Assembly: GCF_036785885.1 (NCBI RefSeq) | Contig: NC_092323.1 | Span: forward strand, 1,714,501-1,778,500 | Origin: Coffea arabica | Taxonomy: Eukaryota; Streptophyta; Magnoliopsida; Gentianales; Rubiaceae | Direction of reading: 5' to 3' | Length of the DNA: 64,000 bases | Shown here: positions 1-64,000 of the stretch, piece after piece | Position numbering within the stretch: position 1 is the first letter of the stretch | Layout of the letters: every line of letters begins with the position of its first letter | Made by a program: the position numbers and the translations under genes | Notes under the pieces: model-generated | What the model was told of the DNA's origin: nothing | Seen by the model: only the letters and a program-made list of their open reading frames with translations | Database searches by the model: none

Positions 1-2104
1 CAGTAGATGTCAGACTTCGTGGTCAGTTTTCCTGTGTCATAATACTCAGGTGCACAGTATCCCTGGGTTCCCATGACCCTTGTTGAAACATGAGACTTAT
101 CCTTGGGCGGACCAAACTTTGCAAGCCCAAAGTCAGAAAGTTTTGGATGAAATCCTTCACCTAATAGTATGTTTGATGACTTGAGGTCCCTGTGGATTAC
201 AGGTGGGTCTGCTTGGTTGTGAAGGTAATCCAACCCTTCAGCTATACCAGCTGCTATCTTCATCCTTGTATTCCAGTCCAGTGGCTGCATATCAGGAGGA
301 AGATCTGAAAATTGTTCCCCGGACTATTAGTTATATACTACAGCAAATGAGCAGGAAGTAGTACTGCTTGAGAGTGCTTGGAACAAAGGATGAAGTGCAG
401 AAAAAGTGGCAAATTCCAACATCTCTTGAATGCGAAAAAGAGATCTTTAAGCAAGGGTCTGGTTAAAAACTGTAATAGGAAGACCTAAGAATTTACAGAA
501 GAGGTGTTACAGAAACAGAATTGCTTCCAATTTTCCCGGCAGGACTCATTTGTTCAAGCTTGAATTAAAGAGAAACGGAACATTTAGAAAAAAAATGACA
601 TATTACCATGGAGCTGATATTCCAGTGAACCCAAAGGCAAGAGTTCATATACAAGAAGACGTTGCTCCCCCTCGGCACAGAAACCAACTAAATCAACAAG
701 GTTAGGATGATGCAAAAGAGAGAGCATGAGAACCTCCACAAGGAACTCTTTAGACCCTTGAAGTCCTGAAGGATCTAGCTTTTTAATAGCTACGACCTGA
801 AAAGTGATAATTTATGAAGTCCTAAAGCTTCAGAAATTTGCAAGTCATGCACCACAAAAACTATGAAGAAAGCAGAGATCACAGAGGAAAAATCATTCAG
901 TGCATTAAGAGAGCCCCACAACCACAACTAGAAGTTCGTTTTAGATTGGAATTACCTGACCGGTGCTGTCTATCTTCCCTTTATATATGGACCCAAAACC
1001 GCCTTCTCCAATAAGGCACTCTCTCCTGAAATTTTTTGTTGCAGAAGCAAGTTCTCGATAGGAGAATGTAGTATTACAATTTTGAACATGACAACTATCC
1101 AGTGAAGCACCACGTTTCAGTGTTGGTTCTAAAGTTTCAGGCATTTTAACTGCACGTATCATAGAAAGTATAGTGAAGAAATGCAGCAAGAAGTTGTTCC
1201 ACAAGCTGTAAGAAAGAAGCACAATTTGAATAGAAGATATTCAAAAACATAAATCAAGAGAGAGAGACAGCATTGGCGGTCAACTGTCTATCAAAGTAGC
1301 GCAGAAGCAAGTAGGTTTTCGCCACATATAAAGCCAAAGACTTTGATCTTTATAACATATAAATAAGGGGTTGTTCTAGAATGGAATGAAAAAGAGACAG
1401 TTGTCCACTTGTAGCATAGTGGTGGCGAAGTGCATGATTCATGAAGAAGGTTATTGAGAGCTAATCGTGCTTGATAGGGTTGCAAGTCTTACCACGGGAA
1501 ATTTGCAACCCGTTATCTATCTCTTATAGCAGCAGCAAGAAGGGGTGTTTAGTTCAGAGGACAACAAAGATGTGCCATAGCAAAGGAAACTTAGAATGGC
1601 GTGACAGTTTCTGCTCCGAATTACTCCTAGCATTTTTTGAGAAATTAAAAGTCAATGAAATTGTTGTTCAGTTAAAAGTATCGAACTTTTCTGCTTTTCT
1701 TTCTGATCATTACGTTTTCGTGGCTGCTCTTCTCTAACCCTGTAAAACTATCATACGTGGTACTGTACTCCTACAGTAGTAATGTTTACGAGCTTCTTGC
1801 AGTCAAGCACGAATAAATAATCAACAAGAATGGTGGAAAACGAAAAAGAAACACCAAGTAAAGCGAACAAAGCTAAAAATGACAAGAATTTCCTCTTTTG
1901 GTTTATTTTAAAACAAAAAAAAAAAAGAAAGGGGAGAGAAATTAATAACAAACCAGAAGAAGAGGAGGCAGGAATAAGGGTGGAGGCCAGGGCTGCATCC
2001 TCGTCCTCATGGAATTCCAATTCTCTCTTAGTGTCAGCAGGTTGTTTATCCATCATCATGCTTACGCCTTCCTTTCTGCAGCCAAAGCATGAACACAAGC
2101 CCAT
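1..2104 (-). CDS. Receptor-like cytoplasmic kinase (RLCK VII / PBS1-like), 3' part outside window
   Basis: Four exons were read on the minus strand: 1954-2104, 956-1149, 607-796 and 304 to beyond base 1. All junctions are GT-AG and in frame. The N-terminus MGLCSCFGC has a Gly-2 and cysteines, which fits myristoylation and palmitoylation and hence plasma-membrane anchoring. Next come [13 protein letters not shown], the Gly-rich loop [11 protein letters not shown], the ATP-binding lysine in VVAIKKLDP, the catalytic loop [11 protein letters not shown], and a [10 protein letters not shown] activation segment. HRD arginine and DFG are intact, so an active Ser/Thr kinase is expected. RLCK VII members relay signals from surface receptors in immunity and development; that role here is inferred from family. 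Exon 1 was chosen because its phase-1 end joins exon 2 to give [14 protein letters not shown]; the hydrophobic stretch that follows in the open frame is intron read-through. The C-terminal lobe is missing at the window edge. Confidence 0.88.
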
Positions 2105-2139
2105 ATTCTGACAGGTACACAAGCCCTTTTTCTATAAAA

Positions 2140-2162
2140 TTTTATATATATATATATATATA
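2140..2162. repeat. (TA)n microsatellite upstream of the RLCK start codon
   Basis: A short TA run 36-58 bp upstream of the kinase ATG. It could serve as a TATA-like element on the minus strand, but it is also a simple repeat. No other promoter motif was recognised. Confidence 0.6.
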
Positions 2163-3610
2163 AGTACGAGTAGTAGGATTCGAGGCCTTGGCTACTCCAT
2201 AAAATCCAGAGACATGTTCTCATGAATCAAAATCATGATCTTCTTTCTTTATTAGGATGCTGGTGCGAGCCGGGGTTTGGTTTTCCACTTTCTTCTTGTC
2301 CGACTAGTTAGCGAGTAAATTTGAGGTTTTTGTACGTTAGGGGGACCCAAAATCAAATACTAAATCATCAAATGAATCAAGTGCGATCCGTGCGTGCGTG
2401 TGATACGGAGGAATGCGACTCCTTATCAGCGTCACCATCCTCGCCCCCGCTCCTCTTAGAAAATCCTTGATAAACCAAACAAACATTACCCAGCCAGCAA
2501 ATTAACAGCAACCAAAACAAAAGCCATCATCTTCTCCTGTCAGTTTTTCTCGTGGACCACCCAAAAACTATGCCACCACGCACGCACCAACCAACGGAGA
2601 TAAATAGCGTGCGATAGTACAAAGTACTACATAAAATTCAAGAACCAAAGAGCAGCCGTGCTTCAAATTTCGATCATGGGTAATGAAGAAACCGTCGGTG
2701 TACAGTTTTTGGACGAAGGCCGGACGGTTTAGCTAGAGGAAAAAATCGTTCAAAATGATGTTTATATTTTGTAAAATGATTTTTTTCTGTCTCTCATTTT
2801 TTAAAATATAATTTTACGTCCTTTACAAATAAATATTTGGTAAATTTGGTTTCTATCTAAATTTTCGACTAGTTTTTTTGTCGGAATTTGCCACACGTGA
2901 TCATTTTTTAGGAATAACATTGTCTAATCGAATTTCACATAATCCGATCCACAATCTCTTACACTTCACAAAATGAATTTTTCATTCCTTATCGATCATG
3001 TGTATAAATAGCATTTTTTTTAAACACACACACATACATATATTTGATTTCATTTTAACAGTACGAATAGCATGTAATATATTTCTATTTGATTTTACCT
3101 ACAACTACAATTAGTTTGTTCAAGTGAAATCAAATAGAGATATATTATATATTATTTAAACTGTTCAGGTGAAATCAAATAAACATACATGTGTTTTAAA
3201 AGAAAAAAAAAACTATTCGTACACATGATTAATGAGGAATGAAAATTTTCATTTTGTAAAATATGAGGAACAAAAAAAAATTATTTTATAAAATGTAAAG
3301 AATATTTTAAACGATTTTCCTTTAACTAAAAATTGGAATATCTTTTCTCGCACACCACCCCAAAAAAAAGGTTGCAAATTGGGCAAACTCTTGACCATCC
3401 TATCATTATCTAGGACTCTATGGCTGTCTTGTTTGAATTGCAATTTTCTAGAGTTTTTATAGAAAATATACTGTAACGACTTGATATATGTAAGATAAAA
3501 AAAAGATTGAAAAATATATTCATGAAAACATAGGAATTACGTAAAAAATTTTTGGTGAAAACTGGCTTTCCAAAAAAAGGCTAATAGATGGCCCTGTCCT
3601 TTTGGAAGAA
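2163..3610. other. Intergenic DNA between RLCK promoter and foldback element
   Basis: AT-rich sequence with no supportable open frame. About 3000-3250 contains a short imperfect inverted repeat (ATAGCATTTTTTTTAAAC... against ...AAAAGAAAAAAAAAACTATTCG, with GATTTCATTTTAACAG against CTGTTCAGGTGAAATC), suggesting a small decayed MITE. No gene was seen. Confidence 0.5.
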
Positions 3611-5299
3611 CCGGCCGGAAACCTTTATGGTAGGAAGCCTTTGACCATTCCTACCGTAGGCAGTCACTCAGAGCATGACACGTGTTGAAGTTCGATGGAG
3701 TGTAAACGGAGACGTTAAATTGTGGAAGAGCGCGTGAAGAGCAAACATTAAATTTTAGTCTGCGGCTACAAGCAAAAAAGCACACGTTCAGACTTTTTCC
3801 AATGTAGCAGGTTGGACCAAGGAAGGGTAATTGCATGTCAAAACCACCGGCATTTATGCATTTGCAAATGTACCCGTTAGCAACGGAAAAATACTGCAAA
3901 TGCCTTTGACAAAAAAATATGCGTAAAGAAGGTACTAAAGTTTTAACAATTAATAAATGTAAATATCACACGTGTCGGGGATAATAACTTGAAAGAAGGA
4001 AAAGTGGAGCAGAGGTAAACGTAGTAATTCCACGGCAACGCGAAACACAAAGAGATTGAAGCCTTCATTATATTTATATACATATATAAATTTAGTATTC
4101 AAGTGTTCAGCTTAAGCATCCGGGAAAATGGTCCCATAACTATCGTTACGGTAAACAAAACAGTTTTAGACATGATATAATAGGTTCTAAAAATTTTTGC
4201 GACCATTTGATTACCCGTTAGACCTATCCACTTAAATAAGATTATGAGTAAAAATAAGGAAGTAAATTTCTCATCTTAAATAGTAAATTAACGTAATAAA
4301 TTAGTAACTTTTGCAGTCCAAAAGGTAAATTGTAAGTAATATGAAACATACTTTTTAAAGAGATAAATTACAATAGTATATCTCAAATATATTTTTGAGG
4401 GGGTAAGTTTATTTGAAGTAAAAGTATGTTTTTATACATAAATAGTGATTTTTACTTATAACATAGTAAATTTGATTAATGACAAAAACATGCTAATTTA
4501 TGGCCAAAATATTGTATAATGCTTAAAAAACTTATACGAAACCCATATGTTATGAAATAACACTAAAATGTATTGTTAATGATTAAAACTGAGTACGTTA
4601 CTTAGTAAGTATTGTTAATATACTTGTATACATATTTGATCGTATGTGAATAAACAAGTATTTTTTAAATTTATAGGGAAATTAATTTTTTCTTTTGCAG
4701 TTTAAAAAAAAGTAAGCAAAAATATTTTTTCTCGGAGCACAAAAATCCACAAGTCAAAGTAATTGGTCTAAAAGGGAAAGAAACATTCTGAATATCATTG
4801 TTTACAGTACTAAGTAAATTAGATGTAAAATGCTCGTTAAAAGCAGGTGCGTTGACATATAATAAAGGAAAGCCATAAAGAGCAAGCCATTTACGGGAAA
4901 AGTTATCATTCATAAAAATAGCAACGCTTCACGGTTTTCTTATCAGTCTTGCAACGTATGAGCAAAGTGGCAATAATTAAAATAGTATTTTTTTAGATTT
5001 ATACATATTTCATTAATTTTTTTTGCATTTAAAAAAAAATGAACGAAAATGTTTTATGAGAAAGAACATAAGTCAAAAGGAATGGTCTAAAAGGGAAAAG
5101 AATAGCAAATACGTACCGTACTCGTAGTTCATGTTCGAAGGACTATATGGCTGTTTTTGAAAAATATCCTGAAAAATATGTAATCCAAACGGAACCGATT
5201 CTTCACTATTTAAAATGTCAAATCTGTGATTGTGTTTTAACTGTTATCCATTGGTATCCTAAAGTATCATTTTTCCATCAAATGCTACATCTTTAAAGA

Positions 5300-5520
5300 T
5301 GTTTTCCCATAAACAAATTTATTTAGCGGATAAAATACATAAAAATTCGTTTTTCAATAAAACACTAGTTCTTTATGGATTTCTTCCATTATAAGAATAG
5401 AGTACCCATTTTTCCATAAACAAATTTATTTATCGGTTGAAATAAAAATAAATCTATTTTTCAATAAAACACTAATTCTTTAACACTTTCCTCTATTATA
5501 AAAACAGAGTACCCATTTTA
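5300..5520 (-). repeat. Two 106-bp repeat units in left foldback arm (inverted)
   Basis: Two units containing CATAAACAAATTTATTT, AATAAAACACTA and AGAGTACCCATTTT. They are the reverse complement of the units at 6650-7620, which places them at the inner end of the left arm. Confidence 0.8.
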
Positions 5521-6649
5521 CCCCCTCTAGAAAAATTTTAGCCCCAGTGTAGAAAAAAATCTTAGCTTTGTCACTGACTGAAATGTTTGTAACTAAGATT
5601 TATCCATGGTGAATGTATGATACATAATTTTTTCACTGTATTCAATTTATATGATGACAAATTAAATGGGTCAATTGGATTAGTGAGCATCAGTTTTGTG
5701 AATGATTATGAGAGTAAACTATATTATGACAATAAAATACGTTGAATTGTGAAAATTTTAATTTAAACATACTCCTAAATTTTGGATATGTGACTTTCAT
5801 AGGTGCAAATTTTTTAAATTAACAGTTAGTTATTACTATGAGTAATGTGGTAAGTGTGAGATGTGAATGTCAGTTATTACTATCAGTAAAGTCAGCAATA
5901 AATGTGAGACATTAATTGAAATTTGCAGATATCATTTTACATGGGTGGTTATTATTTGTTAGTTAAAATTTAGGAGTTTTAATTTTATGGGTTAGTGGGG
6001 AAACCGTGAGGGAAATGTGGGAAAAACATGAGCATGAGTATAGGATTTGTACGAGCAGTTATAGGATTAGTTGTGACATAAACATTTCTGAATTTTAGAA
6101 ATGTAAAATTGTAATAAAATAGTATTCAGACTTTTGACAATTTGGAAAGCTCCTTATTCAAAATTCCCTCTGCAATACATATAGATAGATATAGATGTCT
6201 TTTTTTTAGTGGTTCAATCTCATATTCGTGAACTATCTGCACAAAAAAATAAAATTCTAGACTATTACCAACTCTATTATTCTTATTATTGTATTAATTG
6301 TTATACTATTTCTCTCATTTTGTTAGGTCAACATTAATACAAGTTTAATTATTATTATGTCTCGTGTCCCAGAAAATACAGATTATCTTATTTAGGTGGA
6401 TACGTCCAACAGATAATCAAATTGATGCTAAAAATTTAGAATGAATAAGTTGCTTTTACATAACGGTTGTAAAGATTTCTTGAAACTTTATGAATTAGGT
6501 GTCTTGCATTTGCAAAAAGAATTTCTAGCATATTTTTGTAATGGAAATGGACTTAAAACTTGCTATAGGTTATTTTCCTATATTTCAATTTTATCGTAGA
6601 GGGTAATTTGCTATTCAACCTAATTTTATTCTGATTTTATCCAACTAAT

Positions 6650-7625
6650 AAATTAACTTATGAAAATAGATAATTTATGGAGGAAAGCCATAAGTAGCTG
6701 GTGCTTTATTGAAAAATGAATTTATTTTTATTTTATCCAATAAATAAATTTATTTATGAAAAATGGGTACTCTGTTCTTATAATGGAGGAAAGCCATAAA
6801 GATTAGTGTTTTATTGAAAAACGGGTTTATTTTATTTTGTTTGACAAATAAATTTTTTAATGAAAAAATGGGTACTCTAGTGTTATAATGGAAAAAAGTC
6901 ATAAAGAGCTAGTGTTTTATTAAAAAACGGATTTATTTTTATTTTATCCGATAAATAAATTCGTTTATGAAAAAATGGGAACTCTGTTCTTATAATGGAG
7001 GAAAGTCATAAAGAATTAATGTTTTATGAGAAAATGAATTTATTTTTATTTTATCCGATAAATAAATTGATTTATGGAAATACAGGTACTGTGTTCTTAT
7101 AATGAAGGAAAGTCATAAAGAACTAGTGTTTTATTGAAAAATAGGTTTATTTTATTTTATCCGATAAATAAATCTTTTTATGAAAAATGGGTACTCTGTT
7201 CTTATAATGGAGGAAAGTCATAAAGAGCTAGTGTTTTATTCGAAAATAGATTTATTTTTATTTTATCCGATAAATAAATTGCTTTATGAAAATATGGGTA
7301 CTCTGTTCTTATAATACAGGAAAGCCATAAAGAGGTAGTGTTTTATTGGAAAACGAATTTATTTTTATTTTATCCGATAAATACATTTTTCTATGAAAAA
7401 ATGGGTACTCTATTCTTATAATGCAGGAAAGTTATAAAGAGTTAGTATTTTATTGGAAAATGGGTTTATTTTTATTTTATCCGATAAATAAATTTTTTAA
7501 TGGAAAAATGGGCACTCTGTTCTTATAATGGAGGGAAACTATAAAGAACTAGTGTTTTATTGCAAAATCGGTTTATTTTTATTTTATCCAATAAATAAAT
7601 TTTTTACGGGAAAATGGGTGTTAAA
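6650..7625 (+). repeat. Array of about nine tandem 106-bp units in right foldback arm
   Basis: The motif AAAGTCATAAAGA..TAGTGTTTTATT recurs near 6686, 6791, 6897, 7005, 7110, 7214, 7321, 7428 and 7536, a spacing of 104-112 bp. Each unit also carries TTTATTTTATCCGATAAATAAAT and GGGTACTCTGTTCTTATAATGG. Units differ by scattered substitutions. The array is tandem with no unique spacers. Confidence 0.9.
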
Positions 7626-9223
7626 GAGGTGGTATTTGATGGGAACATGATACTTTAGGATACCAATGGATAACAGTTAAAATACAATCACAGATTTGGT
7701 ATTTTAAATAATAAAGAATCGGTTCCGCTTGGATTACATATTTTTCAGGGTATTTTTCAAAAACAGCACTGTAGTACATATCTGCTATTCCTGTCCCTTT
7801 TAGACAAATTCTTTTGACTTATGTGCTTTCTGATAAAAAATTTTCATTATTTTTTTTAAAATGCAAGAAACAATTTAATTCTGTATAAATCAAAAAATTT
7901 ACTATTTCAACTATTGGCACTTTGCTCATTCTTTGGAGGTCTGGTAAGAAAGCCGTGAAGAGTTGGTATTTTTATTAATGAGAACTTTTTCCATAAATGG
8001 CCTGCTTTTTATGACTTTCCTTTATTATATGTCAAAGTACCAGTTTTTTACCAGCATTTTACATCTATTTGTTTAGTACTTTAAACAATGATATTCAGCT
8101 GTATCTTTCTTTTTCAGACCAACTATTTTGACTTGTGGAGTTTTGTGCTCTGTGCAAAAAAAATTTCGCTTACTTTTTTTTAAACTGCAACACAAAAAAT
8201 TTAATTATGTATAAATTTAAAAAATATTAATTTATTCACATATGATCAAGTATTTATACAAGTATATAAACAGTACTTACCAAGTAAGGTACTTAGTTTT
8301 AATTATTAATAAAACATTTTAGTGTTATTTCAAATAATAATAAAATATGGGCTTGGCATAAGTTTTTTAAGCATAATAGAATATTTTTGCCACAAATTAG
8401 CATGTTTTTGTTATTAATCAAATTTACTATGTTATAAGTAAAAATGATTATTTATGTATAAAAACATACTATTACTTTGAATAAACTTACTCCCTCAAAA
8501 CTATATTCAGGATAAAAATTGTAATTTATCTCTTTAAAAAGTATGTTTCATAATACTTTCAATTCACCTTTTGGGCTGTAAAAGTTACTAGTTTATTACG
8601 TTAACTTTCTATTTTAGATGACAAACTTACTTCCTTATTTTTACGCATAATTCTATTCAAGTGGATAAGTCCAACAGGTAATCAAATGGTTGCTAAAATT
8701 ATTATAACCTATTATATCATGTCTAAAACTGTTTTTTTACCATAACGATAGTTACTACTTCATTTTCCCACATGCTTAAGCTCAACACTTGGTACTAAAT
8801 TTATATATGTATATAAATTTAATGAAGGCTTGAATCCTTTCGTTTACCTCCACTTTTCCTTCTTCCAAATTATTATTCGCCACGCGTGTGCGATAATCAT
8901 TTATTATTTCTTAAAATTTCGGTACCTTCTTTACGCACATTTTTTGTCCAAGACATTTGCAGCATTTTTCCATTGGTAATGGGTACATTTACAAATACAT
9001 AAATGCCTCTGGTTTTAACCTGCAATAACACTTCCTGGCCCAACTCGTACGGAAGTCAGTGTGCTTTTTGGTTGTATCCGTAAACGATTCTATCTAATTT
9101 CCTCTCCACGCGCTATGCAACAATTTAACGTCTCCGTTTGGACTGTATGCACCCTAACACGTGTCGCTATTTGCCGGCCTTTCTACCATAGGCAGGTTCC
9201 TACCATAAAGGTATCCAAACCGG

Positions 9224-9787
9224 TATACGGTGCTTATCTCAAATTCTCAATTATCCACAGGTGACAGGCGGGTGGCATTACTATGCATTTAACCAATTAA
9301 AGCCTTAATTCACCTCTTTGAGGAAAGACCGCGCCTACAATCTTCTGCCCGGCATCATGTTTAGGCCAAACAGGTAAATGAAGAATCCCATTCAATTGAA
9401 TCCAATTCCACCGGTTACATAGGAGTACTTGTTTCTTTTGCTGCTTCTACAAAAATGGAAATTGTATTTGCTGGGAACAGAAAAGCTTTCAAGCCGTCTT
9501 ACATTGCTCTTCTACAATCAGACCACTAGGATCTTTGAGACCCAACCAACCCAAGCAAAAAAAAAAAAGTAATTTTGTAACTTGCAAGTAATCCATCATA
9601 CGATTAACCAACGATTTCTAGCCTGACAAGAAAATTTTGTCCAATACCTCGCTCAGATTCTCCATACCAGAAAGGTACTACTGGCTTCCTGTAACGCCTT
9701 GATATCTACCACTCCCCTCCTTTATCAGATCAAAGCGAGTACCAGAGTTTGCAATACGTGAGAAACATAGTAAAACTTTCAAAACGC
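9224..9787. other. Region downstream of the membrane-protein gene (3' UTR side)
   Basis: No gene was seen. The part nearest 9788 probably holds the 3' UTR of the minus-strand gene that ends there. No clear polyadenylation signal was assigned. Confidence 0.5.
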
Positions 9788-12700
9788 TCAAATCAGTGTA
9801 ACAGTTACGGTCGAAATCTTCCTTGAATTACAGAACGAGTGCAAGTAGTCCTCGTCAACTGTTGCCAAACCAGAAAGTCGAATGCCATATGCTTCCATCC
9901 TCTTGACATCCCGTGTAATAGGTGATTGCCAAAGTCCATCCCACCAGGCGGGAGGTAGAATTGGTGTAGATGCACATTGATTTGGCTGGTGACTACAACT
10001 TAATGGACCAGCAAATCTATTCCACACATGCCCCCAGCCAATCTGATTCCTTAAACCTTCCGAAAGTAAATTACTTTGGAAGCTACTGAGGTAAGTAAAA
10101 CTTGAACCGGCAGTGGAGTTGTCCCCTGCAGAACAAAACAAACAATTACAATCATAAAACAGCAACAATAGCAAGAGCAGCGATTAGAAAATGTCCGTGT
10201 CATAACCATTACCAAGTCTCTGAGCTGCAGCCAGTGCTGCAATCAGCTGAGCATAGGTTGTCCCGACACGCCTGTGAGCCCCAGAGACCACAGCATGTTT
10301 TGCACGTGATGCAAGAAAGAAATCAACAAAGGCAACCCATCTGGGTGCAGGACCCCAATCCCTTACCCTCGGATTCCAGTTACTTAATCTGTCTTTTGGT
10401 GCAGTAATATTTCCTTCAAAATGCTCATAGTCAAAGTGAAGAACCTGGGAAAAACCAATTAGGGGTGTTCAGTGCTAATCTTGTGTGAATCAAGTCTAGG
10501 TTAAGAAGGAATCCTACCACCAGGTTGGAATTTCATAAAAAATAAGAGGCTCATATTCAACATGCAAAGAACTTACCTCTGCAAATTCCATAAGATTTGG
10601 TCCAATATCTTCCAGCAAAGAAGGCGTATCAGAAACTAATACTACTTTGGGCCTGGAAGATAGTTTGCCGGCAGCCTTCCTAACACAATCCAGAGCTGCC
10701 CACACAGCTCTCACAGACCTAATACAATGGTCAAAAACTTCTTATGTAAGTAAGCTCATGGAGGTTAAAATATTGTTTGATTCAATTTTAGAGAAATATC
10801 TATGCAAATCAGTTGCAATCCCACATACAATCTACAAGGTATGCTCCATTTATTTATCATGAACATCCAAATGGCATCCAAGAATTAAAGGTCATGCAAA
10901 ACAAAAGCCACAAGAGATTTTGGTATTCTGACTACCTATTCATAAGCATCCTCATGTGCACCGCAATATCAGGATCAGCACCACCACTAAGGGCCCAGTT
11001 CAAAGCATGTTCTACAATTTCCGAAGGAGATATAAGCACTCTCATCAGCTCCCCAAATACATTAGGTCTGTGCTGCAAATTTTCTGGCTCTCCAAAAAGA
11101 TCAGAAGCAGCCTTCCTCATCTCTGGGTGCATGCTCTTCAAGAAAAACTGAGCAGCCACAGCATCTGTGGTATTCTGGAACCTGATGTACAAAACTAAAG
11201 GATCACCTGATAATATCTTAGCAGGTATATCAAAACAGTAAACATAATATCATATTCACATCTAACCATATTATGGGTTGGTGCCACTCCCTCCAATTGC
11301 CACATAGAACATTAGTTCGTGACGGCTTCTGAAAATCATCAATCCTCATAACAAGATGTCTCCCATATTTTGCTACACAACCATTCATCCTCCACAGATG
11401 CTTGACTTCCGCCAAGGTAAAGGAAAGATTCGAATACAAAATGTAATCTCCAAAAGGATATTTCCCCCTGAAATGAGAACCATACCATTCAAATGAAAAA
11501 CCGTTTAATACAATCACTTGATGAACCACCTTTCATGTTTTAGACATCGCATGATCAACTTGTTCTTTTAATCCTGTATAGGAAATTATATTCAATGGAC
11601 TGTCATTCTATGTCTAGATCTGAAAGTGAAGTACAACTTTGGGATCTAGCAAAATTTACCCATGAAAAAAGCTCCAGGCAACAAGACACTGACTGACATT
11701 TAGCCTAATTGTAAGAAAGTAGCATATTTGGATGCATGTCAAGAAATCACAAAATCCAAAACTAAACATGAACAGCAAGGCTTGAGAGAGAACCAATGTG
11801 CCTGGTCTGCCCGATAATCAAAGACCGGTTCAACATCACACTTATAGCTGCGGCAGTTAGGATCTTGTACATTTCATTACCAAACCCTGCTTCTGATGCT
11901 TTTCCTAACACAAAACCATGTCTACAGAAGTGCTCCGGAGGCAGCGCTCGGACTGTTGGAGCACCTGAGAAAAGTTAGTAAAGTGTATGAATGAGCATGA
12001 GATGATTAAGAGGTATGTTTTTCAATAGTGTAGATATCAGAAAAACCACAGTTGGCTAGCGTAAACAGCTAGCTATTGGGCAGAATGTTTAATTAATGCT
12101 TGACCTGAGACCAGCCAACGTACTCAAAATACACTCCAAATAAACAAACAAAAAGAATCCAACTGGTTTGCTGCAATTTGGGAAAGCTTTCCAGGTTGGT
12201 AGTATATTATTGTGTCTCGAAAAGGAAACGCGAGGAAGTTTAATTTGCACATGGTCATTAAATAAGTTGGCGAACCTCGTCTAGCTGAGCAAATCATAGC
12301 CAATGGGCCCAATGAACTCTGTTTTCTTTGCTAAATGATGCTAGGCCACAAGAAGACGTTTTAGCAGAAACATAAGCACGCAAAAGAGAAAGGGGTGAAA
12401 TCTCAATTAACAAGTCGCAGCAAAGAAGGAAGAGTTTTCCAGGCTAGAAACTAAGTGGATAAACAAAGAATAAGCATTGCCGGGAGTCCTAAAAGAAATC
12501 CTGCATACCTGGAACTACCTACCTACCAAAAAAAATTAGTACGGGGTAGTGAATGAAGTGATTAGTGCTACTTCGAAGGAAGTAGTGCTGCTCAGGTGTG
12601 TGATTGGTAGGAGTAGATTACCGTTGAGACGAAAGTGACTGTGGATCATTTGCCTGGCTCGGAGACTCTCCTCTCCAGATCCTCTCCCAAACATCTCCCC

Positions 12701-12970
12701 CATCTCTTCAACCGTTGCGCATCCTCCTCCTCCCTTGCTATCATTCACAACCTTTGCCTTTTCTTCTTCTCCTTCTTCTTCTTCTTCTTCTTGAATTCCG
12801 AGGTGGGTGGTCTCATTGATGTCGGCGGAAGGCTCGATGGATCTGAGGGCAAGGATGAGCAATCCCAGCACCGTAAGCGCTGCACTGGCGATCAAAAACC
12901 AGGACCCCAAAGACAGTCGCCTCCGCCGCCACCCCGACCCCGACCGGGCCGACCCCGCCCTCGCCACCAT
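9788..12970 (-). CDS. Type II membrane protein, At4g12700/At2g04280 family (uncharacterised, glycosyltransferase-like)
   Basis: Seven exons: 12622-12970, 11802-11964, 11267-11467, 10936-11181, 10577-10718, 10213-10444 and 9788-10125. They total 1,671 bp and encode 556 residues. Phases 1,2,2,2,0,1 all match. A basic N-terminus (RRRR) is followed by one hydrophobic segment at about residues 21-41 and an acidic Glu-rich linker, giving a signal-anchor protein with its body probably in the Golgi lumen. Conserved blocks include KASEAGFGNEMYKILTAA, GKYPFGDY, HMRMLMNRSVRAVWAAL, DWGPAPRWVAFVDFFLASRA, SGAHRRVGTTYAQLIAALAA and GWGHVWNRFAGPLSC. Arabidopsis relatives, recalled as about 560 residues, have loose 'calcium ion-binding' annotations. 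The VVSGAHRRVGTTYAQL block resembles the C-terminal region of fucosyltransferase-like proteins, so enzymatic function is a hypothesis. Intron 2 has a GC donor. Confidence 0.88.
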
Positions 12971-13025
12971 TCTCCTTGGTTTTTTTAATATTTTTTTCCC
13001 TTTTGGGGGGCACCGAATCTGAATC

Positions 13026-13032
13026 TTATATA
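13026..13032 (-). promoter_or_regulatory. TATA box of the membrane-protein gene
   Basis: TATATAA on the minus strand, 56-62 bp upstream of the ATG at 12970. This implies a start site near 13000 and a 5' UTR of only about 30 nt. Confidence 0.6.
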
Positions 13033-13392
13033 GCACCGTCGGTGGGTTGGAGTTGACACTTGACAAAATCAAAAGAAAGACTAGCTCTTAGCCTCTTGCT
13101 CGAACTTTCAGAAGCTATACTCGTACCACTGTCAGATTTCGCTTCATTTCATTTCTCTTTATTGGTACGGTACAATCAAGAAGATTTTTGTGAAGGATAC
13201 TAACTGCTAATTCTAGATCCGGACTTTCTGCTTTGATGTGATATATGGTGAGTTCAAAAATATTTTTACGATGAAGTAAAAAATTATTTGAAAAAATTTG
13301 TTATCCCTCTCAGCTCTTAATAATCTCGGTCCAAGTTTTATGCTACGCTACGTTGTTTTTTGTCCTTCGCATGTGGTTTCAATTCAGGGTAA

Positions 13393-13558
13393 GTTTGGAT
13401 AGTGTATTATTTGAAATATTATTTGGAATAATTACTATAGCACTTTTTGTGATGTGATGTATGTGAGATAAAAAGTAGTTGAGAATATAGAAGGTAAGTT
13501 GGGAAATGTGTTTGTGATGCAAGCGAAATATTATTTGAGATAATTTTGGTATTCAAAC
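13393..13558 (+). mobile_element. MITE, GTTTGGATAG family, copy 1
   Basis: About 166 bp with inverted termini GTTTGGAT...ATTCAAAC. The internal block TTATTTGGAATAATTACT and TGATGTGATGTATGTGAGAT are shared with 54478-54646 (opposite orientation) and 58526-58680. Non-coding. Confidence 0.8.
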
Positions 13559-16330
13559 ATTTTTTATCTCTCTCTCTCTCTCGCGCGGACGTTCGACTAA
13601 AACGAAAGGAGAGTTGAAGTAAAACTAATAATAATACTACTACAGTACTACTTCATTTAAACCAAGAATGGTAGAGAACATTAAAATATGTTAAGAGATT
13701 AGAGAGAATATATTTTTCACTCGCTCATATATTGAAAAGTAAAGTTACAAATGAGGCTTATAAGCCCAAATGTACATATATCTACATTAAAATAAATATA
13801 TGAATATAGTAGTTCATGATGAATTAACGCCCATGTTTATATGTATATATATAAATTTCGCTATTGCAAATATGTTGTGTACAAATTATCTTTTCATAGA
13901 AAATTAATTATCTTTCCAAACTAATTACTTCCAACTCTACAAAGATTAATTAGTGCAAAAAACTTATACATTTTAAACATTAATATTTACATATTTTTTG
14001 TTAAAATCTCAAACAGCACCTTCTTAAAATCACATTTCATTACAAGGATCTCAAATGATATTTTATTATATAATTTTATTCAATTTATTATAAAAGTTGT
14101 AAATTAATTTTGAAAACTATTACTTCTGTGCATTTTAATGGCTCAAATTCTCTAGAAGCTTTCCTTACTAATTTTGAAGAGTTTGCAATTATTTTTAATT
14201 TTTTTCTAAAGTTTAGTACACACGATATCATTTATTTTTACAAATTACAAAGAATCACTAAATTGCATGTAATTATTTAAAGTTAATGAATTAATTATTT
14301 AAAGTTAACGAATGAATTTTTCCTAACAGTAAAGTTCGATAAAAGAATTCGCTTACTTAAACGACTGTTTGTTTTATCATTTATTTGCTGAAATTATTAT
14401 TCAACACACCCAAACGCTTTCATAAAATACACGCAGCTAGTTTTTTTTTTTTTTTTTTTTCTCGTTAGCACGAGCTTTCAGCCATAACCTTTCTATTATG
14501 CAGACAAAAACATGCATGTTTCGTTGCGTCAGCACAAGCTTTCCACCACAGCCTATCTATTATGCCGACAAAAAACACATATGTTTCTTCTATCAAACAA
14601 ATAAACTTTCAGACAAACATATGTATGCCATCCCACATGCAAACACCTATTCTATATGAGATATAGTTTAGAAATACTAAAAATTGATAAAAACTAATTT
14701 AATACACCCTAAAAGTAAAACATAATTTTGGTACTAAATTATATAACATAGACAGAATAGAATGTTTCAATTCAATACTTAAGTTTATATGATTATCAAA
14801 TGGGTTATTATTACTTTACTCCGTTAACGTTCGGTGCCACTATCAAATTTCCCCTTAACGTTACATTTTAATTACTTTACTCCAAAGACTAACGGTCAAA
14901 TTTAACAGATTTTGTTAATTAAAGTGAAAAGACATATTTAACCCTTAAAATTATTATCACCTTACCCCCATAAACTATATCGTCATTATCAATTTACCAT
15001 ATAGAGTTATTTTTTAAACAATTTTTCCCACCATTAAACCAACATAGCAAGTTAAAGAACTTTAGAAAAAAGTACCCTCCTTTTTGTATAATAAACATAA
15101 TAAAAAATTTATAGTGGCTCTTCTCCTTTTTAGTATCAAGAAATAAAGTCAAAATATTAATCTCTTTCTTCCTGACAATCTTATTAATATTAAAACAACT
15201 AGAAAGATGGGGAGAGGGAGGTGGAAGGGGAGGAGGAAGGGGAGAAAGAGATAGAGAGAGAGAACTCAATTCTTTTTTTTTAAAAAAATACAAATAAGAA
15301 AGAATTAAATACGTATTATTTTAAATTATTTCACTTTTCTGTTTACCATCAAATTTCAATTATAATTCTGACAACCTTAAAGTAATATGATAATATTAGA
15401 CTCTTCTTTATTTTCTTTCTTTGCAAAATCTAATTTTCTGTCTCATTCTTTCCTATCTCCTTTTCTTTTTCTAGTATTAATAAGTTTTAAAAAAGAAATT
15501 TGAGAAAATCTTTTTATTTTTATGTTTTTGAATCTCTTAAAGTGAAAAAAAAGGAAGAATAACCATTCCAATTTTTTATTTTTAATTATATATAAAAAGG
15601 GTAAATATATTTAAAATTTTTTGACCATACTAGTTAGATTAACGATCAGATAAAATGCTTAGAAAATAATGTTAAGAATTAAAACCATTGTATCACTATA
15701 ATTTCAAGGGATAAAGTGATAACAACAGTATGATAATGCTATAGAATAAATGGTATTTTTATTCAAAATTTCTTAACATATAGACAATGCTATACCCCAT
15801 AAAAATATAAATTTGAAAAATAAAAATGGTATTTGGAAAAAAATTCATTTGTATCAATTTAATTCGATATGCTCAAAATCGATTTCTTATGAATTTATAT
15901 TTTTTCCACCATCTTCTTAACCCTTGCTCAAACCATTAAATTATACCAATTATTATAAAAATCAACTCAAAATAAGCAAATAATTAGTACCCCACTTTAT
16001 CACAATCACAAAAGTAAAAGATAAATAAAATTTAATTTATTATAATTTATAATATAATATTGCATATTCATCCAAAAAATATGAGTAAGAGAGAATGATG
16101 GAGAAAAGGGAAAAAAAGAAGAAAGTGACTTCCATTTCTTTTTTTAAAAAAATTTTGAGCTTCATTTATTTAATATGTTGTAAATTATGTGTTAAGTGAG
16201 GGTTAGTATAGTATTTTTACAATTATTATGGGAGGTAAGTGATATTTCTAATATCTCAAGGGTGCTAAGTGATATTAAGAGAAACCTCAAGGGAGGTTTC
16301 TGATATTATCCCAATCTAAATTGCTTGTTG
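13559..16330. other. AT-rich intergenic DNA, no gene seen
   Basis: No supportable ORF. A poly-T run at 14441-14460 is followed by a tandem pair of about 60 bp (AGCACGAGCTTTC..ATTATGCAGACAAAAA and AGCACAAGCTTTC..ATTATGCCGACAAAAA, 14467-14580). The stretch 16225-16314 ends with the GGTTTCTGATATTATCCC terminus typical of the element family found at 48721 and 57508, probably a degraded copy. Confidence 0.5.
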
Positions 16331-16347
16331 TATTCTTCCTAAACTAC

Positions 16348-16541
16348 TTTTTTTTTTTTGTCTACTCAGGGGGTATCCGGGCTTCGGGTAAGTCGGACCC
16401 GACTAATTCCCATGAGATTCGAGAGGAGAGGCCTCATCCCCTCGAACCGGTAATCACTGGAACTCGATCTCTGATGGGGGAGAATGGACAACGGGACATT
16501 AGGAGGTTTTCCGTGACCAATCGAGATACCCAGGAAGGACA
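16348..16541 (-). mobile_element. tRNA-derived SINE with 17-bp target-site duplication
   Basis: The element reads on the minus strand and ends in poly-A, seen as poly-T from 16348. A 17-bp direct repeat TATTCTTCCTAAACTAC flanks it (16331-16347 and 16542-16558). The head holds a B-box-like GGTTCGAGG. The 3' part ATTAGTCGGGTCCG...CCCGGATACCCC is shared with the SINE at 26897-27101, so they form one family, resembling plant Au SINEs. Confidence 0.88.
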
Positions 16542-16776
16542 TATTCTTCCTAAACTACATGTATGCCAGATTTAAGGTACAAGCTGTGTCATGATTCCAT
16601 GTAAATGTTTCAACATTGTATGTATTGACTATTACAAATTTCAACATAAGAACTATCGATTGATATCACGTATTGATGGAGTATTTATTAACTTTAGTAC
16701 GTTTGGTCTCCTATCTCCCATAACGTGTTCTCTTGTTGGTCACCATGTAAAGAAAGGCTGCTCTTATATATTATAC

Positions 16777-16778
<2 letters not shown>

Positions 16779-16835
<57 letters not shown>
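16779..16835. repeat. (AT)n microsatellite
   Basis: Uninterrupted AT dinucleotide run of about 56 bp in intergenic DNA upstream of the EXO70 gene. Confidence 0.98.
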
Positions 16836-16838
<3 letters not shown>

Positions 16839-17454
16839 GTTCTGGTTCAAAGAAAGACAAGTAGTCATGAAGAATGGGAAGAAAAGAAAGGACTAAAGAG
16901 TTGAACCAAACCTAACTAATGTTCCTGCCAACTAACCTAGGTATTAAAGTATGAAACTTACACAAATACTATACTCAAACGATAGTTGTCTCTAATACAG
17001 TAAAAGGAGACGATAGCGTTGGCTCCAAATCAAGTAATCAACTAAGATGGAGTGTGAATATTTGAAGGAGGTTCCAAGCCGGAATCATTTTAGAAATGAA
17101 TTACTACTAGTGAAAAAAAGAGATGCCCAAGTCTTGGGCGCCACTAACATTGCAGCGGTAGCAAAGAATTATGGTGTCCGCACAATGGTAAACAGATCTT
17201 TTGCGAAGTGTTCTCCGAACCAAAGAAATCCTCAAAATCATCGTGTCCGCACAAACACTTGCCATATTTGGTTTTCCTCATTCCTTAGCTTCAGGTCCTT
17301 TGTCAGAGAAACGATACAAGTTACAACTACGAGTCCACCACCCACCATTTCAATCATATTCAAAGAAGAAAATAAAGAATAGAAAAGTTCAAATATATGA
17401 AAAAGTAATTGCAAAATCAAACAGCTCCAGTATCTCCGGAGCCTTTCGGGCACC

Positions 17455-17765
17455 CTTTGCATGGTTTGCCTTGATCCCTTCACCCTCTTTCCTCCTCTCT
17501 TTTTTTTCTCCTCTTCCGCTGTCATAGGCCTATTTTTTCCTTTTCCCAAAATAAAAATTTATTTTTGTATGAAAAACAAAAACCAAGAAACTTTGTAACT
17601 AATCCCTTCTCTTTCTGTCTGTCTGTCTCTCTCTCTAGTTTTGCATGGTTTGCCTTAATCCCTTTCACTCTCTTTCTTTCTCTCTTTCCTCTCCTACTAC
17701 CAAGACCTATTCTTTCAGGTTGTATCATTGTACGAAAAACAAAAACAAGCATCTTTGCATCTGAA
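17455..17765 (+). repeat. Imperfect tandem duplication in EXO70 5' leader region
   Basis: Copy A (17455-17585) and copy B (17640-17765) both run from GCATGGTTTGCCTT, through a CT-rich stretch and a CCTATTYTTTC block, to GTAYGAAAAACAAAAAC. The second copy ends just before the ATG at 17768, so the duplication lies in the leader or core promoter of the EXO70 gene. CT repeats (17580-17640) separate the copies. Confidence 0.8.
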
Positions 17766-17767
17766 AA

Positions 17768-20068
17768 ATGTCTACCGTCGACACTGCAGAGAAAGAGAAA
17801 CCTCTGCCAGAAAATGTTTCTAGTTTTGGCTCTACTGCAAATGATGGCAATACTGACGACGCACAAGGCCACCAGGGAGGTCTTGATAATCAACAAAATC
17901 CAACGACTAAAGAAAATGGAAGCGAAAAAGCTGAATCACCCGATCAAAGCCATACCCCAAAAGAGCTTGGAACCGATAATCCACTCGATACCGAAAAGGA
18001 GCTGCCCACCGCGACAGGAGAAATTAACGAGAATGAGGAGGAGGTAGAGAAGGCGGTGGAGGGTGATCCAACAACAGAAGCGGCATCAGAGGTGGAAGAG
18101 CCTTCTCCTTTGCCTCCTGATCTGGGCAAGGTCTCGGAAGAGATTGACCAATACATCTCTTCTCTGTCAAACTCAAGCTTAAGCTCAAAGAATGATGATG
18201 AGAATTCCAATGTGCCTATATTTGTGGAGCAGTTTGCTGTTCTTTTTGAAGCCAAGATAGATGATTACGATTCAAGCGACAATCCTGTTAAATGGACCCG
18301 GCTGACAGACGAGGACTCTGCCTCATTCCTAGAAGCAGTGAACCGCGTTTCCAGACTATCAGCTTTGCTTTCTGAATTTTCGTCTGATTACAAGTACGCC
18401 TATTCCATCAACCGCATTGGTAGTGTTCTCCAGCGTGCAATGACTTATGTGGAAGAGGAATTCAGATCCCTCCTTGAAGAATACAAAATTCCCGATCATC
18501 AAGATCCGGAGACTGTTGTGAATAACCCTTCGTCGTCAAGCTCCTCCACCAATGCCCAGGACGGAGGGGAACAACCACCACGTCCTCCTCCTCCTACCGG
18601 CGTTGCAGCAGAAAATAATGATCCTCATCCTGAAGATACAAATAATAATGATAATAATAACAACAACGATAACAATGACAATCTTGGATACTCGGAAGAG
18701 ATATTGTCAGAATTGAGTAGATTAGCCAAGGCCATGCTTGTGGGAGGCTACGAAACAGAATGCTGCCAGGTCTACTTCATCGCGCGACGGAACGCGTTAG
18801 AGGAGACTATACATAAGTTTGGGTTTGAGAAGTTCAGCATTGACGACGTGCAGAAGATGAATTGGGAGTCGCTGGAGAGAGAGATCGAAGCGTGGATCAG
18901 AACATTCAAGCAGTTCGCCACCGTCCAATTCTCCAGAGAACGCAAGCTCGCGGATGCCATCTTCGTGGATCATGCAGCAATCCCCGAGGCCCTGTTCAGC
19001 ACCCTGCTCCGAGGCATGGTAGTCCAACTCCTCAATTTCTCGGAAGCTGTCGCCATGAGTAAGCGTGCCGCCGAGAAGCTGTTCAAGTTTCTGGACATAT
19101 ACGAGACCCTAAGAGATGTCCTTCCCAAGATGGACAACGGCCTACTGCCTCCTCAAACCCTGGACGAGATCAAGTCGGAGGCCTCCCTCACCCGAAGCCG
19201 GCTGGCTGATGCCGTGATCTGCATCTTCTGCGAGCTGGAGAACTCCATCAAAGCCGATGCTGGAAAGACCCCGGTTCCAGGCGGTGCAGTTCACCCCTTG
19301 ACTCGCTATACCATGAATTATCTCAAGTATGCGTGCGAGTACAAGGACACGCTGGAACAGGTGTTCAGAGAGCATCAGAAGATCGAAAGAGCGGACTCGG
19401 GTGCGGGATCAGAGTTCGACTACAACACTTCACAGGCTAACGCGGATGGAAACCAGAGCAATCAGAAAGCGGGGCAGTCTCCGTTCCAGGTGCAGGTGAC
19501 GAAGGTTATGGATCTACTGGACGCCAATCTGGAGGCCAAGTCCAAACTCTACAGGGATCTGTCGTTGAGTTCGATATTCATGATGAACAACGGGCGGTAC
19601 ATATTGCAAAAGATTAGGGGGGCTGGGGAGATGAACAGCTTGATGGGGGACACTTGGTGCCGAAAGAGGTCGTCGGAGCTGAGGCAGTATCACAAGAACT
19701 ACCAACGGGAGACCTGGGGGAAGCCCTTGAACTGCCTGATGAATCACGAGGGATTGAATGTAAACGGGAAGGTGGCGAAGCCGGTTCTCAAGGAAAGGTT
19801 CAAGAGCTTCAACGCAATGTTTGACGAGATACACAAGACGCAGAGTGCTTGGGTGGTTAGCGACGAGCAACTTCAATCGGAGCTGAGGGTGTCTATATCC
19901 AACATGGTGATACCGGCGTATCGAGCATTCATGGCCAGGTACGGTCAGTACCTGACGCCGGGGAGGCAGACCGAGAAGTACGTCAAGTACCAACCTGAGG
20001 ATATAGAAACATACGTTGACGAGCTGTTTGATGGGAACGCCACCCCGACTGGGAGAAAAAAGTTGTAG
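17768..20068 (+). CDS. EXO70B-like exocyst complex subunit
   Basis: A single-exon frame of 766 residues, as usual for plant EXO70 genes outside the A clade. Exo70 is an exocyst subunit that tethers secretory vesicles to the plasma membrane. The Exo70 C-terminal domain spans roughly residues 365-755. EXO70B-like signatures include ETECCQVYFIARRNALEE, IDDVQKMNWESLE, VVQLLNFSEAVAMSKRAAEK and LFKFLDIYETLRDVLP, and the end reads YVKYQPEDIETYVDELFDG. At 766 residues it is longer than Arabidopsis EXO70B1, recalled as about 624. The excess is an acidic, disordered N-terminus (residues 1-115), a Ser/Pro-rich segment (255-280) and an Asn/Asp run (292-305). The start was chosen at the first ATG, in an AAAA-ATG-T context. 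B-clade proteins act in immunity and autophagy-related transport; that role is inferred from family. Confidence 0.95.
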   Translation: MSTVDTAEKEKPLPENVSSFGSTANDGNTDDAQGHQGGLDNQQNPTTKENGSEKAESPDQSHTPKELGTDNPLDTEKELPTATGEINENEEEVEKAVEGDPTTEAASEVEEPSPLPPDLGKVSEEIDQYISSLSNSSLSSKNDDENSNVPIFVEQFAVLFEAKIDDYDSSDNPVKWTRLTDEDSASFLEAVNRVSRLSALLSEFSSDYKYAYSINRIGSVLQRAMTYVEEEFRSLLEEYKIPDHQDPETVVNNPSSSSSSTNAQDGGEQPPRPPPPTGVAAENNDPHPEDTNNNDNNNNNDNNDNLGYSEEILSELSRLAKAMLVGGYETECCQVYFIARRNALEETIHKFGFEKFSIDDVQKMNWESLEREIEAWIRTFKQFATVQFSRERKLADAIFVDHAAIPEALFSTLLRGMVVQLLNFSEAVAMSKRAAEKLFKFLDIYETLRDVLPKMDNGLLPPQTLDEIKSEASLTRSRLADAVICIFCELENSIKADAGKTPVPGGAVHPLTRYTMNYLKYACEYKDTLEQVFREHQKIERADSGAGSEFDYNTSQANADGNQSNQKAGQSPFQVQVTKVMDLLDANLEAKSKLYRDLSLSSIFMMNNGRYILQKIRGAGEMNSLMGDTWCRKRSSELRQYHKNYQRETWGKPLNCLMNHEGLNVNGKVAKPVLKERFKSFNAMFDEIHKTQSAWVVSDEQLQSELRVSISNMVIPAYRAFMARYGQYLTPGRQTEKYVKYQPEDIETYVDELFDGNATPTGRKKL

Positions 20069-22389
20069 CATTATTAATAGCATAAATTTGGTTTGATCAG
20101 ATTGTGAACCAGCAAATGAAACGCAAGCGCACCAGTTGAGATTAAGTTGTAGCATATGCTTTTGGTTTTGGTTTTGGTTTGATGAAGAGGTCAAATTTAT
20201 TAGTAAGTACGGATGGTCCCTTTGGTTTGTTGTCGATCTTGACAGTTGACACCGCTGGCTAGCTGTTCAGAATTTGACTGTCATGTGAACGAATTTCATC
20301 AGAATATAACAAAGTGAAGAAGAGAGATGCATGCATGGTGGCTAGGGCTAGGACTAGGGACTTCCCCAAACTCTCTTGCTTCACCGATACAGACCGGTTT
20401 CCCAGACATGTTTGTCGTCGTCGTCATCGTTGATGCCTGTAAACTGTAAACTGATCGTCCTCGATCCCTCTTAATTTCCGTCTTTTTTCTAAAATTTTTA
20501 GACTTATCCTGTTAGTGGTTACGTCGTTTCTTTTTTTGTTCCAAATGCAAAACATCATGAATCTGATTTTGTAATTTTGACTAGTTAGCTTGGATGATGT
20601 ATCTTTTTCGTAAAAGTAATTAGGAAAGTTTAATTACTCGTTAATTTATTTATTGAATGCTCTCATGTTCATATTCATTCTCCTTTTCCTGTTGAGCTTT
20701 CATCCATGTTAACCAAGTCTCGTATTAATGCTACATTACTCCATTTTCCCTAGGATTTAAGGAGTAGATCTTTCAGCAGTTCTGGTTCATACATGGGATT
20801 GTCAGTGCCACCTTCTAGTCGCAACTAAATGCCCTATTTATTTAAATTATTATCTACTCTTTAATTTTTTTAATAACTCAAGTTGGTTTGATTTAACTCA
20901 AGTTTTCTTCATTGCAACTTCTATAATTATGTCAAGCATCCTATTCATTTAAATTGTCACGTGCTCTTTAATTTTTTTTAATAACTAAAATTGATTTTTG
21001 AGTTTATTTTACCTTCACGTGATAAATGGGATTGGCACTGAATTTGACACAAATATCGAGGATCCCAATTGGTTCATGGTCGCCCAGCATGCGTTGATAT
21101 GCCACCATTTACAAATTCAGGTGGAAATTGCGAGCCAAAAAATGAGGCTGATCAGAAATGCGGAGAGAACTCTGTTGCTTCATCAGTAGCAGAAAAGGAA
21201 GATCAACAAGCAAAAGAGAGACGAGCATATCAGAGAAGAAAAATGAAGTCTATGACTACTCACTCTTTCTTACCCTACTTTTGCTTTGAATAATTGTTTT
21301 CATAGTTAACATATTGACCTTTTTGCAAACAAATATTTGCTCCAATAATTATTTTCATGGTTGACATATTAACCTTTATACCAACAAATATATCCTCAAA
21401 TAATTATTTTTCATAGTTAAATTATTAACCATTTTACCAATAAATTATATGAAAAAAAATCGCCCTTTAAAGACTGTGTGGAAGGAGTCCTCTATATACA
21501 GATTCAAGGCTAAGATTATATTTATTGAGGAAGCTGCGGAAGATCAATCATCATAAGGACTCAAACAGATGAATTAATTTACTTATGAGCCGCAAGACAA
21601 AATTCGTGACTCTGACCACTGTCATTAATGCACGACTTTGTTCTTGTTTGGAGATTAAATTACTGTCTTGAATTTGGAAGCCAAGTCCCAGAACAATTTT
21701 GCCGTAACTTCATGGCTGGCTCCTCTGTTTTGTAAGCGAGGAGATGAATATAATGGTGTTTTAGGTGTTTGGCGTTGACCTAACAAATGTTCAGTTACTT
21801 TGATTGCTTGATCGCAATTTTTTTTAAAGATACGTATTGGCTTTTACACGAACTGTGTGTTAGCTCTTGCTTTAGATTAGTGCTCATAAATACGTCGGCT
21901 AAGAAACATGGAGGCCTTTAGTTTGACTGCTTATCAACAAAGGCCATTCCAATTGAGGTTTGAGATCTGTGGGAACTATTGCTCCTGGAGTCATTTTGCA
22001 TCCTTAGACATTTCTGCATTTTCAACTATTATGTGCCCAGAATAGAGATTCATTTGGCTCGTGATTTTTTTGTGGATGCCTGTTTTGAGTTGTTGTGGAC
22101 CTTTAATCAGGTTTTAGCTTCCCAGGATGATGATCGCCTCTGACAACTGATCCTGATGAACTGATTGATTTCGAGGATAATGAAGGGACAACTAAGTGGA
22201 GATGGAGGAAGATATTTTCAGAAAGAATCCTTCTTTCTAAGAGTAGGATTTCAGCTGACTCGCGGAGACAATCCTTCGCAGCCACAGGTCGCATGAAGAG
22301 AGAATGGCTGGATTGGTTTAGTAGACTGAAATTGTATTAGTAAAATGTTTCTTTCCTCTGCAAATGATCTGAATCATTCTTTCCTGTAT
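20069..22389. other. Intergenic DNA with small direct repeats
   Basis: Contains a (TTTTGG)n run at 20159-20180 and two related copies of TTTAATTTTTTTAATAACT (20859 and 20970). An open stretch at 22151-22339 (DPDELIDFEDNEG...WLDWFSRLKLY) is unrecognised and may be a gene remnant. No supportable gene was found. Confidence 0.5.
21291..21455 (+). repeat. Three tandem 55-bp units
   Basis: Units start at 21291, 21346 and 21401 with TAATTRTTTTCATRGTT, then ATTAACC or ATTGACC, then ACAAATAT. The third is the most diverged. Confidence 0.85.
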
Positions 22390-22398
22390 TTTTACTTT

Positions 22399-22520
22399 GG
22401 GAAAATCGCCATTTTAGTCCTTGAACTATTTTACTTATGCCAATTTCATCCCTTAATGTTTTTTTAGCCTAATTTAGTCCTTCAACTTAAATTTATTGTC
22501 CAATTAAATCCTTTTACGGT
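22399..22520 (+). repeat. Left terminal inverted repeat of Pack-MULE
   Basis: About 118 bp that pair with 24030-24148 almost base for base, including TTAGTCCTTGAACTATTTTA and TTAAATTTATTGTCCAATTA. Confidence 0.92.
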
Positions 22521-22719
22521 GGTGCCACCCACTAAACCTTTTCCGACATGAAAAAACGCTACCTAACCAAGGGCAAGAATGGAAGTACAAGTCATGTCCT
22601 ACGTTAAAATAAAGAAATATGAAAAATTTTCATCTAATGGGGTAAAACAAAAATTTTACACTAAATTGGGGAGAAAAACAAAAATCTGCAAAAGAAGTGG
22701 CTGGAATCCGGCAAACTAG

Positions 22720-22790
22720 TTATCTGCTGGTTAACGGAATCACCATGGTGATTCATGAAACTACACTCTTTCGTGATAACCAGCAGATAA
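22720..22790. repeat. Hairpin inside Pack-MULE
   Basis: TTATCTGCTGGTTA (22720-22733) pairs perfectly with TAACCAGCAGATAA (22777-22790). The loop contains TCACCATGGTGATTCATG, whose complement recurs in the PPR fragment near 23698-23720. Confidence 0.85.
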
Positions 22791-22802
22791 CGGAATCACC
22801 AA

Positions 22803-23082
22803 ATGAGAAAAATCCCACAACGAAGGCGAGAAAATAGCACCGCCTGGGAAGGGGCTTTCGTGACTCTGGGTCTTCCAGCAATCCTTCCTCCTCAATCACG
22901 TCACACTCTTTCCACAGTTTTTGGCCCTTATGGCTAGGGTGCCTATTCCCACCCGATCCGCCATCGTTTGGGTTGATCTTCCTCGATCCAGGCTTGAGGG
23001 AGCCGGAGAAGCGGCTGGTAGACGACTCCCTGGAGTGATGGCCGACGGAGAAGTGAGAGTAGGGTGGCGAGCCCGCCGAATC
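22803..23082 (-). pseudogene. Captured LEA_2 / NHL-type protein fragment (At5g42860-like)
   Basis: The minus strand reads SPPYSHFSVGHHSRESSTSR, then FSGSLKPGSRKINPNDG, WKECDVIEEEGLLED and PLPRRCYFLAFVVGFF, then loses similarity. This matches the juxtamembrane region and the start of the membrane helix of plant LEA hydroxyproline-rich (NDR1/HIN1-like) proteins such as At5g42860, as recalled. The real gene's N-terminus and the whole LEA_2 domain are absent. The frame is still open, so capture may be fairly recent. It lies antisense to and directly abuts the PAP2 fragment. Function as a protein is not expected; an antisense transcript is conceivable. Confidence 0.8.
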
Positions 23083-23099
23083 CACCCATCCAAACCTGC

Positions 23100-23485
23100 A
23101 AAAAATGGGTTCAACGTCCCCAACAATTCTACCATCATCCTCCGCCACCTTATTAAATTTGACACTGCCCTTTCCCTCTGCCCAACAATCCTTACAGTTT
23201 CCTCAAATTCCTCGAATTCTCAGGGAACGGTCACCTCTTCTGCCCTCTAATCCTCTCCCTCCTCCTCTACCCTCTCTCGACCACCGCCGCCACTGCCAAC
23301 CGTTTTCTCCTCGACCTGTTTTTAGGAGCACTTCTGGACATCCTCCTCATTGGCCGCCTCAAACATCTCATCCGCCGCCCCCGACTCATCTCCAACAAAA
23401 ACATGTTTGTGTCTTTTGCCGTCGACCACTGGTCTTTTCCTTCTGGCCATAGTTCTCGAGTTTCCTTTATTGCCCTTTCTTAATT
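23100..23485 (+). pseudogene. Captured PAP2-family lipid phosphate phosphatase fragment
   Basis: The plus strand begins ATGGGTTCAACG and, with one frameshift in the region 23160-23200, reads LEFSGNGHLFCPLILSLLLY, LLDLFLGALLDILLIGRLKH, LIRRPRLISNKNMFVSFAVD and HWSFPSGHSSRVSFIALS before a stop. RRPR and FPSGHSSR resemble the acid-phosphatase (PAP2) signature motifs 1 and 2 of lipid phosphate phosphatases. Motif 3 and the C-terminal helices are missing. It corresponds to the first part of a small plant phosphatidic-acid phosphatase-like protein. The frameshift, truncation and position between MULE repeats make it a captured pseudogene rather than a working enzyme. Confidence 0.85.
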
Positions 23486-23589
23486 GCTGCATTGTTTTTT
23501 TCCAGAGGATTCATTAATTGGGGTAAAATCTTGTGTGATTGTCATAAAAACAGCTCATTTGTGAGATATTTTTGTGAGCAGCTTTTTTT

Positions 23590-23810
23590 GCTTAATATGC
23601 ACTCTACATTGTGTGTAGTTCTTTGTTCAATATGTTTTCTAGATTGCATTTTGTCGAAAAAGCCGGAAAAGTGTTTGATGAAATGCTTAAAAGAATTGTA
23701 GTTTCATGAATCACCATGGTTTTCTGGGTATGCGAACACTAGACAGGCTAGACTTGCTAAGGAGGCATTTCAAGTTTTTCAACCCTTATTTGATGGAAGG
23801 TAGATAAACG
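23590..23810 (+). pseudogene. Captured pentatricopeptide-repeat (PPR) gene fragment
   Basis: The plus strand reads LFNMFSRLHFVEKAGKVFDE and MLKRIVVS, then TGA where PPR proteins usually have TGG (the W of VVSW). It continues ITM and, after a frameshift, SGYANTRQARLAKEAFQVFQ. The order NM(Y/F)S..., KVFDEM, VVSW, SGYA, A..A..F is the hallmark of PLS-class PPR repeats. Only about two repeats are present. It is disrupted by a stop and a frameshift, so it is a captured, decayed fragment. Confidence 0.75.
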
Positions 23811-24029
23811 ACTTGAACGAATTTTTTTAGAACTTTTGATGATACTGGTGATGGTCCTGGAGAGAACTTTTGACAATCTCTATTTTCTATCCCAATTTGG
23901 TCGAAATTTTGTTTTTCTCCCCTTTTTAGTTTTTTGGGTTCTAGCTTTGGCCCTTGCTTTGTAATTCCTGGATTGCCCTTAATTGGGTGGTGATTTTGTG
24001 CCGGAAAAATTGTAATTGGTGGTGCGTTC

Positions 24030-24148
24030 CTGAAAGGATTTAATTGGACAATAAATTTAAGTTGAAGGACTAAATTAGGCTAAAAAAACATTGAGGGATG
24101 AAATTGGCATAAGTAAAATAGTTCAAGGACTAAAATGGCGATTTTCCC
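24030..24148 (-). repeat. Right terminal inverted repeat of Pack-MULE
   Basis: Reverse complement of 22399-22520. It ends ATGGCGATTTTCCC immediately before the second TTTTACTTT target-site copy. Confidence 0.92.
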
Positions 24149-24157
24149 TTTTACTTT

Positions 24158-24936
24158 TTAGCATGAAATTTTCCCCTAATTACTCTATATTATTTATTTA
24201 TTAGTAACAACAAAATAAAGAATTCCCCGATTGGACGCCTATTTAATGCTCTTTGCACACATTCAATGCTGCTATTTTTTATGCATCATTTATTTATGTC
24301 TTAATTTCAATATCATAGTAACAAATGCTATCTTTTCTATTGAGCGCAGTGAGCTCAAATTTCTTGGATGAATTTTTAACTAATAATAAAAAAAATCTCC
24401 TACTGTATAACCATATTTGATAAAAATACGCAATATTTTCATTATTTATATTTTTCTCCAACATACATATATCCATGGTAATAATATCTATACTACTTCA
24501 ACATAAAATTTCATTCACACCCACATTTTTCATACACATGCTCATTTTTTTACTACTCCTCTAATACTATTAAACTTTATTATTATCTAAGTAATATCAT
24601 CACTTTCCACACTCTTCCTATCACCCTAAAACACATTCACGAGACCAAAAAAAATATTCATAAACAAATCATGGGCAACCCGTGCGAACAGCGGGGCAAA
24701 GTCAACTTAGTTTTAGCAAATTTCCGTTGATTACATTACATTCCTCTGCTGGTATGTTGCCGCCGCTGCCACTTCCAGTAAACCTTATGAGGTACTGGTT
24801 CGGTTCGGTTCGGTGCAACATTTTGTGCTTTTACGACAATGCCCTCAATCAAGAATTGGTGCCATATAGTAAAAATGTTCAAATGCTCACTTTTCCCCAA
24901 CTCCTCCTCCTTTTGCTTTCCGTATCTCCTTTCCAA
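24158..24936. other. Intergenic DNA between Pack-MULE and hAT-like element
   Basis: AT-rich, with GGTTCGGTTCGGTTCGGT at 24796-24815. No gene was seen. Confidence 0.5.
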
Positions 24937-25805
24937 GGCCTCGTTTGGAACCTAAGTTTTTTAGAAATTTGTTTAAAACTTTACTGTAGTGCACTGTAGA
25001 AGTTTTTGGAAAAATTTTGTGAGATGAAAAAACTTTTTTTCCTTTTCTTTTTCTTTTCTTTCCTCTCTTCTTCCTTCCCCGTCACCTCTGCTCCGACATT
25101 GAAGAACGCAGATGGTCCAAAATTGCTTTAAGTTTTCCTTTTTCTCTTTCTCTTTTTTTTTTTCTTTCTTTCTTTCCTTTTTCTTTTATTTTCTTTCCTC
25201 TCTTCTTCTTCTTCTTCTTCTTCTTCCTTCCCCCTTCCCCTTCCCTCCCCCACCACCTCTGCCTCCAGCTTTGAAGAACCAACAGCCATGGTGAAGCCAA
25301 TTTTTTTTCTTTTTCTTCTCCCCTCTTCTCCCTCTCCCTCTCTGCTCCCCTTCACCCTCCTGAAGCCAGAGAACCGGCAGCCATGATTTTTTTTTTTTTT
25401 TGCTTTTTCTCTCCCCCTCTTCTCCATCTCCCTCTCCCCCTCCCCCTTTGCCCAATGTGGTCGTGTGACCAAATCGCAGATAGGGGAAGGGAGAGAAAAA
25501 AAAGAAGAAAAATAGCCAAAAGAGGGGTTGCAGATCTGTCAAAGAGGGAGGGGGAGGGGGAGAGGGAGAGGGAGAAAAGGAAAAAAAAAAAAAGGGAGGC
25601 CGGCGCCGGAAGCAGCGGCGGATGTGGTGGCCGGCGATGAAGGTATGGTGGATCAGAGTGGGGGAGAAAGAAGAAGAAAAGAGGAAGTTTTTTGTATATT
25701 AGATATTTTGAAGTGTGTAGATTAAAAAGTTTGATAAGTTTTTTTGGATTCTTGTAGTTAAAGTTGTTAAAAAATTTGGCCAAAAACTCGGGTTCCAAAC
25801 AGGCC
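24937..25805. mobile_element. Non-autonomous hAT-like element with long polypyrimidine/polypurine arms
   Basis: Termini GGCCTCGTTTGGAACC (24937) and GGTTCCAAACAGGCC (25791-25805) are inverted repeats. The plus strand is nearly all T/C from about 25020 to 25470, then nearly all G/A from about 25480 to 25690. Inside the pyrimidine tract, a block around TTTGAAGAACCAACAGCCATG recurs two or three times. Truncated relatives of its right end lie at 48390-48592 and 55757-55887. The Lys/Glu-rich open frames on the minus strand are composition artefacts. Confidence 0.75.
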
Positions 25806-26047
25806 CCAAGTTTCTAGTCAAAACTTGATCTCGAGAATAAGTAAGTGACCAACTATTCACTTATCATTTAATGTGATATATATATTTGAATGTATCAAAT
25901 TTAATATTTAATAATTTAATAAATTCAAATTTTAAATTTCAATTTTGTCAAATTCAGCTTAACAAAAAGGGAAATTGTTAAATTATACACGCCTATTATG
26001 TGGTGGAGGATTGTGGATGGTGCAAAGAACGCCTGTCTTAGTCTCTT
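25806..26047. other. Intergenic DNA, nothing recognised
   Basis: AT-rich, with no ORF or repeat that could be assigned. Confidence 0.4.
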
Positions 26048-26275
26048 TATTTTTTTTCGGAGACAATAATAATTATATAATCTACTTTATTTTAGACTAT
26101 ATGGGAGGGGAACCTAAAGAGACTTATATTAGGGATTAATAGATATACAGATCTTACTAGATCAAAGAAGTGTTTTGATACAATTCTAAAGAAGTATTTT
26201 GATATAATTTTTAAAATTTTTTCGCTACAGATGAGATTTAAACCCTCAACTCCACTCTTATGTCAAGTCCCTCTT
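26048..26275 (-). mobile_element. Probable tRNA-derived SINE
   Basis: The minus strand has GGGACTTGACATAAGAGTGG as a degenerate A-box region, then GAGGGTTTAAATCTCATCTG as a B-box region, and ends towards an A-rich tail (T-run on plus at 26049-26056). The internal CTATATGGGAGGGGAACCT resembles the GGAGAGGGGGAGGACCTGA block of the SINE at 55088-55327. No target-site duplication was convincing. Confidence 0.5.
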
Positions 26276-26896
26276 TGGTAATCACAGACCCAAGGCTCAG
26301 TGGTTAAACGTCTGTTTCAGTGGATGGTTCCCAAAATTTGTTGTACGGTACAGGAGGGCCCCCCCAAAAGAAACCCCGCGGCCCTCCTTCGTATGTTTGC
26401 TGCTGTAGCCTATAAAGAGAGGAATGAGGAGCAGGGAAACCCAACCCAACGACAACCGAAAAAAAAAAGGGAAAAAGAAAAGGGGATGCGTACTTGCGCA
26501 GGCGTGAACCGAAGCCAAGCCAAATCAAACATTAATCGGACCAAAACAAGAAATTGACATTTTAGATTTACTTACACTGCAGCGTTACATCATTAAGTAC
26601 GCGCACTTTGCCTGTTTTGCCTTCTGGAGCCCCGCCCGTATTTGTTTAGATGCGAATAAAAAGCAAGGGAAAAATATTTGGAGACAAAAAAACTGGCGAA
26701 GTTTTCAGTTAGAAATGTTCCCTCGACATGCTCGGCATTACTTTTTTATTTTAAATATATCATATTTTAAAAAATATTAAAATATTATTCCTTACATGTA
26801 TACATCATATCTGACAAACTTGCATAAAATTTGTTTAAAAAATATGCAAGGAGTGGGCTTAAGTTGAGAGAAAAATGAAAAGATGTGGAGGGACTC

Positions 26897-27101
26897 TCTT
26901 TTTTTTTTTTTTTTTTAGACACAGGGGTGTCCGGGTCAATCCTTACGGGGCCCGACTAATTTCCTGCGACCCGGACCCGGCGCCCCAACCCGGCCCGAAC
27001 GCGTTAAGTGCGCGGAGAAATCCAGCGTAGCGGAGACTCGAACTTGTGACTTCAAGCTTCAATGGTGAGAGGCGCTGCCGCTGGACCATTCACGCGGGGG
27101 C
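26897..27101 (-). mobile_element. Au-like SINE with 14-bp target-site duplication
   Basis: On the minus strand it begins CCCCCGCGTGAATGGTCCAG (A-box region GAATGGTCCAGCGGC), has B-box AAGTTCGAGTCTCCGC, and ends CCGGACACCCCTGTGTCT plus a poly-A tail. It is flanked by ATGTGGAGGGACTC at 26883-26896 and 27102-27115. The 3' region ATTAGTCGGGCCC matches the SINE at 16348-16541. Confidence 0.92.
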
Positions 27102-27115
27102 ATGTGGAGGGACTC

Positions 27116-27834
27116 AATTGACAAAAAAAATTAGTTCTGATCACAGTATTTATTGTAGGGTTGATTTTACCAATCCAATTCGACTCGACTCTCTTCTCCT
27201 GATCATTTCATGTCACATGCAACTCTTTGTTTTAATTGATGATGGCGTTGTATTATTTTCGTTGGAACCTCTGTAAAGTTTTAAAGTTTAAAAAAGTAGT
27301 AATAAAATCTAACATAGTTAAGTGTAAAGCTAGAAATATAAAATTTAGGGGGCAAATTTAATATGTTAAATTTATGACTTTGAAATCGCAAATCTCCAAT
27401 AAAAGGGGTTTTGCCACGTCCCAAGACAGAACTAGCAAAATTTGTGAGTTTCATGGTGCAGAGAAAACAATTTACGGAAACTTTCTTTTCAATTGAGATC
27501 ATGCATTAAAAGAACATTGAGAATGACGGAGGAGAATGACGGAGGAGGAGAAGAAGAAACGGAAATTTGTAACATGGACGAGAAAGCGAGAGCGCATAGA
27601 TTTAGACCGAGAATTAGCAATTTGTGCGCTGTGTACGGGTTCCTTATTAAGTTCCAAGTGAAGAAAATAAATAGAAAAAATGGGAATTGCAAAGAATAAA
27701 AGAATTATATACTATGTAAGAACTAATAACTACTCAATTCCAACCCTCAGTCGTCGGGTCCCTTCCCCGGCCCAACAACACCCCTATACGGTTCTGTCCA
27801 CGTCCACCGGCACCGGCACCGGCTTTTGTGAAAA
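27116..27834. other. Region upstream of the CID-protein gene
   Basis: No gene was supported. A small open frame (27493-27699, Glu-rich) has no recognisable features. (CACCGG)n lies at 27805-27822, next to the presumed promoter. Confidence 0.4.
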
Positions 27835-27840
27835 TATAAG
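27835..27840 (+). promoter_or_regulatory. Possible TATA box of the CID-protein gene
   Basis: TATAAG preceded by AAAA, upstream of a C-rich leader. A non-coding first exon ending near 28041 (CAATAGCAG before GTGTAC) and an acceptor near 29378 (ATATTTGCAG) would give a leader intron of about 1.3 kb. This is inferred, not proven. Confidence 0.35.
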
Positions 27841-28598
27841 AGCAGCCACGCCTGCAGCAGCGTCCGCACCCGCACCTTCACCCTCACCAGCACCTCCTTT
27901 CAGCCTATTCTTGGTGAAGAAAGACAAAGCTCCAGTATTCACCCCAAAAGAAAAAAAAAAAAAAGAAAAAAACTACAAAAGCTGTACTTATCATCCATGG
28001 GGATCCTTCTCTTTGGTTCCTGAGAAATCAATCCAATAGCAGGTGTACCACCGGTCCTCTTAACGGTTCCCAGCCCCTTCCTTTTCGATTCTTCTTCAAC
28101 TGGTTCGTTTGTCTCTTTTATTCTGTATGCACTGTTTATTGTTATTTCCTGCATCATTGTCTCTCTTTCAACCTTGTTGGTGTTGGGTGGCATTAGCTTT
28201 TTTTTTTTTTTAATATTGTTTTCCTCCTTTTATTCATTTTCTTGTGTTATACTATCACTCTTTCCTTACTTTAGGGATTTACGTGCACACATCTCGGTTC
28301 TGACGTTTTTCACCATGAAGGATTTGTCCAGAGTGTTCTACTCTAGTGTAATAGTAATATGTTAGTACAATTTATCCCTCTTCCCCCCCTCCCTTTCCTA
28401 TTTGATCTTCATTTTTTTTGCTGGGTGTCCAGGTGCTTGAACTTTGTTTGCTTCTTTTGTTTATTTTTGTCAACTGAATTTCTTCCTAAAAAGATGGAAT
28501 TCGTGAATGTTCTCGTTTCTTCTTATTCCAGTGATTGATTCTTTGCTTGTTCACACTAATACTTGATAGGCTGTACTTCTTTTTTGGGTTTTTTTTTA

Positions 28599-28612
28599 GG
28601 GGGGGGGGGGGG
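28599..28612. repeat. Poly-G run after poly-T
   Basis: Fourteen G residues in the presumed leader intron, preceded by T-runs and a short AGG. A G-quadruplex is possible. Such runs are also prone to sequencing error. Confidence 0.85.
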
Positions 28613-29439
28613 AGAAGATGATTATCAACTTTAAGATGGTAAGATTTGAATTCCTCATACCAAAATATATTATTGGGAAGCTTATCCTGTCTATATTTTA
28701 TAACAGTTGTTTTACATTATCTGTAGTGAAAGAGATTGATCAAATGTGAGTTCATTATATTAATCATAAATATGTTTGGTAGATAATTCATTAAAACCTT
28801 CGCTAGACTTGAATCATAATCTTGAAAGACAACCATGGTCGGAAATCTTCGTTATCATGCTACTTATTCAAAGCTGCTTGTTTAGCTGTTTTGTAATGTT
28901 TGTACACTGATAATGCAGTAAGATCTGTCAAGAGTTTTCTTTCAATGATTGGCTCACTAATTCTAACTGGTTGTTTGCTAAGCTGTTACAAATGGTTGGT
29001 GATAGTTCCCAGGTTTGCTTTTATTTTATGGTTGGCTTGCAAGAGCAGGTTGAACACTCTGGATAGGCTGGTCAAATGGGGAATGCATGTGGCAAATGTA
29101 AAATGTGTATTCTGATCCTTGGAAACAACTTTAGGATTTTCCATTGGATAACACTCAGAATGTTTATTAATCCATCAAATTGATTGGAGGATAATTTTGT
29201 CCTTTTCCATGGCCATTTCGAACTCTTCTGATCAATTAGTCGCTGTTGAACATTCAGTCATCATACATTGACATTTCTGCCCTGATTATGATAGTGTTAG
29301 CCCTTATTTTTCTTGTGTATTACTTGGATATACCACGTAATTGCCATGAATATCTCATAGTATCTTATATTTGCAGAGGGTGATACTCTTGTAAGTGCCT
29401 GCCTTTAGGGTTTTCTAGCACAGACGTTGGACAAGAATC

Positions 29440-32400
29440 ATGGGAAGCACATTTAATCCGCAGATTTTGGTGGAAAAGCTTGCAAAGCTAAACATTTCAC
29501 AGCAGAGTATCGAGAGTATCCTGTATTCTTGTTTATGGATTTGCAAATTATTTATTATTTATCTTGATCAGTCTTTAGGCCAATGTATGGACAGTACATC
29601 ATCCTCTTCCATCCATGATAGTAGCAATCTGAAAAGGATACTGCATGCATTTCTTGCTATGCTCTTTCTGGCTATTAGGTTTTAGTGCTTTACGTTGAAT
29701 TGCTTTCTATGTGGCCTGAATGCTCTGGTTGGTCTATTACCGAGCTACTTCATCAAGTGCTAATCATAGGATCTGTGGTTTTTTTTGAATTTTGTTTTAT
29801 AGTGGTTAATAACTGCAATTTTCCAGTTATTTGAAAAGTCTATGGGGTCATGTAGTCTTATGGTGTTATCTTTGTGTCTGGTCTTATACGTGCCACTGAC
29901 TCTCGCTGCCCGTACTAACTTCAGACAAAGTGTATTTATTTTTCAACTTACGTCAATTGCTCCCTCCAACCTGTTGTGAATGTCTATGTTGGCAATTATT
30001 TTCAGTAATTTCACTTAATTTGATCCTGCTGATTGTGCAAAGTAGTACTATGTTGTCCTTAATGCAATATAGCTTTATCACATTGGTGCATTTTTCACAT
30101 GAACAAAGCGAAACAAGTTGTTGAAACATGGGATAGGCAATTTCATTGCTCTCCACGTGAGCAGAGGTTGGCTTATCTATATCTTGCAAATGATATACTT
30201 CAGAACAGTAGACGAAAGGGTTCAGAGTTTGTTGGTGAGTTTTGGAAGGTTCTTCCAGATGCACTTCGTGATGTAATTGAAAATGGAGATGAGTCTGGAA
30301 GGACTGCTGCAGTACGGCTGGTATGCTCCATTAATTTGTTGCATCTACTAAATGTGATGAGAGGATATTTTGGTTCTTTATGTCACCAATAAAAGAAAAA
30401 AGACTGCCCCAAACTGATGGTGATTAACTGTATAATTTTGGTAATCAACATGGTATAAGGGGTGTTATGTTGATGATTATCTTCCCTTTTGACCAGCCTT
30501 TGTTCCCCTGCCTTAGCTTGGCTCTCTTCCCACCCCTATAAGTATGAGCTACATTTTTATTTCTATGCTTTTGAATATAATTCAGTTCAGAATCTTTAGA
30601 TACAGTAATCAATTGCTTGATAACTGACATCCTTTATCTGTTTTGTGTTAGTAAGAGAGGAGAGAAAAAAAAATAAAAAAAGAAGATAGTACTGGATGAG
30701 CAGCAATAGTTTCCTCAAAGGCTAGCACAGCTCTACTAATAAAGCTTTGCTTATAAGCTGTTCTTTGTTTTGCATTTTTTGCTGCACTGCTGATCACTCT
30801 TTGCTTATCAAAAGAAAGGAAAATAAACAAAAAAAAAGAGGGGAAGGACAAGAGTTGCTTTTTTAAAAGGTTTACTGTTCATCTTTCATTGAGAGCATGC
30901 ATGTTGTCTAGAGCTTCAAATTTGATGTCAGTGGGTATTTAGAGTGCAATGTGACAGGTGCAACAGTGAATTCTTATTTGTCATCTAGTTCATTTCATCA
31001 CAATGAGTTAGCGTTTTCTCCTTTACAGTTTGTTTTCCTGTGGGTGAAAGTACTCTATCAAATAGCCCAGTCATATCTGACCCTGCTGCGGCTTCACTTT
31101 TTTATGTCTTTGCTTTATTTTCTGTTATATTCAGGTTAGCATTTGGGAAGAGAGAAAGGTGTTTGGTTCTCGTGGGCAGATTCTTAAGGAAGAATTTGTG
31201 GGAAGGCAAGTGGATAATGCAAATAGAAACTTAAAGCATACTGGATCCAAACTGGTATGGTGATTGTCTTTTTACATCGAATGGTAGAATTTTATAATTA
31301 CATATCAAATTTTCCCCCTTTGCAGTTGAGAATATTCTTTTTCCTCTGTTCCTCTCTTTTCAAGCAGAGACATGCTGCTGGTGATGCTCTGGACAGAATA
31401 GTTTCAAGTTATCAACTTGTATACAGTAGTCAACTGGATGAAGATTCTGTGATAAACAAATGCAGGAGTGCCATCAACTGTATTCAGAAAGCTGATAAGG
31501 AAATTGGGGGTGATTTGAGATCAGGTACGCCGTTAATGGGATTTCTCATGTTAGAGATGTTCGGCATATGCATGGTTGTATGGCACATGCCTGGTAATGA
31601 ATGCAGATACACTGTTCCCACTATCTGCCTACGATTGTCCATGGAAAGTGTGTTGCTTTCCATGTTGCTCATACTTATCTGCTTGATTTTAGTAAGGGTA
31701 AAATACAAAAATCCACCTTGTGCTTACCAAATGTACAGATCCGTTATCTATGGTTTGAAAACCTACACTTAAGCCCCCTGTGATTTGACTAACGTGAAAT
31801 GCTTTCTGTTACAATTAACAGTTGTAAGGGTTAAATTAGTAATAGGTTAAATTGATAATTAATTATTAAAACAAATCAAATTGTGACCCCAAAAAAAAAA
31901 ATCATCATACCAATTTCCCTCCTCTCAGACCTCACTGCCTTCTCGTTGGGCTTCACCTCCCTCGTTCTGTGGTGCCACCTCACTCTCCCCACTTTTTTCC
32001 CTTACCATTACCTCCTTCCTCCTAACCTCGCCTAGCTCTTTCTGAAACTCTAAAACTAGTCCTAACTACTACACTTTTGTGTTCATTCCATCTAACATTG
32101 AGAACAAAACAGCAAATGACACATCAGATTTTCATCAAGAATTGCAGCTCATTCTCTATGCAAAATAACAGATCAAGTTTTCGCTTGAAAGTGAAAATTG
32201 CAGACTTGAGAAATTTCTTATCAAAATGTGGCTTTTATATTAAAGAAAAATTGGGCCTGAGACATCCAAATTTACAAAAGCCCAAATTCAATTGTTGCAG
32301 TGGTTTTCCAAAGAACTTCGACTCAGTAACATCCAATATTCCCTTTGCCGCTAACCAAGTAACATCCAAGTTCAATATTTGGTCTCAATTATTGGGTCAA

Positions 32401-34812
32401 ACCTATGGGCCATGGAAGCACCAGTTGGTCTAAGCCATCACTTGAACTGATGACTTGAGAAGGGAGGAGGAGATTAGGGTGGTTGCGGAGGAAGTTGTAG
32501 CGTTTGTTGAGGAGAGGAGGAAAGATGGCAGCGGTTGTATGAAGAAACAGTAGAAGGGCAGCGGAAAGCATGGAACTTGTTTGCTGGATAGGATGGAGAA
32601 CGCATAAATCACACTTGGACCTCAAATTTTGTTATAAATTTATTTTAACCTTGTTTTAAAGGGTAATTTGATAATTTCATCACTATTTTAATTAAAAAGT
32701 TTGACAATGCCCATGTGACAGTTAAATCTAACAGAAAAATTAACGGTTTCACTTTAATTAAAACTATAGGGGGTTGAAGTGTAGGTTTTAAACCATCAGG
32801 AGCTAGCATGTACATTTACTCAACCACAAGTATTTTACCCTTTTAGGAATATATTGGGGATTCAGATGGTCACAATATTGCTTGTCTTGCTTCACCTCGT
32901 TCTTTTTCCAATTCTATGTATATGCATAGGGCCAGTTGATGGATCGGGTATTGTAGATGAGCTCAAGGGGCAGCACGCCACATTGAGGGACTGCATTGGG
33001 CTACTTACATCTATTGAATCATCAAGGGCAAACCTGATGGCTCATCTGAGAGAGGCTCTTCAGGAGGAGGTTAGTTACCCTTGTGATTAAGATGTAGCTC
33101 AAATTTACTTGATAGCTGATTATTCTTTAGTTAATTGGTCTAATTGAGAGCTTTTGCAATTTCCTTCTCAGGAGTATAAGCTGGATCAAGTCCGCAACCA
33201 ACTCCAGGTAATTTTATCTTCTGCTATTTTGGTTGCTTCGGGATTGTAATTTTCAACATTTAGATTTTGACTTGTAGATAAATATGGAACAATTTGTACT
33301 TTGACGTTTGCAGTGTGCTTGAAGTTGTGCTTTTCAGGTGTCTCTTTTTTGACTGTATAAGTTACTATTGTATAACAACAATTAAAAAGAGCTGTTGTAC
33401 GTCTCTAGTCTATAATGACAAGATCTCCTGTTTCAGCAACATCCACATTAAGTATTTGAAGCAATGCTTGCAGACTCATTCAATTTCTTGGGTTAATGAC
33501 ATTTATATTATTGGAAAAATTGAATAGTGGTGATTAAATAACAATAGCTGATAGTCAACAGGTAAACAAGGATCTGCCCTTAACAGACACTGGCTTCAAT
33601 AAACATATGCTTGAATATTCTGATAGGGATGTTTGTTAGCTGGTTGATCCAGCCGAAGTTGGGGACTTTATATGGGTTTTTTATTTAGATGTAAATACTG
33701 TAGGTTAGGGAAAGGGAATATTTTCTCCGTTGTAGTCGGTCTTTCCACTGCCATATACCAGCCTTGATGGTGCTTGTAAAAATAATGTCACATGCTACAC
33801 AATTGTCTATGCCTTTCCCTGTAAGCCAAGGATAATACCCTGCTAATAGGGAATTCCTGATTTGCCATTGGTTACAGTGGACATAATCTAAGGTCAGAAA
33901 TTGATCCCCTTGGGGTCTCTTTCAGTTTTCTGCTGCATAACTAATGTCATAGACTAGCTTTTAATGAGCCATTGTTGCTGGTCTTGAATTCTGCTGCTTT
34001 GGGGGTGAAGCTATTAACTTGGTGCTTGGCTTGTATATGTTTCCTTCTAGGCTGCACGGGTCCACTCAGAACAGGCAGGCAATAAATGCGGACAGTTACT
34101 AAGTTGCGATAACAACGAGCAAGTTCTAGCTGAGCAGGACCGCCCAGAAAATCACCTTTCCCAAGGGACACATGATTTTGACTCTGGAAGTAAAGAGCAA
34201 TCAGCTCCAGTGATGTACTCACAACAGGTATCATTTACTGAAAAGTCTAGCCACTTGGAAGAAGATACGAAATCTGCAGCAGCAGCAGTGGCAGCAAAGC
34301 TTACAGCATCATCATCTTCAGCCCAGATGTTAACTTTTGTCCTGTCTTCCCTGGCGTCAGAGGGTGTTATAGGCAATCCAGTCAAAGAATCTCCCAGTGA
34401 TTATCCGTCTGAAAAAAGACCTAAGCTTGAGAATGATAGGTCCTCTTATGTTCCTTTGCAAAATTCTGAAGCTTTCCAACAAAATATCCCCGTCTTTTCC
34501 CAGGATGTGACTTCAAATGAACAACCGCCACCCCCATCATCTCCTCCACCGTTGCCACCACTTCCACCTATGCAGCCGTACCCTGTGCCCCAATATATGT
34601 CATCTGCTGGTACAATAGCGAGTGTACCATTTGGCTACAGTACAATTCAACAGCAGCAAGTCGCCGTGCCCGGTTATTCCCCCACATTTCCGGTCAATGG
34701 GGTTGCTCCGTTTGCAGCTGCTCCAACAAATACCTACCAGAGTTATCCAACTGAAGGTGGTTTTTATGGTCAGCAACCATCCTTGCCAATGGCACCCGTA
34801 AGTCGTCAGTAG
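29440..34812 (+). CDS. CID-domain protein, RPRD1/CREPT-like (RNA polymerase II CTD-interacting)
   Basis: Seven coding exons: 29440-29515, 30073-30320, 31135-31254, 31365-31524 (or from 31368), 32930-33069, 33172-33207 and 34051-34812. They total 1,542 bp and 513 residues, in frame throughout. Residues 1 to about 135 form the CTD-interaction domain (IETLSHWCIFHMNKAKQVVE, LAYLYLANDILQNSRRKG, VSIWEERKVFGSRGQILKEE). A coiled-coil RPRD/CREPT segment follows (ELKGQHATLRDCIGLLTSIE ... EEEYKLDQVRNQLQ). The C-terminus is disordered and rich in Pro and Gln (PPPPSSPPPLPPLPPMQPYP). In plants this matches the ENTH/VHS-annotated At5g10060/At5g65180 family. Homologues bind the phosphorylated RNA polymerase II tail in transcription termination; that role is inferred. 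Intron 4 contains a 1.1-kb MULE. Exon 1 joins exon 2 through a split Thr codon. Confidence 0.92.
31696..32840. mobile_element. Non-autonomous MULE within intron 4 of the CID-protein gene
   Basis: The termini GGGTAAAATAC...GTATTTTACCC extend as imperfect inverted repeats of about 90 bp (TAAATGTACA, AAAACCTACACTT, CCCCCT). Flanks TTTTAGTAA (31687-31695) and TTTTAGGAA (32841-32849) are a 9-bp target-site duplication with one mismatch. Internal frames (for example 32077-32433) match no family I recognise. Confidence 0.82.
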
Positions 34813-37800
34813 AGTTGTGCTTGGGTTGCCGTGCTTATTAGGTTAGAAGCTTAGAGCAGTTGGTAGTACATGGATGCTTTCGTCATTCTGCATTTAAGAG
34901 TGCAACCGGGAGAAGGATGCATGAATCACACTGTTAAAGAGTATGTACATTGTGCTTAACAGAAGAAAGAGTTTGTAACTTGATTGCTTGATTTTTATTT
35001 TGATAATTTAGGGCTTGAAATGATTGCATTCAGTTGCAAGTTATACCTGTAAGAAATGGTCATCAGCCTGAGCCCTTCGTTTTTAATTGTACGGATACAT
35101 TGCTTTGTGCATTAGAAATGGGCAAATGATTTGGCTTACCACACCAGTGCAAGTCACTGATAGTACTACTTCAAAATGCCAACATAACTTGACGGCAGTG
35201 AAAGTATAGGCAATATGAAGTTTGAACGAATGCTCTTTCCCTTCTAGTTTAGCGTATTTTGTAGGAGTGCTTCTTATTCGTCCTGCAGTTCTCGGACGCC
35301 AGTGACTCCTCCAGCTGCAGTTTGCAAATATAATTAATAGTAGTACAAAGATTGGCTTCAGAAAACGAAACGAACGCGGTGGTCATACTCAGCGTCAGCA
35401 CCTGTTGTCTGTGTCAGCTTTTCCGCTCTGGGGCATGGGCGTGAAGTGCCCAAAACTTGCCTATGAACTGGATCGACCCCCCAGAGGCCAATGATGACAT
35501 TGAATTGATGAGGCCCTGATCATCCATCCTCATGGTCTCGCGGGTCTACAAGTTTATTGGGTCGGTCTTCTCAGTTCTTTCTTTCAGTATAATCTACTAT
35601 TTTCCACCGACAATTTTTTATATTTTTCGTAGACATATTTTCTAATTATCTTTTTACCTCACATACATCAAATAAAAGAATTATCCCATTCATATATTCG
35701 TAGTAAATGGTTATCCCATTTCTCTAACAGAATTTACTTCTTCTTTTGGAAAATCAATTCTCACATTGGAGTGGTCGCAAGGACTGGTGATTATCGTCCT
35801 AAAACGTCTCTTTCTCTCGCTCTCCCTCTGTTTTTTTTTTGATTGGAGGGGGGTGGAGAGGGAAGGGATCACACTATTTAAGGTGTATTGATCAATTTAC
35901 AGGCACTAGATTCAGTTGTGCATATTCTGAACGATCCGTGAATGGCCAAAATTATTCCTTTTTATTGAATAGACAACGACGTTACATATTCTGGAGGTAG
36001 CCTACGGACTTTGAAATTCAAACACCACCATATTCCAACCTCAAGCTTTACAACAGTTGATAAAAATGTCTCTGTCCGGAACCTAATTCAAGATTTTGTC
36101 CCTCCTCCTCTAATTTTCAGTCTTTGATAAAATAAGGGCTGGAATCCTCTCTCTGACGTCAGAATTTGTCAAAATAATAATAATAATAATAATACAAGAA
36201 ATGCGTGCTGCCAAGAAAAAAAAAAAATCGCCATATGTGATTCCGAATCCACATCACCATTTGGATTTAGCCTCAACGTACCTTTCCTTTGTATTTTTCA
36301 ACTTTAGATTCTTCCGCCATTGTTTTTCTTTCTTTCTTTCATTTTTTTGGGGGTAAATTCGGGAGTGTCAGGTTTGAAGCAGATGATGAATTGTGGCCTT
36401 GTGGGTCTACGCCGACTATACGGATATAAAATGAACGGAATTAGTTAAAATTGCGATGTACTACAGGCTTAGCACTTTGGCCCTAAATAAAGCTTTTAAC
36501 TAGTTGATTCGAGCCAAATATTTGATGTTAAAACTTTATTCGTATATTATATGAATTCGAGTTCGGTTCAAATATTAATAAATTACAAATGTTGTTAGAG
36601 TTCGATTCGTTTATTTGTATAAATACTTGAGTTCAAACTCGAGATTAATTTGTTAAACTATTTGAGTCGAATTCGATTTCGAACTCATTTTGGCACCTCT
36701 CTTTGTGTGGAGTATTTTAATTGATCAAAGGTTAATTACTAGATTTGTTAAATAATTATTGATTTGGACCAAGCTAAAATTAAATTTCCCGTCGAATAAT
36801 ATTTACAAATTGTATTTTTTGGGTAGATACAGGTTGCATTTTATCATAGACAAGCAATCACCAACAGTACAATTTCCTAAAAGAAAATGTAATAGTTTTT
36901 TTTGTAATAGTATACTTTTTTCCCATTTTACAAGTGGTTCGTTTGATAAAATTGAAATCTAAAATTTGAATCCATTAAATTATTCAATTATTAAATGCTG
37001 AATCTGATACAATTTATTATTCTAATCTGAATATTGAATACAACATGTCTGTTAGATAATTATAGACAATTGAATACTAAATTTCATATATTTTTATATT
37101 TTTTCTTATGTTGATTTATTCAATAACGATGATGTTAAAATGTTATATTGTTATTTGTAATATACATGATTTAGTTTCATTAAAAATAAGATATTAAAAA
37201 AAGAACCGTGTATTAAAAATAAAAATATATTATAACAAATAAAATTATTTTGATACAATAAAGTAATAAATCTTGCATTTGTATTAAGTGATAAGTGAAT
37301 AGTTTAAAACTTTTTTTTAAAGTATGTCTTGTTAGGGAATTCAGAATCACTTAATTGATTAAGACGTTCTATTTTTTTTTAATTATCAAACACATATAAA
37401 CATATTAAGGTTTAAATTCATTAAATTTAAGTGCTGAATTGGATTATCAAAATAGGGCCTTGTGAGCCTTGACTAAAATTTTTAATTTTTTTAGCACAAA
37501 ATTCAAATCTTACACTCTCTCCATTCCACTTTGATTTTTTTTTTTCATATAATTTAAGAAAAAATAGTTAACTTTGCTACAAGCGCAAATCTAACCTACT
37601 ATTTTCTTAAAGTATCCTTAAGTTAATATTAGGGTTATGACTAATTATTACTGTATCTTTTACATTAATCACAACAACAATACCAATAGAAAGGATGCAC
37701 CGTTTAATGCATGAACCAAAGCAATATATATATATTGATGAAAAGTTGAATTACATGAAAAGAAAGAATCAACGAGCATTTTTAAAGTTTCCAATCAAAA

Positions 37801-38560
37801 AATTTCAGGTGCCTAATACTCCATTTTGTTTTCCATCATCAGCCAAGATCAATGGCCTCACTGGTTTCAACTTGGGCAAAAAAAATTCCCTGCATTTCAA
37901 AAAATAACTTGTTCATATTCATGATTTGTAGAAACGAAATCATACACTATTTTGTTGGAGTTTCATCGGAAAATTTGCGAGAATATGGATGACCTTTCAA
38001 TTTTCACTCATGTTTTGAAAGCAATGACGACTTTTGGTTCTCTGAACTTTTATGAATAAGCTTAGAATGGTAACAAAGTTTGGTTTTTGATATGCCAATA
38101 TATTTTAAAAAATTTAATTGTATTAAATAAGGTAGCTTATATTTAATGATAACAAAGATAAAAATTAGTTATATTTTTTCAGTTGAAAAGTGAATTATTA
38201 TTTGAATCGAATAAAAAAAAAGAAAAATAAGACTGTTAAAATTGTATGAAAGGAATAATAATAAAAAAAAAAGACGGTTAAAGTGAGATGAAAGTAGTAG
38301 TAAGTACTAGTATTATTTGAATCACGTATGGGTCAACACTGAAAGTTGACCAGATTGGGACTCAAGTTTCCCCTTCATCTATCTCTTTAACTGAAATTGA
38401 AAAGAACAAAATGGGACAGGACAGGAGAATGCAAAATAAAGAAATAGCAATAAATAAAAAGGCAAAATAGGGCGATGTTAATGAGAATAATAAAAGGAGG
38501 GGGGCATGGAGGGAGGGGGGAAAAAAAAACAAAAAAAACACAAAGAAAGAGGTAGTAGTG
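34813..38560. other. Intergenic region between CID-protein and MUB genes
   Basis: The first few hundred bases hold the CID gene's 3' UTR. (AAT)n lies at 36173-36195. The block 36475-36700, with TTCGAGTTCGGTTC, GAGTTCGATTCGTTTAT and CAAACTCGAG, is a diverged relative of the TCGAG-rich hAT MITE at 59713-60188. 37000-38300 is AT-rich without features. A W-box-like TTGACC lies at 38347. No gene was seen. Confidence 0.5.
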
Positions 38561-39199
38561 TTAAAATAGAATTATAGAGAGAGAGAGAAAGAGGGTGGCG
38601 GAGAACGGAGTAGAAATGGTAAGAAAAGGGTAAAGCATGTTATTGCTATATTTTCACTGGTTCACTACTACTAATTGGCAATTGAATACAGGAAAGGGAG
38701 CAGTAGTGAGTGAGTAGAAGAAGAAGAGACGAATGGTATTGGTAGGGTAAGAGCGTCAAGAAGATCCGTGGTCCAACACCGCCACCCCCATCCCCATCCC
38801 CCAACTTTCTCTTCTCCCTGCTACTAGTATTCGTATCATTATCATCATCATGCTACTGCTATTAGTTATGCGGAGTACTAATATTTAATCAATATATCTA
38901 TGTATCACCGCCTGCTACTGCTGCTAGTAATTCCATTATTCCGTGTTTTTCTCTGAAGCTGAGTCTGTACGTGCCACCGCCGTTTCATCAATCCCATCTG
39001 AATACTCCACCGGTTGGAGGTGTTGTTGGTAGGTGAGGTGGTGATTTCGTGAACGGAGGGGAGGCGTGGGGAGGTGTCGGGGGGCAAGGTTCGATTTTTC
39101 TCCTAGAAAGAGCCGGCGCCGCCTGGTTTGATCGGACGAAAGGGTGTCTGGAGACTACTTCAGAAAAAAGAAAATTAAGGCAGGGGGTTTTCTTTGCAA
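38561..39199 (+). promoter_or_regulatory. Promoter and 5' leader region of the MUB gene
   Basis: Contains a GA repeat (38573-38590) and TC/TA-rich DNA. The exact start site was not determined. The short frames on both strands here are not convincing genes. Confidence 0.4.
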
Positions 39200-42100
39200 A
39201 TGCCGGAGGAGGACTTGGTCGAGCTCAAGTTTCGATTATACGATGGATCAGACATCGGCCCCTTTCGTTACTCACCGGCTTCAACTGTTGCTATGCTCAA
39301 GGAAAGAATCGTCGCTGAGTGGCCTAAAGGTTGGCTGCAACTCTTAAGTTTCCACCCTCCCCCCCCCCCCCCCCCCCACCCCCCCATCACAAAAAAAAAA
39401 AAAAACAAAACAAAAATTTCTTCCCTCCCCAACATGCCTTCCCACCTAGTATTATCTCACTACGAGTATTTATAATCCATTTAGGGCCTTTTGGTTTTCG
39501 TTGATCAACAAATTTCTACTTTTCTGGTGCGTACTTTGCTTCTCTAATAGACTGCCTTAAAATGTTCTTTTATTCGGATGGGAGGGGTGGCCAAGGACGA
39601 AGTAGGAAGAGTCGAACAATTTCAGTTAGTCATGTATCCTGGTGGATTACATTAATTTTTAATAATCATCAGTGTCTCTTAACCTGCTGGACTGACCAGG
39701 CTTTTTTTTTTTTTTTTTTTTTGGGCAGGAAATGAAACTGATCTCACATAGTAGTTCAATTTGCCTTTTTCTCTGAAACCTTCCCTAGGCAGTGTACATC
39801 TTGTATGCCCTGCTTCCCTTTTAGCCATATGAATATCATAAAGTGTAAAAGATGAAAATGCTTTAAATTGATGATACATATTTCGATCAATAATAAGAAA
39901 ACCTACATTATAAATGTCTTTTCTTATCCTACATCTTTTAGGAAAAGAAATATCTTTTTATTGCTCATGCAAGTGGATCAAACAAATTACCGCTGGAGGT
40001 GCATTTCATAGAAGAGTGATGCCATTTCTAACTTTATTTTCTTCTTTGGCACTAATCTTAGGGTTTCTAGTTTCTCATCTCTTCTCTCTCTGTTTGCTTG
40101 TAGCGTTCTCCATTAACTTATCCTTCTTCCTCATTCATTCCCCTCCCCCCCCCCCCCGGCGGGCCCTGTGGGCAAAATTTAGTAGTTCTTAGCTCCTCAG
40201 GGACTGGGCATCGCCCCAAAACTTGGAGTGTTAATGGGGTGTAAGCTTGCTGGAACTCGTGCCTCCACCAAAGCCTCAATGTAAGTCAGCCTCGCCTTGC
40301 ACTGGGGCGCACCCTCAGACATCTCCCATAATTGCCTTTGAGAACAGTCATTGGTGCCTGATTTTGACTTGTTGAGTTTGTCCTGTTTAAGCATATTAGA
40401 TGCTCAGGTACGCTGGGGTATGCAGTTTTTAGTAACTAGCCTTAGAATTTTCCTGGGTATCATTTGGAATCTAAGGCTTCCTTAATCCGTTTCTGCTGAT
40501 GTTCCTCTCAAAGCTGTTGCGCATGTTAACATTGCCTCATGTCAGTCCAGTATGGTATGCTTCCCTGTATGGAAATCTTACACTGCCTACCCCTAAGTTT
40601 GTTCATCTTGCCGTCTGGTAGGCACCAAGATTAAGGGCAAATACATCTCATCTTTCTGGCTTTTGGCTAGTTCCTTTCCTCCTTTATGTGCATTGTATGA
40701 AGAGAATAGCAATAGATAGAAAACTTAAAGCAAAGACACAAGCATAACGATATGGCATGCAAAAGCAACGGTTTTTACTTGTAAGTTTTTTTTTTTCCTT
40801 CCAGCGTTTTTTGGAAAGTCGAAATGTCAAGTTCAACTTTCCCACTCACTGGGATATGGAATAGTAGCCTATCTAGCCTTTGGCTAGTGAGGGCTTGTAG
40901 GAGAATTTGACTTCTAGGCATAGAATTTTTTAAAAACTATTAATTTTATCCTACTAATTTGTCAACATGCCACCACTGACCGGAGGAAAATGTAGGGTAG
41001 AAGAAGATTCATTTTTTACCCCATAATCGGTAAAAATTCAATATTAAATCAGTGTCTATGAGTAATTTCCATACAATATTTATTAAAAGAAACAAGTGAT
41101 AGATTTTATGCATCATTAATGATGACTATAAGTACAAGTCCAATTATTTTAGCGTTTTAATCTACTAGTTAGTTTTTTTATATGCAATAGTTTGTACTTC
41201 GGTGAGTTGTAGAGTATTAGTGGGTTATTCGCATCCTCTTGAATTGTGTATTAATTACTTGCTATTGCTTACTACGTGTTAATTATTGTCACATACTATC
41301 TAGAGAACTAAAAGAACTTTATTTTGGCACACTGAACAGTTTTTCTGGCTCTGTCAATTATACGGAACTAAAGTATTTACCATTTTCCTTGTGCATGATG
41401 CCATTCGAGTAGCTAACATCAGATTTGTAACCTAGAGGTTTGTTACAGTTTCAGCATTGCTAAATGTCCTTTATATCTCAGATAAGAAAATTGCACCAAA
41501 GGCCGCAAATGATGTGAAATTAATAAGTGCTGGCAAAATTTTGGAAAACAACAGGACTGTTGGCCAGTGCAAGATGCCTTTTGGGGAGTTGCCGAAAGGT
41601 GTAATCACAATGCATGCTGTTGTGCAGCCATCTTTAGCTAAAGCAAAGACAGGTTAGTCAATTTTATCCGATTTGTACCTCCATGCAGTACAAATTTTGT
41701 GCTTCCAATCTCTGGGTGTTATTCCATTGGGTATCCAATCGTGATTTGTGCACACCAAAACTTCACTTCTTAAAATTAGTATGTCTAACCTTTTTTTACT
41801 GTAGCTTTGTTTTAGCTGAAGACTAGAGAAATAAAAATGGTGTAATTTATTGTTGTCACAAGTAATTCTTTGTTCCAGTGTTTGAAGTAGGTTTGTCACG
41901 GGATGTGGCCCAAGAGTGTCTCCGTGGTACTTGAGATAGCTCAAATTGTAATAAAACGCTGGTAATGTATGGTTTTCTTTCAGTCTGCCCATCCTACATG
42001 CAGTTTGGGCTATAGCTTCTTAGATCGTACTAATAGAGATGAATTGCTAGTGTATTGGACAAATTTACGGCAGTGGACCTGAAAAGAATTCGTGAATCAC

Positions 42101-43505
42101 CCTTCTTGTATATCAACCTCCTCCCCCTCCCTCTCCATGTACTTACTTTCTATAGCCTCCCTGCCCCCACTCACGTTGTAAAGGAACATTGTGAAATGGC
42201 TAGAATTTCAGGATCATAGTTCAATAAAACAGGAATCTCAGAAACGATTGCTATAGCGCACTGGACAAACTTACATGAGTAGACCTGAAAGACTTTCAGA
42301 ATCACCTTTCCTGCTTTACTTTGATCATTTGGATGTCAACCTCCTCCCCCTCCCTCTCACATGTGCTTTCTGTCTGTTGCCTCCCCACCACCACTTGCGT
42401 TGGAAAGGAACATTAGTGAAATGGCTATGATTCAGGATCATGGTCCAATAAAACTAGAACCAACTGTTTTACTATTTGGAAGTATTGCTGCATAATTTAA
42501 AAATGTTTCTAAGACCTGGATTTTGCAATTTTAGTAGGAATGGTGGGAATGATTGGGTTGCAACCACTGAAGGTTATGATGTTTTTATATTTGTTGCATC
42601 ACCCTAGCGGCAGCATGGAAATGCTATTTGTGATCAAGAACATTCAAGGACTAAGTCAGTCATTCATAAATCTCAAGTCAACCGCACAAATGGAACTACC
42701 ATTGTATCTGTACAAAACAACTTGCATCTTTGCTTGAGTAGTATTTGTGCCATTTAACTGGAAACGACAGATCTGAGGTTGAGAGTCCTATGACTGATTG
42801 GAGTGTATTGTGGTGGTGCGTACTGTAAGGCTATGAAAGTAGGCACGAGAGGGAGGGTTTGGTTTTGCTTATTGTTTTTCCCTCCTTTAATTTCTGTTTA
42901 AGAGAAAGTTTGCTAAAGTTATCAATCGACTTCCGTAAAAGAGAAGTACTTCCTGGTCTTTGGACTTTATCCAAATATATCTGATGGATAACTAAATATA
43001 AGATTTGGAGGCGAAGTTTCAACTCCACTATTACTCCACAGGGTTGTTTTTAGGAAAAATTACTAATTATTGGATACTAAATTTATGAACTTTGTAAAGC
43101 AGAAAGGAGCTTGTTCATTAAACACTTTAACAATTACTGGAGACTATTGCTTAAAACGTCTGGAATCTTAGAGATTTCGCGCCAGAGTAACAATTGTAGT
43201 AATTCCAGTGATGATGAGGAAAGATAACAACATATAATCAACAGACAACTTGAGTATATCCAATATCCTTTTTGCGGGCAGGGGGGGGGGGTGTTGGGGT
43301 GGGGAATAAAGAATTTGTAATGTTAATTTTAGTCGGGCAAGATCATTCCTTCCTCTTCGCGTTCTTCCTCATTTTCACGTGATGTTCAATCTCCTTTTCT
43401 TCTCTCTGTTTGAATGACTGCTGAAGGGTAATTTGTGTGTGTCTAGCAGAAAAGAAGGTTGAGGAGGCTCCAAAGAAAGGCATCTGTGCGTGTTCAATAA
43501 TGTGA
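39200..43505 (+). CDS. MUB: Membrane-anchored ubiquitin-fold protein (MUB)
   Basis: Three exons: 39200-39329, 41482-41652 and 43450-43505 (acceptor could instead be at 43447). They encode 118 residues (119 with the alternative), the normal MUB length. The protein opens MPEEDLVELKFRLYDGSDIG and continues PFRYSPASTVAMLKERIVAE WPKDKKIAPK, a beta-grasp fold. It ends ICACSIM, a CaaX box (CSIM) whose cysteine is prenylated; the neighbouring Cys may be palmitoylated. MUBs sit on the plasma membrane and recruit group VI ubiquitin-conjugating enzymes rather than being conjugated through a terminal Gly-Gly, which is absent here as expected. Codon G|AT (Asp) spans intron 1. The start is the ATG of MPEEDLVEL, in context GCAAATGCC. 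Both introns are about 2 kb and rich in homopolymers. Confidence 0.95.
39356..39405. repeat. Poly-C / poly-A run in MUB intron 1
   Basis: About 30 C-rich bases followed by 15 A bases. A similar C-run is at 40141-40157, and T-runs at 39701-39722. These are simple repeats, with possible assembly uncertainty in length. Confidence 0.9.
42044..42460 (+). repeat. Tandem duplication of about 200 bp in MUB intron 2
   Basis: Copy A (about 42044-42243) and copy B (about 42248-42460) share TTGCTA..G.A.TGGACAAA, CAACCTCCTCCCCCTCCCTC and AAAGGAACATT.GTGAAATGG, with about 80 percent similarity by eye. Confidence 0.8.
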
Positions 43506-44487
43506 GGTGAATCTCTTGGGATCTTTGCGTTTACCTGGTTGTGGAATTTGTAGTCAGAGAAAACAATAGTAATTTGTAAACTGTGTTCACCGCATTGTTT
43601 GGTGTTGCCATGTTGTTATGATGTACGTGTGTTACATATGGTACATTTGTATTGTGGTATTTCGTGTACATTTGTAGCTGCAGAGTTACAGTTTACTATA
43701 CATGATGAATACAGGCCATGTATGTGGCTGAAGCGAATACCCTGGAAAAAAGGGCTTTTTTTTGGGGGGGGAATACAGGCCATATGTGTGTGTGTGTGTG
43801 AGTTTACATCAGCTTCTGTTCTTAGTTCTTACTACTACACGACAAGTCCAACGAGCAATATCTCGTCGTGTGGAAGTCCATTCCTAGGGTCCTTGATAGG
43901 ACAGGGTTCCGTTGATTCCATTTCAATGGCGCATCAATTGAATACTACTTGAGGAGAATTGCCGTTTGATGATTCTGTCTTCGTTCCAGACTCAGTCTCG
44001 GTACTGTTATTGTTCTGCGTTTCCGAAGTTATCAATGATAGTTAACAATAATGTCACATATGATTGATCCGAATTCCCAAAGTTGTCAATTACTATAAAC
44101 ACTGGAGGCTCTTTTTATTCTTTTACTGTATAACAGATGTTAGCTCAAACTGAAGATCAGAACAAGAATTGCCCTGGCTTGAAAGGAAAGATTGGGGGCT
44201 GGAGATGGTAGGACTAGGTCTTTTTTCTCTCTTAGTGCTTGCATACAAGCGAATTAAGACTATGAGGAGGACTAGCACTTAAAATGTAGTAATGCAGTAG
44301 TTACGACCCTTTTCTCGCCGGTGCTCTTCTTCGACATGACCCTCCAAGGGTATGAAGAATCTGAGATACAAAGACCCAAAAAAAAAAAGAAAAGAAAGAT
44401 AGGAACGCGACGTAAGAAGGAACAAAGATGACTAGAATAGAACAGAGCAATGCAGAAGCACCGCCATGATGAGGAGGATGATTCTTA
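43506..44487. other. Convergent intergenic region between MUB and GRAS genes
   Basis: The two genes point at each other here. The left half is presumably the MUB 3' UTR and contains (TG)n at 43788-43799. The right half is the GRAS gene's 3' side. No gene was seen. Confidence 0.5.
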
Positions 44488-46859
44488 CTAGCACCGCCAT
44501 GCAGAAGCAGCGACAATGGCTCTGTCCTGCCATCCCAACAGCAAGCAACCCTTGTCCTCCGTCAACCTATACCCCTCGCACGAATACAACCCTAACAATA
44601 TTTTCGACTGAGTCACCGCGTTCGCGCTCAGCCCCACCCCTCTGTACCCCTTCCCTTCCATTATCTTCCTCCATTTCTCCAACCTCTCGTGCCTCCTTAC
44701 CCTCTCCCGCCCCTCCTCCGCTACAATGTTCCTTATCTCCGGTGCAAATATGTACTGCTCCACCTTCGCCCTCTGAGCCGACTCCGCCGGAAATGTTGCA
44801 TCCAGGGAGTCGAATATCGCCGAGTAGTAATGCAGCGCCTCCAGGAATCTGCCCAAGAAGTAGGGCCCGTTGTGGCTCGCCTCTTGCTCCACGATGGTCA
44901 CTATGTTCGGCGCTTGGTCCCTGATCATGCCCAACAGATTCCCCAAACTGTTCCCTGGGACCCAGTGCAACCGGTTCACCGAGTTCACCGCCAGAGCCTC
45001 CCCCACCCTCCTGTTCAACATGTGCGGCTTCAGGTCCTCCAGCTGCTCTCCCACTGGGTGGAACTCGAATGGGATGTGGAGGGAGTGGGCCAGCTCAGTC
45101 AAACATCGCCCCGTTTCCCTCACCGCCTCCGGGTAGGGTCCGACTCCGGTTATCCGAAGGAACGGTGCTCCTCCGGGTCTCGCTGCCAGCGCTTGCATGA
45201 AAGCCGGCCACTGGTAACCTTGAAGGATGTCTAGATCGATCACATGCACTCGCTCTTCGGCTTCAAAGGCCTCGAAGATGGCTTGGTTGGCCGTGAAATG
45301 AGCAAATTTGATGTAAGGGCAGGCTTGGTAGAGGATCTGGTAGATCTTGAGGATTTCCAGCGAGTTTGGGGGGAAAGGGTTAAAGGGCCTGGAGGCGGCA
45401 GTAGTAGGTTTGGCCGTGAGGGTTGCTGCGAGTCTTGCTCCCAAGGCTTCCGCGAAGCACGAGGCAACCCGTTGCATGGAATCTCCAAGGGGAGTCACCA
45501 CCCGGTTGAGGTGGTGAAGATACCTCCTGGCTAACATGTAGTCTTCTTTGGCGACTGCTTCGGCGCAGGCAAGCAGAAGGTGCACCAAACGGAGTCCGCT
45601 ATCCTGTTCCTGTACCAGTACCAACAAGTCAAACAACAGCAGCAGAGTCACGTACATGCATCTATATATATATATACACACACACATCAACCCGCCCGCT
45701 AGAGCTAGTTACGATTTATTCGAGCTCATGTAATTCAAAAGTAACGGATTCTCTCAATTACCTGTTCTGGTCCGATTGAAAGAGGCTGCACCATCAGGCT
45801 GGAATTCAAGTTCATCTCTACTGGCGGCGGGGGTTGGTGGTTCGGTCGATGAGATATTGATCCTAGCTGCTGTTGCTTTTCTTGCTGCCTTTCCTGTTGC
45901 AATTGCTGGAGTAACGGGGCGGACTCGCCGGAGCTGCTGAATTGATAAATACTACTAGTAGTGGTACTAGTGTCATTATCTTCAGTATCGGCCATGGATG
46001 CACAAAATCTTGAGCTGGCAGCAGGATTTGGCATTGTCAAGCACTCCAATAGTTCTGGGACCGAGGATAAATCAAAACAGTCGGAGGAACTAATTCCAGC
46101 AATATCTGGACCTTTACAGCTGTTTGAGTAGGAACCCCCAAAATCATCATCATCCTTGTCCAGGTCGTCCAAGAACTCAAGAGCTGGCAAGGAGAGGCTC
46201 TCCACCTGCATATACTCGTGGTTTGGAGAATTGAGAACCCTGTGGAGTGGGCTCAGACCTTTACCTTTATCTCTATTATAAGGTCCCAGTGGGGATGACA
46301 TGCGGGGCGGAGAGGGAGAGCACACCATCAGACTCAGCCCATGCATAGCCTGAGCCTGCGCGTGGCTGAAATTGTAGCTGCTGCTGTTGTTGTTAATAAT
46401 ATCATGAGTAGTAGTAGTATTTTGGTAGCCTGAAGCTGCTTGGGGAGCGGGAGAGGAGGAGGGTGCAATCCTAACTGGGGAAGAGATCATAAAATCCCCC
46501 TCCAATTGATCTGCAAAGAACTCCCACAAGCAACGGTCAGGGGATTGAATCTCAACGTCCTGGTCCGGCTGGAGTTTGAGAGCCGGGAATTTGAGGCTAG
46601 GTGGAACCAGGCTGGTACCAGATGCGTGATCGTATTGGGAGGAAGGAGGGGTAGGTGTCTTTCTTGATTCTGAAACAGCTGATTCATTTGGAGAAGAGGG
46701 TCGCAATTTAGTAGCACAGGAGTTGTCTGATCTGCTTACTAGACCTTCCATTATGGTCGGATCAGCGGTCTCCTTCTTGAAACTCCCAGCGTCGCAAGTC
46801 CGGAGGTTCCCCACCTCACTCTTCAAACTCTCCATGCTCCCGCACAGAGAATTTATCAT
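44488..46859 (-). CDS. RAM1: GRAS transcription factor, probable RAM1 ortholog
   Basis: Two exons (45762-46859 and 44488-45609) encode 739 residues; the 152-bp intron has GT-AG ends and phase 0 (PEQ|EQDSG). Residues 1-365 are disordered, with acidic, Ser-, Gln- and His-rich tracts. The GRAS domain starts near 372 with [19 protein letters not shown] and includes the VHIID-type motif VHVIDLD near 487, [34 protein letters not shown] and the C-terminal SAW motif [15 protein letters not shown]. All GRAS motifs are intact. The [18 protein letters not shown] and [20 protein letters not shown] blocks match my recollection of RAM1, the regulator of arbuscule development and lipid supply in mycorrhizal roots, which Arabidopsis lacks. 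A related DELLA/SCL-type GRAS protein cannot be fully excluded. RAM1 is normally induced by CYCLOPS with DELLA; no site was confidently identified upstream. Confidence 0.93.
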
Positions 46860-48389
46860 TCTTCGCTAGCTGGCCCCCTCCAGTCCAGGCGGGCTCCAAC
46901 TATTGGTGGATGTTATTACTACTTACAAGGAGGAGGCGGAGGAGGAGGAGGAGGCGGAAGTAGTAGTATATGTTTTATCAGACCAATTAGTTCAAAGCAG
47001 GTGTTTTCCAATTAATCTGGTAGGATTATTACAGAGCGCTCCCCCTCTCTTAAGCACGATTCTGGTTGCAGGTAATAATTTGCCCACGTACGCACGCATC
47101 AGTCGGTCTGCGTAGGGGCGTTGGTTTTGAATTTGGATGGCGAACAAATAGAGGCAGAGCAGAGAGTTTGGTGTCTCTCTTTCTTTTTATCGCCCCACGT
47201 TTTGGCATATTGTCCAGATTGTATCGCAAGAAATTGAAGGTTAAAAATAGAAATGTCAAGACAAAAAACTGCAGTTTTAATTTCAAGTGCTTGGAAGTTA
47301 CTTGGTGATGATGATGAGCTCCCGCAACGGTTGTTTTCCAGGCGAGACAGTAGTAGTTTTTATGTACTCGTATTTCTTTCTTTCTTTCTCTACAGGGAAA
47401 AATGGGCATTCTAAAAAAGAGAGAGAGGAAAATACCGCCCGCAACTCACAAAGCTACCTACGTATTTAACTTTCGCCATCAACTATTCAATCGCGCAAAA
47501 CAAACCTGTCGGCCGTGGTCCGTCTACGGTTGGGACTTTTTTTTTTTTTTTTTATGTATAAACAAAAGCTATAATGGTACTTTACTAACAGATTTTAGCA
47601 TTCGGCATTCTCTTTTTTTTTTTTTTGTTGCAGTGGTAAAATTTCTATAATTTAATTTAACATAATCTATTTATTTATTTATTTATTTTTGGGTTAAAAG
47701 ATGTAGCAGCGAATTCGAAGATGTTATCACAATTAACCAACCAGTACCGTGTTCATTAACCACAACCGCCCCTTAAAAATTTTTTAAAATTTATTTAATA
47801 CGCCACCCAATACACAGAGATGAGATCCTATTTTTACTTTAAAGAAAAATGTGAAAGCTGATACAGCCCTAGCTGAGGCTAGAGACAATTTGGTGTGAAA
47901 TGGGTCCCACTCTCCTTGGGCCGGCCCATCCAAGAACAAGGTTTCGGGGATCGAAAATTTGGTGATTGGTCGAAGGGGAATGATTGGGAAAGGCAGGTCC
48001 CGTGCGGATGGAGATATTCCATCAGTCATCATACATAATTTAATGACCAAGATGAACCTTAACGTATATTATTATTATAAAAAAATTGCGAGGCTACCTT
48101 CTTCGGTTTCGCAATGTCTGCGGGAGGAGATTTTTGCGGTTAAAAATTTTGAAAACAAAACACAAATGGCCCTTCCTTTCATTGAATTTGTGTCGTTTTC
48201 AGCTCTCACTTGAATAAGATTTTACCTAGGGGTGACAATTGGGGGTGAAAATTGGCTTCTTTATCGTATTCGTATAGAAAAATTTCAATTCTTATACACC
48301 TCATTAAGTGTTCATGTCAAAAAATTTCAATTCTGATCCAACTCATTCAACGTTCCTGTGTTGGCAAAAGTGTTTGCTGACACTAGCCG
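46860..48389. other. Upstream region of the GRAS gene
   Basis: Holds a (GGA)n tract at 46928-46960, directly upstream of the GRAS start, and T-runs at 47538-47553 and 47612-47626. TATTTATTTATTTATTT lies at 47669-47686. No other gene was supported. Confidence 0.5.
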
Positions 48390-48592
48390 ACTACGGAGAT
48401 GGTGGTGGATTGAGATAGGGGAAGTAAGAAGAAGAAATGAATGATGGTAATTGTTTTTGTATATTTTTTAGTATTTTAAAGTGTATATTTTAAAAATTTT
48501 AAGAAATTTTTTGAGATTATAGTAATTAAAACTGTTAAAAAATTTGTAAGAGAAGCATTCGGTAAAAAAACTCTTTTTCCAAACAGATCCAT
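48390..48592 (+). mobile_element. Truncated right end of the 24937-type hAT-like element
   Basis: Shares GGTGGATTGAGA, AGTATTTTAAAGTGTATATTTTAAA, TAATTAAAACTGTTAAAAAATTTG and the terminus CCAAACAGATCC with 25633-25805 and with 55757-55887. The left terminus was not found. Confidence 0.6.
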
Positions 48593-48720
48593 AACCACTC
48601 TTTCAATTAAAAATAAAATATCATATTTGTCATTCAATATAATTTAAAAACATAAAAAGGATAGGCACTTTAATAAAAGACCAACATTAGTGGTACTTCC
48701 CTTCCAAAACTCCCAAACAA

Positions 48721-49603
48721 GGGATAATTTCAGAAACCTTCCTTGAAATTTTTGACTATTTTACTGGCCTTCTTTCAAATTTTAAAAATTACTCTAATTT
48801 CCTTTGAGATTAATTACATTGTAACATTTAGACCCAATCGATAATTAAAAAGTGATATTAGAAGAGAGAAGATAATATAATTTCATCATTATCCCTCATC
48901 TATTACATTATTTAATTAATTTAATCGTAATCCATACATTAAAAAATGTACTAAATTTTGATGTTTATCATTAGGGATCAAATCATATATAGTATCAAAA
49001 AAGTAGTATATCTTTTTTTATTTTTCACTTAATACAATATCCAAATTACACTTTTCAATTACATACTCATTATCAAACATAATCAACAATAAATAATCAA
49101 AAAATTTGCAACCAAAATATTGCAGAGAGCAAATTTTAACATCATAAATATTCTTGTGTAGTTGTTGAAATTTTTATGGTATTAAACTTCACATTTTGTA
49201 ATATTTTAGTTACAGATTTTTTTATTATTATTTGTAGTTGATTATGTTTGATAATGACTTTCTCACTAAGAAGAGCAATTTATATCTTATATTAATTAAA
49301 ATATACAGAATGATATACTATTTTTGATGTCATATGTGATTTAATCTCTAATGATAAACATCAAATTCTATTATTTTTTTATTAATGCTTGGACGGGTAT
49401 TAGATTAATTAAATAATTTAGTAAATCAAGAACAACAATGAAATCATATTATTTTCTCTCTTTTATATTATTTTTTAATTGTTGGTTGGAGGTATATATC
49501 ACAAGATAATAAATCTCAAGAGAGATTAGTGTATTTTTTTAAAATCTAAAGGGAGCCCAGTGGAATAGTTAGAAACTTTAGGGACGTTTATGAAATTATC
49601 CCC
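48721..49603. mobile_element. 0.9-kb TIR element upstream of RPL7a copy 1
   Basis: Starts GGGATAATTTCAGAAACC and ends TTTATGAAATTATCCCC, giving inverted termini. A second copy occupies 57508-58400. The related block at 55890-56050 looks like an empty site, which supports insertion. There is no coding capacity. Confidence 0.8.
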
Positions 49604-49610
49604 AAGCAAC

Positions 49611-49618
49611 TAGGGTTT
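49611..49618 (+). promoter_or_regulatory. Telo-box, distal (RPL7a copy 1)
   Basis: TAGGGTTT, the complement of AAACCCTA, immediately after the TIR element. Telo-boxes are typical of plant ribosomal protein promoters. Confidence 0.6.
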
Positions 49619-49703
49619 CTCTGCACTTCCATTCTCTGCTTTTCTTTTTTAATTTAACCTTTCTCATCTTTTCTTTTCTATCCTAAACTCCCAAACTAAG
49701 CCC

Positions 49704-49711
49704 TAGGGTTT
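49704..49711 (+). promoter_or_regulatory. Telo-box, proximal (RPL7a copy 1)
   Basis: TAGGGTTT within CCCTAGGGTTTTTG, 44-51 bp upstream of the ATG, just after pyrimidine-rich DNA. Confidence 0.65.
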
Positions 49712-49754
49712 TTGACGTCGCGCCGTCGTTTCTCCAAACCCCTCAGGCAACGAA

Positions 49755-51681
49755 ATGGTAAGGCGGCTCTTCACCACCAAGTTATTTCTGTCTTCTCGAT
49801 GATGATTGTTGCTGATACACATATATGCAGATGCTGCATTCTAATTTCCAATCTTTCGTTTGGTTTTGAAAAAACCGACAACTCTCTGACATTTTGATTC
49901 CTTTGTGTTGTCATTGATGGATGATTTTTTTGTTTTGAAGGCTCCAAAGAGAGGTGCGAGGGCTCCAGCTGCAGTGGCGAGGAGGAAAACCGAGAAGGTG
50001 GCGAATCCTCTGTTCGAGAAGCGTCCGAAGCAGTTCGGAATTGGAGGAGCCCTCCCACCGAAGAAGGATCTCACCAGGTTCGTCAAATGGCCTCTCAACG
50101 TCCGGATCCAGAGGAAGAAGAGGATCCTCAGGCAGCGCTTGAAGGTTCCTCCGGCGCTCAACCAGTTCTCCAAGACTCTCGACAAAAATCTTGGTCACCT
50201 CTCCCTCACTCGCTTTTTATTTATTATGTTGTTTCCCTTTTTTCTTAATGTTATAATATGATTTTTATCGGGACTCTGAGTTCTTCACCTTGATTGCACC
50301 ATCTTGACAACCCTGGTCTGGTATTTTACTGCTATAAAGAAAAATCCAGTTATTTTCTTGACATAAATCTGTGCTCTCTCGCATATTGATCACCTATTGC
50401 ATTTGTAATCCTACTTCAAATGCTTACTCATTCTTATTCTCCCCCCCCCCCGGGCGGATGATTGCGTAGAATAGGATCCCATGGTTGAGCAGGGCAAACG
50501 GTGTTGCTGTGACTAAATAGGAAATGAAATCTTTACGTAAATTTAAAAATCATTCTTTTATGGTTCTTATCCAACTCGATATGCCAGATGTGGTAAATAG
50601 AAAGAAATTGAGGTTGCTCGGAGCATAATATTTGTACATGGTAACTGTAGTTTGTTTTCCCCTATAATCTCTTGGATTACTAGAAACTGAGTCGTAATGT
50701 TTTGCTCTATCTGTTGTCATGAAATTGGTAAAAGCTAATAATTTGCTGTGGTAGATTTGAGGGAGTCTCTAATTTTGTCCCTATTTTATTAATACCAGTC
50801 AAGGAGATATCTTGTTTCCTTTCGGGGTTGCCATTTCACTGCTTCGTTTTTTCTCTTGCCAATGTATGTATTTTCTGATGCTTCCTTTGATATGCAGCAA
50901 CAAATCTGTTCAAGATGCTTCTCAAGTACAGGCCTGAGGACAAGGCAGCCAAAAAAGAGCGTCTTCTCAAGAGAGCTCAAGCTGAGGCTGAAGGGAAAGC
51001 TTCTGATGCTAAGAAGCCAATTGTTGTCAAATACGGTTTAAAGCATGTGACGTACCTTGTTGAGCAGGTCTTTATCCTACTTTTCTTCTATACTCTGTTG
51101 GTTTTCTGTAGTGTCTCACTCTTGGTAGTGCAAGCTGTGGCTCATAGAAATTATTTTCTGCAGAACAAGGCACAATTGGTGGTTATTGCTCACGATGTGG
51201 ACCCAATTGAGTTGGTTGTTTGGCTTCCTGCTTTGTGCAGAAAGATGGAAATTCCCTATTGTATTGTGAAGGGAAAATCGCGATTGGGAGCGGTAAGTTT
51301 CCCTCTTTGTGGAGCCTTTTTGGAAGCTTTTATTGTAGCCAGGACTGATGTAATTCACACTCTCTCGCAGATTGTTCATAAGAAAACTGCATCAGTCTTG
51401 TGCCTGACCTCAGTGAAGAATGAAGATAAGTTGGAGTTCTCGAAAATTTTGGAGGCCATTAAGGTGATGCATAATTTCGTAGGGGTTGTACAAGTAATGA
51501 TATTTCCTTGCCTTAAAAACTCATCTGACATTATGATTTCTCCTGACAGGCTAACTTCAACGATAAGTATGAGGAGTACAGGAAAAAGTGGGGTGGTGGA
51601 GTCATGGGGTCCAAATCTCAAGCAAAAACCAAGGCGAAGGAGAAGCTTCTTCAAAAGGAAGCCGCTCAGAGGATGTCTTAG
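49755..51681 (+). CDS. RPL7A: 60S ribosomal protein L7a (eL8), copy 1
   Basis: Six exons: 49755-49757, 49941-50193, 50898-51067, 51164-51292, 51371-51463 and 51550-51681. They total 780 bp and 259 residues, the family's usual length. The first coding exon is only the ATG, followed by GTAAGG; exon 2 supplies [20 protein letters not shown]. The conserved core includes [20 protein letters not shown], the kink-turn-binding L7Ae segment [40 protein letters not shown] and [11 protein letters not shown], and the basic tail [20 protein letters not shown]. It is a structural protein of the large ribosomal subunit and is needed for early pre-rRNA maturation. No disabling mutation was seen. Two telo-boxes lie upstream. 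Confidence 0.97.
50442..50453. repeat. Poly-C run in RPL7a-1 intron 2
   Basis: A C-run followed by GGGCGG. Copy 2 instead has TCCTCTTTCCCCTG at the equivalent place, so this is one of the main intron differences between copies. Confidence 0.85.
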
Positions 51682-53133
51682 AAAGAGCGATTTTCCTCCT
51701 TGTCCTGATTTTTATTTGCGGCTTTAGATTTTTTGCTTCTGACATACATATGTATTTTTGGTAGACATTTATTTGGCATGTTTGATTATCAAAACTTCGT
51801 GCAATAGTTAAATTTTGTGTTGACTGCTTGCTTTATGAATGGTAGTTGTTTCCTTGAGTTGTGGCTAATGGTATCGGAGAACCATAAATGATGTTGGCCG
51901 AGTTTATAATTGGCATTGAGCGCGGTTTGGTTGGTCATATTTGGGCCGCTTGACTGGTGAGAAAGAACTGTGTGTTAAGGACCTGCGGACTAGTTTGAGA
52001 GTTTAGGAAGGGAAAGAGAAAGAAGGCAAAACTTTTAATGGGGAGAGAGGGGAAGAGAGTATCTCTCTTAAGTTGTTTGGGAGTATTGGCTGGAAAATGT
52101 CATAATGTTGGACCTTTGCTCATGTTCCATTCTCGTTGTCTGTTTGAATTATATGTCAGGGACAAATATGAGGTTTAATAGTTCCCTTATTTAAGTGTTC
52201 ATTCCACCTCTTCCCGCTAATGGGAGGGGAAAAAAGTGGGAGTGGGTAGGCTTAAGAATTCTTCCACTTCTCTTGGGAAATGTTTATTTATTTAGTTTGG
52301 GAGAATGAATGTTTATTTTTCCCTTTGAAATATAAACATTTTCATTAAAACATTTAGTACCCAATAAGCCAATTGATTTTTTTATGAGGCTGAAAATGCC
52401 AAATGGGCATTGAGGTCGTGGATCTCCCTGTAAAGATGAATCAGGGAGATCTGTCTGGTCTTGAGAGGCTGGTCAGCATGCAGCTTATTTGGTTGCTTAG
52501 ATGGATATTCTTCTTAAATTGAGAAGAAAGAATCACGATCAGGAATTGGGTATGTCTACTACCGCCGGCTGCTCTGATATCAAGATTCCCTGTTGCAACT
52601 AGTCTTCCGTTCTTGCCTGTCACTGAACTGAATTTCGCAAGATCGTGTCGTCCTCTCTGCTATGTTTAGTGAATTTAATTGTTTGTCAATAATCGCCCTA
52701 AGGTCAATGCGGGTGGAGACTGCTGATGCTACTATACCACCAAGGATATGCTCTAGCTTGCAAAATGGATCAACTTAGGACCCTCTTAGGGTTGAAATCA
52801 CATGTTACAAAGTAATACATAGGCTACTAAGGAAGTTAAATCCCATTTTCACAGTTTGTAAAGCTTAGATTACGCAGAAAGAGTTGATTAATACGAGATC
52901 CTCGTATTACCCTTTGTGCGGAGATATAGATCATGCTCAATCTCTCTAGTTGGCTCAGCATGATGGTTTTAAAAAATAAGAGATTAAGCAGGGGACACAG
53001 CCAAAAGTTTTAGCCTCAGTTTCAGCACTGATCATTGTGCATATTTACATGACAACAGTGAGACATATATAATACACGTCAATAATGAGATTAAAAATAG
53101 TGAGATACACATATATACAAACCTACTCAGCTA

Positions 53134-53387
53134 TTACAGATTAAACAATTTACGTTTCATTTTATTCTTCACAAAATCTAGAGCTACTTGGATACAAGCC
53201 AAATTAAATGCCAGTTCTCGCTTTTCTTTCTGCTTGGCCTGGTGCTGGTTGGAAAAAAAAAAAAAAGGAATAAATGGCAGAGATAACTCTTTAGGTATTC
53301 GACAGCAGTACTTCCCCTGACCGCGAGAGGACGATGTATTATCCTGAAGGAGGATAAACATTGGATCATTGTCAGAAAGACTAAGCT
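53134..53387 (-). pseudogene. Truncated copy of the unidentified minus-strand gene's 3' end
   Basis: The minus strand reads DNTSSSRGQGKYCCR, an intron-like T-rich gap, then HQAKQKEKRELAFNLACIQV and ALDFVKNKMKRKLFNL before a stop. It matches 63552-63807 and is cut at the duplication boundary. The presumed donor after CCR reads AT in place of GT here, so this copy would also be splice-defective. Function is unknown. Confidence 0.4.
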
Positions 53388-55067
53388 TGTTTTGAACTGT
53401 CTTGTTTACTTTTAACTGGTTTTAGCTGATTTTAAGCTAAACAAAGTCAATCAAGGTAAGGCAGCCTTTTTCCAACAATGGCTTCTCTTTGAGTAGCTTA
53501 GAAAGGTTTGAGCAGATTAGGACAGGCCCTAAAAGCATTAAGACTTAAAACTGGTGATTGCCACATGTATTCCAATTTTACCACCTCAAGAAAAAGCCCA
53601 CTTCAGCCCTTGCTACCGCAATGATCAAAGAGTTTTGACAAAGCAACAACTGTTTTAGCAAGGACTAGGTACCTCGAGTGCCATGGTGCTTGAGGTTCTC
53701 ATTTTCCTTGGTTTGAAATTCTTGCCAACAGCAGAAAACAGTGAAAAAGGGGGAAAAAAATCTCACACTATGCAAAGCCAAGATAAGCGTACAAGCCAAA
53801 AGAAGATCCACCTACATAGGCTACATTCCCTGGACAAGCCGCCAAAAGACTTTCACGCGGCAATTTCTTCAAGAACTACTAAACAGATCTCATTCTCAGT
53901 CAATTGAACTACTAACGGTTGCGGATTTCACAAGTTGGAAATACCGTCAGTCGATGAATTGAATGTGCAAGAGAAAAGGCGGTGAGGAATTGGTACAGGG
54001 CCAGTTTAGCTTCGAGTAGGTCCTCGGCTTGTAATATCCCTGGTTCCAGAACCACATCCGACGGGATAGAAATCAAATCAAGGGCAAGCAAATACGTCCA
54101 CCTACAGCCTTAACGCTTTGAATTATGGACCCTCTTCGAGAAACATTGCCTTGTGCGAGAATTAATTACGTAGTAACTAGTTGATAACCCTTCTCATCTT
54201 AATTTTACTAGTCATTTTACTCTTGTTACTGCCATTGGCTGCTGCCTTTTTGCCCCATTCTTTGTCGCCAATCTAGCAACTGCAGTCTACAGCCAAAATG
54301 CAGTTTCTGTGATAACCCTAATTTGCAGCATTTCTGCTAGAGATACAAAAAATACGATTTACGTAACTTTTTTATCCTTTTTTTTTTGCTGTACTATGCT
54401 TTTAATACCATTTCAGTAGTTACGTATTTGCCGCTGAAAAAGGATTATTTCCTCTTAGGTAAAGTTTATCTTTTTGCTGTTTGGATTGCAAATTTATCTC
54501 AAATAATATTTCGCTTGTATCATAAACACATCTCACAATCCACCTTTTTATATTCTCAACTACTTTTTATCTCACATACATCACATCACAAAAAGTGCTA
54601 CAGTAATTATTCCAAATAATATTTCAAATAATACTCTATCCAAACACATGTATACATTTAGTAAGTGCTTCAACATCTAAATACGATTAGATTATAAACC
54701 TTTGTGACATATGCGGGGGATCACTCAATTATTCATATCTCCAACCGTAATAATCACAACGAGTTGAGTTCTAACATTATTACTGATTACATTTTCCAAT
54801 CAAAGAAATTCAGACGGCAATTAAACATGAGTTTCATGTTGATGTGTCATATAAGAAGGCCTGGTATGCTCAACAACATGCCATTAATATCGTGTATGGC
54901 TATTTGCCCACCTCCATAGTTAAACTTTTTATATATATACGGGAATTAGTGACGGTAAATCTAAGCATGTCTGTAGTTTGGAAATACCATCCACATAGTA
55001 TTATTGGCTGCACAATTTTTCACTTTGTGTTTTGTGCGTTTGACAGCGCCATCCCAATTGCTACCAA
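53388..55067. other. Intergenic DNA after duplication copy 1
   Basis: Apart from the MITE at 54478-54646, no gene or repeat was recognised. The small open frames around 53683-53962 lack features. Confidence 0.45.
54478..54646 (-). mobile_element. MITE, GTTTGGATAG family, copy 2
   Basis: Inverted relative to copies 1 and 3. It begins TGTTTGGATTGC and ends ACTCTATCCAAAC, with internal TTTTTATCTCACATACATCA and AGTAATTATTCCAAATAATA. Confidence 0.85.
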
Positions 55068-55087
55068 TTAATGCATGCATATAGTAT

Positions 55088-55327
55088 TTTTTTTTTTTTT
55101 TCGATACGATAGCTTCCTACATTATGGAGAGGGGGAGGACCTGAAGAAGTTCTGGGGTAAGCCGGAGGGGACTGAACCACCATCGGACCAGACGGGTGCA
55201 TCTGCATTTTTTAAGCAATGCCACATTTAATTGTGACAAATTAGTGAGAGGCAAGATTTGAATCCTTGCCTCCCATCCCACCAAGTTTTAATGCATTGGT
55301 GGTGGCCGCTTGCCCAAAGGCTAGTGG
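55088..55327 (-). mobile_element. tRNA-derived SINE with 20-bp target-site duplication
   Basis: A perfect 20-bp repeat TTAATGCATGCATATAGTAT flanks it (55068-55087 and 55328-55347). The minus strand has A-box-like GGGCAAGCGGCCACC, B-box-like GGATTCAAATCTTGCC, and a 3' A-tail seen as T-run at 55088-55101. It belongs to a different family from the SINE at 26897. Confidence 0.92.
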
Positions 55328-55347
55328 TTAATGCATGCATATAGTAT

Positions 55348-55756
55348 ACACTTTCAATAATTTTAGGGTTTATGTGATATTTTTAACATTTTAAGGACAC
55401 TAAGTAAAATTATCAAAAACCTCAAGTGAGATTTCTAAAATTATCCCCAGTATAAAAACAGGAGTTGTGGGGTTTGTGGAGCGGATTGTGGATTTTTGTT
55501 GGGTTGAAAAAGAGAGTGTGGGTAGCTATTAGCTTTTTTACATCGCCATCTGTATGCTGTTCCGAATGGCTACAGGTTCTGCAAAATTTTCCACACAGCA
55601 CATACATTGGAGATGCAACTGCCTTACCACTCCACAAGATTTGGGACAAGAGGCACATTGACGAATGAATTTCATACCGAAATATTTTTTTTCATGTAAA
55701 ACTTCCCTAATTTCTATTATTAAAATTTCTCACTTCAAATTTCATGACACTCTAGG
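55348..55756. other. Element remnant and open fragment of unknown origin
   Basis: 55370-55448 ends in ATTATCCCC, like the 48721-type element, and is followed by AGGAGTTGTGGGGTTTGTGGA, which recurs near 57122. The frame 55465-55668 ends LQNFPHSTYIGDATALPLHK IWDKRHIDE; it looks protein-like, but I cannot name it. Confidence 0.35.
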
Positions 55757-55887
55757 ATGATTTTTTTTGCATTTTTTAGTATTTTAAAGTGTATATTTTA
55801 AAATTTTTTAGAAATTACTGTTATTAAAGTTGTTAAAAGACTTGTAGGTTAAAACTTTGATAAAAAAAACTCCTTTGCCAAACAAGC
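55757..55887 (+). mobile_element. Truncated right end of 24937-type hAT-like element, second remnant
   Basis: Shares TTTTTAGTATTTTAAAGTGTATATTTTAAA, TTAAAGTTGTTAAAAGACTTG and terminus CCAAACAAGCCC with 48390-48592. Confidence 0.6.
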
Positions 55888-56032
55888 CCATAACCAATCT
55901 TACAACTAAAAATGAAATTTCATATTTGCCCTTCAAATATAATTTAAAAACATAAAAAGACAAGCACTTTAGTAAAAGACCAACAGTAGTGATGTTTCCA
56001 TTCCAAAACTCCTAAACAACGCAGTTAGGGTT
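55888..56032 (+). repeat. Third, truncated copy of the RPL7a upstream block
   Basis: Matches 48592-48720 and 57385-57507 (AAAACATAAAAAGACAAGCACTTTAGTAAAAG ACC, CCAAAACTCCTAAACAA), then continues CGCAGTTAGGGTTTTT where the other copies carry the 0.9-kb element before their AGCAACTAGGGTTT. The gene itself is absent. Confidence 0.7.
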
Positions 56033-57023
56033 TTTAAATTTTTTATAACATACTCAATCCAATTCAAATTATATGATTAAAATACTCATTTTAGGAAATA
56101 GAAAATAATTTCTTTCCAATAATGTCCTTTTATTGCCTTAATTTTTTTAATTGTTCGTGTAATAATCATATGTTAAAAATAAGGACAAAAACTATGAAAA
56201 TGTTCTTTTTTTAAAGGAACAATGTATAATAATTGCAACCATAAACAATATATATTTTTTTAAATACAAACAAATAATAAAATTTTATTTAACATGTTTT
56301 CAAATTACAAAGTAATTTTTTCCTTTAAGCTTTGTCTATTTGGTACTTCACGGTCACGTAGGAAGAAAGAAACCCGATATTATTCTGATTGTTTATTTGA
56401 CAAAAATGTAGAATTCTTCTACAAAAGTGTTGCAATTAAGGAGGCTAGTTAAAATCTAAAAACTTTAGAATTTATCCAACCTTTATTTATCCATATGTTT
56501 ATCACATGCCCTTAGATTATTAAATGAGAAAAATCTTTCTTTTTATGTAACATATTTTGTTTGAAATTAATAAAATTTATGAACTATTTAAAATATTTAA
56601 TTTTTATTTATTTGAATCAATGGCTTGAAAATTTAGAAAAGGGGAAAATTTTTAAATTATATTATAGAATTTATTTGAGATATTTAGAAGATGAAAAAGT
56701 TATTTTTTCCATATCTTTACAATATTTCAAATAGTTTTTAAATACTTTGTTAATTATTTATTATTTTCCAATTTAAAATTTTGTCTCCAAATTATAGATA
56801 AGATTTGTTAAAAAATTTCTTAACTCTAAACATATAATTTTTTTACTAAAAAACACATCCATCAAGTTTTCAAATATGAAAGGATTTTAAATTGATTTGT
56901 GATTACAACTAAGGAATCACATAAAAAGGCAACTTTGGAATGAAATAATTTTCTCTTTCCTAAACATGGTATTTTAATGATATAATTTGAATCGGGTTGA
57001 AAATGTTACAAAAATTTGAAAAT
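56033..57023. mobile_element. TIR element of about 1 kb
   Basis: The left end (AACATACTCAATCCAATTCA, AATTATATGATTAAAATACT, TTTAGGAAATAG) is the imperfect inverse of the right end at 56936-57015 (CTTTCCTAAACATGGTATTT, AATGATATAATTTGAATCGG, TTGAAAATGTTACA). The repeats are about 80 bp. No coding region is visible, and the class is not determined. Confidence 0.65.
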
Positions 57024-57507
57024 AAGGGGATAAGTGATATTTTTAAAAATTTAAAGGTGTTAAATAAAATTATAAAAAATCTCAAGGAGATTTCTTAAAT
57101 TATCCCCAACATAAAAACAAGAGGTGTAGGGTTTGTGGAATGGATTGTGGTTTTTGTTGGGTTGAAAAAAAAGGTGAAGGTAGTCTTTGTAATCTGTTTG
57201 GATGGAAGGAAAAGAAAGAAGAAGAAAGGATTTGGAGAAAAAAATTTGAAAATCATAAGTTTGGGAGTTTTTAAACGGGAGAATGAAAAGGAAAATAATG
57301 GAAATGAAAGGATTCTTTTCCTTTTAAAACACCTACTAACTTTTTCGACCAAAAGTGGGATGAAATGGAAGGAAAACTCAACCACTTTTGCAACTAAAAA
57401 TTAAATATCATATTTGCCTTCAAATATTATTTAAAAACATAAAAAGGATAGGCACTTTAACAAAATAGCAACATTAGTAATGTTTCCTTTCCAAAACTCC
57501 CAAACAC

Positions 57508-58400
57508 GGGATAATTTCAGAAACCTTCCCTGAGATTTGTGACTATTTCACTCGCATCCCTACAAATTTTAAAAATTACACTAATCTCTCTTAAGATTAA
57601 TTACATTGTAACATTTAGGCCTAATCGATAATTAAAAAGTGATATTGGGAGAGAGAAAATAATATGATTTCATCATTACTCCTCATCTACTACATTATTT
57701 AATTAATTTAATCCTAACCCACACATTAAAAAAAGCACTAAAATTTGTTATTTATCATTAGAGACTAAATCACATATAGTATCAAAAAATAACATATCAT
57801 TTTATATTTTTCACTTAATACAAGATCAAAATTACACTTTTTAGTTACATATTTATTGTCAAACATGATCAACAATAAATAATCAAAAAATTTGCAACCA
57901 AAATATTACAGAGAATAAACTTTAACATCATAAATATTCTTGTCAATATAATAAAGTTAGTTGCTGAAATTTTTATGGTATTGAACTTCGCATTTTGTAA
58001 TATTTTGGTTACAAATTTTTTTGATTATTTGCAATTGATTATGTATGATATTGGTTTTGTGACTAAAAAGAGCAATTTATATCTTACATTAATTAAAATA
58101 TATATAATGATATATTATTTTTGATACCATATGTGATTTGATTTCTGATGATAAACCTTAAATTCTAATATTTTTTTGTTAATGTTTGGACGAGTATTAG
58201 ATTAATTAAATAATTTGGAAAATTAGGGGCAATGGTGAAATCATATTATTTTCTCTCTTCTATATCATTTTTTAATTGTTGATTGGACGTAAATGTTACA
58301 AGATGATAAATCTCAAGAGAGATTAATGTAGTTTTTAAAATCTAAAAAGAGACCAGTAAAATAATCAGAAACTTTAAAGGAGGTTTCTGAAATTATCCCC
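57508..58400. mobile_element. 0.9-kb TIR element upstream of RPL7a copy 2
   Basis: Same element as 48721-49603, at the orthologous position of the duplication. It ends GGAGGTTTCTGAAATTATCCCC, so it was present before the duplication. Confidence 0.8.
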
Positions 58401-58525
58401 AAACAACTAGGGTTCTCTTCAATTCTTTTCTTTGCTTTTCATTTTTAATTAACCTTTCTAATCTTTTCTTTTCTATCCTCAACTTCCAGAGGCTTTGTTT
58501 GGGAGCTGAGAATTTGGTCCAGAAT

Positions 58526-58680
58526 GTTTGGATAGAATATTATTTGGAATAATTACTGTATTACTTTTTTTGATGTGATGTATATGAGATAAAAATGTTA
58601 TTGAAAATATAAAAAGATGGGTTGAAAAATGTGTTTATAATGCAAATAAAATATTATTTGAAATAATCTGCTATCCAAAC
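58526..58680 (+). mobile_element. MITE, GTTTGGATAG family, copy 3, in RPL7a-2 promoter
   Basis: Bounded by GTTTGGATAG and CTATCCAAAC, a perfect 10-bp inverted terminus. It is absent from the matching position of copy 1, so it inserted after the duplication. Confidence 0.88.
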
Positions 58681-59199
58681 ACTTCCTTAGTTTTCCTTTT
58701 TTTTGTTAGTTTTTAGTAAAAAAAGAAAAGAAAGGAAATGGGAGAATTTCGAAGGATAAAAAGTAGCCAAAATTTTTCCTTCCAAATTGGACGAAAATGA
58801 AAAGAAATTTTGAGGAAACTTGTCAAATTTTTTGAAAATGCCCATTTTATCCTTAAAATGGTTTTGAATAAATATTTAATGACTTTCATATCCAAAATCA
58901 TTTTACTAATTCTAAAAACTCCCAAATAATATAAGGAAAATTTGCCAATTTGGTCCCTAGCATTTTCACAAAAAAAACTTTTTTAGTCCCCAACATTTAA
59001 AATCATCCAGAATCGTTCCTAACATATAAATTATGATCCATTTTGATCCAAATGCTCGTATTTACTCATTTTTCCGACTGAAAATAGCACGTCTCTCTCA
59101 CGTGGGCATATTTTTAAGAGTAAAATCAAAAAACGCACTTCATTTCCGATTGAAAACAAAAGTATCTCTTTTCACCTTTCCCCCTAAAACTACAGTTAC

Positions 59200-60302
59200 A
59201 TAAAACTGTGCCACCACCGCCACCCCCTGCTGCCTCTCCCGTCATCTGTAATCATATCACCCCCTCCTCCCCTACAAGCATCACCTTCCTCTCCCTTTGG
59301 CACAGCACCTCCCTCTCCAACTCTTTCACCTTCTCCTCCTCTACCAATTGTAGTTTCATCACTATCTATCTCAGTTTCTCCACCTCATCCCACTATAGAG
59401 TCACAACTCACCACCCATCCCTCTCCTGCATTACCTCCTGTATCGCCACTTGCTTCTTCCCAAGTTCCATCCTTGTTAAATCCCCCTTCCACTTTCGATT
59501 GCATCTCCTCTTTTCATCACCACATCTCTTATTCCACATTCTCTCCCTGCCTCCCGGAATAATACATCCCAAACTGATGCTCCAATTAGCTCAGCCTTAC
59601 TAGCAATTGTCCCTGAGAAACCCACTACAAGATCAACTACATCTGCTCCAAATATTAATGCAATCACAATATCCAGAAATGGTGGGGGCATGAAGGGCAA
59701 AGTTGTTATGGCTAGGGCTGCAAACGAATCGAGCCGCTCGCGAGCGGCTCGAGTCAAGCTCGAGTTGAGCTCGATTAATATCGAGCTCGAGCCGGCTCGA
59801 GTCAAACTCGAGCTCGAACTCGAGCTCAGAATATTAAGCTCGTTAGCTTGCGAGCCTTGAGTATATATATATATATATTTTATTTTTTTTATTTAATAAT
59901 AAAATTACGTATATTATATATATTTTTTTATTTTCATAGTAAAATTACGTATATATCCTTAATATTTTATTATTTATTAACAAAAAAAATATTATTTTAT
60001 TATTTATTAACAAAAAAATATTATTTTATTTATTTTTTAATAAATAAAATAATTTTTTTTTATTTTTTCGAGCGTTTGAGTCGAGCTCGAGTTCGAAATT
60101 GCCGGCTCGTCGAGTTCGAGCTTGGTAAAATTCAGTCGAGACTCGACTCGATTAGCTCAAAACTCGACTCGACTCGTTTGCAGCCCTAGTTATGGCAATT
60201 GAATTTGTGGGCTTTGTAGCAATTGGTCTTGTGGTGCTTGGTGTTTGGTTGGCACGAAAGCAAAAGAAAAAAGGGCCCTATTCAACATTAGGTATATAAT
60301 AC
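59200..60302 (+). pseudogene. Captured PERK-type receptor kinase ectodomain and membrane segment
   Basis: The first part is Pro/Ser-rich (SPPPPLQASPSSPFGTAPPS, then PTLSPSPPLP), like the extensin-like ectodomain of PERK kinases. After a frame change near 59545 it reads IVPEKPTTRSTTSAPN, then, across the inserted MITE, a hydrophobic helix FVGFVAIGLVVLGVWLA and a basic stop-transfer RKQKKKGP before a stop at about 60300. The kinase domain is absent. Ectodomain plus helix order, spacing and the EKPT block support PERK, but Pro-rich sequence is low in information. It is inside a MULE and out of frame, so not functional. Confidence 0.65.
59713..60188. mobile_element. hAT-type MITE nested in Pack-MULE
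   Basis: Termini TAGGGCTGCAAACGA and TCGTTTGCAGCCCTA are inverted repeats. An exact 8-bp duplication GTTATGGC flanks it (59705-59712 and 60189-60196), diagnostic of hAT transposition. The ends are rich in CTCGAG and GAGCTCGA motifs that can fold back; the middle is AT-rich. Confidence 0.95.
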
Positions 60303-60720
60303 CTTCTCCATATGCTTCCTCCCAAAATTCAGGGAGAAAACTAGAGTTTTTTATGACTGTAATTTTAGGAAAAAAAGTGAAAAAGGTTACTTTTACTTTC
60401 AATCGAGAATGAAGTGTGTTTCCCGGTTTTGCCCTTAAAAATATGCTCACGTGAGAGAAGCGTGCTATTTTCAGTCAGAGAAATGAGCAAATAAGAGCAT
60501 TAAGACCAAAATGGATCATAATTTATATGTTAGGGATGATTCTGATTGATTTTAAATATTGGGTACTAAAAAAGTTTTTTGTGAAAATATTAGGAACCAA
60601 TTTGGCAAATTTCTCATAACATGAGTCTTTCCTTCCTATTCTTCCTATTCTCTTCTCGTCTCTCGTAACTTGAGTCTTTCCTTCTCTTCTTTTTTCTATC
60701 CTAAACTCCCAAACTAAGCC

Positions 60721-60728
60721 TAGGGTTT
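60721..60728 (+). promoter_or_regulatory. Telo-box, proximal (RPL7a copy 2)
   Basis: TAGGGTTT 40-47 bp upstream of the ATG, equivalent to 49704-49711. The distal box region of copy 2 lies at about 58409 (CTAGGGTTC, last base changed), separated by the inserted elements. Confidence 0.65.
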
Positions 60729-60767
60729 TTGGCGCCGTCGTTCTCCAAACTCCTCGGGCAAAGAAAA

Positions 60768-62714
60768 ATGGTAAGGCGGTTCTTCGCCACCGAGTTATTT
60801 CTGTGTCATCGATGATGATTGTTGCTGATACACATATATGCAGATGTTGGATTCTAATTTCCAATCTTTCGTTTGGTTTTGAAAAAACCGATACTTCACT
60901 GACATTTTGATTTCTTTGTGTTGTCATTGATGGATGATTTTTTTTGTTTCGAAGGCTCCAAAGAGAGGTGCGAGGGCTCCAGCTGCAGTGGCGAGGAGGA
61001 AAACCGAGAAGGTGGCGAATCCTCTGTTCGAGAAGCGTCCGAAGCAGTTCGGAATTGGAGGAGCCCTCCCACCGAAGAAGGATCTCACCAGGTTCGTCAA
61101 ATGGCCTCTCAATGTCCGGATCCAGAGGAAGAAGAGGATCCTCAGGCAGCGCTTGAAGGTTCCTCCGGCGCTCAACCAGTTCTCCAAGACTCTCGACAAA
61201 AATCTTGGTCACCTCTCTCTCCCTCACTCGCTTTTTATTTATTATGTTGTTTCCCTTTTTTCTTAATGTTATAAGATGGTTTTTATCGGGACTCTGAGTT
61301 CTTCACCTTGATTGCACCATCTTGACAACCCTGGTCTGGTATTTTACTGCTATAAAGAAATATCCAGTTATGTTCTTGACATAAATCTGTGCTCTCTCGC
61401 ATATTGATCACCTATTGCATTTGTAATCCTACTTCAAATGCATACTCATTCGTATCCTCTTTCCCCTGATGATTGTGTAGAATAGGATCCCATTCCTTTT
61501 TCCCTGATCATTATTGGTTGAGCAGGGCAAACGGTGTTGCTGTAACTAAATAGGAAACGAAATCTTTACGTAAATTTAAAAATCATTCTTTTATGGTTCC
61601 TAGCCAACTGGATATGCCAGATGTGATAAATAGAAAGAAATTGAGGTTGCTCGGATCATAATATTTGTACATGGTAACTGTAGTTTGTCTTCCCCTATAA
61701 TCTCTTGGATTACTAGAAACTGAGTCGTAGTGTTTTGCGCTATCTGTTGTCATGAAATTGGTAAAAGCTAATAAGTTGCCTTGGTAGATTTAAGGGAGTC
61801 TCTAATTGTGTCCCTATCTTATTAATACCAGTCAAGGAGATATCTTGTTTCCTTTTGGGGTTGCCATTTCGCTGCTTCGTTTTTTCTCTTGCCAATGTAT
61901 GTATTCTCTGATGCTTCCTTTGATATACAGCAACAAATCTGTTCAAGATGCTTCTCAAGTACAGGCCTGAGGACAAGGCAGCCAAAAAAGAGCGTCTTCT
62001 CAAGAGAGCTCAAGCTGAGGCTGAAGGGAAAGCTTCTGATGCTAAGAAGCCAATTGTTGTCAAATACGGTTTAAAGCATGTGACGTACCTTGTTGAGCAG
62101 GTCTTTATCCTACTTTTCTTCTATACTCTGTTGGTTTTCTGTAGTGTCTCACTCTTGGTAGTGCAAGCTGTGGCTCATAGAAATTATTTTCTGCAGAACA
62201 AGGCACAATTGGTGGTTATTGCTCACGATGTGGACCCAATTGAGTTGGTTGTTTGGCTACCTGCTTTGTGCAGAAAGATGGAAATTCCCTATTGTATTGT
62301 GAAGGGAAAATCGCGATTGGGAGCGGTAAGTTTCCCTCTTTGTGGAGCCTTTTTGGAAGCTTTTATTGTAGCCAGGACTGATGTAATTCACACTCTCTCG
62401 CAGATTGTTCATAAGAAAACTGCATCAGTCTTGTGCCTGACCTCAGTGAAGAATGAAGATAAGTTGGAGTTCTCGAAAATTTTGGAGGCCATTAAGGTGA
62501 TGCATAATTTCGTAGGGGTTGTACAAGTAATGATATTTCCTTGCCTTAAAAACTCATCTGACATTATGATTTCTCCTGACAGGCTAACTTCAACGATAAG
62601 TATGAGGAGTACAGGAAAAAGTGGGGTGGTGGAGTCATGGGGTCCAAATCTCAAGCAAAAACCAAGGCGAAGGAGAAGCTTCTTCAAAAGGAAGCCGCTC
62701 AGAGGATGTCTTAG
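60768..62714 (+). CDS. RPL7A: 60S ribosomal protein L7a (eL8), copy 2
   Basis: Six exons: 60768-60770, 60955-61207, 61931-62100, 62197-62325, 62404-62496 and 62583-62714. The exon lengths are identical to copy 1 and encode 259 residues that I read as the same protein. Exons 3-6 with introns 3-5 differ from copy 1 at one visible base (a silent CTT to CTA Leu change in exon 4), whereas intron 2 and the 3' flank carry many substitutions and indels. Again the first coding exon is only the ATG. Its promoter retains about 150 bp that match copy 1 before the inserted Pack-MULE. The coding region is intact, so this may be expressed, but its regulation could differ. Confidence 0.97.
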
Positions 62715-63551
62715 AAAGAGCGATTTTCCTTGTCCTGATTTTTATTTGCGGCTTTAGATTTTTTGCTTCTGACATACATGTGTATTTTTGGTAGACATTT
62801 ATTTGGCATGTTTGATTATCAAAGCTTCTGCAATAGTTAAATTTTGTGTTGACTGCTTGCTTTATGAATGGTAGTTGTTTCCATAAATGATGTTGGCCGA
62901 GTTTATAATTGGCATTGAGCGCGGTTTGGTTGGTCATATTTGGTCCGCTTGACTGGTGAGAAAAAACTGTGTGTTAAGTATCTGAGGACTAATTGGGTAT
63001 GTCTACTACCGCCGGCTGCTCTGATATCAAGATTCCCCGCCCTTAACATTCCCTTGTTGCAACTAGTCTTCCGTTCTTGCCTGTCACTGAGCTGAATTTC
63101 GCAAGATCGTGTCGTCCTCTCTGCTATGTATAGTGACTTTAATTGTTTGTCAATAATCGCCTTAAGGTCAATGCGAGTGGAGACTGCTGATGCTACCATT
63201 CCAAGGATAAGCTCTAGCATGCAAAATGGATCAACTTAGGACGCTCTTAGGGTTGAAATCACATGTTTAAAGTAATACCAAGGCTACTAAGGAAGTTAAA
63301 TCCCATTTTCAAAGTTTGTAAAGATTAGATTACGCAGAAAGAGCTGATTAATACCAGATACTCGTATTACCCTTTGTGAGGAGATATAGATCATGTTCAA
63401 TCTCTCTAGTTGGCTCAGCATGAAGATTTTAAAAAATAAGAGATTAAGCAGGGGACACAGCCGAAGTTTTAGCCTCAGTTTCAGCACTGGTCATTGTGCA
63501 TATTTACATGACAATAGCGAGACATATATACACAAACCTACTCAGCTATTA

Positions 63552-64000
63552 TTACAGATTAAACAATTTACGTTTCACTTTATTCTTCACAAAATCTAGA
63601 GCTACTTGGATACAAGCCAAATTAAATGCCAGTTCTCGCTTTTCTTTCTGCTTGGCCTGGTGCTAGTTGGAAAAAAAAAAGAAAGGAATAAATGGCAGAG
63701 ATAACTCTTTAGGTACTCGACAGCAGTACTTCCCCTGACCGCGAGAGGACGATGTATTATCCTGGAGGAGGATAAACATTGGATCATTGTCAAAAAGACT
63801 AAGCTTGAAATCCATTAAGATTACTGCTGTGCATTTCCTTCTTGGAACCAGCTTCAAAAGTTCTGATGATTTTCTTGCAGCTGCTGAAATAACTTTACAA
63901 TTGGCTTGAGCTTTGGTGAAGATGAAAATGACATTATGTCAGTGTGCAAAGCATGCAACATCAAAGGCGATTTATCTCCTATCTGCTCTAGGTGTTCACT
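63552..64000 (-). CDS. 3' exons of an unidentified minus-strand gene, running off the window
   Basis: Tentative. The last exon (63552-63662) encodes HQAKQKEKRELAFNLACIQV and ALDFVKNKVKRKLFNL. An upstream exon (from 63717 to about 63880) encodes SSELLKLVPRRKCTAVILMD and FKLSLFDNDPMFILLQDNTS, then SSRGQGKYCCR. The join CCR|HQAK is in frame, but the intron would be only 54 bp, short for a plant. A further open stretch towards 64000 reads SEHLEQIGDKSPLMLHALHT in another frame. I do not recognise the family. A truncated copy lies at 53134-53387, which suggests the true gene continues to the right of the window. Confidence 0.35.

Follow-up and report, generated by a model that had tools for sequence, protein, structure and literature searches.

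Successive capture of PPR, PAP2 and CC1-like gene fragments by a Pack-MULE lineage of Coffea arabica

Pack-MULEs are non-autonomous transposable elements that carry pieces of host genes between terminal repeats of typically 100-500 bp, are flanked by target-site duplications (TSDs) of 9-11 bp and, in some cases, are present in multiple copies (PMC3310237). Elements that draw on several sources are already known (PMC4858842; PMC8903248). For example, 264 putative chimeric genes derived from MULEs in O. sativa japonica have at least two parents, compared with 1,186 that have at least one (Table 2, PMC4858842). Pack-CACTA and other Pack-TYPE elements likewise hold cargo from several loci, and the data on them have been called compatible with a more internal position of newer DNA (PMC8903248). 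The acquisition of genes by Pack-MULEs has been described as "yet to be understood" (PMC3310237) and as "perplexing" (PMC8277862). Capture by template switching is the basis of the gap-filling and FoSTeST models of animal Pack-TIR elements, whose applicability to plant Pack-MULEs is called "worth exploring" by the same authors (PMC8277862).

The Coffea arabica element described here is the same in kind as the Pack-MULEs of rice, tomato, Arabidopsis and maize. It differs from them in that one genome retains both an element of an earlier stage and donor-like loci for each of the three captured pieces, and in that a later piece lies inside an earlier one. It shares with the Oryza chimeric genes the presence of multiple parent genes per element; however, those genes were required to have annotated intact ORFs, whereas no selected ORF was found in the Coffea arabica element (PMC4858842). 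Unlike Pack-CACTA and Pack-TYPE elements, it has termini and 9-10 bp TSDs of the Mutator type, and neighbouring insertion is disfavoured as its mode of capture. The lineage is a plant test case for the gap-filling and FoSTeST models, with which it has the deduced switching of templates in common. No earlier account of stepwise Pack-MULE capture was found among the titles and abstract openings searched, a partial coverage from which no claim of unpublished status is drawn.

The element is a non-autonomous Mutator-like element of 1,750 bp, at positions 22399-24148 of the window, which is the 64,000-nucleotide stretch of contig NC_092323.1 that was analysed (Table 1). Its terminal inverted repeats are identical at 116 of 118 positions, the mismatches being positions 56 and 117, and the terminal similarity extends, diverged, as a subterminal repeat to about 285 bp. 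The TSD TTTTACTTT matches at 9/9 bases at both flanks, and identical 9-mer pairs at this spacing occur at 3 of 62,182 window positions. Sites resembling the terminal 22-mer (up to three mismatches) number two in the window and are the two ends of the element. These dimensions fall within those of MULEs, whose terminal inverted repeats measure about 100-500 bp and whose TSDs measure 9-11 bp. Transposase coding sequence was absent from nine translated frames of the element searched against Pfam; only the PAP2 and PPR families reached E<0.1, and the next-best match (E=0.12) was to an unrelated family. Rfam gave 0 matches at gathering thresholds across 20-27 kb of the window, and viral contigs held no confirmed relative of the CC1 piece or of the exact terminal 22-mer. 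One gene fragment lies on the minus strand and two on the plus strand. Since the element holds host-gene fragments with parental loci elsewhere (approximate only, at 74-75%, for the PPR piece), contains no transposase and exists in multiple copies with differing TSDs, it is a true Pack-MULE that draws on three different genes. The initial annotation had proposed just this, a Pack-MULE with fragments of three unrelated genes, inverted 118-bp termini and a perfect 9-bp direct repeat, and is supported by the termini, the TSD, the donor-like loci and the other copies. The terminal repeat is indeed present elsewhere in the same genome, where the best 40 of 369 candidate matches were scored.

Table 1. 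Features of the Coffea arabica element and its flanks, in window coordinates.
Feature	Position	Strand	Basis
Left target-site duplication TTTTACTTT	22390..22398	.	flank comparison
Left terminal inverted repeat, 118 bp	22399..22516	+	self-comparison; scored matches elsewhere in own genome
Left subterminal (diverged extended) repeat	22517..22683	+	match in 24/24 fetched elements
Fold-back repeat arm 1, 15 bp perfect, left capture junction	22719..22733	.	self-comparison
14-bp remnant of PAP2-capture 5' edge, left of CC1	22728..22741	+	exact match to PAP2 gene locus L067 5039-5026, E=0.004 alone
24-nt inverted copy of a section of the PPR piece in the same element	22742..22765	-	self-comparison; two bases specific to the PAP2-bearing clade
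Fold-back repeat arm 2, 15 bp	22777..22791	.	self-comparison
Captured part of exon 1 (putative), CC1-like (companion of cellulose synthase) gene	22807..23078	-	94%/93% donor-like loci
Captured 5' part of PAP2 / lipid-phosphate-phosphatase-like gene, frame-shifted	23079..23481	+	Pfam, donor loci
PPR-derived region, common to 24 fetched elements	23482..23867	+	Pfam, nearest genes, element comparison
Right subterminal (extended) repeat	23907..24030	-	self-comparison + fetched elements
Right terminal inverted repeat, 118 bp	24031..24148	-	self-comparison
Right target-site duplication TTTTACTTT	24149..24157	.	flank comparison

Other features of the window lie outside the element. An Exo70-family reading frame is located upstream of it at 17765-20065 (Exo70_C E=2.8e-121). 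At 3677-9165, inverted arms of about 1.8 kb (82%) surround a repeat array (6625-7619) with a spacing near 107 bp; the 8-bp flanking match of this pair, ACACGTGT, is palindromic and may be due to chance. Finally, duplicated segments at 48593-53389 and 57380-63807 are 86-94% identical, and each has one ORF (50891-51727 and 61924-62757), which we take to be ribosomal-protein-L7a-like.

Donors and copies were searched for in the window's own genome, comprising 1,197,963,845 bases (1.2 Gb). Protein matches and donor-like loci with open frames were found for all three pieces, two loci each, and Pfam confirmed one PAP2 and one PPR locus. The 272-bp CC1 piece is 94% identical to C20:5091716-5091987 and 93% identical to C19:3734450-3734721. 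These loci have open stop-to-stop frames of 208 and 202 aa, respectively, and both frames contain MHAKTDSEV, RPVYYVQS, FHSTPILSPA, FSGSLKPG and PWKECDVI. The copy in the element retains the last two of four tail motifs (FSGSLKPG and PWKECDVI) and presumably the start of a membrane helix. The donor frame is probably exon 1 because further similar frames lie downstream. In Arabidopsis, the microtubule-binding tail of CC1 contains RPVYYVQS, FHSTPVLSPM, FSGSLKPG and QWKECAVI (PMC6382854), and At5g42860 and At1g45688 have been named companions of cellulose synthase (PMC12540249). The donor ORF carries the cytosolic tail motifs expected of a CC1 source gene. This piece had been annotated as a minus-strand LEA_2/NHL fragment; the strand and its fragmentary nature stand, but the label is loosely right at most and CC1-like is more exact. 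No Pfam LEA_2 domain was detected in the captured piece or in three separately tested, unspliced ORFs of the donor locus L077. Searched against PDB sequences, the PAP2 and CC1 pieces gave nothing better than a match to an unrelated entry (E=0.041).

The PAP2 piece stops just past the motif FPSGHSSR, and its frame is broken in the element. Its Pfam match (E=4e-4) is under the curated cut-off, and reading across the frame break brings no higher score (20.1 versus 20.5 bits). Donor-like loci on C16 and C15 are 85% identical to it in DNA. Their frames, measured from stop to stop, are 239 and 243 aa long, and the C16 frame contains a PAP2 domain (E=1.4e-20). In the PPR-derived region, protein similarity spans 23611-23824 and is interrupted by an in-frame TGA and a frameshift. 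Pfam again places the match under the curated cut-off (E=2.5e-4), and reading past the stop with the start trimmed scores no higher (19.2 versus 21.5 bits). The nearest PPR genes have open frames that run for 753 aa on C3 (PPR_2 E=2.3e-70) and for 733 aa on C4; their DNA identity of 74-75% makes them candidate relatives of the source, the match being too weak to prove that either is the source itself. Both plus-strand fragments were thus recognized correctly at the outset, the PAP2 phosphatase fragment by its FPSGHSSR motif. The interval 23481-23650 was considered as AT-rich sequence of other origin and rejected, as copies carrying PPR alone place it in the PPR-derived region. In the 17 elements without CC1 (L048-L064; for example, L050 at about 1640-2030), some 330 bp lie to the right of the PPR piece. 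No source gene was found for this stretch, for which 17 of 17 scored matches are these same elements, and it has been lost from the CC1-bearing copies.

The distribution of the three pieces among related elements provides a record of their order of capture. Twenty-four further elements were fetched, giving a comparison set of 25 with the window copy; the PPR region is present in 25/25 because it was the criterion of selection. CC1 and PAP2 were searched for independently, with all candidates scored (10/10 and 12/12, respectively). CC1 occurs in 8/25 elements and 2 gene loci, as well as in a second piece of one element, and PAP2 in 10/25 elements (the eight with CC1 and two more) and 2 gene loci. 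The other 15 elements have the PPR region and neither PAP2 nor CC1. A tree was built from alignment columns of the termini, the subterminal repeats and the PPR region, 909 out of 1,098 being kept, and was rooted on the three most divergent elements. In this tree, the eight CC1-bearing elements form a clade (support 100/100) nested within a clade of the ten PAP2-bearing elements (100/100); the relative closeness of the two PAP2-only elements to the CC1 clade is tentative, with a support of 82/69. Identity to the nearest genes drops stepwise in the same order, from 93-94% for CC1 to 85% for PAP2 and 74-75% for PPR.

The copies also document repeated movement. A strict TSD rule (9-11 bp, exact ends, at most one mismatch) is satisfied by 21 of the 24 fetched elements and by 3 of 432 shifted controls. 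All eight CC1-bearing copies have TSDs of 9-10 bp with at most one mismatch, each of a different sequence. Their mean pairwise difference is 0.037, and the window copy is nearest to C12_2.02, at a difference of 0.016. The genome is rich in MULE transposase domains, with at least 150 scored among 2,147 candidates, counted as domains alone and irrespective of termini.

Flanking sequences bear on the age of these insertions. Homologous flanks are found in the PPR-only pairs C1/C2 (one side), C3/C4, C5/C6 and C13/C14; C5_41.45 is an extra copy of the C5/C6 pair, and C3_41.0 and C9_2.05 are near-identical elements. Among the ten PAP2-bearing elements, no flank is common on both sides; C12_2.02 and C21_42.0 have one flank in common at 74%, and C12_4.14 and C11_55.2 have flank pieces of 34-99 bp in common with C5 elements. 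Because flanks are paired in PPR-only elements and not in these ten, the pattern fits older insertions that would predate a genome duplication and newer ones that would follow it. As a separate observation, the old elements L063 (C9:2.05 Mb) and L064 (C3:41.0 Mb) have flanks that are 99.6% and 94% identical, as would result either from a segmental duplication of recent date or from a region duplicated in the assembly. An empty site for the window insertion was also sought, and none was demonstrated. The left flank has matches on C11, C12, C15 and C16 (78-85%) and to 64 bp of C22, and not on C13; the right flank consists of repetitive sequence with 54 matches. The left-flank interval 21966-22304 is low-copy, its main pieces being 78-82% identical on C11, C12, C15 and C16, with none on C13, a place where one could expect a duplicate.

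The junctions show how each piece sits within the earlier ones. In PPR-only copies, the left subterminal repeat continues directly into the PPR-derived stretch. In PAP2-bearing copies, PAP2 takes the place of the start of that stretch, with an identical right breakpoint in 9/10 and a deletion in C10_45.6. PAP2 probably entered at the edge of the PPR piece or inside it, the choice between the two turning on a match of about 14 bp. In CC1-bearing copies, the 5' edge of PAP2 is split: 14 bp stand on the left side of the CC1 piece, and the body of PAP2 adjoins its right end. Between the 14-bp PAP2 piece and CC1 come, from left to right, the 24-nt inverted PPR copy, the left-junction fold-back and a short repeat. 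These CC1 junctions are identical in the eight copies, except for deletions in C21_42.0 (left) and C10_45.6 (right), and CC1 was therefore captured once. Of the two PAP2-only elements, C4_28.9 retains the PAP2 5' stretch undivided by CC1 (49 bp, 88% identical to the gene), though an insert peculiar to this element breaks into the stretch that CC1 entered elsewhere. In C15_41.8, which lies outside the CC1 clade in the tree, that stretch is gone; its lack of CC1 could reflect deletion, because the site of CC1 entry was lost with it. PPR, PAP2 and CC1 were thus acquired in this order, CC1 lies inside PAP2, and the element has transposed repeatedly.

Two of these elements have features of their own. 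C4_28.9 (L048, C4:28916600-28921100) holds an insert of about 950 bp (at about 431-1388) that has an A-run end, is flanked by GACCAACTAAC and is like a non-LTR retroposon. About 130 bp past the C10_45.6 element, a second, diverged terminal repeat (73%) is present at about 2693-2798 of L047.

The last junction preserves an additional footprint. The 24-nt inverted PPR copy matches 23697-23720 of the same element perfectly. Its positions 2 and 15 are G and T, the bases that the PAP2-bearing clade also has in its PPR piece; in the 12 main-group PPR-only copies these positions are A and C. The template was therefore the element lineage itself. The copy is recognizable in 7/8 CC1-bearing elements and absent in C21_42.0.

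Taken together, these observations make it highly probable that three successive captures, PPR, then PAP2, then CC1, were followed by spread. A MULE would have captured the PPR piece first, PAP2 would have been captured at or inside the 5' part of that piece, and CC1 would then have entered the 5' part of PAP2; the element so completed would have reached at least eight sites. Each capture may have arisen when DNA synthesis across an internal break or gap changed its template to a gene at an unlinked locus, and in the last capture also back to the element itself; this switching is deduced from the footprints. MULE transposase would have been provided in trans, and the copies would be mostly silenced, their gene pieces drifting as passengers. 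The further reading of the locus as a three-step record of break repair, jumping to unlinked genes and copying from itself, so that capture is repair-driven, separable from insertion and cumulative, appears to us evenly balanced between right and wrong. If true, each new fragment would land in or at the edge of the preceding one.

A different mechanism, capture through neighbouring insertion, has been put forward for Pack-TYPE elements (PMC8903248), but it is unlikely to have operated here. The CC1 piece is enclosed by cargo acquired before it, PAP2 sits within or at the margin of such cargo, and self-comparison of the window element revealed no internal terminal repeat. Moreover, in the 9.0-9.5 kb searched for PPR and PAP2 and the 3.3 kb searched for CC1, none of the six donor-like loci matches the terminal repeat over a long stretch, the best matches spanning 20-38 bp (E>=0.006).

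Somewhat less likely still is that the gene pieces are not passengers, as proposed above, and that selection maintains the element as a working chimeric gene or as a regulatory locus, such as an antisense source for CC1 or PAP2 genes. The CC1 frame is stop-free in 8/8 copies and has no indel apart from the first 31 bp missing in C10_45.6, and the element has perfect 21-mers in common with CC1 and PAP2 genes. The pooled replacement/synonymous ratio among the eight copies is 0.39, a figure given less weight because simple counting ignores the spectrum of base changes; likewise, 6 of the 9 changes common to all eight copies relative to both genes are synonymous, which counts for less because the constrained gene branch is included. 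That branch also enters the donor comparisons, and CC1 dN/dS against the gene L077 (0.15-0.36) was for this reason ruled out as evidence of selection. Among the eight copies, 16 synonymous, 24 replacement and 0 stop changes were counted. Replacement changes are no rarer than expected under neutrality, as a spectrum-matched draw predicts 14.3 synonymous changes (P=0.34), and zero stops occur in 30% of such draws. CC1 divergence (0.043 per site) is close to that of the termini (0.038) and within the range of other segments (0.012-0.048). Furthermore, the 149-aa minus-strand CC1 frame of the window copy lacks a methionine, and the PAP2 and PPR frames are broken. The changes in CC1 among the copies therefore fit neutrality.

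Of the 210 rare changes counted over the whole element, 143 belong to the class C>T/G>A, which is 5.7 times as frequent per base as A>G/T>C. Their rates are 0.37 per CG, 0.31 per CHG and 0.13 per CHH site. This excess at CG and CHG suggests a footprint of cytosine methylation, as read from the base changes themselves.

Transcripts of the element may affect some of its source genes. RNA made from the plus strand would have the antisense orientation for CC1 and the sense orientation for PAP2 and PPR, and RNA made from the minus strand the opposite. Perfect 21-mers in common with the window copy number 79 (C20) and 47 (C19) for CC1, 53 for each of the two PAP2 loci and 0 for each PPR locus. Counts range from 8 to 98 per CC1-bearing copy for the two CC1 loci and from 13 to 85 per PAP2-bearing copy for the two PAP2 loci; with the two nearest PPR loci, 25/25 elements have none. 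On this basis, silencing of CC1 and PAP2 genes by element RNA is possible. For the two nearest PPR genes, silencing through perfect matches is not supported because no 21-mer is common to them and the elements. The suggestion in the initial annotation of chimeric or antisense RNA against three gene families was thus too strong, RNA that targets all three being unlikely from the sequences.

Assembly of all three pieces in a single catastrophic repair event, to which the complex left junction with several short switches and the possible origin of C15_41.8 as a deletion product rather than an intermediate would lend themselves, is very improbable given the 15 PPR-only elements, the PPR and undivided PAP2 5' stretch of C4_28.9, the nested stages of the tree, the graded donor identity and the other sequence that PPR-only copies hold at the present PAP2 site, and it would require CC1 and PAP2 to have been lost repeatedly and the PPR sequence to have been restored.

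What sets the successive captures of this lineage beyond routine is that their order is preserved and that the last junction contains self-templated filler. The parts of the last event lie side by side in one genome: C4_28.9, a CC1-free element with the entry stretch, eight CC1 copies with a single set of junctions, and CC1 genes with open frames. The event can therefore be reconstructed at the level of bases, and not inferred from finished products. Cargo in such elements can accumulate over time, and the presence of pieces from several genes need not imply function.
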